Part shown: one piece after another, positions 1 to 37,477 of the stretch | Layout of the letters: each line of letters opens with the position of its first letter | How positions within the stretch are numbered: position 1 is the stretch's first letter | From: a virus | Strand: one strand, 5' to 3' | DNA: 37,477 bases | Virus record (IMG/VR): IMGVR_UViG_3300046167_000468 | Span: 1 to 37,477 of that record | Translations under genes and position numbers: made by a program | Notes under the pieces: generated by a model | Databases searched by the model: none | Told to the model about the DNA's origin: nothing | The model's input: only the letters and a program-made list of their open reading frames with translations

Positions 1-396
1 TATCTACAGGCAGTGTGCCTTCATTAGAAGCTAAAGGAACATCTGGAGTTACAGATGGTTACATACAATTAAACTGTTCAGAAAACTCACACGGAATTAA
101 ATTAAAAAGTCCACCTCATTCAGCAGGTGCTTCTTATACATTAACATTTCCTAACAATGACGGTAATGCTAATGAGTTTTTGACAAACAGATGGTTCGGG
201 CGTAATGTCATGGGCTTCAGTTTCTTCAGGAGCTACTGGTGGTGGAACAGATAAAGTGTTTGTAGAAAATTCACAGACTATTACAACAGACTACACTATA
301 CCTAGTGGTAAAAGTGCTTCTTGTACTGGTCCAATAACAATGAACGCAGGGGTAGACATTACACTATCTGCTGGATCAAGGTGGGTGATATTATGA
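1..396 (+). CDS. Tail fibre protein, 3' part only, one frame break
   Basis: This is the C-terminal end of a tail-fibre-like protein; the beginning lies before the window. The reading frame is open from base 3. It breaks near base 187, where an AAA run read as AA restores continuity from NEFLT to TDGSGVMSW and on to the stop at 394-396. The restored end (TIPSGKSASCTGPI, then a GSRW terminus) is the beta-rich tip style common to fibres of marine phages. It is rich in Gly, Ser and Thr. The stop overlaps the ATG of the next gene (ATGA), so the two are translationally coupled. The role in receptor binding is inferred from family style. Confidence 0.7.
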
Positions 397-1190
397 GTAC
401 AATTAAATTAAACTGGAACTACTTCTGGCTCGAGCATTATTAAGGCTCCTGACTCAGGATCAACTAACCAAACATTTACTCTGCCAGCATGCTTCTGGTA
501 CATTAGCTAACAACTTCTGAGATACCAGCTGGAGTAGCTGGTGCTACATCTTCAGCTGATGCTACTGCTATGACTATTGATAGTAGTGAAAGAATAGGTT
601 TTCCTGATGCTCCTCACGCTTGGAATACTGTTAATGGCAGTTCTACAGCAATTAGAACATTACAACTAGGGCGACATACAGGTCTTGTGGGTTTTGATGG
701 AAAGAGTACAAGTTTAGCGACTAATGCTTATTTGTCTGCTGGGCAACCTTACAACGGAACTTGGAAATATGTAGATTCTTACAATGCTCAAATGATAATT
801 GCAGATTCAGGTGATTACTTTTTTAGAGCAGCTCCTAGTGGTACTGCTGGAAACACAATAAGTTGGAATCAAACACTAAAAATAACTTCAGATGGCAGAG
901 GCTTGTCACCATTTACTGCAAAGGCTTGGGTTAGAGTAGATATGAGTACTATGGGCGCTCCAGACAGTCATAATATTAGTAGTATTACTGATGTTGCAAC
1001 TGGTCACGCAAGATGTAATTTTACTAACGCTATGGCTAATTCTAGTTACAACATTTCAACTTCAGCAAGGGATGGTTACATTGCCGGTCATAGTAATATA
1101 AACACAACTAGTTTTTATTTACGTGCTGGTGATTCTAATTGGAGTCAAGCAGACCCCGATTACTGTATGGCATTAGTTTTTGGAGATTAA
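393..1190 (+). CDS. Tail fibre protein with three frame breaks
   Basis: The ATG at 393 overlaps the preceding stop. The start MSTIKL followed by a Thr/Gly/Ser-rich stretch is a usual N-terminus of short marine phage fibre proteins. Continuity needs one base removed near 412 (AAA run), near 491 and near 515 (TT run). Three such corrections bring the frame back to that of the intact part, 570-1190. The C-terminal domain (AKAWVRVDM, then NISSITDVATGH, then a terminus of the FGD type) resembles a recurrent fibre-tip domain. The protein would be about 264 residues. A true pseudogene is possible, but the homopolymer pattern favours sequencing error. Confidence 0.65.
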
Positions 1191-1193
1191 GAT

Positions 1194-1793
1194 ATGGCAA
1201 TAGTATTTAATTCAGACGCAGGCACGATCTCAGGCTTGTCAGTCGGTGGCTTACCAGATGGTATAGTAGACGGAGATATGCTTGCAGCCAATGCAATTAC
1301 AGCAGGTAAAATAGTAGATGGTACAATAGTTAATGCTGATATTAATTCAAGTGCAGCAATAGCTGGCTCTAAGATTAGTGGAAGTTTTGGTAAAGTGTTA
1401 CAAGTGTTACAAGATAGCGGTTCTTCTACTTGGTCAAGTTCAAGTTCTTATGTAGATACAGGTGCAACTGTAAATATTACTCCTAGTTCTACATCTTCTA
1501 AAATAGCTTTATTTGCAAATTGTCCACACGAGCATCATAAAAACAATGGCACAGATACTGGAATGAGGTTTGGTATTTATAGGGGTTCAACTCAATTACG
1601 AGAAGTGACAAACTATCGACAGTTTTATATGACAACCACAGGAGTAAGTACACACGGAGAAATGTCTATAAATTATTTAGACTCACCATCATCAACCTCA
1701 GAGCTTACTTATAAAATTCAATTTAGAAATTACTACGCTAATAACGCACATTCAGTTGGAGCTAGTTTAATAGTTATGGAGATAGCGGGATGA
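1194..1793 (+). CDS. Tail fibre-like protein
   Basis: An intact gene of 199 residues. The N-terminal half holds a hydrophobic Ala/Ile/Gly/Asp repeat region (IVDGDMLAANAITAGKIVDG), the beta-helical or collagen-like spacing seen in phage fibre shafts. The C-terminal half (SSSSYVDTGATVNITPSSTS, ending LIVMEIAG) is a common marine phage fibre-tip domain. It lies four bases after the previous fibre gene, and its stop overlaps the next start. It is probably an alternative or accessory tip of the tail fibre. The family is recognised by style, not by a search. Confidence 0.7.
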   Translation: MAIVFNSDAGTISGLSVGGLPDGIVDGDMLAANAITAGKIVDGTIVNADINSSAAIAGSKISGSFGKVLQVLQDSGSSTWSSSSSYVDTGATVNITPSSTSSKIALFANCPHEHHKNNGTDTGMRFGIYRGSTQLREVTNYRQFYMTTTGVSTHGEMSINYLDSPSSTSELTYKIQFRNYYANNAHSVGASLIVMEIAG

Positions 1794-2812
1794 GTACAAT
1801 AGGAACAAATTCAGAAGACCTCATACTAAACGCTGACGGTAGTGGTAGTGATATTAAGTTTAAAAGCAATGGTACTGAAGTAGCTAGTATAAGTGACGGT
1901 GGTGTAGTAACTGCAACTAGCTTTGCTGGTAGCGGTGCTAATCTAACAGGAGTTGGAGTTGCTGGTATTACATCAACTGCTGATGCAACTGCTATAACTA
2001 TTACTTCAGATGAAAAGATAGGTATTGGTACTGCGAGTCCAGCTTGTGTTGCAAAAGGTTTACATATTCAAACTTCTTCTGCTGGAACTTTACCTACTTT
2101 ACAAGCTGATGCAGATGATGTAATTGTTGAAGGCTCAACTCCAGGAATTACTTTAATGGGTGCTACAAATGGTGGTGGTATGCTAGCATTTGGTGATACA
2201 GCTGATGCTGATATTGGTCAAATATTTTATTACCACGCTGACAATAGTATGCGTTTTAAAACTAATGCTACAGAAGCAATGCGAATTACCAGTACTGGAA
2301 GAGTACAAATTAATGCAGAGGCGTTAGGTACTAACTTTGGTGGTGCTGCTGCAAGTATTGGGCATACTTCTACAAGCCCTCTTTTAGAGTTGCATGTTAA
2401 TCACGCTTCTGCTTTTGGTGCTGTTAAATTTATGAATGGTAATGGTGAAGCTGGAAGTATTAGTATGAATTCAGGTAGTGTAGCATATAACACTTCATCA
2501 GACTATCGTTTAAAAGAAAATGTTGATTACACTTGGGATGCTACTTTAAGGCTTAAGCAACTTAAGCCAGCTAGATTTAATTTTATAGCAGATGACACTA
2601 ATACATTAGTTGATGGTTTTATTGCACACGAAGTATCAAGCATAGTTCCTGAAGCTGTTACTGGTGAAAAAGATGCAGTTGATGATGATGGCAATATTGA
2701 ACCACAAGGCATAGACCAAAGCAAACTTGTACCTTTGTTAGTTAAAGCAATGCAAGAACAACAAACAACAATTGAATCACTAACTGCTCGTATAACAGCA
2801 TTAGAAGGATAG
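1790..2812 (+). CDS. Tail fibre with C-terminal peptidase S74 intramolecular chaperone
   Basis: A 340-residue fibre protein. The N-terminal part (about 1-80) has the shaft-type stretch LILNADGSGSDIKFKSNG. The C-terminal 110 residues are an S74 (endosialidase-type) chaperone: SSDYRLKENV at about 230, VDGFIAHEVS, and VPLLVKAMQEQQ, with a final coiled coil (TTIESLTARITALEG). In known S74 proteins this domain drives trimerisation and then cleaves itself off at the Ser of the SDYRLKEN motif. That Ser is present, so release is expected. The block SSADATAM/STADATAI is shared with the gene at 393-1190, which suggests modular shuffling. Confidence 0.9.
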   Translation: MSTIGTNSEDLILNADGSGSDIKFKSNGTEVASISDGGVVTATSFAGSGANLTGVGVAGITSTADATAITITSDEKIGIGTASPACVAKGLHIQTSSAGTLPTLQADADDVIVEGSTPGITLMGATNGGGMLAFGDTADADIGQIFYYHADNSMRFKTNATEAMRITSTGRVQINAEALGTNFGGAAASIGHTSTSPLLELHVNHASAFGAVKFMNGNGEAGSISMNSGSVAYNTSSDYRLKENVDYTWDATLRLKQLKPARFNFIADDTNTLVDGFIAHEVSSIVPEAVTGEKDAVDDDGNIEPQGIDQSKLVPLLVKAMQEQQTTIESLTARITALEG

Positions 2813-2821
2813 GAGTAATCT

Positions 2822-3388
2822 ATGACAAATCAATTAAAAGCTATGATGTTAGGTGTAATTGTTGTACTAGCTTTTTTGATTATGCCTGAATCTAAGGCTG
2901 CTACTGAAACTGTAATAACACAAGATACAACAAGTACAGTTACAACTAACGGCAATCAAACGACTACAGTTAAGTCGCCTCCGCCAAGTGCCATAGCGCC
3001 ACAGTTTGGTGGGAGTAACTCTGACTTGTGTACAATATCTTCAAGTGGATCGGTGCAGACACAGATACTAGGTATCTCGTTAGGTGCAACGTATACAGAA
3101 GAAAATTGTCTTAGACTTAAGAAAGCACAGAAGCTTTACATGTTTGGCATGAAGGTAGCTGCGGTTTCAGTTATGTGTCAAGACCCAGACGTATGGGCTG
3201 CTATGATGTCAGCCGGGACTCCTTGTCCTATAGATGGTCTTATAGGTGATGAGGCTAAGAGAGCGTGGGCTGTCAAGACAGACGCAATACCAATGCCGGA
3301 GGAACAACATGAAGCTACTGCACAAGAGAAGCGTGATAAAGCCCTTAATATTATGGGTACTGTTGCTGCTGCCTTCTTATTCTTTTAG
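2822..3388 (+). CDS. Secreted small cysteine-containing protein
   Basis: A protein of 188 residues with an N-terminal hydrophobic segment (about 8-22) and a likely signal-peptidase site after SKA, so it is probably exported to the periplasm. The mature part has a Thr-rich stretch, a run of prolines and four cysteines (in DLC, ENC, VMC and TPC contexts) that could form disulfides. The last residues (MGTVAAAFLFF) are hydrophobic. An AGGAG-type ribosome site precedes the start. It is the first of five neighbouring genes with signal peptides in the late region. Function is not recognised. Confidence 0.65.
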   Translation: MTNQLKAMMLGVIVVLAFLIMPESKAATETVITQDTTSTVTTNGNQTTTVKSPPPSAIAPQFGGSNSDLCTISSSGSVQTQILGISLGATYTEENCLRLKKAQKLYMFGMKVAAVSVMCQDPDVWAAMMSAGTPCPIDGLIGDEAKRAWAVKTDAIPMPEEQHEATAQEKRDKALNIMGTVAAAFLFF

Positions 3389-4199
3389 TAATTACTACAC
3401 GTTTGGTTACACAGGCAATGCTGCAGCAGACGGTTTAACTTGGACTATGAGTACAAATGTACTTGGTATTCCTACTGATGAAGGCATGGACATTAGTGGT
3501 GTTCTATACAATTACAATGTTGTTAAGAATGTTGAAGATGATTTTGTAGTAACAGTACAAAATAAAGACAAAGAAGACGGTTACATATTTCAAGATACAG
3601 AAGACTGGTCTGGCAAACACGGTATGAGAATACAAAAAGTTATACCGTTACCTTACACGCCAATAGAAAATATAGGTGAAGGTAGTATAGAAACAACAGG
3701 TACAGGTACTGTAGAAGATGCAACTATCTTATATATGTACAGATGGGATGAATGTCGTAATCCACAAAACAATGAGAATTGTCCGGGGTATGTACCGATC
3801 ATTCCAGATATACCTAACATAGACGTATATGATGCATTAGAAGATGATGCAGTAGATGATGCTACTGAAGAAACTGACAAAGAGCTATACGAGAAAGAGA
3901 AAGAAGAAGATACTGAAGACAGAGATAAAGATGAAGAAGATGAAGATCGCTTAGAATTAGCGATGGCTGCGAGTGAAAATGCTTTAACGATAGCTAACAC
4001 AGCTACACAAGCATCTGTTTTACAAACTATGAATGCAGCGACCAATGTTAATTCTTATTATGTTGCAAACATTTCTGGTGGAGTATACAAAGACACTACC
4101 TCTCTAGAAGGTGGAAAAATAGTAGACAATAAGAAAGCTTTTAGAAGCTTATCACAAGACAAATTACATAATACAATGATACGGGAGCAATATCAATGA
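3309..4199 (+). CDS. Secreted protein with acidic coiled-coil region
   Basis: The start at 3309 is preferred over the longer frame from 3246. It has GGAGG seven bases upstream and gives a clean signal peptide (MKLLHKRS, then a Leu-rich core ending SYSFS). The gene overlaps the previous one by 80 bases in another frame. The mature protein is about 270 residues. It has an aromatic and Gly-rich N-terminal half, then a very acidic Glu/Asp/Lys helical stretch (about residues 195-235) likely to form a coiled coil. The stop overlaps the next ATG (ATGA), so translation is coupled. No family is recognised. Confidence 0.6.
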   Translation: MKLLHKRSVIKPLILWVLLLLPSYSFSNYYTFGYTGNAAADGLTWTMSTNVLGIPTDEGMDISGVLYNYNVVKNVEDDFVVTVQNKDKEDGYIFQDTEDWSGKHGMRIQKVIPLPYTPIENIGEGSIETTGTGTVEDATILYMYRWDECRNPQNNENCPGYVPIIPDIPNIDVYDALEDDAVDDATEETDKELYEKEKEEDTEDRDKDEEDEDRLELAMAASENALTIANTATQASVLQTMNAATNVNSYYVANISGGVYKDTTSLEGGKIVDNKKAFRSLSQDKLHNTMIREQYQ

Positions 4200-4720
4200 A
4201 CAAATTAATTACTCTAGGATTAATAATAGGGCTGTCAGGCTGTGCATTATTAATGCCTAAAGAAGTTGCAGCAGAAAACATAGACATTACGGGAACTGTA
4301 CAAAGCAGATGTACTGTGAATACAGATACACCGGGTGTTTATGGAAACCCTAATGCATATACGTTAACAACTTTACCTGCAAGTAATGGACAGTTACCTA
4401 TTGTGCGTGTAGATACAACTTTAGCTAATGCTTATAATGCTGTTATTAGTTATCCTACATCTTTTGCATCTAGCCCTAGTTTAGGAGATACAACAGCTTG
4501 GACAGGAGCTGTTGCAGTTGTTCAGACTTCATCGTCTGACATGTCAGGATATCAAGCAGGTAGTACAAGTACAGGTGCTGCAAGAACTTATCCTTTAAGT
4601 ATAGCAGGTACAACTTGGTTTAGCGTTGCCTCTCAAGCTACATATGGTGGTGGACAGAACAAAGCATTTCCCGGTGGTTCTTATACAGCCCATGTTGTAG
4701 CAGAATGTATCGCTCAATAA
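4196..4720 (+). CDS. Secreted beta-rich protein, possibly fimbrial/spore-coat-U-like
   Basis: A 174-residue exported protein. The signal region has a lipobox-like LSGC at about 13-16, and a signal peptidase I site after EVAA is also possible. The mature protein starts with alternating beta residues and a Cys (TGTVQSRCTV) and ends FPGGSYTAHVVAECIAQ. The second Cys near the end and the final GGSYTA-type strand resemble fimbrial subunit or spore-coat-U domains. The next gene looks PapD-like, which fits a subunit and chaperone pair, but the similarity is weak and by eye only. It overlaps the next gene by 16 bases. Confidence 0.5.
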   Translation: MNKLITLGLIIGLSGCALLMPKEVAAENIDITGTVQSRCTVNTDTPGVYGNPNAYTLTTLPASNGQLPIVRVDTTLANAYNAVISYPTSFASSPSLGDTTAWTGAVAVVQTSSSDMSGYQAGSTSTGAARTYPLSIAGTTWFSVASQATYGGGQNKAFPGGSYTAHVVAECIAQ

Positions 4721-5076
4721 TATTGATAGCGCTGTTGTGTAGTAATGCAATAGCGCATGAAATGACTCCGACATATCCTAAATGGAAAGTTACAGCACAT
4801 AATGGTATATACAAAACCACTATGGAAATGTTTAATAGCCGAACAGATGTAGAATGGTATGAGGTTGGCGTGTTTGATGATGATTGGAAACCAATACGCT
4901 TTGTAACTAGTTACAGAGTTTTTAAATTAGAATACTTAGGTGCTACTAAGTTTGATGTTTATATTAATTCAAAAGATAAAGACAGGGCTGAATACATATG
5001 CTCTAAATCTAAACTCAAAAATAATAGCAATGATAGACCTATGGTAGAATCTAGAATATGTTCGAGGTTTAAATGA
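4705..5076 (+). CDS. Secreted protein resembling the N-terminal half of a PapD-type chaperone
   Basis: A protein of 123 residues with a signal peptide (IILIALLCSNAIA). The mature part reads as a single immunoglobulin-like domain: MEMFNSRTDVEWYEVGVFDDDW, then YRVFKLEYLGATKFDV, a strand order like the first domain of periplasmic fimbrial chaperones. The second domain is absent. Two cysteines lie near the end. It sits between a fimbrial-subunit-like gene and another exported protein and overlaps both. A role in folding the partner in the periplasm is a hypothesis. A search of structure-based profiles would decide it. Confidence 0.45.
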   Translation: MYRSIILIALLCSNAIAHEMTPTYPKWKVTAHNGIYKTTMEMFNSRTDVEWYEVGVFDDDWKPIRFVTSYRVFKLEYLGATKFDVYINSKDKDRAEYICSKSKLKNNSNDRPMVESRICSRFK

Positions 5077-5495
5077 ATAAACTACTCTATATTATATTAC
5101 TAACATTAAGTTGCACAGCAATAGCTGACAGTAACTCAATGACTTTTTCTTTGCCTAGCGCACCTACCAGTTCTGGAACAGATAAGATTCGAGCTGGCGA
5201 TTTAGATTGTAGTAATAGTATAGGGGGTAGCACAAACTTTGAAATGGGATTTACCGGAGTAATTAATAACGCTACTCTGCCGATCATTGGAAAGCCAAAT
5301 GAGGATAACCCTCAGTCCAAAGATATAGGCATATACGCTAGAATTATTATCCCCTTAGATGGACCAAGCGAGCGTATTAATTGTAACACGTTGTATCAAT
5401 TAGAGCTACAGCGTAGACGACTTGAAGTAGAAAAGCTTAGAGCTGAAATTGAAATGTTAAAATCACTACAAGGTAGTGGGGAGTTTGATAACTGA
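5073..5495 (+). CDS. Secreted protein with C-terminal coiled coil
   Basis: A 140-residue protein with a signal peptide (MNKLLYIILLTLSCTAIA). The middle part contains DLDCSNSIGGS and KDIGIYARIIIPL, and a second Cys occurs in RINCNTLYQLELQ. The last 35 residues (LELQRRRLEVEKLRAEIEML) form a strong heptad coiled coil. It starts inside the stop of the previous gene and its stop overlaps the next start, so it belongs to the same coupled block. It may oligomerise in the periplasm. The family has no function I can name. Confidence 0.55.
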   Translation: MNKLLYIILLTLSCTAIADSNSMTFSLPSAPTSSGTDKIRAGDLDCSNSIGGSTNFEMGFTGVINNATLPIIGKPNEDNPQSKDIGIYARIIIPLDGPSERINCNTLYQLELQRRRLEVEKLRAEIEMLKSLQGSGEFDN

Positions 5496-5962
5496 TGGAT
5501 GATTTAGAAAAGAAGATTAAAGAAGTTGAAGACTTACCTAACAAACAAATCAAAGTAAAAGGTTTTAAGTTTAGTGGTGCTAGTATTATGGCGTTGTTTG
5601 CTTTAATATCTACAATACTTGGATCGCTATACGGTGGCTTTTTACTCTACCAGAAAGTAGAGGCATTAGCTTCATTAGACTTAGGTGATATTAGTTCTTC
5701 TATGGCTAAGACTTCTGCTGAGGTGTTACGTATTGAAGAACATGCAAATGCAATTAAGATAGAGCTTAAGAAAGACATGACTGATTTAAGAAATAGTCAA
5801 TGGAATTTAGAATCAAAGGTAGATGGTAAGCTACAGTCAGTAGACACTAAGTTAACTAACTATGATACTAAATTAGATAGATTTGAAATTAAAGTAGAGA
5901 AAGTAAAAACGGATATTGAAAAACGTATTCAAGAATCTTTAGATAACCCACTTGCAAACTAG
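5495..5962 (+). CDS. Single-pass membrane protein with long coiled coil
   Basis: A 155-residue protein. Residues about 28-52 form one membrane helix (ASIMALFALISTILGSLYGGFLLY), and residues about 75-150 form an extended Lys/Glu-rich coiled coil. There is no cleavable signal. The topology resembles spanin-like or membrane-anchoring proteins of late phage regions, but no lysis function can be shown. Translation is coupled to the preceding exported-protein gene (start at 5495 within its stop). Confidence 0.5.
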   Translation: MDDLEKKIKEVEDLPNKQIKVKGFKFSGASIMALFALISTILGSLYGGFLLYQKVEALASLDLGDISSSMAKTSAEVLRIEEHANAIKIELKKDMTDLRNSQWNLESKVDGKLQSVDTKLTNYDTKLDRFEIKVEKVKTDIEKRIQESLDNPLAN

Positions 5963-5968
5963 GACATT

Positions 5969-6175
5969 ATGGACGAAGACAAAAGAGTACAAATACAACT
6001 GGACAAACATACTTCACAAATAGCTAAGCTGTTCAGTAAGATCGATGATACTAACGACAAGATACAAAAGATATTTAATATGTTAAACCAAATTAGGTAC
6101 TTTATATATGGTGGGTTTGCCTACTTTTTAGCATCTGAAGTTGGTATGTTTAATTTATTAAAGTTAGTAGCATAA
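5969..6175 (+). CDS. XhlA-like small membrane protein
   Basis: A protein of 68 residues. Residues 1-42 are a charged helical coiled coil (DKHTSQIAKLFSKIDDTNDK) and residues about 44-66 a single membrane helix. This order, coiled coil first and C-terminal membrane helix, matches haemolysin XhlA-type proteins that act with holins in some phages. The next gene is a multi-pass membrane protein, which fits a holin pair. The assignment is by topology only. Confidence 0.45.
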   Translation: MDEDKRVQIQLDKHTSQIAKLFSKIDDTNDKIQKIFNMLNQIRYFIYGGFAYFLASEVGMFNLLKLVA

Positions 6176-6187
6176 AGGAGATGACAC

Positions 6188-6625
6188 ATGATAGCACTTT
6201 TAACTAACATAGCACCAATAGCTTTAGGGTTTGTTGGTAAGTTGTTTGCTCTTAAGAGTCAAGCAGCACAAGAAAATCAAAAGTTGATGATGCAACAGTT
6301 TGCAGTTAGAGACAAATCAATTAATGATGCAAGAGACAGAGCAGACAAAGAAAGTCCAATGGCTGCGCTTAATAGACGAGTAATTATATTTGTCATATTG
6401 TCTTTAATTATATTTACACAAGTAGCACCTGTATTTTTTAATGTGCCTACTGTTGTTCCTACAGTTATTGAAGGTGCAAGCATACTGGGATTTGAACTTA
6501 CACCAGACACAATAGAGTACGTTACTGTACAAGCTGGTGCTGTATTAAAGTTTGATGAAGTATTTGCATGGGCAACTATGATTATAGAGTTTTACTTTGG
6601 AGCACAATTAGCAAAGGGGAAATAA
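6188..6625 (+). CDS. Multi-pass membrane protein, holin candidate
   Basis: A 145-residue protein with hydrophobic segments at about 1-22, 66-88 and 120-140, separated by a charged helical stretch (QAAQENQKLMMQQ). The three-segment layout and the position just after an XhlA-like gene suggest a holin of the three-helix (GTA-holin-like) type. AAAGGAG lies just upstream of the start. No endolysin is adjacent, so the call rests on topology. Confidence 0.45.
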   Translation: MIALLTNIAPIALGFVGKLFALKSQAAQENQKLMMQQFAVRDKSINDARDRADKESPMAALNRRVIIFVILSLIIFTQVAPVFFNVPTVVPTVIEGASILGFELTPDTIEYVTVQAGAVLKFDEVFAWATMIIEFYFGAQLAKGK

Positions 6626-6626
6626 A

Positions 6627-7730
6627 ATGCCTTACGAAACAAGTCCCGAGATTGATTTCTCAGCCATTGGTTTAGTGGTTGATGTGCCGGCTAACGCTGT
6701 GCCTACAGGTGGTTGGAGTAATTCTTTAAATGTAAGACCCAAGAATGGTTCTGTGCAAGGTGTTAATAAATTTGTAGATGATATACTTTTACATAATTCA
6801 GACTCAGTTATTTCTGGCGGAGAAGCAAGAGCGATTTGTCAGTTTACTCCTGCAGGTGGTGACGATTTAATTATTGCTTATATAGTAAAAGGAACTGATA
6901 GTTTTGGTCATGTTGTTTTATATGACACTGGAACATCAGCTTGGAATGATATTACAAACGCAACAGCAGATCAAAAGTTTACTTTTGACGACAGTTATCC
7001 TCCACAAATATTTGTATTTAATGAATTACTTATTGTAAATCCGGGAACTGATGCTCCACCACAATTTACTGATGCTAAAGTAGCAGCAGGTAGTTTAGCA
7101 GAATTACCTAACTGGTTAAACGATAGCAGTAGTCAACCAATTATATGTAGAATTTTAAGACCATTTAATAATAGATTGGTTGCTATGAATATTAAAGAAG
7201 AGCATGGAGCTGGTACTGCTGATGATGTGTATCAACCTATTGACTTTTTATTTTCATCTCATATTACAACTATATCGTCTTTAGCTGCAGCATCTTGGAC
7301 AGCATCAACTAGCAATACAGCAGGTGATGCATTTTTATTAGATACTCCGGGCAAGATATTAGATGGCGGTCAACTTGGTGAATTCTTTATTGCATACAAG
7401 TCTGACAGTGTAGTAAGAGTTAGAGAAACTGGCGATACTTTTGTATTAGCATTTGAAAGTATATTTGAAGATGATGGTATATACTCAACCAGATGTTTTG
7501 CTAACATTGGTAACTCTCAACATTTAGTTGTTGGTAACTATGGTGTATATTTGCATGATGGTCAATCACAAAAACAAGATATAGCTAAAGACAAATTTAA
7601 AGATACTATGTATGAGCTTGTTGCTCCTGCGAGACGAGATAGGGCTTTTGTTTTTCAACAAACTAGAGATAAAGAAGTGTGGCTCTGCATAAGTACAACT
7701 GCTAATAGCTCTGGCTGCTGGAGGTTGTGA
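6627..7730 (+). CDS. Tail hub/stabilisation protein, N-terminal fragment
   Basis: The first 367 residues of a gene that really runs to 8184. The start region (GGWSNSLNVRPKNGSVQGV) and the repeated short beta motifs with W/DIT and LPNW are the style of the beta-propeller tail proteins of podoviruses (T7 gp12 or P22 gp10-like) that close the tail and hold the DNA in. The frame breaks at about 7713. Removing one G from TCTGGCTGCT continues it as SAAGGCDIAFCYNYEDG. Full length would be about 519 residues. The name is inferred from the family and is less certain than the fragment joining. Confidence 0.65.
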   Translation: MPYETSPEIDFSAIGLVVDVPANAVPTGGWSNSLNVRPKNGSVQGVNKFVDDILLHNSDSVISGGEARAICQFTPAGGDDLIIAYIVKGTDSFGHVVLYDTGTSAWNDITNATADQKFTFDDSYPPQIFVFNELLIVNPGTDAPPQFTDAKVAAGSLAELPNWLNDSSSQPIICRILRPFNNRLVAMNIKEEHGAGTADDVYQPIDFLFSSHITTISSLAAASWTASTSNTAGDAFLLDTPGKILDGGQLGEFFIAYKSDSVVRVRETGDTFVLAFESIFEDDGIYSTRCFANIGNSQHLVVGNYGVYLHDGQSQKQDIAKDKFKDTMYELVAPARRDRAFVFQQTRDKEVWLCISTTANSSGCWRL

Positions 7731-8184
7731 TATAGCTTTTTGTTATAATTACGAAGACGGAAAAATTCATAAAAGAACTCTACCAGATTTGTCTGATATA
7801 TTTGAAACTGAACTGGATGGCGAATTAAAGATATATGCAACAAAGCCTGACAGTACAAAACTACAGGTTCTTTCTAATACAGTATTAGAGTCTGATGGTT
7901 TTTTTGAAAGAACTGATGACAATCTTACAAATAATAGTATCATGAAACAAATCAATAGAATTCATGTTACAGCTACAGGTGCTTGCAAGCTTGCTATTAC
8001 TGGTACAAAAAATTTGAGTGATGCAAAATCATATACTGATATAAACTTTGATCCTGCTACACAATATAAAGTAGACACAAGAGTTTCTGGAAGATATATG
8101 AATCTTAGAGTTACTATGAATGGAGCGACTAATCCAGAACTAACTAAATTGCAATTTGATATTAAGGTTATAGGAGTTAGATAA
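7714..8184 (+). CDS. Tail hub/stabilisation protein, C-terminal fragment
   Basis: This is the continuation of the gene starting at 6627, in the next frame. The open frame reads GGCDIAFCYNYEDGKIHKRT directly across the break. A separate start would have to be at 7789, which has no ribosome site and would discard this conserved-looking joint. The fragment ends LQFDIKVIGVR, and its stop overlaps the ATG of the next gene. It has no independent function and should be merged with 6627-7730. Confidence 0.65.
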   Translation, partial: AAGGCDIAFCYNYEDGKIHKRTLPDLSDIFETELDGELKIYATKPDSTKLQVLSNTVLESDGFFERTDDNLTNNSIMKQINRIHVTATGACKLAITGTKNLSDAKSYTDINFDPATQYKVDTRVSGRYMNLRVTMNGATNPELTKLQFDIKVIGVR

Positions 8185-8438
8185 TGGCTACCATTTCAGA
8201 GACAGAGCTACAAAAAAGATTAAGAAAGTTAGAAGCTGCAGCTCTTGATCCGTCTGATACGGTTATTTTAACTGACGACCAATATACACTTTCAGAAAAC
8301 GTTGTGTATCTTGCTTATGCTTCTGCTCTTAGTAATTTAGTAAACGGTAGCATTCCTAATCAAAGTGACGCTACTGATTTTCAATACTCACCTTACAATG
8401 CTGCTGGAGTTTTGATGGCGTTTCAGAGGTTATTTTAG
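8184..8438 (+). CDS. Adaptor-like tail fibre, N-terminal fragment
   Basis: The first 84 residues of a fibre protein that continues to 9177. It starts with a short charged helix (ETELQKRLRKLEAAAL), which could anchor it to the tail. The frame ends early because of an extra T in the TTT run at 8421-8423. With TT the text continues as LMAFRGYFSSNSIYASG. A coupled start (8184) overlaps the stop of the tail hub gene. Confidence 0.65.
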   Translation: MATISETELQKRLRKLEAAALDPSDTVILTDDQYTLSENVVYLAYASALSNLVNGSIPNQSDATDFQYSPYNAAGVLMAFQRLF

Positions 8439-9177
8439 TTCTAATTCAATATATGCTTCAGGCGATCCAACAGACTATACTTGGGAAAGTACATCTGGAT
8501 TAACAGGCTTTACATCTTCTGAAAGATATTTTACAACATCGACTGGAGTGCTTAGTACACTAGGAAATCCTATTGAGCCGGGTACTGGAATTACTTGGAC
8601 AGTTATTTCTGCTGGAAGTGCAGTGCCATCAAATGCTGTATGGGTAGCAGAAAGATTTACAGTAAGCGGTGTAACTTCTGGATGGACTATCAACGCTGTT
8701 GGTGCATATGTTAATACTTCTATATTGCAAGACGACTCAGTAACAACTGTAAAAATAGCTAACGATGCAGTAACTGCTGACAAGCTAGCTAATTCAATTA
8801 ACACAGTTATTGCAGCTAACACTGCAAAGGTAGGTATAACTACAAGCCAAGCTAATGCTATTGCAGCTAATACAGCTAAAGTTGGAATTACTACTAGTCA
8901 AGCTGATGCTATAGTAGCTAATACAGCTAAGGTAGGTATAACTACAAGTCAAATAACAAAATTAAATGGTATAGAAACTAATGCAACAGCAGACCAAACA
9001 CAGGCAGAAATTAATGCATTAGGTATTACAGCTACTTCAGTAGACTTAGGCAACTGGACTATAACTGAATCAAGTGGTACTTTATTTTTTGCTACTAGTG
9101 GTACAAACAAAATGAAACTAGAAGCAAATGGAAATTTAACTTGTGTTGGTACTGTAACAGAAAACGGAACTATATAA
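8422..9177 (+). CDS. Adaptor-like tail fibre, C-terminal fragment
   Basis: The remainder of the fibre begun at 8184, about 252 residues. It includes a beta domain (TWTVISAGSAVP, then WTINAVGAYV), a shaft with three tandem 17-residue repeats, the segment LNGIETNATADQTQAEIN, and a typical fibre ending with Gly-Asn-Leu and GTVTENGT. The ATG at 8548 is unlikely to be the true start, since the frame is open and fibre-like back to the break. Its place between the tail hub and the ejection proteins suggests a short fibre attached to the tail. Confidence 0.65.
   Translation, partial: FRGYFSSNSIYASGDPTDYTWESTSGLTGFTSSERYFTTSTGVLSTLGNPIEPGTGITWTVISAGSAVPSNAVWVAERFTVSGVTSGWTINAVGAYVNTSILQDDSVTTVKIANDAVTADKLANSINTVIAANTAKVGITTSQANAIAANTAKVGITTSQADAIVANTAKVGITTSQITKLNGIETNATADQTQAEINALGITATSVDLGNWTITESSGTLFFATSGTNKMKLEANGNLTCVGTVTENGTI
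8812..8964 (+). repeat. Three tandem 51-base (17-residue) fibre repeats
   Basis: Three consecutive copies of a 51-base unit encode AANTAKVGITTSQANAI, then AANTAKVGITTSQADAI, then VANTAKVGITTSQITKL. The copies differ at synonymous positions, so they are old or under selection. They lie in the fibre shaft, where repeat number may set length. Confidence 0.85.
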
Positions 9178-9184
9178 GGATACT

Positions 9185-9622
9185 ATGTATACAATACAAA
9201 GAATAGTAGGAGAGGATTTACTTCTCAATTATCAAGCAATCAAAACAGAATTAGAAAAAGCATTAGAGTATTCAGACGGTGAAAGAAGTGCAGCACAAAT
9301 TATACTTAATAGTGTCTCACAGCCCCAAATTTACCAGATATGGCAAGTTTATAAAGATGGTAAGGGGGTAGCACTAGGTTCAACAAGAGTCGTCCAATAC
9401 GAAGGATTTGTGGCTCTACACATAATTACATTAGCTGGTGACACTGATGGAGATTTAACAGAGTGGGCAGCTATGTTTGAACAGGAAATGAAAAACGAAT
9501 CGATTGACATGTTAGAGTTAACAGGTCGAAAAGGGTTTGTCAAACAATTAGAAAAAGCAGGTTGGACTGAAAGGTATACAACTATGCGTAAGTTTATCAA
9601 GGAGAAAGCCAATGGCGAATAG
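9185..9622 (+). CDS. GNAT-like protein
   Basis: A 145-residue protein. The order of elements (GKGVALGSTRVVQYEGFVAL, then a helix, then LELTGRKGFVKQLEKAGW near the end) resembles the C-terminal half of GNAT acyltransferases. The acetyl-CoA pyrophosphate loop (Q/R-x-x-G-x-G/A) is not evident, so it may be inactive or structural. Similar small proteins are found just before the internal virion proteins of T7-like marine phages. The stop overlaps the next start by about 10 bases. Confidence 0.5.
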   Translation: MYTIQRIVGEDLLLNYQAIKTELEKALEYSDGERSAAQIILNSVSQPQIYQIWQVYKDGKGVALGSTRVVQYEGFVALHIITLAGDTDGDLTEWAAMFEQEMKNESIDMLELTGRKGFVKQLEKAGWTERYTTMRKFIKEKANGE

Positions 9623-10211
9623 TACAATGACATCAATAACATCTTATGCAGATGATTATAAAGATCAAGCTAAAAAGATATTAGATGATGCTCAGAATCT
9701 TTATGACACTGGACAGCTAGGTAATGTTGCTGGTTTTACACAAGCACAAACAGATGCACAAGCTGCTGGTTTAGCTGCAGGTCAAGCGCAAATAGGACTT
9801 GAAGGTCAGCTTGCAGGCATGGCTGGTAAAACTGATTTATCTGGTATGAGACAGCAAGCCAAGAATGAAGCGTTACAAGCTTTAGGTCTTAACTCTGCTG
9901 CAGCTGGACGTATGGGAGGTCTTGGTGGTTCTCGACAAATGCTTAACAATCAATCGATAGCTAATGATTTAGCAGCATCGTTTGGTCAAATAGATATGCA
10001 AAGACAACAAATGGATTTGGCAAATACACAAGCAGCATTACAAGCACAAGGCACAGGTGCTGGACAAATGGCACAGATTGGTCAAGCTCAACAGCAACAA
10101 CAACAGAATGTTAATGATGCTGGTTATACTGGATTGACACAATTAGGTGAAATGTTTTCTAACATTGCATCTAAAAAAACCAGAACAGAATCAGACCAAG
10201 GAGGTAAATAA
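9612..10211 (+). CDS. Small internal virion (ejection) protein, gp14-like
   Basis: A 199-residue protein rich in Ala, Gln and Gly (QAAGLAAGQAQIGLEGQLAG; QQQQQQ near the end), mostly helical. This composition and its place first in the ejection-protein cluster match the small T7 gp14-like core protein, which forms part of the channel through which DNA enters the cell. Assignment is by composition and order. Its stop overlaps the ATG of the following gene. Confidence 0.55.
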   Translation: MANSTMTSITSYADDYKDQAKKILDDAQNLYDTGQLGNVAGFTQAQTDAQAAGLAAGQAQIGLEGQLAGMAGKTDLSGMRQQAKNEALQALGLNSAAAGRMGGLGGSRQMLNNQSIANDLAASFGQIDMQRQQMDLANTQAALQAQGTGAGQMAQIGQAQQQQQQNVNDAGYTGLTQLGEMFSNIASKKTRTESDQGGK

Positions 10212-10684
10212 TGCAATCAAGAACAATGGGACCATTAGGTATGTTTGGTATAGCGCAGTCACAATTGGAAAGAATTGGTTACAATCCTCTGGAGGCTTCT
10301 AATCCATTGGGTGAACCTATGTCTGGTGGTCGTGGCGGTGGTGGTTTTGGTTTTTCATTTGGTGGACCACAAGGATATACAAGAGCTCAATATGAATCTG
10401 CTATGGCAGATACGTATGCTAATGTTAGAGTGGGTACAGATGCTAATGGCAATCCAATATATGGCTATACAGGTCAAGATGAGCGTCCAACGGGTGGTGT
10501 AAATATGTCAAGAGCAGGTACAAGAGCTGATACTAATCCTTATGTACATGGTTCTAACAAAGCTAGAGGTCCACTTACTTATGGTGGTCATAATACACGT
10601 AATCAATTTGGCAGCAATCCTAGTAAAAATTATGGTGTTCCTAATAGTTCTGGACAAAGGCGTCTTGTAGTAGGAGGAAGATAA
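10211..10684 (+). CDS. Glycine-rich virion-region protein
   Basis: A 157-residue, low-complexity protein: a Gly/Phe-rich stretch (SGGRGGGGFGFSFGGPQGY) followed by Asn/Gly/Arg-rich text ending RRLVVGGR. There are no enzymatic motifs and it is likely disordered. It is coupled to both neighbours (TAATG-type overlaps) within the ejection cluster, so it is probably a minor virion or core protein. Confidence 0.5.
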   Translation: MQSRTMGPLGMFGIAQSQLERIGYNPLEASNPLGEPMSGGRGGGGFGFSFGGPQGYTRAQYESAMADTYANVRVGTDANGNPIYGYTGQDERPTGGVNMSRAGTRADTNPYVHGSNKARGPLTYGGHNTRNQFGSNPSKNYGVPNSSGQRRLVVGGR

Positions 10685-11100
10685 TGGCAAATACATATGC
10701 ACCCTTATACAATAGTTTGCAAGCCAGAGGTAGGATGTCTCCGCTTGGAGCTCCGGGAGCTATCAAACCAGAAAAGAAAAAGAAAGGTCTGGGTGATAAG
10801 ATGGCTTCTGCTTTAGGATCAATGATTGACCAATCAATGCAAGGTAGTGACGAAAAAAGAATTGCTCAGCTTATGCTTAGAAATGAAGAACTAAAAAAAG
10901 AAGAGCTAGCATGGGAAGGTTCACCTCAATGGAATCAAGAAAGTTATGAGTTTGAAGCGTTTGGTAGAGAACATTCTGGACATAAACGTGAAAAAGAATA
11001 TCAAAGTAATCTTAATGAGATTGACCAAATTAAGATTGGACAACAAATGGATGAGCCCGGCACAATGGAGTCATTAATTAATTCTTTCGTTAAGGTATAG
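10684..11100 (+). CDS. Small virion-region protein
   Basis: A 138-residue protein with a Lys-rich stretch (PEKKKKGLGDK) and a charged helical middle (LMLRNEELKKEELAWEG). No family is recognised. It overlaps the Gly-rich gene and precedes the large ejection proteins, so it is probably a minor core or assembly protein. Confidence 0.5.
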   Translation: MANTYAPLYNSLQARGRMSPLGAPGAIKPEKKKKGLGDKMASALGSMIDQSMQGSDEKRIAQLMLRNEELKKEELAWEGSPQWNQESYEFEAFGREHSGHKREKEYQSNLNEIDQIKIGQQMDEPGTMESLINSFVKV

Positions 11101-11109
11101 GAGATAGCA

Positions 11110-13308
11110 ATGGCAATTAACCCACAAAGACTTGAAGATGAGTACCAGTTTTGGGCTACAACTGACGGGTTTGGAAGAAAAGTACAAGACGCAGGTGGCG
11201 ATGGAGGACCAAGACGAGGAGGCAAAGCTAAGTATTCATTGTCACAAGTTTTTGACGACAGTGGCGAAACTCTTACTGAAACAAATATAGATGAGGACGG
11301 TTCTGAAACTAAAGTAGTTCAAAAAACCCCATCAAGTTTGTTAGATAATGAAAGTTATGACACGCCAATATTAGGTAATGATGAAGTTACGTTTCCATCT
11401 ATTGCTACTCCGCCAGAGGAAGATGATAATTTTGTATACGGTAGCGGTGGTTCATCTAGTGGTAGATGGGGTGGTCCTGCACGAGCTGGATTTATGGGAC
11501 CTACTGCAACTAGACCTTATGGTCCTCTTCCTAATGGAAGGTATTTAACAGAAGATGAGTATCTTGGTGCTGACCAAGCGTCTCGATGGCTTAGTCGTCC
11601 ATCAACTGAAAGTATTGAGTCTGATGTATTTGGAACTGGTATAGATGTAGAGCAGTCTGGTTCTGATATTTTAAACGATCAAGGAACTTTAGCAATTACT
11701 GACGAAGATAGAGCTAACGCACAGTCGTCTGTAATTGAAAGTATAAACAACCAAAGGATGATGGAGTTATACAACTCACGTCCTGATTTATATGAAAAGG
11801 TTGTTGAAGGCGAATTAGATATGCCAGTAATTGAAGACCCGCATAAAGATAAAGATTATACTACATCTGGTTTTGATGGTTCTTCTTTGCATTCTGATTC
11901 AGTACCGGGTTCTTTCATATCAGAAACATTTGACAGGTATCGCAATGAAGATGGTGTAATTGTAGACAGTCCTATAAGGTCTGATGTTTTTGATGAAGAC
12001 AATCCTTTGTTTACTACACTACATCCTGAAGCAGCTAGAGAAGTTACTGAAGAAAAAATTCAAGAAGAAGAAAAAGAGTTAGAAAAAAACTTTGATGATT
12101 TGCCATGGGCTGGCGATAAGGGTATAGATTTAACAGCAGTTGTACAAGAAATTAAAGACACAGACCCAAAAGCAATTGAAGTGCTTAATGAGTTTGCATC
12201 ATGGGCAGACACAGTTACAGATGAAGTAGCAATTAAAGAAGCTGAGAATTATTTACTTAGCCTTAAGAACTCTCCATCAGTAGATAGTAGATTTAGAAAA
12301 GCTATGGCGATTGGCATGATTGCTATGTTATTTGGTGATGACTTTACTACAGCAATGAACACAGGTTTCGGTGTGGTTGCTGATGATTACACAGCAGAAG
12401 CTGAAGCTGCAAAGACAGAAGCTGAAGCAGCAGCAGAGTTAGCTAAAACTATTGCTAAAGAAGGTAGGGCAAATGCTGAGAATGACCGAAGAAAAATGAG
12501 AGACTTTACGTTAGAAATGGCAAAGACACGGGCTGAATTAGGAGTCAAAGCAGCTGAAGACCTCGAAGCAGAAATAAAAGCTAGAGCTGGGAACAATCAA
12601 GATTATATAAGTAAAGAAGCTTCTCATTACGAAAGCATTCTGACTGATGATCAAAAGAAAACGCTTGGTGTTTTTAATTTTGGTGCACAATATGATCGTG
12701 CTTTACAATTTGTTAAGAAAGCTCAACCAGATGTTGTTTGGGATTTAAAAAATAACAACGATCAAAGAGTTGCGTTTGATACACAGTTTCAAAAATGGTT
12801 ATCAGATAAATTAAATGGTAATAATTTTGGACAAGGTGTTCCAGCTTTTGCAAATTATATGCAAGATGCGTTTATTAAAACACAGCTTGAAGGTGAAAGT
12901 ATTTTAAACATGAAAGATACTAATCCAAGTTTGTATGATTTACAACAAATGGGTATTGATACTGACAAGATTGATTTTGGTGCAGGTATGGAAGCAACCA
13001 ATGCAGCTTACACAAAGATTGAAGATTATTCTACAGGTTTTAATGAGCGAGGTACATTAGCTTTAATGGCTAAAGATTATTATGATTGGCAAAAATCTGA
13101 CCCAGACGCACATAAAGATATGGTTAGGCGAGCCAATGAACAAGGTATTGGTGGTTTTATTTGGTATGTTACTAGACATGTAGAACCTACAGATACAATA
13201 GGCACAAAGTATGACCCATTAGCTGTAGGAAAAGATAACGAATGGAGGTCAGATTTTGCTATTCAGTATTTACGCAAAGAAGGTATTATTGTAACACCAA
13301 CAAAATAG
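11110..13308 (+). CDS. Internal virion (ejection) protein, gp15-like in size and place
   Basis: A 732-residue protein, close to the size of T7 gp15 (747). Residues 1-330 are acidic and low in predicted structure. About 425-500 is an Ala/Glu-rich coiled coil (AEAEAAKTEAEAAAELAKTI). The remainder is helical with aromatic residues (DYYDWQKSDPDAHKD). It lies between the small core proteins and the 1,366-residue ejection protein, matching the T7 14-15-16 order. The assignment is by position and size. An AGGAG-type site precedes the start. Confidence 0.55.
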   Translation: MAINPQRLEDEYQFWATTDGFGRKVQDAGGDGGPRRGGKAKYSLSQVFDDSGETLTETNIDEDGSETKVVQKTPSSLLDNESYDTPILGNDEVTFPSIATPPEEDDNFVYGSGGSSSGRWGGPARAGFMGPTATRPYGPLPNGRYLTEDEYLGADQASRWLSRPSTESIESDVFGTGIDVEQSGSDILNDQGTLAITDEDRANAQSSVIESINNQRMMELYNSRPDLYEKVVEGELDMPVIEDPHKDKDYTTSGFDGSSLHSDSVPGSFISETFDRYRNEDGVIVDSPIRSDVFDEDNPLFTTLHPEAAREVTEEKIQEEEKELEKNFDDLPWAGDKGIDLTAVVQEIKDTDPKAIEVLNEFASWADTVTDEVAIKEAENYLLSLKNSPSVDSRFRKAMAIGMIAMLFGDDFTTAMNTGFGVVADDYTAEAEAAKTEAEAAAELAKTIAKEGRANAENDRRKMRDFTLEMAKTRAELGVKAAEDLEAEIKARAGNNQDYISKEASHYESILTDDQKKTLGVFNFGAQYDRALQFVKKAQPDVVWDLKNNNDQRVAFDTQFQKWLSDKLNGNNFGQGVPAFANYMQDAFIKTQLEGESILNMKDTNPSLYDLQQMGIDTDKIDFGAGMEATNAAYTKIEDYSTGFNERGTLALMAKDYYDWQKSDPDAHKDMVRRANEQGIGGFIWYVTRHVEPTDTIGTKYDPLAVGKDNEWRSDFAIQYLRKEGIIVTPTK

Positions 13309-13317
13309 GAGTCTACA

Positions 13318-16300
13318 ATGGCTGAAGAAAAAACTTACATGCAAATGCTACAAGAAAAAATGCCAGTGGTATTTGATCTTGATGCAGATACTGTAAGAGA
13401 TTCTGCTGGAGATATAAGGTATGACAATCTTAATGCTCCTGAAGTTGATCATATGAAAAAGGATGGCTTTGCTCCCGGAGATTGGGGTGGTGAGTTTTAT
13501 ACTAAACTTTATGCTGACCTTGCGAATGAAACTGGTTACACTGGTACATATCGCACTGGCGAGAAAGGATATTATGGTCGTGACTTAGGTGGCAGACAAG
13601 ACGAGTACGGTGAGTCTTTTTCTAATAAGCTTTATTATGAAGGTTTAGCTAGACCTAAAGATGAAGAGACACAAGAGCTTGCTGACATGGGGGTGTTTGC
13701 TAGAGCTTTTAGAGCTGAAGTACAAGGTGAGCAAGAAGATGTTTGGCAAAAAGCCAGAGACAAACAAACTACATACATGAATGAAACCATGGGTGGTTTT
13801 AAAGCACTTGCTACTGATGAGGCAGAACTAGCACAATACAATGCGTTTTTTGGTGAGAGTTATAGTCCTTTTTATCAGCATGATGTACAGTACAGACATG
13901 AAGATAGAGACTTAGACAACATTGCTAACAGCAACTTTAGAACAGGTTGGGCAGTTGGTTGGGGTTCTATTAAACAATCAGCAACAGAAGCTGTGTCTAT
14001 GTTAGGCGACATGTTAGGCAATCAAGATTTATATGATTGGGGTGCAATACGTTCAAGAGAGGCTGACTATGAGAACTCTAAGCGACCTATTTTTAGTAAT
14101 GATATAACAGATGTTACTGATGCTAAGAGTTTTGGAAAGTGGGTTGCTGGTATTTCTGGAGTTGCATTGCCATACATGCTTGGACTTATAGGTACTAGAG
14201 CAGTAGGCGGTGTTGTAGCTGCAACTTCTCCTATACTTGGACCGGGTGCTTTTGGTGTTGGTATGACAATGGCTTTTGCTCCAGCAGTATGGGTGTATGC
14301 TGGTGAAGCTTACGGCAATATGCAAGGAGGCATGGATCAAAAGAATGCTGGTCTTGCTTTATCTGCTGGCGTTGTTATGGCAGCATTAGATATGTTAGGT
14401 CTTAAAGGTATTATGGGCGCATCAACAGCACTTAGACAAGACGGTATTAAGATTATTGCTAAAGAGTACGCTAAGAAAGAAGGTATCTCAGAAGAAGCAG
14501 CCACAAAATTAGTGACAGACCAGATGGGAAATCTTAAAGCTTTAGCTCTTAAAGATATAGCAGTTATGTCAGAGATGCAACTGAACAAATCTTTATTAGC
14601 TAAATCTGTTGGTAAGAGAACTGCAAAAGGTATGTCTATTGAAGGCGGTACAGAATTTTTACAAGAGTCTACGGGTTATTTAGCTGGACACTTTGGAACA
14701 GACAGTAGTATCAGACCTGACTTTGATTTTGACGAGTGGCAACGCATTGCAATAAACGCAACAGCAGGAGGTTTTGTTCTGGGTGGAGGTATTGCTGGAA
14801 CAACAACTACATACGGTGAGATAGCAGGGTTCAATAGATTAAAAAGAGATGTTAGTCCTGTTGAAAAAAGTAAAAACTGGATTGGCGGTAAATCTTTAGA
14901 AAGAGCAGATGCTATGTTAGGCACTAAAAGTGATGAACAAGTTTCAGTTATTTTAGATTCAGATGGAAATCCTATTATCAAAGAAGAAGCAGACCCTGAT
15001 GCACCAGAGGTTTATAGCTTTGAGGGAGATAACAGAGATGTTTTAAAAGAGTTTGAACAAGATTATAATACTGGTCATCAACAAGATTTGTCAACTGGAA
15101 GGGGTGGCGAAAAAACTTTGTGGCAAAATGTTAAAGAATTTCCTGCAAGATTTACTAAGAAGGTTGGTTCTTTTTGGGAATCAAGAGCCTTAAAAGCTAT
15201 TGACAAGTATGCTAAGAATCCTGAAAGAGCTAAAGAGTTGTTAGCTATTATACTTACACAGTATGGTATGAGCAATTCAACTTGGATGCAGGGACTTGAT
15301 CTTGGCAATACAAAAAGATTATTGCAACAAAAGTTATTGCATGATGTTGCTCAGTTTAAAGCAGATTTAAATACTTTACTGGGTGTAGGTGTTGGTGGCA
15401 AAACAGATGTAGAAGCTACCAAAATATTTATGGATTATCTTCAAGCAAAACGAGAAGGTAAGTCAACAAATCCAGAGTACAATCAGATAGCTAGCCAATT
15501 AGATGCAATGGTTGAGAGAATTGGTGGTCAGATTGAAGGCAGCAATAAAGGTCTTACAGATAATATACTTACTGAAATTAATAAAGTATTAGGCGGTACG
15601 GCAGAGGTTAAAAGAAAACCTTTTTATTTTCAAGATAGTGCAAAGCTAAAGTTATCTGAAGTTGTTAAAGACAAAGATGGCTTTATAGAAAAGCTTACTA
15701 ATTCTGATTGGTCACAAACAGAAGCAGAAGAGTTCTATGAGTTTTTAGAAAGTGGTCCTATGCATTATGATAAGTCTACACTTAGAGAGCTTGGATTTTT
15801 AAACTATCCAGCACGTTCGGTCAAACAATCTAAAGATCAGTTATATAAAATATTTGGAGAAGATTCTAAGTTTTTAGAAAACGATCCATTCCAAAGACTA
15901 AGAGAGAATATACAAGAGCAAGTTAACTATGCGGTTGATAATAGAATGCTTGGTCAAAAGGGAATGCGATATAAAAAGTTGATGTTAATGTTGAAAGATG
16001 AAATGGGAGAAGGTTGGGATCCAAGAATGCTTACACATTTTACTGATAGTATTGCTGCATCACGTGGTGACTACAGAAGAATGGATAGCAAGAAAGCGGA
16101 AAGAATGATTGGACATATTACTTTCTTTAATACTTTTTCTCATTTAGATTTGTCAGCTCTAGCTTCTCTGCCAGAGGCAGCACTTGTTTTACTGGGTGCG
16201 ACAAAAGATAAAAAGCTTATGGAGCTTTTTCAAATGGGTGTTAATGACTTTGCTAGAAAGTATGTTACAGAAGGCAAGAATGGTTACTCTTATATTAATC

Positions 16301-17418
16301 CATCAGTTGGTTTAACAAGAGAGCAGTACACCAGGAATCTGGCAGATTTCTACAGGTATGGTTATGGCACATCTACTCACGGTGCTATTGGTCAAGTAGG
16401 TATTGATGAAGGTGTTTATAAGGCATCAAAGATTAAAGAGTTTGCAATGAGCACATTCTTTAGAGCTAACCTTCTTAAAATATATACAGACACTACAAGG
16501 GTTGCACGTTTAGCATTAGCTAATGATGCTATTTTTGGTGACTTAGAAATAGTTACAATGTTTCCACCGGGACATCACAATAGAAATACAGGTTTATTTC
16601 ATGATGCTTTCGAAAGATTAAGAGATTTGAACATTGACCCAGATGCTTTAGCTAGAAGATACAAACCTTTAGTTGATGCTGCAAGAATGACTTTAAATGA
16701 AGGTCATGATACGCAAACGCTTTACGATAGAATACTAGAGATGGACCCGTCATTTATAGAAGACATGGACATTGCTAGAATGACTTGGGTTGATAATGCT
16801 ATTGCTCATCCAGATGCAATGAACAGACCTTTGTTCTATTCTAATCCATACTATCGTTTGTTTACGCAGTATAATGGTTTTATGTCTGTGTTTACAGCTT
16901 CTATTCTTCCAAAGATTTGGAAAAGAATAAAGTCACAAGACCCTACAGCAAAGTATTCTACAGTTGCTATTGCTGCGACTATGATTGTTGCAGGGTTTTT
17001 AAGTCAAGCTATGAAAGACGAATGGAGATATGGTGGAAGACCGGGATGGCTTTCGGAGAAAGGTTTCTTACAAAGAGGAGTTGCTTCATCAGGATTACTT
17101 GGAACACCTGAGAAACTATTGTCAGCTATTAGTCCTATATATGATGACAGCAAGAAGCCTTGGGAGTCTTCAATGGATTACGGAGCACGCAAAGGTGGTC
17201 ATGCAATCAGAGAGTTTCTTGGTCCAACATATGCACATGGTGAGCAGTTAGCTAAGATATTTATGTCACAGATAGATGGTGATTTAGATAGAAGAAACAT
17301 GTATCTTTCAAAAGAAATACCTTTCTTAGGTAAAAATAAAAACTGGAAAGACTACAATTTAGGAAGAGGAGATATAAATATAGATGAAGCTCTTAAAAAA
17401 ACAGTACCATTTTTATAA
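13318..17418 (+). CDS. Large ejection protein, gp16-like in size, with N-terminal SNase-like domain
   Basis: A 1,366-residue protein, close to T7 gp16 (1,318). Residues about 15-113 look like a staphylococcal-nuclease fold. DLDADTV (20-26) matches the DGDT loop, R34 the first catalytic Arg, NAPE (39-42) the D-x-P-E region with Asn for Asp, YGRDL with R88 the second Arg, and GESFSNKLYYEGLARP the terminal helix. Residues about 275-365 are hydrophobic and Gly/Ala-rich, able to enter a membrane. The long helical remainder ends in LGKNKNWKDY and a C-terminal VPFL. In T7 the N-terminus is a transglycosylase; here a nuclease-like domain takes that place. Activity is unproven. Start context: TAGGAG. 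Confidence 0.65.
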   Translation: MAEEKTYMQMLQEKMPVVFDLDADTVRDSAGDIRYDNLNAPEVDHMKKDGFAPGDWGGEFYTKLYADLANETGYTGTYRTGEKGYYGRDLGGRQDEYGESFSNKLYYEGLARPKDEETQELADMGVFARAFRAEVQGEQEDVWQKARDKQTTYMNETMGGFKALATDEAELAQYNAFFGESYSPFYQHDVQYRHEDRDLDNIANSNFRTGWAVGWGSIKQSATEAVSMLGDMLGNQDLYDWGAIRSREADYENSKRPIFSNDITDVTDAKSFGKWVAGISGVALPYMLGLIGTRAVGGVVAATSPILGPGAFGVGMTMAFAPAVWVYAGEAYGNMQGGMDQKNAGLALSAGVVMAALDMLGLKGIMGASTALRQDGIKIIAKEYAKKEGISEEAATKLVTDQMGNLKALALKDIAVMSEMQLNKSLLAKSVGKRTAKGMSIEGGTEFLQESTGYLAGHFGTDSSIRPDFDFDEWQRIAINATAGGFVLGGGIAGTTTTYGEIAGFNRLKRDVSPVEKSKNWIGGKSLERADAMLGTKSDEQVSVILDSDGNPIIKEEADPDAPEVYSFEGDNRDVLKEFEQDYNTGHQQDLSTGRGGEKTLWQNVKEFPARFTKKVGSFWESRALKAIDKYAKNPERAKELLAIILTQYGMSNSTWMQGLDLGNTKRLLQQKLLHDVAQFKADLNTLLGVGVGGKTDVEATKIFMDYLQAKREGKSTNPEYNQIASQLDAMVERIGGQIEGSNKGLTDNILTEINKVLGGTAEVKRKPFYFQDSAKLKLSEVVKDKDGFIEKLTNSDWSQTEAEEFYEFLESGPMHYDKSTLRELGFLNYPARSVKQSKDQLYKIFGEDSKFLENDPFQRLRENIQEQVNYAVDNRMLGQKGMRYKKLMLMLKDEMGEGWDPRMLTHFTDSIAASRGDYRRMDSKKAERMIGHITFFNTFSHLDLSALASLPEAALVLLGATKDKKLMELFQMGVNDFARKYVTEGKNGYSYINPSVGLTREQYTRNLADFYRYGYGTSTHGAIGQVGIDEGVYKASKIKEFAMSTFFRANLLKIYTDTTRVARLALANDAIFGDLEIVTMFPPGHHNRNTGLFHDAFERLRDLNIDPDALARRYKPLVDAARMTLNEGHDTQTLYDRILEMDPSFIEDMDIARMTWVDNAIAHPDAMNRPLFYSNPYYRLFTQYNGFMSVFTASILPKIWKRIKSQDPTAKYSTVAIAATMIVAGFLSQAMKDEWRYGGRPGWLSEKGFLQRGVASSGLLGTPEKLLSAISPIYDDSKKPWESSMDYGARKGGHAIREFLGPTYAHGEQLAKIFMSQIDGDLDRRNMYLSKEIPFLGKNKNWKDYNLGRGDINIDEALKKTVPFL

Positions 17419-17433
17419 TATAGGAGAGACCAC

Positions 17434-18765
17434 ATGGCTCTAAATCTACAAACCACCAAGCAAATGGGTGGAAGAAGCCTTGTTGATGCATCAAACAATC
17501 CCCTTCTAAAAAGTATTTTAGAGGGGACAGCTGCATTACAAACTGATCCTGTTACGCAAAAACCTAAAAGCAAAAAAGAAACAGGGCAGTCAGTTGCAGA
17601 TACAAGAGCTCAGTTAGATCAAAACTATCAAGCTGTTGATGCTGCATACGATTCAAGTGTAGCTGCTTTAAATACTATGGCTAGCACTGGTAGAAGCACG
17701 CCATCAGTATATACACAAAGCCAAGCTAGAGCGCAAGGCGATTCTACATTGGCTAAATCTGATGCTGCAATTATTGGTCAAGCACAAACTTATGCTGACG
17801 CTATGTTAGCTAACCCTAGGTTTGATAACTCTAAGATGGGAGAAGACCCTAACTTAGACTATGATGAAGAGGCACGATTGTTGGAGGCGTTTGCTAATCA
17901 AGCAGGCGTTGAGCCTGAGCAAGTTGCATCTGACCCTAGATTGTATGAAGCTTTTGGTAGGTTTTTAGGTTTGTCTACTGGCACTATGAGTAATGATAAG
18001 TATTACGCATATGATGTTAACGGTAATAATCTAAAAGATGATAGTAACAACAATTATAAAACATGGACACCATGGGTGCAACCTAAGTTTGTTACACAGG
18101 TTTCAGGTGTAGGTACAAAAATAAAAGACAATCCTATTGCTCAAAAGTTTAGAGGCAACAAGGATGCTTATGTAAAAAAAGAAATGGCACAAGGTGTCTC
18201 AGAAGCTGATGCTATACAAGCTTGGAATCAAATGGGTGATTTAGATACCACTCAGTCATTAATAGGACAAACAGGATTTCCAAGAGAGGATGCAACAGTT
18301 TTGCGTGCATCAGAGATGGCAGCTAAGACACAAAAAACATTAAGTTCTTTTGTTCGTAGTGTACATGCTGCTTCAGTTAATCGTTCTCCTATGGCAGCTT
18401 CAAGATTTGCTGAGAAAATAACAGGGAATAGATACGATGAGTTTAAAGGTGAATCTATCAACGATATGATTAATCTTTTTATACATACGCATGCTGCTTT
18501 AGAAGAGCAATCCGAGACAGCAGCTCAAGCTTACTCAGATATTATGATGTTAGCTGTAATGGACCATGCTTTGCAAAATGTATATAGATATGAAAATAAA
18601 AAGTCAGACCCTAATGCTGAAGAAGCTCCTGCTTCAATAGAAAATGAATCTACTGAGGCTGCTATTAAAAGATATGACTCGACATTGATGTCAGGTGCTG
18701 CTGATCAAAAACAAATAGGTAGTACTATCTTAAACAATATGGGCTTTCGGAAAGACTACTGCTGA
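17434..18765 (+). CDS. Virion RNA polymerase, N-terminal fragment (frameshifted)
   Basis: The first 443 residues of a gene that really extends to 21623. Residues 1-130 are Gln/Ser/Ala-rich (SVADTRAQLDQNYQ), and the rest is helical. The frame ends at a one-base break at 18745-18747: reading TTT as TT turns MGFRKDYC-stop into MGFGKTTAEQQEA and on into the next frame. The break is inside a helical text that continues smoothly, so this is one protein and not two. No catalytic motif is in this part; in N4 and T7 the corresponding region recognises the promoter. Start context: TATAGGAGA. Confidence 0.7.
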   Translation: MALNLQTTKQMGGRSLVDASNNPLLKSILEGTAALQTDPVTQKPKSKKETGQSVADTRAQLDQNYQAVDAAYDSSVAALNTMASTGRSTPSVYTQSQARAQGDSTLAKSDAAIIGQAQTYADAMLANPRFDNSKMGEDPNLDYDEEARLLEAFANQAGVEPEQVASDPRLYEAFGRFLGLSTGTMSNDKYYAYDVNGNNLKDDSNNNYKTWTPWVQPKFVTQVSGVGTKIKDNPIAQKFRGNKDAYVKKEMAQGVSEADAIQAWNQMGDLDTTQSLIGQTGFPREDATVLRASEMAAKTQKTLSSFVRSVHAASVNRSPMAASRFAEKITGNRYDEFKGESINDMINLFIHTHAALEEQSETAAQAYSDIMMLAVMDHALQNVYRYENKKSDPNAEEAPASIENESTEAAIKRYDSTLMSGAADQKQIGSTILNNMGFRKDYC

Positions 18766-20341
18766 ACAACAAGAAGCTATGGGTGCTATGGCAATGGACA
18801 TAGTGTTTAAAACTTTTGATAAGAATCAAACAAAGAAAGACCAGTTGTTTAGAAAAGTAGAAGTTAAAGCTATGAAAAGCGGAGTACCTATTACATTAAT
18901 AGGGCATACTTTTACTAAAGAAGGTCTTGCATTAGCTCAAGATATGAAAGGTTTGTTTGAAGTTGTTATGCCTAAGTCGCAGAGAAATGTTAGGTATGGT
19001 ACTTTACTTACAGATAAGACTGCTATTGAAAAGCTGATTGGTGTACGTGTTGATGATTACGAATACACAATTCCTTTCGGTGACACAACTATCGCAGCCA
19101 TGCATAAACAGCAAGCTGATAATACTCCTGTGCGTATTCATCGTGAGTCTCAACAGTTTTGGGATAAGGTTTATACTGAGTATCAAAACGAGTTGCAGCG
19201 TGAAGCAATGACACAAGGTGCAGAGCGTTCTACAATTCTAGATGATTTAGATGGTGCAAACTTTTTTAATTCAAAAGGTAATGGCAATGGACAAAAGGGT
19301 AGCTTCCAAAGTAGACCCGGCTTTGTCTATGTTACTGACAGACAAGGAAGGTTTTATCATAAAGATTCACCTCATTTAATCTATGAGGGTGCAACAGAAA
19401 AAACTTATACTAAGAATGATGGTAGAAGTATAGAGGATGCTGCACAACAAATGGACTTTAGTGACAAGGTTAAAGACCAGCAATTTATAAATACAATTGA
19501 GTTTGCTACAACAAACTTAGATAAAGTTTTTTATTACACTTATAAGTATGGAAAAAACTGGAGGCTTAACGTAGATCAAACTGTTGGTAATTACCAGCAT
19601 AATAAATTTGCAAGGTCTTTGATTGCTGCTGGTGTACCTGCTACTTATAATCTTAAGAACAAGAAAGATGTTATTCAAATCAAAGCTGGTATTATGAAAC
19701 GCTATGGTATGGATATGAAGAACCCTATTGAAGCTGCTTTAGAATATGACGCAGCTATCAACAGGTGGACACAGTTAGATGCTAGCCAAGATTTAAAAGG
19801 CATACTTAGAGAAGCTGGAAAAGAAGAAGGCTTTGCTTCGGTTGCTGCAATACTTGAAGGCATTAGGCTGAAGAAACATATGGACGGAAACAATCCTACA
19901 TATACTTCTACTTTCTTTACAGAGATTGATGGCAAGACTAATGGTCTTGCTCATGCAGCTGCACAATCAGGTGACTTGGTTTCTGGAAGTCGTGCTCTTA
20001 TATTTGGTGAAGAAGATTACGCTACATGGAATAAATATTATGATGAGTTTGAAAAGATTCAGAATGATCCAGAGAAAATACGTGAGCTTGAAAACAAATA
20101 TGATTTAGAACCGGGTGCGTTAAGCACTTATCTTGATGCTTACAATAGTGTTAACAATTCTTTATTAAAAGATTTTGCTAAGATTAGAGCGGGAGTTACT
20201 GAGTCTGGTGATTTGGTTACATTTCCGGGCATGTTGTTAGAAGGTACAAGTGAAAAGTTTAAAGTTATAATGCAAGATGCACAAGACAATGGTGGGACTA
20301 GCAAAGTTTACTATGGCTTTAGATATGTTTGGTCAGAGTGA
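18746..20341 (+). CDS. Virion RNA polymerase, middle fragment with motif A (frameshifted)
   Basis: This fragment continues the gene begun at 17434. Motif A of single-subunit RNA polymerases is at 19928 (EIDGKTNGLAHAAAQSGD), matching T7 DGSCSGIQHFSA with the catalytic Asp. Upstream lies YTYKYGKNWRLNVDQTVG at about 19535-19590, which fits the T/DxxGR region, although the Arg is replaced by Lys. A second DRQGRFY string occurs at about 19340. The frame ends after motif A. Reading GGG at 20294-20296 as GG continues it as NGGLAKFTMALDMFGQSE, which is the approach to motif B. Confidence 0.75.
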   Translation, partial: FGKTTAEQQEAMGAMAMDIVFKTFDKNQTKKDQLFRKVEVKAMKSGVPITLIGHTFTKEGLALAQDMKGLFEVVMPKSQRNVRYGTLLTDKTAIEKLIGVRVDDYEYTIPFGDTTIAAMHKQQADNTPVRIHRESQQFWDKVYTEYQNELQREAMTQGAERSTILDDLDGANFFNSKGNGNGQKGSFQSRPGFVYVTDRQGRFYHKDSPHLIYEGATEKTYTKNDGRSIEDAAQQMDFSDKVKDQQFINTIEFATTNLDKVFYYTYKYGKNWRLNVDQTVGNYQHNKFARSLIAAGVPATYNLKNKKDVIQIKAGIMKRYGMDMKNPIEAALEYDAAINRWTQLDASQDLKGILREAGKEEGFASVAAILEGIRLKKHMDGNNPTYTSTFFTEIDGKTNGLAHAAAQSGDLVSGSRALIFGEEDYATWNKYYDEFEKIQNDPEKIRELENKYDLEPGALSTYLDAYNSVNNSLLKDFAKIRAGVTESGDLVTFPGMLLEGTSEKFKVIMQDAQDNGGTSKVYYGFRYVWSE

Positions 20342-21623
20342 ATTTGGCAGGGCTTTTACTAAAAAACCTGTGATGATTTTTGCTTATGGTGCTGGTGATG
20401 CAAGACATATTGAGGAAGTTAGGTCTTACATTGACGGAATAATGAGAGAAAATGGTGCTGGTTTTCAGCAAAAATTAACAGACGCAGGCATTGATGTTGA
20501 TAGAGATTTTATTGAACCTCTTGGTGTAATGATGTCGCAAGCTGTTAATACTAACTTTAATCAGATTAAAACATTTGCAAATGCTTTGTCTGCAATGGGT
20601 GCTGAAGCAGTCAATCAAGGTTTTGAATTGTTTATACCAACAATGGACGGTCATTTAATTCCAATAGGTGACATGGAATATTGGATAAGCAAAGACCCCG
20701 GAGACAAGAGACAGCAGAAATGGATTTTGCCAGACGGAGAAACAGCGTCTACTGTTCAAGTACAACACATGAATAAGAGGTGGGATTCTAGAGCTGGCAG
20801 AGATTTACCAGACCTCTCGAATGTCGGCAACAGCATAAGAATATTCAAAGCTGCAACACAGATGGCAGTAATGTTAACTCATGCCAATGACAATACGAAC
20901 ATGCAAAGAGCTATTTATAATATGCATGAAGCTAAGCTTGGCAAAAGAAAGGCTGACAAGAATGATGCAATGGATGAATCATCATTGCCTTATGGTAATA
21001 CATCTTTACATATCTTTGATGGTTTATTAGTTACGCCTAAAGAAGCTGAAGAGTATGCTGAAATGTTAAACAATGTGTTTAGAGATATGAATACTGATCC
21101 TCACAAGAGTCATATGCATGCTTTATACACAGCGTTATCTTTTGAGTTAGATTCAAATGGTCAAAAGATTAAAGATGATAACTATATGAATCATCCTCTT
21201 CTTAAAAATGGTCAGAAAGATATGTCTGACAAACAATGGAATAGGCTTGTAAATCATTATCGTTATAGACGTAGATTAAAACCAGAAGCTAGAGAAGAAA
21301 CTTTGCAAGATGATGGACCTTCTTCTTGGGACCCAAAATATAACAGGGCAGAAACTTCTCAGGGTAAAGTAATTCGTGAAGCGCAGGCTTTCGATTGGAA
21401 GACACCAGACAAGACCGTCAAAGGTAAAAAGGTTAGAGGTACACAATGGTACTTTAATAAATACTTTAAAGGTGAAGGTGCTTTCTATGATGCTAAGCAA
21501 CAGTTTGCAAGAGACAAACAACATTACAAACAGTTCTTTTATTCTACTGATACTCTTGATAATCAGATTAAAAACTATAAAGGCAATGCTAATTTAGATG
21601 CCATGGTTTGGAAATCTAATTAA
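20295..21623 (+). CDS. Virion RNA polymerase, C-terminal fragment with motifs B and C
   Basis: This is the end of the polymerase. Motif B is GRAFTKKPVMIFAYGAG, with Arg at 20349, Lys at 20361 and Tyr at 20385, the same spacing as T7 R627-K631-Y639. Farther on, LTHANDNTN resembles the T7 VHSQDGSH element. Motif C is LHIFDGLLVTP, with the catalytic Asp at 21018-21020, followed by a helix ending near NVFRDM as in T7. All catalytic residues are present, so an active enzyme is expected once the frames are joined. It is the last gene of the late arm and ends just before the terminator. No host-type promoter is seen here. Confidence 0.8.
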   Translation, partial: GLAKFTMALDMFGQSEFGRAFTKKPVMIFAYGAGDARHIEEVRSYIDGIMRENGAGFQQKLTDAGIDVDRDFIEPLGVMMSQAVNTNFNQIKTFANALSAMGAEAVNQGFELFIPTMDGHLIPIGDMEYWISKDPGDKRQQKWILPDGETASTVQVQHMNKRWDSRAGRDLPDLSNVGNSIRIFKAATQMAVMLTHANDNTNMQRAIYNMHEAKLGKRKADKNDAMDESSLPYGNTSLHIFDGLLVTPKEAEEYAEMLNNVFRDMNTDPHKSHMHALYTALSFELDSNGQKIKDDNYMNHPLLKNGQKDMSDKQWNRLVNHYRYRRRLKPEAREETLQDDGPSSWDPKYNRAETSQGKVIREAQAFDWKTPDKTVKGKKVRGTQWYFNKYFKGEGAFYDAKQQFARDKQHYKQFFYSTDTLDNQIKNYKGNANLDAMVWKSN

Positions 21624-21624
21624 C

Positions 21625-21677
21625 AAAAAAACCCCCAACAGAATCCTTAATGGAATCTGTTGGGGGTTTTCTTTTTT
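21625..21677. terminator. Bidirectional intrinsic terminator between convergent arms
   Basis: A strong hairpin with a 15-base-pair main stem: CCCCCAACAGA on the left pairs with TCTGTTGGGGG on the right, extended by A/T pairs. After one mismatch there are three more pairs around the loop TTAAT. An A tract lies on the left and a T tract on the right, so it can end transcription from both directions. It sits between the stop of the + arm polymerase and the stop of the last - arm gene. Confidence 0.93.
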
Positions 21678-21966
21678 AATATCCTCTAGCTTTTTGTGCT
21701 TTACTTAATGATCGCCAAGCGTCTTTACGTCCTTTGTCAGCTACTTCTTTTGCAAACATCATTGCTTCTTCTTCTGTTCTTCCTTGTTTAATTGCTTTTC
21801 TATGTTCTGCTTCTATGTTTTTCTTGTAAGTATCTTCTATTAGCCACTTGTTTATTCCTTTAGTATAAGCCAACTCTTGTGGCACACCAAAATTATCTAC
21901 ATATTCCTGGTCTGTTATACCTTCCATAGCTAGAATGTTGTAACTTCTTTTATTTTCCTCTGCCAT
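21676..21966 (-). CDS. Hypothetical protein, last gene of the early arm
   Basis: A 96-residue, highly charged helical protein (EAEHRKAIKQGRTEEEAMMF) with no membrane segment or motif I recognise. It ends inside the terminator tract. It is two bases from the previous gene and is probably transcribed with the replication genes. Confidence 0.55.
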   Translation of the reverse strand: MAEENKRSYNILAMEGITDQEYVDNFGVPQELAYTKGINKWLIEDTYKKNIEAEHRKAIKQGRTEEEAMMFAKEVADKGRKDAWRSLSKAQKARGY

Positions 21967-21967
21967 G

Positions 21968-22153
21968 TCAATGTCCTGCTGTTAATATGGTTGAAGCTTC
22001 TTTAGTATCTTCGTCATCTTCTAAGTAGTCTATCAATGATTTAAGAAAGTTTCCTTCTTCATTCATAGGGTATACCATCTCGATCACTTCTGTTCTCTTT
22101 GCTTTCTCACTGTCATCTATTATAGTAAAGGTTGCTTTAACCATGGTTTGCAT
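21968..22153 (-). CDS. Hypothetical protein
   Basis: A 61-residue acidic protein: a beta-type N-terminal part (VKATFTIIDDSEKAKRTEVI) and a Glu/Asp-rich C-terminal part. A second Met (residue 4) is a possible start. It overlaps the previous gene by 16 bases. No function is recognised. Confidence 0.5.
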   Translation of the reverse strand: MQTMVKATFTIIDDSEKAKRTEVIEMVYPMNEEGNFLKSLIDYLEDDEDTKEASTILTAGH

Positions 22154-22331
22154 GTTGATCTCCTGATACCATGTTATATCCTAAGATAGCCATGCTTTTA
22201 ATTAAACTTCTTAGAGCATCTTCTGCTGCAGATTTGATTTCATCTGATACAGTGTCTTGCTCTAGTACGTGTATACATGTGTTAGTCATGTCGACTAACG
22301 AGTATGCTTTGTTATGCTGTTCTTCTGTCAT
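22137..22331 (-). CDS. Hypothetical protein
   Basis: A 64-residue, helical protein (SAAEDALRSLIKSMAILGYN) with an AAAGGAAAT ribosome site just upstream. It has no motif I recognise. It overlaps its downstream neighbour. Confidence 0.5.
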   Translation of the reverse strand: MTEEQHNKAYSLVDMTNTCIHVLEQDTVSDEIKSAAEDALRSLIKSMAILGYNMVSGDQHANHG

Positions 22332-22343
22332 TATAATTTCCTT

Positions 22344-22478
22344 TTATTTTCTCCAGTCACTTCTCCAAAGTGGTCTGGACTTTTTTTTTAAATCCTTGTA
22401 AAGTTCGGCAGTCTTATCCATTTGAACAAGACCACCGGGTTCTTTTTTTTTTCTCTCTGGCTTTACGCCCCCAGCCAT
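22344..22478 (-). CDS. Small basic protein, overlapping gene
   Basis: A 44-residue protein that starts MAGGVKPERKKK, continues with a helix (QMDKTAELYKDLKKKSRP) and ends RSDWRK. It starts inside the 38-residue membrane gene and overlaps it by 16 bases. The frame contains runs of ten A and nine A, so an error there would change it. A Lys-rich, Trp-ending peptide of this size could be a nucleic-acid-binding or membrane-associated accessory protein. No family is recognised. Confidence 0.45.
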   Translation of the reverse strand: MAGGVKPERKKKEPGGLVQMDKTAELYKDLKKKSRPLWRSDWRK

Positions 22479-22579
22479 CGTGCTAGTACTGCTACTACTA
22501 CAATGCCTACTAAGATAGCGTACGTTTTATGTTCGCTAACTTTGTTCTTAAGAGTTTTCGGATCAATTCTCCAAGTCAT
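22463..22579 (-). CDS. Small single-pass membrane protein
   Basis: A 38-residue protein with one membrane helix (YAILVGIVVVAVLARWLGA) after a charged N-terminal part (MTWRIDPKTLKNKVSEHK). AAGGAGAC lies just upstream of its ATG. The charge order suggests the N-terminus stays in the cytoplasm. It lies beside another small membrane protein. Confidence 0.55.
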   Translation of the reverse strand: MTWRIDPKTLKNKVSEHKTYAILVGIVVVAVLARWLGA

Positions 22580-22587
22580 ATGTCTCC

Positions 22588-22830
22588 TTACTTAGATAAC
22601 TCATTCGTTATATCTTTATCAAGTAACTTCCAGATTATTCCAGCAGCAATTAAACCTGCTAATCCAGCGTTACCTAATGTCCATACTATATTTAGTATAG
22701 AACCAATCACATCTCCAGTCAAGAAGGCAACCTTCTGACCAAAGATAACTTGCAATACAATTGACAAGCTGATTAGTTTGATGCCTACATCTATTGCAGC
22801 ATCAGCACCGTTTTTAATTTTCTCTAACAT
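22588..22830 (-). CDS. Two-helix membrane protein
   Basis: An 80-residue protein with two hydrophobic segments (about 18-38 and 42-68; GLAGLIAAGIIWKLL) and a charged C-terminal tail. It could be a pinholin- or antiholin-like protein or a host-membrane effector, but there is no specific signature. It starts two bases after the Endo VII-like gene. Confidence 0.5.
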   Translation of the reverse strand: MLEKIKNGADAAIDVGIKLISLSIVLQVIFGQKVAFLTGDVIGSILNIVWTLGNAGLAGLIAAGIIWKLLDKDITNELSK

Positions 22831-22831
22831 T

Positions 22832-23233
22832 TTAACTCCTTTCGTTATTGTGTTTTTTCATGTAGTTCATAAGACCTTGAGCTACTTCTGGGCTGCCTTT
22901 CAAGTATCCTTCTGCTGAGTTGCACCAGTGACATAACAATCCTCTGACTGTTCCTGTCTCATGGCAATGGTCAACAAAAAGTTTATGATCGTCATCCTTT
23001 CCATACTCGCAAAACTCATTAGCACATGTACCACCTTGTTGCTTGAGCATGTTATCGTACTCTTCAACTGTTAGGTTGTACTCAGACTTGAGATGATACT
23101 CATGTCTAATGACTGCTTTACAAGGTTTGCATCGTCTATCTTTTCCAAGATGTGAGCTACTCTTTATATGGAATGCGCTCTCATCTTTTACTGTCTCACA
23201 AATTGTGCATCTGATTTTGACTACGTTAGACAT
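22832..23233 (-). CDS. Endonuclease VII-like HNH nuclease
   Basis: A 133-residue protein. The N-terminal part has Cys pairs CTIC (9-12) and CKPC. The core reads LFVDHCHETGTVRGLLCHWC, the beta-beta-alpha-metal fold of recombination endonuclease VII with its histidines. T4 gp49 resolves branched DNA before packaging. Many small relatives are instead stand-alone (homing-type) nucleases, so both roles are possible. RusA is also encoded in this arm. The gene starts just after the ribonucleotide reductase stop. Confidence 0.8.
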   Translation of the reverse strand: MSNVVKIRCTICETVKDESAFHIKSSSHLGKDRRCKPCKAVIRHEYHLKSEYNLTVEEYDNMLKQQGGTCANEFCEYGKDDDHKLFVDHCHETGTVRGLLCHWCNSAEGYLKGSPEVAQGLMNYMKKHNNERS

Positions 23234-23234
23234 G

Positions 23235-25022
23235 CTACTCTTGGTCGTTATCCTCTTCCACTAGGTCAACTAACTCGCATACGCTTCCAGTACAGGCAAG
23301 CGTTTTATTACCTACTGTTGTATCTTCCAGCTCGTACTTACTTATCAAGTCCCAATCAACTGACTTGGGCATTGCTTTGGCTAGCTCGTTGTACTGTTCT
23401 TTAGTACAGTCTTCATACGGAGCTTGCTGGTACGTGTGGTCTGAATGCGGTAGGAAACTTACACCTGACACCTCGTCAAAGTGTTTGTATACCCACGCAC
23501 CTACTTCCATCCATTCGTGTTCCTTGACGGAAACAGTAACACTAGGTTTATGTTCGCAGTAATACCTTTGATATGTTAGCCATAACTCAAGTTGTTCAAT
23601 AGCATTTCTATCATTCCTAAGTACTGCACCATCAGGTGCTTTCATAGGAAATGTAAAGACTTTAACGCTGTTTGGTTTCATAACGTCCGCTTCACATGGT
23701 ATACCTTGGTCTTCCATAAGCTGAGCAATTGGATCTTTTGAGTCTGCTCTTACTCTACGGAAGTAGTAGTCATTGTGTCTGGTGTGGATACCTGACGCAG
23801 AGTCTACTAGTTGGCTTACTGTCCCGCTAGGTTTAATAGCAGTTGTTGCAGTAGCCTGACTGATTCCAAGAAATCCTGACCAGTCTTTGTTTGTATCTAC
23901 AGAAGCTTGCCTTATCTTTTTAAGGAAGTCGGGTAAGCTCATCTTTCCATGGTAGCCTCTGTCTGTATTGCTGCCATTCATGAATGAGTTATCCATGATG
24001 CCAGTTAACGAGACACCTAGCAATGCTTCTTCTTCTGTATTAGAGACCCACTTAGGTCTCAGTCTTTTAATATTAGTAAGGGATGCTTGGAACGTACCTA
24101 ATATGGTAGCCAGCTTAACCTTATTTAATATGTCTTTCTGATGATCGTCTGCTCTAACAACAACTTCAGTTAGGTTACAGAACTGACCATCTCTTAATAT
24201 GATTTCACTACAAGGGTTGCAGCCAAAGTCATGTTCAGTGTTACGTCTGCCTATAGATGCGACCTGTTTCTTTGCAGCTTCTCTATTAAAGATGCCACGC
24301 TCACCAGATTTAGATTCATAGAGGGCGTTCCATTCTTTCATAAAGATACTCATGTCAGGTTTTTCTGTATAGCATACGCTGTTATTACTGAGTGCCATCT
24401 CTGGTGTATCGCTCCACCATTGACCAGACTTAGCACTTCTCATGCGTTCGTCAGTCAAATTACTGAGGGAAATCAATGCACTACGTCTAACACCACCAAC
24501 GACAACAACCTCTGCTACCTTACACATCATGCGGTGACACTCGTAGCTTGTTAACTTTCTACCTGCAGCATCTTTAAAGATGTTAGTTGAGAAGTTAAAC
24601 AAATCTAGTAGTGGCTCTGGTCCACTAGCTCTACCGCCAAATGTTTTTAGGCGTGATCCTTTCTTTCTTATCCTAGAAAAATCCCACTTAGGCATTTCTC
24701 CATTGTATAAATATGTAATTAGTTTTCTGAATGCAGACTGCCATCCTTCTTTAGAATCTTGTACAACAATTACATCGTCTACATCAATAAGTTCTTCTGG
24801 TATTTCTGGTAGTTTATTTATGTGTTGACGCTCAACACTAAAGCCTACGCCAGTACCATGCATTAATATGTATAGACACTCATCGAATGCTTTAGGATGA
24901 TCAACACTTAAGTATGCACAGTTGTATCCAGCTATATGATTCTTGGCTAGAGCTGGACCAGCAGTCATTAGTGCTCTCATGCTAGGCATAATGTCTAGGT
25001 TAAGCACTGCATGTTCTAATCT
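23235..25022 (-). CDS. nrdJ: Class II (adenosylcobalamin) ribonucleotide reductase, main part
   Basis: The main part of a B12-dependent ribonucleotide reductase, which makes deoxynucleotides from ribonucleotides for phage DNA. Visible elements are MPSMRALMTAG, the substrate Cys in YNCAYLSVDHP, HGTGVGFS, the radical Cys in GCNPCSEIILRDG, and KPSGTVSQLVDSASGIHTRH with FRRVRADSKDP, which match monomeric class II enzymes. The C-terminal ACTGSVCELVD provides the redox Cys pair. Host cobalamin would be needed. The N-terminus is in another frame: an AAA run at 25022-25024 read as AA joins KTRR to LEHAVLNLDIMP. The GTG at 25007 is not the true start. Confidence 0.9.
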   Translation of the reverse strand, partial: RLEHAVLNLDIMPSMRALMTAGPALAKNHIAGYNCAYLSVDHPKAFDECLYILMHGTGVGFSVERQHINKLPEIPEELIDVDDVIVVQDSKEGWQSAFRKLITYLYNGEMPKWDFSRIRKKGSRLKTFGGRASGPEPLLDLFNFSTNIFKDAAGRKLTSYECHRMMCKVAEVVVVGGVRRSALISLSNLTDERMRSAKSGQWWSDTPEMALSNNSVCYTEKPDMSIFMKEWNALYESKSGERGIFNREAAKKQVASIGRRNTEHDFGCNPCSEIILRDGQFCNLTEVVVRADDHQKDILNKVKLATILGTFQASLTNIKRLRPKWVSNTEEEALLGVSLTGIMDNSFMNGSNTDRGYHGKMSLPDFLKKIRQASVDTNKDWSGFLGISQATATTAIKPSGTVSQLVDSASGIHTRHNDYYFRRVRADSKDPIAQLMEDQGIPCEADVMKPNSVKVFTFPMKAPDGAVLRNDRNAIEQLELWLTYQRYYCEHKPSVTVSVKEHEWMEVGAWVYKHFDEVSGVSFLPHSDHTYQQAPYEDCTKEQYNELAKAMPKSVDWDLISKYELEDTTVGNKTLACTGSVCELVDLVEEDNDQE

Positions 25023-25197
25023 TTCTTCTAGTTTTTGTGTCTAGTTTGTAGTCTGTGTTTTCTTCAAGGTGCTCTGCCATAAAGTCAAAGTACCTAGCTA
25101 CAGTTTCTTCCCACGTTTCTCTTCTATTCTTTTCTGGTAGCCATCTTGCATACCTACTTAATGCTATAAAGTTTTGATAATCATTAGGTAACTTCAT
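25000..25197 (-). CDS. nrdJ: Class II ribonucleotide reductase, N-terminal fragment
   Basis: The true start of the reductase. MKLPNDYQNFIALSRYARWL and RRETWEETVARYFDFM match the usual N-terminus of phage class II enzymes. An AAAGGAGG site lies eight or nine bases upstream. After KTRRK the frame ends by a single extra A, so this fragment should be merged with 23235-25022, giving about 653 residues. Confidence 0.85.
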   Translation of the reverse strand: MKLPNDYQNFIALSRYARWLPEKNRRETWEETVARYFDFMAEHLEENTDYKLDTKTRRKIRTCSA

Positions 25198-25199
25198 TA

Positions 25200-25376
25200 T
25201 TAATAATCCTCCTTTAATGAAAACTTTTCAGTAAGATCGGGATGTGTGTCTTCTATTACCCATACTTTTTTGTGTCCTTTATTTTTAAGTTCTTTTTGTA
25301 AATCTTTGGCTTGCTCTAGACCGAGATATCCATTGTGAACAAACTTGTTGCCAACACTTACTATATATAATTTCAT
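25200..25376 (-). CDS. Small hypothetical protein
   Basis: A 58-residue protein starting MKLYIVSVGNKFVHNGYLGL and ending KFSLKEDY. Its final codons contain the AAAGGAGG ribosome site of the reductase, so the two are tightly coupled. A short beta-alpha-beta arrangement is likely. No family is recognised. Confidence 0.5.
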   Translation of the reverse strand: MKLYIVSVGNKFVHNGYLGLEQAKDLQKELKNKGHKKVWVIEDTHPDLTEKFSLKEDY

Positions 25377-25382
25377 TATTAC

Positions 25383-25586
25383 TTATCCTCCTTTAACTTT
25401 TATTTGTATTTTGTCTTCACCGTTTTTACTTTTTACAACTCTATATTGTAGTTCGCCAGTGTGATGCATACATATTGCATCAGACATACCTTCATTGTAT
25501 TGGTTTTCACCATGTTTTCTAAATGAATAGTATATGCCACCAGCTAGTATAGCCCATAGAATTATGTATAAATCTTCAATTATCAT
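25383..25586 (-). CDS. Small membrane-anchored protein
   Basis: A 67-residue protein with an N-terminal membrane helix (LYIILWAILAGGIYYSF, about 6-22) and a soluble tail ending in beta-type residues (KIQIKVKGG). It starts within the last codons of the RusA gene. No function is recognised. Confidence 0.5.
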   Translation of the reverse strand: MIIEDLYIILWAILAGGIYYSFRKHGENQYNEGMSDAICMHHTGELQYRVVKSKNGEDKIQIKVKGG

Positions 25587-25983
25587 TAGTAATTTCCTTC
25601 AATATTATTTTAATACTACCTGTTTCTGCCCATATTTTTTTGGACTTTTGCACTACGATTTGCTTGTCATCATGAAAATATACAGTGTTTAAGGAGTCTA
25701 GGATTGCTTTCTCGTAATTATCAAGATCAGCATTGTTGTCACAGAATTGTCCATTCTTGGACGTTTTCTTTTTATTAGACCATGACTTAGCCATTGGAAT
25801 AAAGAACGTCATATCAGCAGATATGAGCTCTTCAAGCCATACTTTGTCTTTATTGATCAGTAATTTCTCCATGTCTTTCTTAAATTGTTTGTATTTTTTA
25901 CCATAATATGTACCCCACCTCGTGACTCTAGGTCTTGAGGCAGGTACAGGATTAATGTCAAACAGCAAATCTATTTGATTCAT
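25576..25983 (-). CDS. rusA: RusA-type Holliday junction resolvase
   Basis: A 135-residue protein. The N-terminal PVPASRPRVTRWGTYYGKKY and the later DLDNYEKAILDSLNTVYFHD, with the conserved Asp residues that bind metal, are the signature of RusA. It cuts four-way DNA junctions during phage recombination and replication. Its start overlaps the stop of the YqaJ exonuclease gene, which fits a shared recombination module. Confidence 0.9.
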   Translation of the reverse strand: MNQIDLLFDINPVPASRPRVTRWGTYYGKKYKQFKKDMEKLLINKDKVWLEELISADMTFFIPMAKSWSNKKKTSKNGQFCDNNADLDNYEKAILDSLNTVYFHDDKQIVVQKSKKIWAETGSIKIILKEITNDN

Positions 25984-26861
25984 AGCATCTTTATGTAGTG
26001 TTTAGTTATGTCATCACCTCGGTATTCTTCCAAGTTCACACCTTTCAATTCAGGAATTGCTTTGTAGTTTACTCTACCTTTAGAGGTTCCGTGCTTTAAT
26101 TGTACGCCACCACCTATAAATGATTGTCCTTGAGAGAGTTCGATCAGTTCTTTGCGAAGCTTTTCTTCTTTCTCTTTGACTGCTTGTAGTGAAGCATGTA
26201 TTTCTCTCCACTCTTTGGCTTTCTTCAGCCATTCAGCATCACTTGTTTCTATTAAATCTTCTGCTGTTGGTGCTGGTTTGTCTACAGAAAAGTATTTTGT
26301 CCAAGCATTTATTATCTTAGCTTGTGTCTTCATGTGAGGCACAACAACTTGAAGCAACCCTGATGTATTCTTAACATCATATACCCAGAAGAATAACTTG
26401 CTGGAGTTTGTTACTAACAGTTGCTGTTGACATTGCAGCCAGTATTGTTCTGGAAGCAGCGCTGTCTCAGCTACTTCTTTCCATAGTTCAGAACCAGTAC
26501 CTTTGATTGGGCATTTGATTTCTAATATTGTATTGTCAGACTCTCTGTAACCATCAAGCGATGCACCAATAGGTACGCCATCAAACTCATTGATGACAAC
26601 AACAGGTGGATACTTTGCACCCATGTCATCTTCGAACATGTTACGTGCTTCGTCTTCGTATTTGTTACCATGATCCATAGCAAAGTTTGTTTCTATTTTG
26701 GTAACACCATTCTTTACATTCCATAAAGCTAATGGTGTCTTTGGTTCCCACTTAGAACCACCTAGTAAAGCACCAACTTCTGATGCCATTCCACATTTGC
26801 TACGTACATCTAACCATTCTTGTGACCCTTGTGGCAGGTCTTCATTCTTAATTATTTTCAT
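25980..26861 (-). CDS. YqaJ-type recombination exonuclease
   Basis: A 293-residue PD-(D/E)XK exonuclease of the YqaJ/lambda-Exo family. Visible elements are GSQEWLDVRSKCGMASEVGA near the start, the metal-binding DGY and EIKCP (GASLDGY, ILEIKCP), and the QYWLQCQQQLLVT helix. It would chew 5' ends for single-strand annealing, probably with the ssDNA-binding protein at 29506-30024. It ends in a positively charged tail and overlaps the primase gene by 14 bases. Confidence 0.9.
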   Translation of the reverse strand: MKIIKNEDLPQGSQEWLDVRSKCGMASEVGALLGGSKWEPKTPLALWNVKNGVTKIETNFAMDHGNKYEDEARNMFEDDMGAKYPPVVVINEFDGVPIGASLDGYRESDNTILEIKCPIKGTGSELWKEVAETALLPEQYWLQCQQQLLVTNSSKLFFWVYDVKNTSGLLQVVVPHMKTQAKIINAWTKYFSVDKPAPTAEDLIETSDAEWLKKAKEWREIHASLQAVKEKEEKLRKELIELSQGQSFIGGGVQLKHGTSKGRVNYKAIPELKGVNLEEYRGDDITKHYIKML

Positions 26862-27780
26862 TGAACATTTCCTTTAGTTTAAGTTTATTAAATTCATCCA
26901 GCCAGTCTTCTCCTGGAGTTGGCGAGATGTGTACATCAACATGTATCTGTTTAGCTGCTAGCCTCTCAGCCAGTTGGTAAGCAGATTTCTGTCCGACATA
27001 TGACTTGTCATTGTCAGCATATATTTGTACTTCTGTTATGTCTTCTGGCGGTTCGAAGGTTGCCATGCAGTGTGCATTCATTACAGAAAATGCAGGCAGC
27101 TTGGAGATTTTACTTGCAGCCAGTGCAGTTTCTATACCTTCGGCTAAACAAATAGAACCTTCGTGTTCGTGAAGTCTAATTGCAGCGCCAGTTATTGTAC
27201 CTTTAGGTGGCATAATCTTTCTTGCCGTACCTCCTTGAAGCTTTCTACCGTTCTTAGTATACGTCAAATGCCATGATACACCAACACCTTTTGCATCTTG
27301 TATCAATCCTAGCATTGTAGGAAATGGTCCAAGCTTGGCTCCATGTTCCCATGTATATAGCATAGCTTCTTTTAAAGTTTCTGGGTAATCATTTATACCA
27401 CGCATTGTTAAGTATGTTTCAACATCGCTGTTAGGTCTAATTGGTTCTGCCATCTTAGCTACTTTGCGTAGTGCAGGTACAGGGTCTTTCTTTTGTTTAG
27501 CTGGTTGGAATGTTGTGTGATCTATAATAGGTCTTATAGCATCTAAACAATCTGTAAAGCTCCAGCCGTGTACTTTTTGTAATAGTTCGAACCCATCGCC
27601 AGCACCACATGTATTACAGTAGTATGTGCCACGACCATCTTTATCATCGAACCTAAATCTATCTGTCCCTTCCATACATATTGGACAAGGACCATGTTTA
27701 TTTTGTAGGTAGTTTCTATCTATCCCTAATGAGGATAGCACACCATACCATTTGCCAGTTACGTCTAATTTATTACTCAT
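26848..27780 (-). CDS. DNA primase with zinc finger and Toprim domain
   Basis: A 310-residue protein. The N-terminal CPIC...YYCNTCG (about 32-58) is a Zn finger of T7 gp4/P4-type primases. The C-terminal half has a Toprim domain with LAEGIETALAASK and YADNDKS. No helicase domain follows, so a separate helicase must act with it; the SF2 helicase gene lies directly upstream. It would synthesise RNA primers for the phage fork. AAGGAGG lies just upstream of the ATG. Confidence 0.88.
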   Translation of the reverse strand: MSNKLDVTGKWYGVLSSLGIDRNYLQNKHGPCPICMEGTDRFRFDDKDGRGTYYCNTCGAGDGFELLQKVHGWSFTDCLDAIRPIIDHTTFQPAKQKKDPVPALRKVAKMAEPIRPNSDVETYLTMRGINDYPETLKEAMLYTWEHGAKLGPFPTMLGLIQDAKGVGVSWHLTYTKNGRKLQGGTARKIMPPKGTITGAAIRLHEHEGSICLAEGIETALAASKISKLPAFSVMNAHCMATFEPPEDITEVQIYADNDKSYVGQKSAYQLAERLAAKQIHVDVHISPTPGEDWLDEFNKLKLKEMFNENN

Positions 27781-27789
27781 GTTTCCTCC

Positions 27790-29295
27790 TTACTTATACT
27801 TATGTTTTCTTTTTGCTTGTTTTATTTGTAAATGTTTAATGTAACTTGCACATTCACTACTTGGTTTTATTGGTACAACATCTTTAAAATTTGGAAAGTC
27901 TTTAAATCTAGTTCGATAAGTATGAAAAGCCCAGCCTTCTTTATAGTTATGAATTGCACAATGCCCAAGCAGCATAGCATAGAATTGTTTTCTAAACTCT
28001 GGTGCATAAGTTAATTTGTTTTTAACAGTTTTAGTTTTCTTATCTACAAATCCTAATTCTTTATCTAGGACTGCGACATATTTTGATTTCTTTAATTGCA
28101 CATGCCCACACTTGCTACATATGTTTGAACCAGAAAACATAGAGAAACAACCCTCACATATTATTTGGATTTCATCTTTAGGTTTAGCCAGTTTTCTTTC
28201 TTTAATTGTCATTGGTTTCTTAGGATCAAGAACCCATTGAATATCATCTTCTACAAAGCCATGTGTATATACAGCTCCAGAGTGGTCTATGATTGTAGCT
28301 TTCTCTTTGCCTTCATATGGTCTAAGAACTCTGCCAACCATTTGTATGTACATGCCTAACGATTTAGTTGGTCTAGCAAGTACGCATACCTCAGCTGGGG
28401 GGCAGTCAAATCCTTCAGTCAACACCATGCAATTACAAATTATTTTTATATCACCATTATTAAATTCGTTTAGTACACGTTCTCTCTCAGAGTGTTCTGT
28501 TGAACCGTCTATATGTGCAGCTTTAATACCAATGTCTATAAAAGATTCTGCAAGATTTTTACTGTGAGCTACTGAAGATGCAAACACAATTGTTTTCTTA
28601 TTGTTTGCTATCTTTTTCCATGAGGATACTATGTCGCCTATAAGTTTAGGATGATCCATTCTATCTGCAAGTTGTACAGAATTGTAGTCACCCATGGACG
28701 TTTGTATTCCATTCAGGTCTGGTATTGTTGGAGCGTAGTATTCGCAACCAACTAGATGTCCTTCTTCTATTAGTTTACCAATAGATGGAGCTTGAATCAT
28801 ATCTGAAAAGATGTGACCAAGACCTCTACCATCTGAACGTATAGGTGTAGCTGTCAAACCAAGCACTTTACTTTGATTGTACATTTGTATAATCTTTAAG
28901 TATGTATTGCTTAGACAACGATGTGCTTCATCAATAATAATTAAGTCTGCTTTTGGCAGAGCTTCTGTTTTATTTGTTATTGACCGAGACCTTAGTGTAT
29001 CTATAGAGGCTACTTGTGTTTTATGCCAGAACTCTGAGTTCTCACCAGCCATGATGATTCCGTGTCTTACGCCTTCATCAGTTAGTTTGTTTGAACATTG
29101 AGTTATTAGCTCACGTCTATGTGCTAAAAATAAAACGCTTTGGTTTTGTTTTATTGAATGATGTACAAACGCTGATGCCATGACAGTCTTGCCAGAACCA
29201 GTTGCTGCTTGTAGTAATATATTTTTGTTGCCTTTTCTTTGGGATCGAATGATATTATTAAGAGTGTCTTTTTGATACTGTCTTAATGCCATCAT
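27790..29295 (-). CDS. SF2 DEAH-box helicase
   Basis: A 501-residue helicase. Motif I is QAATGSGKTV, motif II DEAH, motif III TATP, and motif VI QMVGRVLRP. A Cys-rich stretch (CEGCFSMFSGSNICSKCG) suggests a zinc site in the C-terminal part. The last 100 residues are specific to this phage type. Its place between the ssDNA-binding protein and primase supports a replication or recombination role (RadD/ResIII-like) and not a restriction one. Two start codons (ATG ATG) follow AGGAGGAGG. Confidence 0.9.
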   Translation of the reverse strand: MMALRQYQKDTLNNIIRSQRKGNKNILLQAATGSGKTVMASAFVHHSIKQNQSVLFLAHRRELITQCSNKLTDEGVRHGIIMAGENSEFWHKTQVASIDTLRSRSITNKTEALPKADLIIIDEAHRCLSNTYLKIIQMYNQSKVLGLTATPIRSDGRGLGHIFSDMIQAPSIGKLIEEGHLVGCEYYAPTIPDLNGIQTSMGDYNSVQLADRMDHPKLIGDIVSSWKKIANNKKTIVFASSVAHSKNLAESFIDIGIKAAHIDGSTEHSERERVLNEFNNGDIKIICNCMVLTEGFDCPPAEVCVLARPTKSLGMYIQMVGRVLRPYEGKEKATIIDHSGAVYTHGFVEDDIQWVLDPKKPMTIKERKLAKPKDEIQIICEGCFSMFSGSNICSKCGHVQLKKSKYVAVLDKELGFVDKKTKTVKNKLTYAPEFRKQFYAMLLGHCAIHNYKEGWAFHTYRTRFKDFPNFKDVVPIKPSSECASYIKHLQIKQAKRKHKYK

Positions 29296-29443
29296 CCTCC
29301 TCCTTGTAATTTACTCCTAATGCTTTAAGAGCTTCTTTCATTTGTTTTATTGTTGCCTTAAGATAATCGTTTTCTTTTTTTAGTATTCGATTTATTCTTA
29401 ATGCTTCATCATTAAAGTGTTTATTATTATTAGGGTTTACCAT
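29258..29443 (-). CDS. Small coiled-coil protein
   Basis: A 61-residue protein with a charged heptad stretch (ILKKENDYLKATIKQMKEAL). It overlaps the helicase start by 38 bases, so it may be translationally coupled to it. It could be a helicase partner. No family is recognised. GGAGGAG lies just before the ATG. Confidence 0.5.
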   Translation of the reverse strand: MVNPNNNKHFNDEALRINRILKKENDYLKATIKQMKEALKALGVNYKEEDDGIKTVSKRHS

Positions 29444-29505
29444 TACTCCTCCATTTTAAGTGAGCAGTTTTAATGTCATGCTCAGGACACCTCACTAAGG
29501 ATTAT

Positions 29506-30024
29506 TTAAAACGGTATGTTTTCATCTGCATCATCTGTTTCTGTAATCTCAGCAGTTGGTCTTTCAAGATAAGTAAACTCATCTCCACCAGCTCCGCCTT
29601 CATACTCTACTAGCTCCATGACCTGTACACCTACGAGTGTAGCAGTGACGCCACTTTTGCCAGCGTACTCCCATGGTCTTTCCATGTATTGTACGTTGCA
29701 TAATGATCCATTACCTATGGCTGTGTCGCCAAGGTTATCACCGTATTTATCTTTAACAAATGGTGCAGATATTTCCATCTTTTCCATGATTCCAGTTACA
29801 GGATTCTTTTTGTTAAAGTGTGTGTTACGTTTTATTTTTACAAATGGTGTGCCATCTTCAGGATCAAAGCGTTCTTTCTGTGCAAATCCTTTGGCTACCC
29901 ATTCTTTAGATTGTTCTGGTGTTACATGACAATCTACAGTCCATTCAGTATCTTCTGAAGCATACTTGGTAGCAGGGTTGTTTCCAACTCTAGCCCATTT
30001 TACTTTTACATTATTTAGTATCAT
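29506..30024 (-). CDS. ssDNA-binding protein, T7 gp2.5-like
   Basis: A 172-residue protein with an OB-fold-like beta pattern (KVKWARVGNNPATKYASEDT; CNVQYMERPWEYAGKSGVTA) and a strongly acidic tail ending DDADENIPF. That tail matches the C-terminal peptide by which SSB and gp2.5 proteins bind partner enzymes. It would coat single-stranded DNA at the fork and help annealing with the YqaJ exonuclease. The AAGG ribosome site lies in a hairpin that also covers the ATG (30023-30037). Confidence 0.82.
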   Translation of the reverse strand: MILNNVKVKWARVGNNPATKYASEDTEWTVDCHVTPEQSKEWVAKGFAQKERFDPEDGTPFVKIKRNTHFNKKNPVTGIMEKMEISAPFVKDKYGDNLGDTAIGNGSLCNVQYMERPWEYAGKSGVTATLVGVQVMELVEYEGGAGGDEFTYLERPTAEITETDDADENIPF

Positions 30025-30037
30025 AAGGTTTCCTTAT
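30023..30037 (-). promoter_or_regulatory. Hairpin over the ribosome site of the SSB gene
   Basis: A perfect six-pair hairpin with a three-base loop: ATAAGG AAA CCTTAT on the - strand. It holds the AAGG ribosome site and touches the ATG. It could damp translation of the ssDNA-binding protein in an autoregulated way, or it could mark a hairpin-type promoter; both are inference. Confidence 0.5.
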
Positions 30038-30051
30038 TACTAGTTATAAAT

Positions 30052-30210
30052 GGTGAGGGTTTCTCACCGCCTTAAGTACTCATACTAGATGAGTGACTTG
30101 TTTCTTTAAGGACAACGCTTGCGTTGTCCCAAATAAAAGTGCCAGACATTTCTCATAGAGGTGTGGTAGTATGAGAGTGTCTGGCTTCATTTTGTGTTGT
30201 CAACTACCAC
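30052..30210 (-). other. Structured intergenic region with four inverted repeats
   Basis: The 225-base gap between the SSB and DUF3310 genes has no good open frame. It contains four clear inverted repeats: GGTGAG/CTCACC (30052-30068), ACTCAT/ATGAGT (30078-30094), a nine-pair GGACAACGC/GCGTTGTCC with a two-base loop (30110-30129), and a two-step stem GCCAGACA/TGTCTGGC enclosing TCTCATA/TATGAGA (30141-30185). The 12-base loop of the last holds GTGGTAG, which is complementary to CTACCAC at 30204-30210, so a pseudoknot is possible. It could be a replication origin, a regulatory RNA or a control site. Confidence 0.6.
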
Positions 30211-30234
30211 GTTCGACAATTTTTTGTAAATTTG

Positions 30235-30250
30235 TTTCCCTATAGGGGGC
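30235..30250 (-). promoter_or_regulatory. Candidate T7-type promoter
   Basis: On the - strand the bases CCCCCTATAGGGAAA closely resemble the T7 promoter core (CACTATAGGGAGA). The site lies at the end of the DUF3310 gene and points into the intergenic region leading to the SSB, helicase and primase genes. It would be read by the phage T7-type polymerase. Only one good copy was found, so this is tentative. Confidence 0.4.
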
Positions 30251-30507
30251 TAATCAAATTTCTTTTCTTCTTGTTCGATGAGTTTATCTAAGAACCATCT
30301 AGCTTTCTTGAGGTCGCACACACCATCTTTAAACCTCCAACGTGCGATATATTTCTGCACTGTACCAGTTAGGTAATCCATTTTCTGGTCAAGTATAAAA
30401 TCAATAACCTCTATTTTACCTTGTTGATAATGACTTGGGTTAATTTTGTCTGGTTTATCTGATGGTCTGTCTTCATTCCACCGTACTTTAATTTCTTTAT
30501 CTGTCAT
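30250..30507 (-). CDS. DUF3310 family protein
   Basis: An 85-residue protein. INPSHYQQGKIEVIDFILDQ followed by VQKYIARWRFK and DLKKARWFLDKLI is the DUF3310 signature, a small helical domain common in phages and often annotated as nucleotide-kinase-like, with no proven activity. Its stop lies at the candidate promoter. It overlaps the upstream nuclease-like gene by four bases. Confidence 0.85.
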   Translation of the reverse strand: MTDKEIKVRWNEDRPSDKPDKINPSHYQQGKIEVIDFILDQKMDYLTGTVQKYIARWRFKDGVCDLKKARWFLDKLIEQEEKKFD

Positions 30508-30944
30508 TGTATATCCTTTACATGTAATGCTGTGTCTATAATCAAAAGTTTGTTAATTAAATATGCTCGTTTGTAATACGGATCACCCGGTCCTTTAAAT
30601 CTAGCAGGCTGCAGTCCGTTCTTTGCTATTATTTCAAATAAAATTCCTGGTGTTGTTACTATAATCTGTTTGCCTGTGTGAAAAACCCATCGGTATGCTT
30701 TTGTTGTTGATAAGGCTGATGGTTTGTCATTGTATTCTATCTCAACCACAAGGTTTCCTGTTTGTTGTGACATTGGGTCGTACTTTACTTCTACTCCTTT
30801 GTCATCGCATGGTATGTGTATATCCCATTCTTTGCAGTAACCGTCAACTAAATAAGCATCATCATATTTCTTTTTAACCCATACTAGTATTTCTTTTTCT
30901 ATTTTCTGACCTCTTTCAAGGTCTTTTGCAAAACTTGTTTCCAT
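30504..30944 (-). CDS. PD-(D/E)XK-like nuclease candidate
   Basis: A 146-residue protein using the ATG at 30944, which has GAGGT five bases upstream; an ATG at 30956 is also possible. WDIHIPCDDKGVEVKYDP has the D...E-x-K arrangement of PD-(D/E)XK nucleases, followed by a strand (NLVVEIEYN). The tail is positively charged. It lies just after the RNA polymerase gene, where T7-like phages often place DNA-degrading enzymes. Activity is inferred from motif only. Confidence 0.55.
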   Translation of the reverse strand: METSFAKDLERGQKIEKEILVWVKKKYDDAYLVDGYCKEWDIHIPCDDKGVEVKYDPMSQQTGNLVVEIEYNDKPSALSTTKAYRWVFHTGKQIIVTTPGILFEIIAKNGLQPARFKGPGDPYYKRAYLINKLLIIDTALHVKDIQ

Positions 30945-31045
30945 GTTACCTCGCATTTTTATTGATTGATATAAGTCATTGATTTATATATTATTATTAA
31001 GTGTTTTAATACAATAATTTTTACTTTTACCCCACCTAGAGTACA

Positions 31046-33490
31046 TCAGCAGAAGAAGAAGTCCGACCCGTATATATCTTCTAGTATTAATTTACCTACT
31101 TCAGGTGTCTCTTCACTAAAGTTTTCTTCATCCCAGATAATTTCTTGACGCATAACTGCAAAGATATCTTTTGCATACATTTTTACGAATTCACTTTTAG
31201 TAGCGTTGATCAATGATTCTACATCAGCAGCATGAACACTAAAGCTATCATGTATTGCACCAAAACTTTTTAAATTTAATGTATTTATTACTAAAGACAT
31301 GTGACTTGCATCATAAGAGTGAACCCAATTAGCTCCGATTGCAGATAAATGTTCAGCTAGTGTTGGTATGTCTGTTGTTTCTAAATACACATGACTTATT
31401 TGTTTCTTTTGCAACGAACCTTTATAAACTTTTTTGCGTGCTACCCATTTTTGTGTAAGCACAGGGAACCCACTAGGCGTATTCCATGATATGTCCTTCA
31501 TGTTCATATGATTTATTTTATGATCGACTAATGCTTGCAAATACTTTTTGATTTCTACTGGTCCATGACAAATAGAATCATAAGCTTGTACTAAATCTTT
31601 ACCTAACGTTTTGGAGTCAGACCTTGTTATGTTATAAGTTGATGTGATTCCGGCATCATAACAATCTTGATAAATTATTTCACCTATTTTTCTTGCACCT
31701 GCATCATATGCACGTGTCATAGAGCCACGTTTACTGATGCCTTTACGTACTAATTTCATTGGTATGTGTTGCATTTTGTCACCAATCTCTGTGTTTTTAT
31801 TTAGTTCTAATATTTTTTTACCCATGACCAAGTAAAAATCTTTAGGCATTTTCATTGGCATCAATCCTACTAACTCACCAGCTTTTTCATCTAAAGACAT
31901 TGCTGCTAAATGTTGCGTACCGTTGTTAACTCCGTCAATTGAGATTGGCATTGATGAATAGTATGGTTCACCACTTAATGCGCTGCCGATTATTCCGCCA
32001 ATTTCAAAACATAATGATAAAAATACCCATGGTTTTTCAGCAGACATCCAATATTTTTGTGTGCTTACAGGGTTTTCTGCTACGTTTAATATCATGTCAA
32101 CATGTTCTATTGTCCAATTGTGTTTGTCCAATACACCCATTTTGTCTACTGAGATGTCTACTAAGCCGTCATTTTCAAGAGATGTTTTATAATCTAACTC
32201 TAACCATTCTTGGTGTGGTAACTCAGCTATTTTGTACGTTTGATTAAATGATGTTGCAGCGTGAATAAATGTATATTCAGCACCTTTTTGATCTATTTCT
32301 TTTTCTTCATGAAATAAAAAATGTGCACGTGCTAAATCATTTGATTGATAACTGAAGTAGGGATCACGATTGTATATACGTCCACGGTAATCAAGATACA
32401 TTGATTGATAAAACTCGTATCCTAACCAGCCGGGATGATGTTGAGTGCCGTTTATTGTATCTAAAATCGCCATATTTCTTGTGGCTTGTGACTGAATGCG
32501 AAGGCAGTATTGTTTGTCCGTCCAACGCCTATTTTCAAGGTTGTATCTATCTTGAATTATTTTTAATTTATATTCTGTTTCTTTTATTTTGTTTAAGTTT
32601 TTTAATTTACTAATTCTGTTAGTGAGTTTTTCTATTTCTTTTTCTAATTTTGGTACAGCGCTTGAATTACCTAGATGTGGTTCAAACAAATCTTCGTCAC
32701 GATACAGCAGCATTCCATTTAAATGTTTGTTAATGTTATCTCGTTTTATATCAATTGTATCAAAGGTTATAACTAGACCTTCACTGTTAATTAATTCTAT
32801 TTCTGTGTTCACAAGTTGAGGGCGTAATGCCAAGCTGACTGCTGCAACCTGTGGATTTATTTTCCATCGTACTTTTTCTAATTTGTTTATGGATTCAAAG
32901 AATGCTTTATCATTGTACGAATGATCAATTTCTACATTAGATTTTACGAGTCTTTCAGTTACACCTAATGTTTTACGTTGCCCTTTGATCCATGGTTTGT
33001 ATGGGTACTTTGAAAGACCTATACGATCTTGCGGGTCAATAGATATTTTTGTAAAATTTTCACCAATTTCTAAAACATAGGGATTATAGTTGATTTTTTG
33101 CTTGATTGTGTTTTGGTATACGTCTTCTACTCTAAAGAATGGCTCACGAGTGAGAATAAGGTATCTATTTTCAATTAATTGGTCTAAGATGAAGTCACCT
33201 AGCATTAAACAAATAGAGTCCTTAGAATCGAATCCTCCTGCGTTTAGTATATTTAATGCGGTTGCACCAATATTTTTAGAAGTATTCGTTAATTTGATTA
33301 CACCTTCGTTTTGTTTAAACTTTTGAACCAAATAAATGAATACTGAATTTAGTATTCTGACAGTTCTAAAGTCGTTGTACACACATTGTGCTTCACGGAA
33401 TATTTGTGCAGCACCTGAAGCATTGTTGTTTCTATTTGAGATTCTATATTCTAGAATATCAGCTTCTGTATTTATTAGATTTTGTTCCAT
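31046..33490 (-). CDS. T7-type single-subunit RNA polymerase
   Basis: A protein of 814 residues from the ATG at 33490 (AGGAGG just upstream); a GTG at 33517 would add nine residues. Motifs: DYRGRIY (about 367), motif A SIDGVNNGTQH with D519, motif B KRGSMTRAYDAG with K587 and Y595, HSYDASH (about 724), and motif C IHDSF with D748. The C-terminus SDFFFC resembles the T7 SDFAFA foot. It has a Lys/Glu-rich coiled-coil insertion (about 280-320). It would transcribe middle and late phage genes. A terminator-like hairpin and promoter-like region lie upstream. Confidence 0.97.
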   Translation of the reverse strand: MEQNLINTEADILEYRISNRNNNASGAAQIFREAQCVYNDFRTVRILNSVFIYLVQKFKQNEGVIKLTNTSKNIGATALNILNAGGFDSKDSICLMLGDFILDQLIENRYLILTREPFFRVEDVYQNTIKQKINYNPYVLEIGENFTKISIDPQDRIGLSKYPYKPWIKGQRKTLGVTERLVKSNVEIDHSYNDKAFFESINKLEKVRWKINPQVAAVSLALRPQLVNTEIELINSEGLVITFDTIDIKRDNINKHLNGMLLYRDEDLFEPHLGNSSAVPKLEKEIEKLTNRISKLKNLNKIKETEYKLKIIQDRYNLENRRWTDKQYCLRIQSQATRNMAILDTINGTQHHPGWLGYEFYQSMYLDYRGRIYNRDPYFSYQSNDLARAHFLFHEEKEIDQKGAEYTFIHAATSFNQTYKIAELPHQEWLELDYKTSLENDGLVDISVDKMGVLDKHNWTIEHVDMILNVAENPVSTQKYWMSAEKPWVFLSLCFEIGGIIGSALSGEPYYSSMPISIDGVNNGTQHLAAMSLDEKAGELVGLMPMKMPKDFYLVMGKKILELNKNTEIGDKMQHIPMKLVRKGISKRGSMTRAYDAGARKIGEIIYQDCYDAGITSTYNITRSDSKTLGKDLVQAYDSICHGPVEIKKYLQALVDHKINHMNMKDISWNTPSGFPVLTQKWVARKKVYKGSLQKKQISHVYLETTDIPTLAEHLSAIGANWVHSYDASHMSLVINTLNLKSFGAIHDSFSVHAADVESLINATKSEFVKMYAKDIFAVMRQEIIWDEENFSEETPEVGKLILEDIYGSDFFFC

Positions 33491-33523
33491 ACACCTCCTA
33501 TAGTTATTTTTTACCACTATACT

Positions 33524-33556
33524 ATACCCTTATTATAGAGAGAAATACCCTTATTA
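33524..33556 (-). promoter_or_regulatory. Promoter-like region with two direct repeats before the RNA polymerase
   Basis: Two exact copies of TAATAAGGGTAT lie 21 bases apart (two helical turns) in the leader of the RNA polymerase gene. The second copy overlaps a TATAAT that would be a good host-type -10 box; the -35 (TTTCTA) is weak. This could be an early promoter with operator sites, or two sites for the injected polymerase. Confidence 0.5.
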
Positions 33557-33571
33557 GAAAAGATGTCTCCT

Positions 33572-33610
33572 AAAAAAACACAAATGTTAAACAAACCATT
33601 TGTGTTTTTT
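33572..33610. terminator. Terminator-like hairpin upstream of the RNA polymerase gene
   Basis: A nine-pair stem ACACAAATG/CATTTGTGT with a ten-base loop, flanked by A and T runs that extend the stem and provide a U tract in either direction. It lies after the small early operon and before the promoter-like repeats of the polymerase gene, so it may separate the two units. Confidence 0.75.
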
Positions 33611-33612
33611 AT

Positions 33613-33714
33613 CTATTTGCCTTTCCAGTCTTGTTCTCTTTTTTTCTCTTTAAATAATTCGTAACTAAATAATGTTAGCCACGCACAAAATACAATAAAG
33701 CTTAATAATAACAT
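33613..33714 (-). CDS. 33-residue membrane peptide
   Basis: A short gene with an N-terminal membrane helix (MLLLSFIVFCAWLTLFSYEL) and a highly charged tail (KEKKREQDWKGK). Its ATG overlaps the stop of the preceding gene (TAATG), as throughout this operon, and it ends just before the terminator. The exact fit supports a real gene. Function is unknown; a membrane-acting early effector is possible. Confidence 0.5.
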   Translation of the reverse strand: MLLLSFIVFCAWLTLFSYELFKEKKREQDWKGK

Positions 33715-34184
33715 TACTGAGCAAACAATTCTTGCATTCTGGCAGGTATCACATGATTGGTATTACAAGCGTCACAACAATCACCATTTATTTTTACAGG
33801 GTCTGGATTATTTCCAAAACCTGTGAAATGATCTTCACATATTACACATTGCCATATTTCTGCACCATCACGTTCACTACCCTCTGTCGAACCGGCTACA
33901 AATGTATCAGTTATTTCTAAACCGTGATGTAATTCTTCATCTTCTACTCTATCTGGTGCTACCATTTCTGCAAACAACATATTATGTTTGTTGAATTCAT
34001 CTGCACCTATGTGGTCATACTTTATATTTTTTTGAGCTAAATATTGTGCATCATAGTATGTATCTACAAATTGTTCCATTTCATCAACATATATTCTTTT
34101 GTCTACTGTTACGACACATTGATATTGTATTTCTACATCATAATATTTACGTTGATACTCATCTAACAATAATTTATCAGTCAT
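33714..34184 (-). CDS. Early protein with C-terminal zinc ribbon
   Basis: A 156-residue protein. The N-terminal part (YYDVEIQYQCVVTVDKRIYV) has the two-strand pattern of DpnD/PcfM-like small domains. The C-terminal part has CVIC and CCDAC pairs (WQCVICEDHFTGFGNNPDPV, later NTNHVIPARM), a zinc-ribbon type seen in many marine phages. It is the penultimate gene of the small early operon. No biochemical role is known to me. Confidence 0.6.
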   Translation of the reverse strand: MTDKLLLDEYQRKYYDVEIQYQCVVTVDKRIYVDEMEQFVDTYYDAQYLAQKNIKYDHIGADEFNKHNMLFAEMVAPDRVEDEELHHGLEITDTFVAGSTEGSERDGAEIWQCVICEDHFTGFGNNPDPVKINGDCCDACNTNHVIPARMQELFAQ

Positions 34185-34185
34185 A

Positions 34186-34461
34186 CTAACCTCTCACGAA
34201 CATTTCATCTGAGTCTTCGTAAGGAAAGAAACTTTCCCATTCTGCTTTTACTTCTTCTGGTTTATCTGTTTGCATATGTGCTTTCATTTCAAAATGGTAA
34301 TCATCAAAGCAACCTTGACCTGCACCGCTGTAAGCACTAGATTCTGCTGCTTCTTCTGCTTCTGCTTCACTATATGCAAATACATCTTCAAATGTTACAT
34401 GACATACTTTACTTATTTCTACATGGTAATGTTTTAATTGTTTTTCTTTGTTATCTGACAT
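34186..34461 (-). CDS. DpnD/PcfM-like small protein
   Basis: A 91-residue protein. The first half (YHVEISKVCHVTFEDVFAYS, then EAEAEEAAESSAYSG) follows the beta-beta-alpha pattern of DpnD/PcfM-like domains, in which a strand pair leads into an Ala/Glu-rich helix. The acidic tail ends DSDEMFVRG. The same pattern recurs in neighbouring genes and at 37139-37477. The family name is given by pattern only. Confidence 0.5.
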   Translation of the reverse strand: MSDNKEKQLKHYHVEISKVCHVTFEDVFAYSEAEAEEAAESSAYSGAGQGCFDDYHFEMKAHMQTDKPEEVKAEWESFFPYEDSDEMFVRG

Positions 34462-34462
34462 A

Positions 34463-34639
34463 TTACGCTCCAGTTATGATTACATCATAGTAACCATCTT
34501 GTTGATATTTTAATAATAATGCTTTAGCATCTGTATACGTTAGCATTTTTGGGTTCATCCGTTCACCATCAACCCATACTATATATTTTTTGATTTCTTT
34601 ACCTGTTAGCATACTTTTCCATTTAGTCTTCTTCGCCAT
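34463..34639 (-). CDS. Small basic protein
   Basis: A 58-residue protein starting MAKKTKWKSMLTGKEIKKYI and ending YYDVIITGA. A second ATG one codon upstream (34642) is possible. It overlaps the 56-residue gene by 17 bases and ends close to the next start. A strand pair followed by an Ala/Leu helix (DAKALLLKYQQDGYYDVII) suggests another DpnD-like fold. Confidence 0.5.
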   Translation of the reverse strand: MAKKTKWKSMLTGKEIKKYIVWVDGERMNPKMLTYTDAKALLLKYQQDGYYDVIITGA

Positions 34640-34793
34640 CATTGTTAAACCTTTCTGTTAATTCGTTACAATCTAGCATGTCAAACACATCATCATTTGA
34701 CATATATTTCAGGCAACATAATAGAAGATGGTCGGCTGTTACACGACCTTCTTCTACCATACCTAATGCATCATCACGCCAGTCACGATACAT
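34623..34793 (-). CDS. Small acidic early protein
   Basis: A 56-residue protein: MYRDWRDDALGMVEEGRVTA, then LKYMSNDDVFDMLDCNELTE. It is entirely helical and acidic. I have seen text of this type in small ORFs of marine phages, but no function is known. Its ATG overlaps the stop of the preceding gene (TAATG). Confidence 0.55.
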   Translation of the reverse strand: MYRDWRDDALGMVEEGRVTADHLLLCCLKYMSNDDVFDMLDCNELTERFNNDGEED

Positions 34794-35023
34794 TATTGTC
34801 CACCTTGTGGAATTATCATCATGTTTTCCATCGATGTATAGAATGCACCACCGGCATTACCTTCATCATCACTACTAGCAATGATTGAATGACCATCAGT
34901 GAATTCAATGAATGGTGTTGCACTCCAACCCATTGCTTCTTGTTCCATATTGTTTAAGTATCCTATTCTTGCAACTGTTTTACCTTTGAATAGTTTTGTT
35001 GCATCTTCTGACCAGTTTCTCAT
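34793..35023 (-). CDS. Small early protein
   Basis: A 76-residue protein. The order LFKGKTVARIGYLN, then MGWSATPFIEFTDG, then SSDDEGNAGGAFYT and IIPQ suggests a compact beta barrel. No motif points to an enzyme. It overlaps the preceding gene by four bases. Confidence 0.5.
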   Translation of the reverse strand: MRNWSEDATKLFKGKTVARIGYLNNMEQEAMGWSATPFIEFTDGHSIIASSDDEGNAGGAFYTSMENMMIIPQGGQ

Positions 35024-35307
35024 TTAATTAACTCCTTGTGTTTTGATATTGTACTGATGTCATGTATTTCATGATAACCACCAGCTAGTCGTGAATGTTC
35101 AAAGCTTACATGCCCCATGTTTAATAATGACGCAATCTCATCTCTGCCAAGAGTATCAATTGTTATCTTATAAACGTGCGTGCCTTTGGTGGGGATAGCT
35201 AATGCTTCTTCTTTTGTTGCATAGTATGACGAAAAATATAAAAACTTTTCGTCTTCTGTTATGTCTTTGTCTTGACACCAGTTATTTGTTTTTTGATATA
35301 TGATCAT
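35020..35307 (-). CDS. Small early protein
   Basis: A 95-residue protein with Tyr-rich and Ser-rich text (LYFSSYYATKEEALAIPTKG, then VYKITIDTLGRDEIAS). No family is recognised. It overlaps both neighbours by four bases. Confidence 0.45.
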   Translation of the reverse strand: MIIYQKTNNWCQDKDITEDEKFLYFSSYYATKEEALAIPTKGTHVYKITIDTLGRDEIASLLNMGHVSFEHSRLAGGYHEIHDISTISKHKELIK

Positions 35308-35552
35308 GATTCATCACCATCTGTTATTGTTATATTTATTTCTATACGTTTATCTGTTTTTAGCATGCCTTCTATTAATGTTGTGTTTATTGTTACGCAA
35401 TGTCTGTCGCCATTGAATAATTCTATAAGCATATCTTGTAATGATTCATCTAGGTTTATGTTTGCACGTCTTAATGGTTGTGCAACAGGTGTGTGTTTAT
35501 CTTCATTTAATCTTTTATCTAACAATTCCCATTCTGTATCTTCTGAGCTCAT
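35304..35552 (-). CDS. Small early protein
   Basis: An 82-residue acidic protein; the last half is beta-type (CVTINTTLIEGML, then RIEINITITDGDES). No motif is recognised. Its start overlaps the stop of the 52-residue zinc protein (ATGA). Confidence 0.45.
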   Translation of the reverse strand: MSSEDTEWELLDKRLNEDKHTPVAQPLRRANINLDESLQDMLIELFNGDRHCVTINTTLIEGMLKTDKRIEINITITDGDES

Positions 35553-35707
35553 TGTTTTTCCTTTAGGTGAAAGTACCGATGTGTTTCAATCGGCACTAAA
35601 TAATTATTATCACAAGTTGGGCAGTACCAATTTTCATTTTTTGCGTCAACTTCTATATCATAGTAAAGTTCTTCTTTACAATCATCACATTGTGTATTTA
35701 TTCCCAT
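35549..35707 (-). CDS. 52-residue zinc-ribbon protein
   Basis: A gene of 52 codons plus stop. It has two Cys pairs, QCDDCKEEL and WYCPTCDNNY, about 25 residues apart, the spacing of a small zinc ribbon. It ends HLKEKQ, with the stop overlapping the next ATG. It could bind nucleic acid or a host enzyme. Confidence 0.6.
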   Translation of the reverse strand: MGINTQCDDCKEELYYDIEVDAKNENWYCPTCDNNYLVPIETHRYFHLKEKQ

Positions 35708-35988
35708 GCTTCACGCATCCATTCTGAATAATAGTGATAACCTCTGTCATAACTTGTTTGAAGTTTGATACGATATTTTTTGCGTATATATTCAGCAGCA
35801 TCCTCGTCATTAACAAAATACAAACCATCATCTTCAACATATGTACCAATGAAAGCCCAGCCTTCTTTGTACATACTAGGATAAATTTCTTTGAATGGAC
35901 GCCCTGAACCATGGTCATAGTATACTTCTTCATTTGGATGAGTCTGCATACCAGTTGGGTATATATAATCTCTTTGAATTATTTCCAT
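35698..35988 (-). CDS. Small early protein
   Basis: A 96-residue protein with many aromatic residues (RDYIYPTGMQTHPNEEVYYD, then DRGYHYYSEWMREAWE). A DDGLYFVNDEDAAEYIRKKY helix is central. No family is recognised. It overlaps the zinc-ribbon gene by 10 bases. Confidence 0.5.
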   Translation of the reverse strand: MEIIQRDYIYPTGMQTHPNEEVYYDHGSGRPFKEIYPSMYKEGWAFIGTYVEDDGLYFVNDEDAAEYIRKKYRIKLQTSYDRGYHYYSEWMREAWE

Positions 35989-36272
35989 TAGTAACCTCTT
36001 GACATTTCTTCATAGGACAGTTTTTTATCCTCATCATCTAGTCGATAAGCACCCCAGTGATAATCACGTTGCAACTCATCAATCATATCATGTGTGCGTT
36101 CTAGCACATCATCTAGTATTATTTCTGACACACCTTGAACGATACTTCCATAAACACGTTCTTGCTCGATTTGTGACAGTTCTTCTATTTCTGGACATTT
36201 TGCATCTATAAAGTTTTTTACAATGTCCCATATTACAACACCTATACGCATTTCTATTAGTTTTGTATACAT
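35988..36272 (-). CDS. Small early helical protein
   Basis: A 94-residue, acidic and helical protein (IEELSQIEQERVYGSIVQGV, then LDDVLERTHDMIDELQRDYH). No motif is recognised. Its ATG comes two bases after the stop of the 23-residue peptide gene, and its stop overlaps the next start. Confidence 0.5.
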   Translation of the reverse strand: MYTKLIEMRIGVVIWDIVKNFIDAKCPEIEELSQIEQERVYGSIVQGVSEIILDDVLERTHDMIDELQRDYHWGAYRLDDEDKKLSYEEMSRGY

Positions 36273-36273
36273 A

Positions 36274-36345
36274 TTAAAACCTTATTATTTGATATATTAT
36301 TATCGCTATCATAGTAAATATGAATAGCTGAAAGAACAACAGCAT
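36274..36345 (-). CDS. 23-residue membrane peptide
   Basis: A short open frame filling the gap between two genes: its ATG follows the preceding TAA directly, and its own TAA is one base before the next ATG. It is almost wholly hydrophobic (LLFFQLFIFTMIAIIIYQII) with a single Arg near the end, so it could be a one-helix membrane peptide. There is no strong ribosome site, so translation would depend on coupling. Confidence 0.4.
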   Translation of the reverse strand: MLLFFQLFIFTMIAIIIYQIIRF

Positions 36346-36870
36346 TTAACATTCTGCTGTGTAGTATAGTTCGTCAGCATCTGGATTGTCTTTAAAGAAT
36401 TTTTGCATTTTGTAACCTAAGTGTAGTCTTGCAATCCACTCCCATATTGGCATCCATTTAGCTTCGTTTTCATTGTAAGCTGGTTTGTCGGAGATATCTG
36501 GTTTAGGCACACCAATTTCTTTGTATTTAAATAGCCAGTCTTGAAAGTTTGTATATGACCATTCTTTGTTTGTGCCACTATGTTTTCTTGCCCATTCAGT
36601 AGCCCATCTATCCCATTCTTGCCATAGCTCATAGTAGTTGTAGTCAATCCATTTTCTTCCATTGCCATTATGTCTCACATGTTTGAATGATAGGTTTTTT
36701 ATCAGTTTTTGAATTTGTTTAGCACCAACATCTTCGAATATTTCACGATCTTGTCTGTATTCTATGATGTTGCTTTCACATTCTTCTGAACCAAAATGTT
36801 CACCATCATCACTAGATTGAACACCAAACCAAAACTTGCCCTCTATGTCGCCATCGTAATATCTACCCAT
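36346..36870 (-). CDS. Early protein of a marine-phage family
   Basis: A 174-residue protein. The beginning MGRYYDGDIEGKFWFGVQSS and the following DGEHFG resemble a family I associate with marine phages and bacteria, of unknown function. It continues with a Trp-rich helical part (ELWQEWDRWATEWARKH) and ends DADELYYTAEC. It overlaps the next gene by one base. Confidence 0.6.
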   Translation of the reverse strand: MGRYYDGDIEGKFWFGVQSSDDGEHFGSEECESNIIEYRQDREIFEDVGAKQIQKLIKNLSFKHVRHNGNGRKWIDYNYYELWQEWDRWATEWARKHSGTNKEWSYTNFQDWLFKYKEIGVPKPDISDKPAYNENEAKWMPIWEWIARLHLGYKMQKFFKDNPDADELYYTAEC

Positions 36871-37142
36871 TATTTTATTACTCCTAATTTATATGCTAAT
36901 TTGATTGTATCCATGATTTTTTCTACTTTTCTTTGAACATCATATTTTCCATCATCTTCATTAAACTTAGGTTCTACAGTTAATACAGATATTTTTTCTG
37001 TTTCTAAGTTTCCATCATCTGCATCACCATGTTCTATGTTGATGCGTCCGAACGATGTATCTATTGCGTCATAATTTAATCTGAATATATTTGATAAGTC
37101 GAATACAGTCATTTCATCTTTAGGTTCTATATGTATTTTCAT
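36870..37142 (-). CDS. Small early protein
   Basis: A 90-residue acidic protein with beta-type text (RINIEHGDADDGNLETEKIS) and a C-terminal helix (KVEKIMDTIKLAYKLGVIK). No family is recognised. It overlaps both neighbours by one to four bases. Confidence 0.5.
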   Translation of the reverse strand: MKIHIEPKDEMTVFDLSNIFRLNYDAIDTSFGRINIEHGDADDGNLETEKISVLTVEPKFNEDDGKYDVQRKVEKIMDTIKLAYKLGVIK

Positions 37143-37477
37143 GATTGCTCCTTATGTGATTCACGCCATTGTTTATATTCTTTAGTTTCTTTCACTATGT
37201 TTGCACTTGTACAATGAAAGTCTCGCGAGTCTAGTTCTTTTAGAAATTTGTCATCTTTCATTTGTTGTTCGACAAGTTCAATCGCTTCTTCTGCACTATT
37301 CGCTTCTACATATTGAAGCATAGGATAAAGTTCTATCTCGCAAGAGTATTCATATTGTTTGATTTCTTCTATTTCGTCATAGTCTAAATGTTGTGCTAGG
37401 TTACGCATGTTACGATTGATTGCATCAGCTAATGTTTCACCTATGTTGTGACTTACATTATGACCAATGTCATCCAA
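37139..37477 (-). CDS. DpnD/PcfM-like early protein, cut by the window edge
   Basis: At least 112 residues; the frame is open to the end of the window (a TTG there is not a convincing start), so the N-terminus is probably missing. The text YSCEIELYPMLQYVEANSAE followed by EAIELVEQQMKDDKFL is the strand-strand-helix pattern of DpnD/PcfM-like small domains. It is the most upstream visible gene of the early operon. Confidence 0.5.
   Translation of the reverse strand: MDDIGHNVSHNIGETLADAINRNMRNLAQHLDYDEIEEIKQYEYSCEIELYPMLQYVEANSAEEAIELVEQQMKDDKFLKELDSRDFHCTSANIVKETKEYKQWRESHKEQS

Follow-up and report, generated by a model that had tools for sequence, protein, structure and literature searches.

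A staphylococcal nuclease-like domain at the N-terminus of a predicted ejection protein in a marine podovirus-like phage

Introduction

The ejection protein gp16 of phage T7 carries an N-terminal transglycosylase, a muralytic domain that acts in the periplasm. To our knowledge, the enzyme activities found on podophage ejection proteins are either cell-wall cutting, as in T7 gp16, or RNA synthesis, as in the virion RNA polymerase (vRNAP) of phage N4, and we know of no staphylococcal nuclease (SNase) domain in the N4 virion protein set. Members of the SNase family (PF00565) include free or secreted enzymes, and the nuclease of S. aureus itself is a basic protein. The SNase fold and family are known, as are ejection proteins, but our search of the open-licence PMC literature turned up no ejection protein described as carrying an SNase domain.

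The sequence analysed here (the window) is a virus record of 37,477 bases, taken at its full length. An earlier note, made from the letters of this sequence, had placed an SNase-like domain at positions 13357-13660, which correspond to residues ~14-115 of an open reading frame (ORF) of 1,366 codons (Table 1). The phage is marine and podovirus-like, and is a distant relative of Roseobacter phage CRP-7, a short-tailed isolate (PMC6918029). CRP-7 gp34 (QBQ72827.1, 1,368 aa, annotated as a hypothetical protein) is a full-length homologue of the window's protein at 24% identity, with an N-terminal SNase domain and the same gene order, while the near relatives L003 and L004 from IMG/VR share 87-96% identity with it.

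Table 1. Features of the predicted ejection locus, in positions of the window
Feature	Position	Strand	Basis
Upstream partner, predicted ejection protein, 732 aa, no cysteine	11110..13308	+	Upstream in closest relatives too; no Pfam domain
Predicted ejection protein, 1,366 aa, T7 gp16-sized	13318..17418	+	ORF; AGGAG upstream; no cysteine
SNase-like domain, residues 15-113	13360..13656	+	Profile against PDB, AF2, Foldseek
DADT, D22-A-D24-T25 (SNase D19, D21, T22), metal site	13381..13392	+	Invariant in 48/48 non-redundant relatives
R34 (SNase R35)	13417..13419	+	Invariant in 48/48
N39 (SNase D40, second Ca ligand, substituted)	13432..13434	+	Varies among 48 relatives
E42 (SNase E43)	13441..13443	+	Invariant in 48/48
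R88 (SNase R87)	13579..13581	+	Invariant in 48/48
C-terminal body segment common to structural proteins of other phages	16408..17142	+	tblastn: CRP-7, KPP25, Vibrio phage particle proteins
vRNAP-like giant, three ORFs in different frames	17434..21623	+	phrog_2206 virion RNAP, E 1.7e-9

Genomic Context of the 1,366-aa Protein

The gene for the 1,366-aa protein is preceded by that of a partner protein and followed by that of a giant resembling a vRNAP, and this order is kept in the loci whose neighbors were examined. Like T7 gp16 (1,318 aa), it has no cysteine and begins with an enzyme-like domain, although this domain is nuclease-like instead of muralytic and a vRNAP-like gene follows in the window. 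A phage sequence search with the window's protein found no similarity to T7 gp16. The idea that a nuclease has taken the place of the T7 transglycosylase holds as an analogy only: in relatives the muralytic domain sits on the upstream partner instead. It takes the form of an SLT transglycosylase in L036 and L046, a phage lysozyme in L038, and a Pesticin/lysozyme-like domain in CRP-7 gp35; the L038 partner (L038:210-4373) is 1,387 aa long and has its lysozyme domain internally, at residues 609-731 (E 1.5e-33). Unlike these, the 732-aa partner in the window has no muralytic domain recognizable in our searches.

The arrangement also recalls N4, in which the vRNAP (gp50) occurs beside the cysteine-free partners gp51 and gp52, but the RNA polymerase-like protein here is ~1,400 aa long, compared with 3,500 in N4. 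Relatives encode this giant as one intact ORF (1,395, 1,380, 1,414, or 1,141 aa), and in the window's group it features, in relatives, the T7-like motif B GRAFTKKPVMIFAYGAG. Since a profile of the giant found no match in the PDB, its identity as an RNA polymerase rests on phrog_2206, weak matches to Pfam RNA_pol models, and these motifs. In the window the giant is split over three frames (17434-18765, 18779-20341, and 20277-21623), which reflects either a sequencing error or a broken gene. A second RNA polymerase gene, of the T7-like type, lies on the minus strand at 31046-33517 (phrog_414, E 3.6e-88). One RNA polymerase would thus be carried in the virion and another made.

The C-terminal part of the 1,366-aa protein matches phrog virion structural proteins and has relatives among the structural or particle proteins of Pseudomonas phage KPP25 and of Vibrio phages. 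An SNase domain was sought in cousins that share this C-terminal body (Vibrio phages KIT05 and 1.262.O, Pseudomonas phages JB8 and CRPAP1904) and was absent from them, which marks the domain as a lineage-specific module. The family also includes longer ejection proteins, in L079, L081, and L082, with lengths that reach 1,803 aa.

A further signature comes from amino acid composition. The three large ejection-type proteins of 18 loci contain 2 cysteines in 62,845 aa, compared with 16.5 per 1,000 aa in the remaining large proteins encoded there, and cysteine is entirely missing from the window's 1,366-aa protein and from 44 of its 45 full-length relatives. The same is true of T7 gp15 and gp16, N4 gp50, gp51, and gp52, and P22 gp7, gp16, and gp20; T7 gp14 has one cysteine, and most other virion proteins tested from T7, N4, and P22 have some. 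Passage through a narrow channel followed by an oxidizing periplasm would account for this absence, which supports ejection as an empirical signature. Gene order, the body held in common with phage structural proteins, and the lack of cysteine together bear out the earlier assignment as an ejection protein. From these computed features we infer packaging and injection, and the predicted ejection protein very probably enters the host.

Homology of the N-Terminal Domain to SNase

Taken alone, the window's sequence gives a faint signal. It scores 14.6 bits (E 0.046) against the Pfam SNase model (PF00565), which is below the curated cut-off of 21. No match was returned by phmmer with the single sequence against the PDB, by tblastn of the domain against phages, or by PHROGs for the SNase-like domain. 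Such scores would fit a chance resemblance or a convergence of motifs with no homology to SNase. When the SNase profile was scanned over the whole record, it matched in one place only, the N-terminus of the 1,366-aa ORF.

Most relatives were gathered as dozens of marine contigs, by alignment of the C-terminal part and by full-length alignments with search patterns in the body of the protein. Because these patterns lie outside the N-terminal domain, neither its presence nor its conservation in these relatives was selected for. Bacterial genomes yielded no relatives at the sensitivity used, which gives no support to a cellular or prophage origin. The Pfam SNase model matches 12 of 41 relatives at E ≤ 1, with a best value of 3.1e-5. 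A profile built from 20 sequences finds thermonuclease in the PDB at E 9.8e-6, and one built from 41 sequences gives 67 PDB matches at E ≤ 0.01 (best 6.3e-6), with SNases making up 60 of 60 among the matches listed. Matches of the 20-sequence profile to designed 'Cake' repeats were sums of nine repeats of ~2.8 bits each and were discarded; the hits of the 41-sequence profile do not include them. Isolated weak matches to Mrr_cat (E 0.14), Choline_bind_3, and Arg_decarbox_C were also dropped.

Structure prediction leads to the same family. An AF2 model computed from 20 sequences (pLDDT 83.3, pTM 0.71) has an OB-fold with SNase topology. An AF2 run with 6 sequences reached a pLDDT of 44, and our conclusions are drawn from the 20-sequence model only, in which beta-strand 1 is unassigned. 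The best 50 Foldseek matches in the PDB are all SNases or human SND1, with probability 1.00 and a TM of ~0.5. In BFVD, the best match is A0A646QXC0, a viral protein of 1,368 aa, the length of CRP-7 gp34. BFVD also returned A0A6J5NQ80 (E 0.042, probability 0.99), a protein of 1,342 aa from an uncultured Caudovirales phage that resembles the window's protein in size and by this model match; its name, 'Staphylococcal nuclease (SNase-like), OB-fold', was apparently assigned automatically.

The motifs are also in their expected places. DADT (residues 22-25), R34, NAPE (39-42), and YGR (86-88) were recovered where the earlier note had put them, and the closing motif is present with its spacing corrected by one residue, from G-x3-NKL to G98-x4-NKL-x2-EGLA. 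A HMMER alignment to thermonuclease pairs D22, D24, T25, R34, E42, and R88 with SNase D19, D21, T22, R35, E43, and R87, and the order and spacing of the D19/D21/T22, R35, E43, and R87 equivalents are those of the SNase family. Profile searches, the AF2 model, and Foldseek thus agree on SNase and on nothing else, and the columns without variation coincide exactly with the catalytic ones. This contradicts a chance or convergent origin of the motifs, which we regard as extremely improbable despite the faint single-sequence scores. The homology of residues ~15-113 to SNase can be considered settled for practical purposes.

Conservation of the Catalytic Residues

Conservation was assessed after dereplication at 85% identity, which left 48 copies whose pairwise identity over the aligned domain ranges from 16 to 95% with a median of 28%. 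Six columns of the window's domain (D22, D24, T25, R34, E42, and R88) were already invariant in the 20-sequence alignment, and the same six, with no other column, are invariant in all 48 copies. This set equals the catalytic and metal-site residues of SNase minus D40. The chance that four catalytic columns would all fall among six invariant columns out of 99 is ~4e-6. The dN/dS of the domain is 0.05-0.20, and purifying selection acts on it. The earlier note had named as evidence against a nuclease the case that close relatives lack the catalytic residues; this was looked for and not seen, as the D21, R35, E43, and R87 equivalents are present throughout.

The Second Metal Ligand and the Question of Activity

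As the earlier note observed, a single aspartate is replaced, with N39 standing in for SNase D40. Of the 48 relatives, 21 have D at this site, 13 have N, 7 have E, and 4 have S, with W, T, and R occurring once each, and a tree built from the body of the protein implies at least 11 changes. In the window's clade, which has six members, the residue is N, S, W, or R and never acidic. CRP-7 gp34, in contrast, keeps D40 together with all the catalytic residues. Replacing D40 in S. aureus nuclease reportedly costs much less activity than replacing D21, R35, E43, or R87. In Tudor-SN, the SN1 and SN3 domains keep one calcium-binding residue and support Ca-dependent RNA cleavage (PMC5900569), which indicates that the loss of one metal-binding aspartate does not entail the loss of activity. 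Elsewhere in the family, both Asp residues are retained in plant CAN nucleases along with two Arg and the Glu (PMC3505149), and Mg is the preferred metal of one mycoplasma SNase (PMC3585158). Judged by its sequence, the domain is probably a working metal-dependent phosphodiesterase.

Apart from N39 and a score under the Pfam cut-off, the domain departs from the SNase family in being acidic (median pI 4.8) and in being built into a giant phage protein as its N-terminal module. A general DNA nuclease would not usually be so acidic, and the charge may weaken binding to free DNA. Also, a Ca-dependent nuclease that was active inside the capsid would endanger the phage's own genome. The loss of D40 and the negative charge may help to keep the nuclease off the packaged genome; alternatively, they could indicate a fold that serves mainly for binding in the window's clade. 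The SNase fold could have been reused without catalysis, to bind nucleic acid or partner proteins and, for example, to organize the end of the DNA within the ejection core. The D40 ligand missing from the window's clade and often elsewhere, the acidic domain, the danger of an active nuclease in the capsid, and the cousins that manage with the same body and no SNase domain are all consistent with such reuse. However, the equivalents of R35, E43, R87, and D21 are fixed in 48 relatives despite a median identity of 28%, whereas the Tudor-SN domains with no assigned activity (SN2, SN4, and SN5) have degenerate metal residues (PMC5900569). On balance, we consider reuse of the fold rather unlikely.

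A Possible Role at the Start of Infection

The reading that we favor, as somewhat probable, is that of a gp16-type ejection protein with a true SNase-family domain, which is injected and cleaves nucleic acid as infection begins. Fold, homology, and the conserved catalytic set are computed; catalysis, substrate, and timing are inferred. The 1,366-aa protein would be stored in the virion core and would leave the capsid at infection together with its partner and the virion RNA polymerase, with the SNase domain traveling at its N-terminus. Nucleic acid would then be cut from the outset of infection, with host DNA or RNA as the likeliest target.

An active domain could also have a target other than the host chromosome. 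Its site of action may be the periplasm or the cell surface, its substrate may be foreign or competitor DNA or some other phosphodiester, or it may trim the end of the phage's own DNA. The domain occupies an N-terminal place like that of the periplasm-acting muralytic domain of T7 gp16. Seawater and the periplasm are rich in Ca2+, as is the cell surface, and cytosolic Ca2+ is low. The acidity and the tolerance of change at the D40 site suggest that the substrate or the metal is unusual, and some SNase relatives cut RNA (PMC5900569) and one depends on Mg (PMC3585158). The substrate is not readable from sequence, however, and we judge a target of this kind to be unlikely.

If the injected domain favored above is indeed a nuclease, it would be a third kind of activity, brought in ahead of all phage gene expression, and would permit an immediate attack on host nucleic acid or the processing of DNA in the envelope. 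It would also raise the question of how a virion stores an active nuclease next to its own genome. We tentatively suggest that a whole marine phage lineage may inject an SNase-family enzyme along with a virion RNA polymerase, the enzyme being silent in the capsid and switched on in the cell or envelope, perhaps through its metal site, where the second ligand has been replaced repeatedly. CRP-7, an isolated phage with the full catalytic set including D40, makes the nuclease question testable now.

Independent of the nuclease, the lack of cysteine may serve as a simple marker of ejected proteins in uncultured phages. In the window, a run of genes devoid of any cysteine extends over positions 9185-17418 on the plus strand.

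Follow-up and report, generated by a model that had tools for sequence, protein, structure and literature searches.

The late arm of a 37,477-nt viral stretch (IMG/VR virus record IMGVR_UViG_3300046167_000468, positions 1 to 37,477; hereafter the window) ends in three consecutive open reading frames (ORFs), which a preliminary description made from the sequence alone had read as a single protein of about 1,395 residues, a virion-type single-subunit RNA polymerase. This raises the questions of whether the three frames are one gene, whether the product is related to the virion RNA polymerase (vRNAP) of phage N4, and whether it would be packaged and put to work at the start of infection. What is known of the packaged N4 polymerase comes mostly from N4-like phages, whose genomes in the listed records are about 66–79 kb.

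Results

The three ORFs (Table 1) are successive parts of one intact 1,395-aa ORF on IMG/VR contig 3300028844_002844, to which each is 92–95% identical, and comparison with related genomes found the gene unbroken in all ten IMG/VR relatives, bearing out the proposed joining into one protein. Seven of these copies are complete (L001, 1,395 aa; L002, 1,380; L009, 1,414; G015, 1,389; G008, 1,401; L086, 1,362; and L083, 1,184); that of G007 (1,410 aa) lacks only a few N-terminal residues, cut off by the start of the contig, and those of L008 (1,175 aa) and L082 (874 aa) run off the contig end. Because the gene is a single ORF in relatives, both frame breaks are, on this comparison, private to the window's assembly, and programmed frameshifting is ruled out. 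Other genes of the assembly are also broken: the RNR gene (23235–25007) encodes 590 aa as compared to a 653-aa ORF at that place in six of six relatives, and 6627–7730 and 7789–8184 match successive parts of the virion family phrog_3287, for which G008 has one 518-aa ORF.

Table 1. Positions in the window of the predicted polymerase gene, its motifs, and associated features.
Feature	Position	Strand	Basis or remark
Cysteine-free 732-aa protein, located as an ejection/virion protein would be	11110..13308	+	No PHROG family
Cysteine-free 1,366-aa virion-type protein	13318..17418	+	G015 counterpart matches CRP-7 gp34
Predicted virion-type single-subunit RNA polymerase gene	17434..21623	+	Three ORFs in window, one intact ORF in relatives; PHROG 2206; N4-like vRNAP profile
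Three ORFs of the polymerase gene	17434-18765, 18779-20341, 20277-21623	+	ORF list
NWRLNVDQ, start of R...Q..K..R block	19556..19579	+	Aligns with R-NPQ-K-R block of N4-like vRNAPs
Motif A, EIDGKTNG	19922..19945	+	Catalytic Asp codon 19928
Motif B, GRAFTKKPVMIFAYGAG	20346..20396	+	GRAFTKKP at 20346 (R 20349, K 20361); FAYGAG at 20379 (Y 20385)
THANDNTN	20877..20900	+	Precedes motif C
Motif C, HIFDG	21009..21023	+	Catalytic Asp codon 21018
Terminator-like inverted repeat and T run between converging arms	21632..21666	.	Read from sequence, without a program
Hairpin ggacaacgCAAGcgttgtcc (coding strand), candidate hairpin promoter	30110..30129	-	About 105 nt upstream of SSB-like gene 29506-30024
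Second single-subunit RNA polymerase, 823 aa, early/replication arm	31046..33517	-	PF00940, phrog_414, CRP-7 gp30

A profile search, which the preliminary description had proposed, returned the N4-type virion polymerase by two routes. PHROG 2206 ("virion RNA polymerase") matched the middle piece of the window's gene (E 1.7e-9) and the intact, 94% identical relative (E 1.5e-12), and gave no match to relative P0002 alone. A profile of 12 N4-like vRNAPs, from which two of 14 stretches (RHEph16 and D520) had been dropped when the script's motif A pattern was not found in them, matched each of the four relatives examined (E 1.3e-5 to 8.3e-12; Z 100,000) and the window's second piece (E 1.1e-9), the third piece reaching E 0.042; T7 RNA polymerase scored 9.7 and the window's second RNA polymerase was not listed. 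Compared profile against profile with the N4-like vRNAPs, the family gave a probability of 97.3 in local and 99.0 in global mode (one comparison). In a tblastn search of 50,697 phage records at E 0.01, the middle piece matched only ten Vibrio records, representing seven phages (three listed twice), and in four of the ten the product is named as a virion or virion-encapsulated RNA polymerase. No match was obtained by tblastn against phages with the third piece or the full-length G015 homologue as query, by phmmer against PDB sequences, or in a scan using a pYD6-A vRNAP stretch; a scan of genome contigs found no relative, and Pfam RNA_pol gave 4.9e-4 at best, which falls short of that family's cut-off.

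Motif A, the R, K, and Y of motif B, THANDNTN, and motif C all lie where the preliminary description had placed them. The upstream R-Q-K-R block of N4-like vRNAPs is present, as are their motif A (E-x-DGxTNG), D-x-Y, and motif B (R...K-P...YG-G). Motif C contains FDG or FDA in all ten relatives and IFDG in N4, the window having HIFDG where N4 has KIFDG, and the place of THANDNTN matches the GDGMMM stretch of N4 vRNAP in a profile alignment (in L002) and, by eye, compares with HSQDGSH of T7 RNA polymerase. Of 24 residues invariant among eight reference N4-like vRNAPs in a MAFFT alignment, 18 are shared without exception by the ten relatives and the other six vary, as compared to 13 shared by T7 RNA polymerase and nine by the window's second polymerase; the set of 24 is valid for the chosen eight only, because these were picked from eleven stretches carrying DGxTN[GA], with L021, L023, and L024 (two of them without YG[SA]G in the stretch) left out before alignment. 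The eight include an N4-like sequence from Ochrobactrum phage ZX86, whose record carries no Schitoviridae assignment. The MAFFT counts were adopted because hmmalign in local mode trimmed the flanks, which lowered the shared-residue counts (6–18 of 24).

Neither AlphaFold2 model was good enough to use (residues 421–1395 of the intact relative, 6 alignment rows, mean pLDDT 38.8; a 651-residue core, 12 alignment rows, mean pLDDT 49.5), and because the best Foldseek match of the core model in the PDB had an E of only 2.5, the fold is unproved; yeast mitochondrial RNA polymerase, second in that list at E 4.9, was not significant and was set aside. One could thus suppose that the motif matches are fortuitous and that the protein is a large, unrelated structural one, the more so as a profile built from four relatives did not recover N4 vRNAP itself. 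This is strongly disfavoured, and we regard it as extremely improbable, since independent profiles match and the 18 diagnostic residues occur in order throughout the ten relatives. Both profile and residue tests support the original proposal of a single-subunit polymerase, and place it with the N4 virion type.

Such a protein might still be a former vRNAP that no longer makes RNA and is retained for ejection or structure, as its place among virion proteins and the low conservation outside the motifs would allow. However, among sequences only ∼33% identical, motif A, motif B, and the stretch leading up to motif C account for three of four long invariant blocks, and both catalytic Asp residues, the motif B R, K, and Y, and the motif A TNG are kept in 10 of 10 relatives, as selection for catalysis predicts. 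We therefore judge loss of activity unlikely and continue to read the gene as probably that of a working polymerase.

The polymerase gene is the last of the late arm, following two large cysteine-free virion-type proteins; N4 gp50 is likewise the last late gene and opposes genes on the other strand. The two upstream proteins had been described as T7-like ejection proteins, which the PHROG searches did not confirm: the 1,366-aa protein matched well only families named "virion structural protein", and nothing matched the 732-aa protein. The polymerase itself has no cysteine in the window's pieces or in 12,984 residues of the ten relatives, nor is there one in 29,664 residues of 14 N4-like vRNAP stretches, a group reported in PMC3915230 to be without cysteine; the second polymerase has 8 and T7 RNA polymerase 12. 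Low cysteine is partly a trait of the neighbourhood, as cysteine is also missing from six small late proteins encoded between 5495 and 11100. The position behind two such proteins and the polymerase's own lack of cysteine would fit a packaged, ejected enzyme.

The second polymerase is well matched by PF00940 (E 1.1e-58) and phrog_414 (E 3.6e-88) and is 29% identical to CRP-7 gp30 over 99%. It co-occurs with the virion-type polymerase, which was sought in 18 records (15 of 18 second-polymerase loci plus L001, L009, and CRP-7) and was unmatched in 11 of them, namely nine contigs of 5–17 kb, where absence says little, the 22-kb G013, and CRP-7. As a member of the single-subunit superfamily, the late polymerase could in principle be an ordinary phage enzyme made in the cell, unpackaged, and acting as in T7. 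That role is very unlikely to be its own: the window already encodes a T7-like polymerase, the late enzyme has no cysteine as compared to 8 in that one, and its catalytic core is closer to packaged vRNAPs than to T7. T7 RNA polymerase and the 823-aa enzyme share the superfamily motifs with the virion-type polymerase but differ in motif C (HD), in the residues that surround motifs A and B, and in having cysteines.

In relatives, hairpins resembling N4 vRNAP promoters lie at the start of the early arm and upstream of the SSB gene. Hairpins with a GNA triloop (presumed template strand, stem of at least 8) number four in G003 (expected 0.015) and two in G015 (expected 0.025), expected counts that are optimistic because the class was picked after the hairpins had been viewed. 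Ten of 14 SSB gene copies are preceded by a hairpin at a distance of 95–120 nt, as compared to 0.29 expected, with stem pairs that change on both sides; a perfect hairpin is missing from the other four. A similar scan of N4 found hairpins of the same loop class immediately upstream of gp1 and gp2. The loop of the window's own hairpin is CTTG (template strand), outside the GNA type, and no GNA hairpin with a stem of at least 7 turned up in the early arm of G017, CRP-7, or the window, which stops short of its early-arm start. An element combining a hairpin with TARAGA appears four times in the early arm of G003 (expected 0.47) and once each in those of G017, G015, and the window. It also occurs in late arms, with stems of 5–6 (four in the window and two in G015; expected 0.50 and 0.46), and the argument for hairpins therefore rests on the longer stems. 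We infer that the hairpins are promoters of the virion-type polymerase; they could instead serve the second polymerase, replication, or RNA processing.

Discussion

Taken on the sequence comparisons, the gene very probably encodes a compact N4-type virion RNA polymerase that would be packaged, ejected, and used to transcribe early genes from hairpin promoters. The polymerase would be made late and enter the head along with the two large cysteine-free proteins whose genes lie immediately before its own, would reach the host before or with the DNA, and would transcribe the first, early-arm genes from the hairpins. N4 also has a further phage RNA polymerase (PMC4496689); here the second, T7-like polymerase, itself encoded in the early arm, would then assume the next phase of transcription, like RNAPII in N4. 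Polymerase activity, packaging, ejection, and this order of events are, like the use of the hairpins as promoters, inferred.

The Schitoviridae vRNAP (N4 gp50; the nearest by tblastn being those of pVa5-kind Vibrio phages) shares E-x-DGxTNG, R-K-P-YG-G, and the FD of motif C, and resembles the polymerase described here in lacking cysteine, in being encoded at the very end of the late genes, opposite the other arm, and, for some relatives, in the early-arm hairpins. The two differ in size: complete copies have 1,184–1,414 aa as compared to 3,344 in pVa5 and 3,500 in N4, so none shows the giant form, which has large N- and C-terminal domains and a length of about 3,500 aa. Only 162–202 residues follow motif C, as compared to 1,326 (pVa5) and 1,553 (N4), too short a tail to accommodate the autoinhibitory C-terminal domain of N4; a polymerase that does without this large domain appears to be the best reading. 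The Schitoviridae hallmarks given in PMC11654794 are DNAP, MCP, portal, tail protein, TerL, TerS, and vRNAP, a set not seen in these incomplete genomes, in which the contigs read do not reach the MCP. The G017 portal falls in N4's PHROG 1216 (E 2.9e-85 vs 2.8e-271), its TerL is best placed in phrog_2 and N4's in phrog_38, and no DNAP was named among the window proteins scanned.

The nearest isolate, Roseobacter phage CRP-7 (MK613349), is outside Schitoviridae. Its portal is 43% identical, its scaffold belongs to the same PHROG, it has the same two-arm plan, and its gp34 is homologous to a 1,384-aa protein of G015 (22.5% over 36%). Polymerase profiles did not find gp33, which occupies the position of the polymerase gene. 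It has three motif-like stretches (EADARQSNAG or ESDARQSNAG, LYGK, and GGDSTIM...AIHDALITG) at polymerase-like spacings of 96 and 205 residues, which are present in 9 of 9 IMG/VR relatives, and its best local profile alignment covers the motif C region with an E of 0.008 but a probability of 4.9; gp33 as a vRNAP is thus a lead only. A wider proposal, to which we give tentative credence short of an even chance, is a separate phage lineage around CRP-7 with a split N4 strategy. Its virion polymerase would stand alone, lacking the large C-terminal domain, with the ejection proteins encoded separately; the second polymerase would be a single chain, and the loops of the hairpin promoters would differ by clade (GNA in some, CTTG in the window's) and co-vary with the polymerase. 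The gp33 product, annotated as hypothetical, would then be a still more divergent virion polymerase.

The apparent novelty of the locus in the preliminary description has to be corrected, because a packaged polymerase of the N4 family outside Schitoviridae has already been claimed: PMC11654794 assigns ORF30 of vB_PunP_Y3, a marine podovirus of the proposed family Poorviridae, as a vRNAP by PSI-BLAST, and reports an N4-like DNAP and MCP in that phage. The likeness to the present polymerase is one of description only, and vB_PunP_Y3 was absent from the tblastn matches of the window's middle piece among the 50,697 phage records. The crAss-like phages, also offered as a precedent, do not serve as one: their packaged enzyme, according to PMC10136315, is a fusion akin to the beta and beta' subunits of bacteria, also large and carried in the particle, yet of a different kind. 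An enzyme of that type is ruled out here by the single-subunit motifs and by the lack of any beta/beta'-type PHROG or Pfam match.

These findings suggest that the N4-type way of starting infection reaches past the N4 family. The large C-terminal domain of N4 vRNAP damps transcription, as stated in PMC12633501, and a natural form with no room for it, in another phage lineage, offers a direct test of the purpose of the domain and of the minimum size of a polymerase that can be packaged and ejected. Loops that differ among related phages provide pairs of enzyme and candidate promoter in which to study how hairpin promoters are recognized and how they change, and the cysteine-free signature may help to find ejected proteins among unnamed large late genes.

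Results

The preliminary description had joined three open reading frames of the window into one virion-type single-subunit RNA polymerase, and the reconstruction proved correct: the pieces match successive stretches of an unbroken 1,395-aa ORF in contig 3300028844_002844 at 92–95% identity, and all of the motifs named were found where it had placed them. Ten relatives were collected from IMG/VR, every one with the gene as a single ORF; seven are complete (1,184–1,414 aa), that of contig G007 (1,410 aa) is missing a few N-terminal residues where the contig begins, and those of L008 and L082 are truncated by the contig end. Pairwise identity among the seven compared was 33–97%. One scan of the genome_contigs collection returned no relative, and the phage collection searched held no full-length one. 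The window itself spans a virus record of 37,477 bases in the linear class, whose members are often fragments; its plus-strand late arm ends at 21,623 and the early/replication arm converges on it from the minus strand. Its RNR gene encodes 590 aa as compared to a 653-aa ORF at the same place in six of six relatives, and a virion gene is split; two regions with genes that look broken or shortened relative to the relatives (see table) point to an error-prone assembly. Because the relatives lack the breaks and other genes of the contig are also broken, those in the polymerase gene are best read as assembly errors.

Coordinates of features in the window and in related genomes
Feature	Coordinates	Remarks
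Polymerase gene pieces 1, 2 (middle), 3	window 17434-18765, 18779-20341, 20277-21623	
Early arm	window 21676-37477	
Second, T7-like RNAP	window 31046-33517 (-)	early arm; PF00940 1.1e-58, phrog_414 3.6e-88
SSB-like gene	window 29506-30024	
SSB-upstream hairpin	window 30110-30129	also L002, L008, L009, L034, L037, L040, L041, L046, L049
RNR gene	window 23235-25007	
Split virion gene	window 6627-8184	
Regions with broken or shortened genes	window 23235-25007, 6627-9177	
Cysteine-free large late proteins	window 11110-17418; L003 (CRP-7) 17859-29367; T7 gp16 in L015 30595-34551	thought or known ejected
CRP-7 gp33	L003 17859-21566	
First early ORF of at least 100 aa, G003	L065 14192-14590	
Tandem hairpins, early-arm start	L065 (G003) 14560-14960; L066 (G017) 8200-8800	
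Further window-type hairpin cores, G017	L066 7747, 8442	

Profile searches, proposed in the preliminary description as a check, matched both PHROG 2206 (virion RNA polymerase) and an N4-like virion RNA polymerase (vRNAP) profile. For PHROG 2206, the intact relative gave E 1.5e-12 (residues 682–989) and the window's middle piece E 1.7e-9; the relative P0002 alone gave no match. The vRNAP profile, built from 12 sequences after two of 14 stretches with the script's motif A pattern missing had been dropped (Z = 100,000), detected relatives L008 (E 8.3e-12), L001 (5.3e-11), L002 (1.2e-9), and L009 (1.3e-5) and the window's piece 2 (1.1e-9), with piece 3 matching weakly (0.042); in this search T7 RNAP scored 9.7 and CRP-7 gp33 470. 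By tblastn against phages, the middle piece found ten Vibrio records (seven phages) at 27–28% identity over 34% of the query. Single profile-profile comparisons gave probabilities of 97.3 (local), 99.0 (global), and 97.7 (with seven relatives), and a reverse search with a profile of four relatives found the pVa5 vRNAP and did not find that of N4. The match to Pfam RNA_pol stayed under the cut-off, a PDB sequence search was empty, and structure prediction, also proposed earlier, failed with both models; all three count against the identity.

Of 24 columns that do not vary among eight N4-like vRNAPs in a joint alignment, all ten relatives keep the residue in 18 (R Q K R, E D G T N G, D Y, R K P Y G G); T7 RNAP keeps it in 13 and the window's second RNAP in nine. 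Because the eight were chosen from eleven stretches with DGxTN[GA], part of the invariance of motif A follows from that choice. Motif C reads IFDG in N4 and, in the present group, FDG or FDA. Among relatives only ∼33% identical, long invariant blocks remain at motif A, YLDAYN, motif B, and the VML-HANDN-NM preceding motif C, a pattern expected of an enzyme in which selection maintains catalysis.

The T7-like RNAP lies on the same contig as the polymerase in G002, G003, G004, G007, G008, and G015. By PHROG, the window's early arm also encodes primase, helicase, exonuclease, SSB, RusA, endonuclease VII, nucleotide kinase, and RNR; PHROG named no DNA polymerase among most of its larger proteins. 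On contig G017, the second RNAP shares 88% identity with that of the window over the 187 residues compared; this contig reaches the start of the late arm, with TerL best matching phrog_2, portal phrog_1216 (E 2.9e-85), and scaffold phrog_3927. N4 shares the portal family (phrog_1216, 2.8e-271) but not that of TerL, which in N4 is phrog_38; the scaffold of Roseobacter phage CRP-7 is phrog_3927, and the G017 portal best matches that of CRP-7 (43% over 93%). These families and the portal match place the window's phage group near CRP-7, with a portal tied distantly to N4. CRP-7 was assigned by its describers, who name one RNAP (ORF30), to a new group of non-N4-like podoviruses (PMC6918029). In the position of the polymerase gene, CRP-7 encodes gp33, a cysteine-free protein annotated as hypothetical, in which stretches resembling motifs A, B, and C are spaced much as in a polymerase and are kept in nine IMG/VR relatives (L068–L076). 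Profile searches did not confirm gp33 as a polymerase, and we regard it as a candidate and a lead only.

Discussion

We conclude that the polymerase is real and, judged from its sequence, a compact variant of the N4-type virion polymerase, carried by a phage group that lies outside Schitoviridae as far as the incomplete genomes show. The giant vRNAPs of Schitoviridae are well known (PMC12633501, PMC4496689). Outside that family, a vRNAP has been claimed via PSI-BLAST for vB_PunP_Y3 (PMC11654794), and StenR_269 and Zobellviridae have large proteins without cysteine that have been suggested as possible vRNAPs (PMC10747016). A mining study reported 287 contigs with an N4 vRNAP as the only hallmark (PMC10654107), and the present contigs could be among them. 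In the open-licence literature searched, we found no description of the compact form.

The packaged enzyme of N4 is reported to transcribe early genes from hairpin promoters whose 3-nt loop contains a sheared pair between template bases G and A, the early products leading to the next polymerase, RNAPII (PMC4496689). Because the window stops short of the early-arm start, relatives were used there. Hairpins with stems of at least 8 whose loop reads GNA on what is presumed to be the template strand, a loop class picked after hairpins had been seen, numbered four in G003 (expected 0.015) and two in G015 (expected 0.025), with none of that stem length and loop class on the opposite strand of either and none in the early arm of the window, of G017, or of CRP-7. 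In G003, an adjacent pair of them precedes the first early ORF, a third is located farther along between ORFs, and the fourth precedes the SSB-like gene. In N4, a scan detected five triloop hairpins within the first 1,300 bases, of which the two in the GNA class immediately precede gp1 and gp2. The early arms of G003 and G017 each start with several hairpins in tandem, and in G003 three of these are followed by the same GTAGAGA stretch. Ten of 14 copies of the SSB-like gene also have a hairpin with a stem of at least 6 at 95–120 nt upstream (expected 0.29; these copies are related to one another), and the stem of this hairpin varies on both sides with pairing kept. On the template strand its loop is GNA in four (L008, L009, L037, L049), CTTG in four (the window, L002, L034, L041, the L034 hairpin being that of the window), and of other types in two (L040, L046); the loops are clade-specific. 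The window-type core, CGCTTGCG, occurs twice more in the first part of the G017 early arm, both times as a hairpin. By place and form these hairpins are promoter-like, and we infer that the virion-type polymerase may use them; possibly, they instead serve the second RNAP, replication, or RNA processing.

Packaging of the polymerase in the virion is suggested indirectly by gene position and cysteine content. The late arm ends with this gene, directly downstream of those for two large proteins (732 and 1,366 aa), just as N4 gp50 is last in its arm, facing genes of the opposite strand. There is no cysteine in 12,984 residues of the ten relatives, none in the window pieces, and none in 29,664 residues of 14 N4-like vRNAP stretches, while the second RNAP has 8 and T7 RNAP 12. 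With 30 window genes counted and residues treated as independent, 27 cysteines would be expected at the early-arm rate (P ∼2e-12) and 11 at the rate of the late genes minus the two large ones (P ∼1e-5). N4-like vRNAPs have been reported to be cysteine-free, passage through the tail being the explanation given (PMC3915230, PMC10747016). Because six small late proteins of the window also lack cysteine, its absence is not an exclusive sign. It is shared by both large upstream proteins, T7 gp16, and CRP-7 gp33–35, and a lack of cysteine might help to single out ejected proteins among large late ones.
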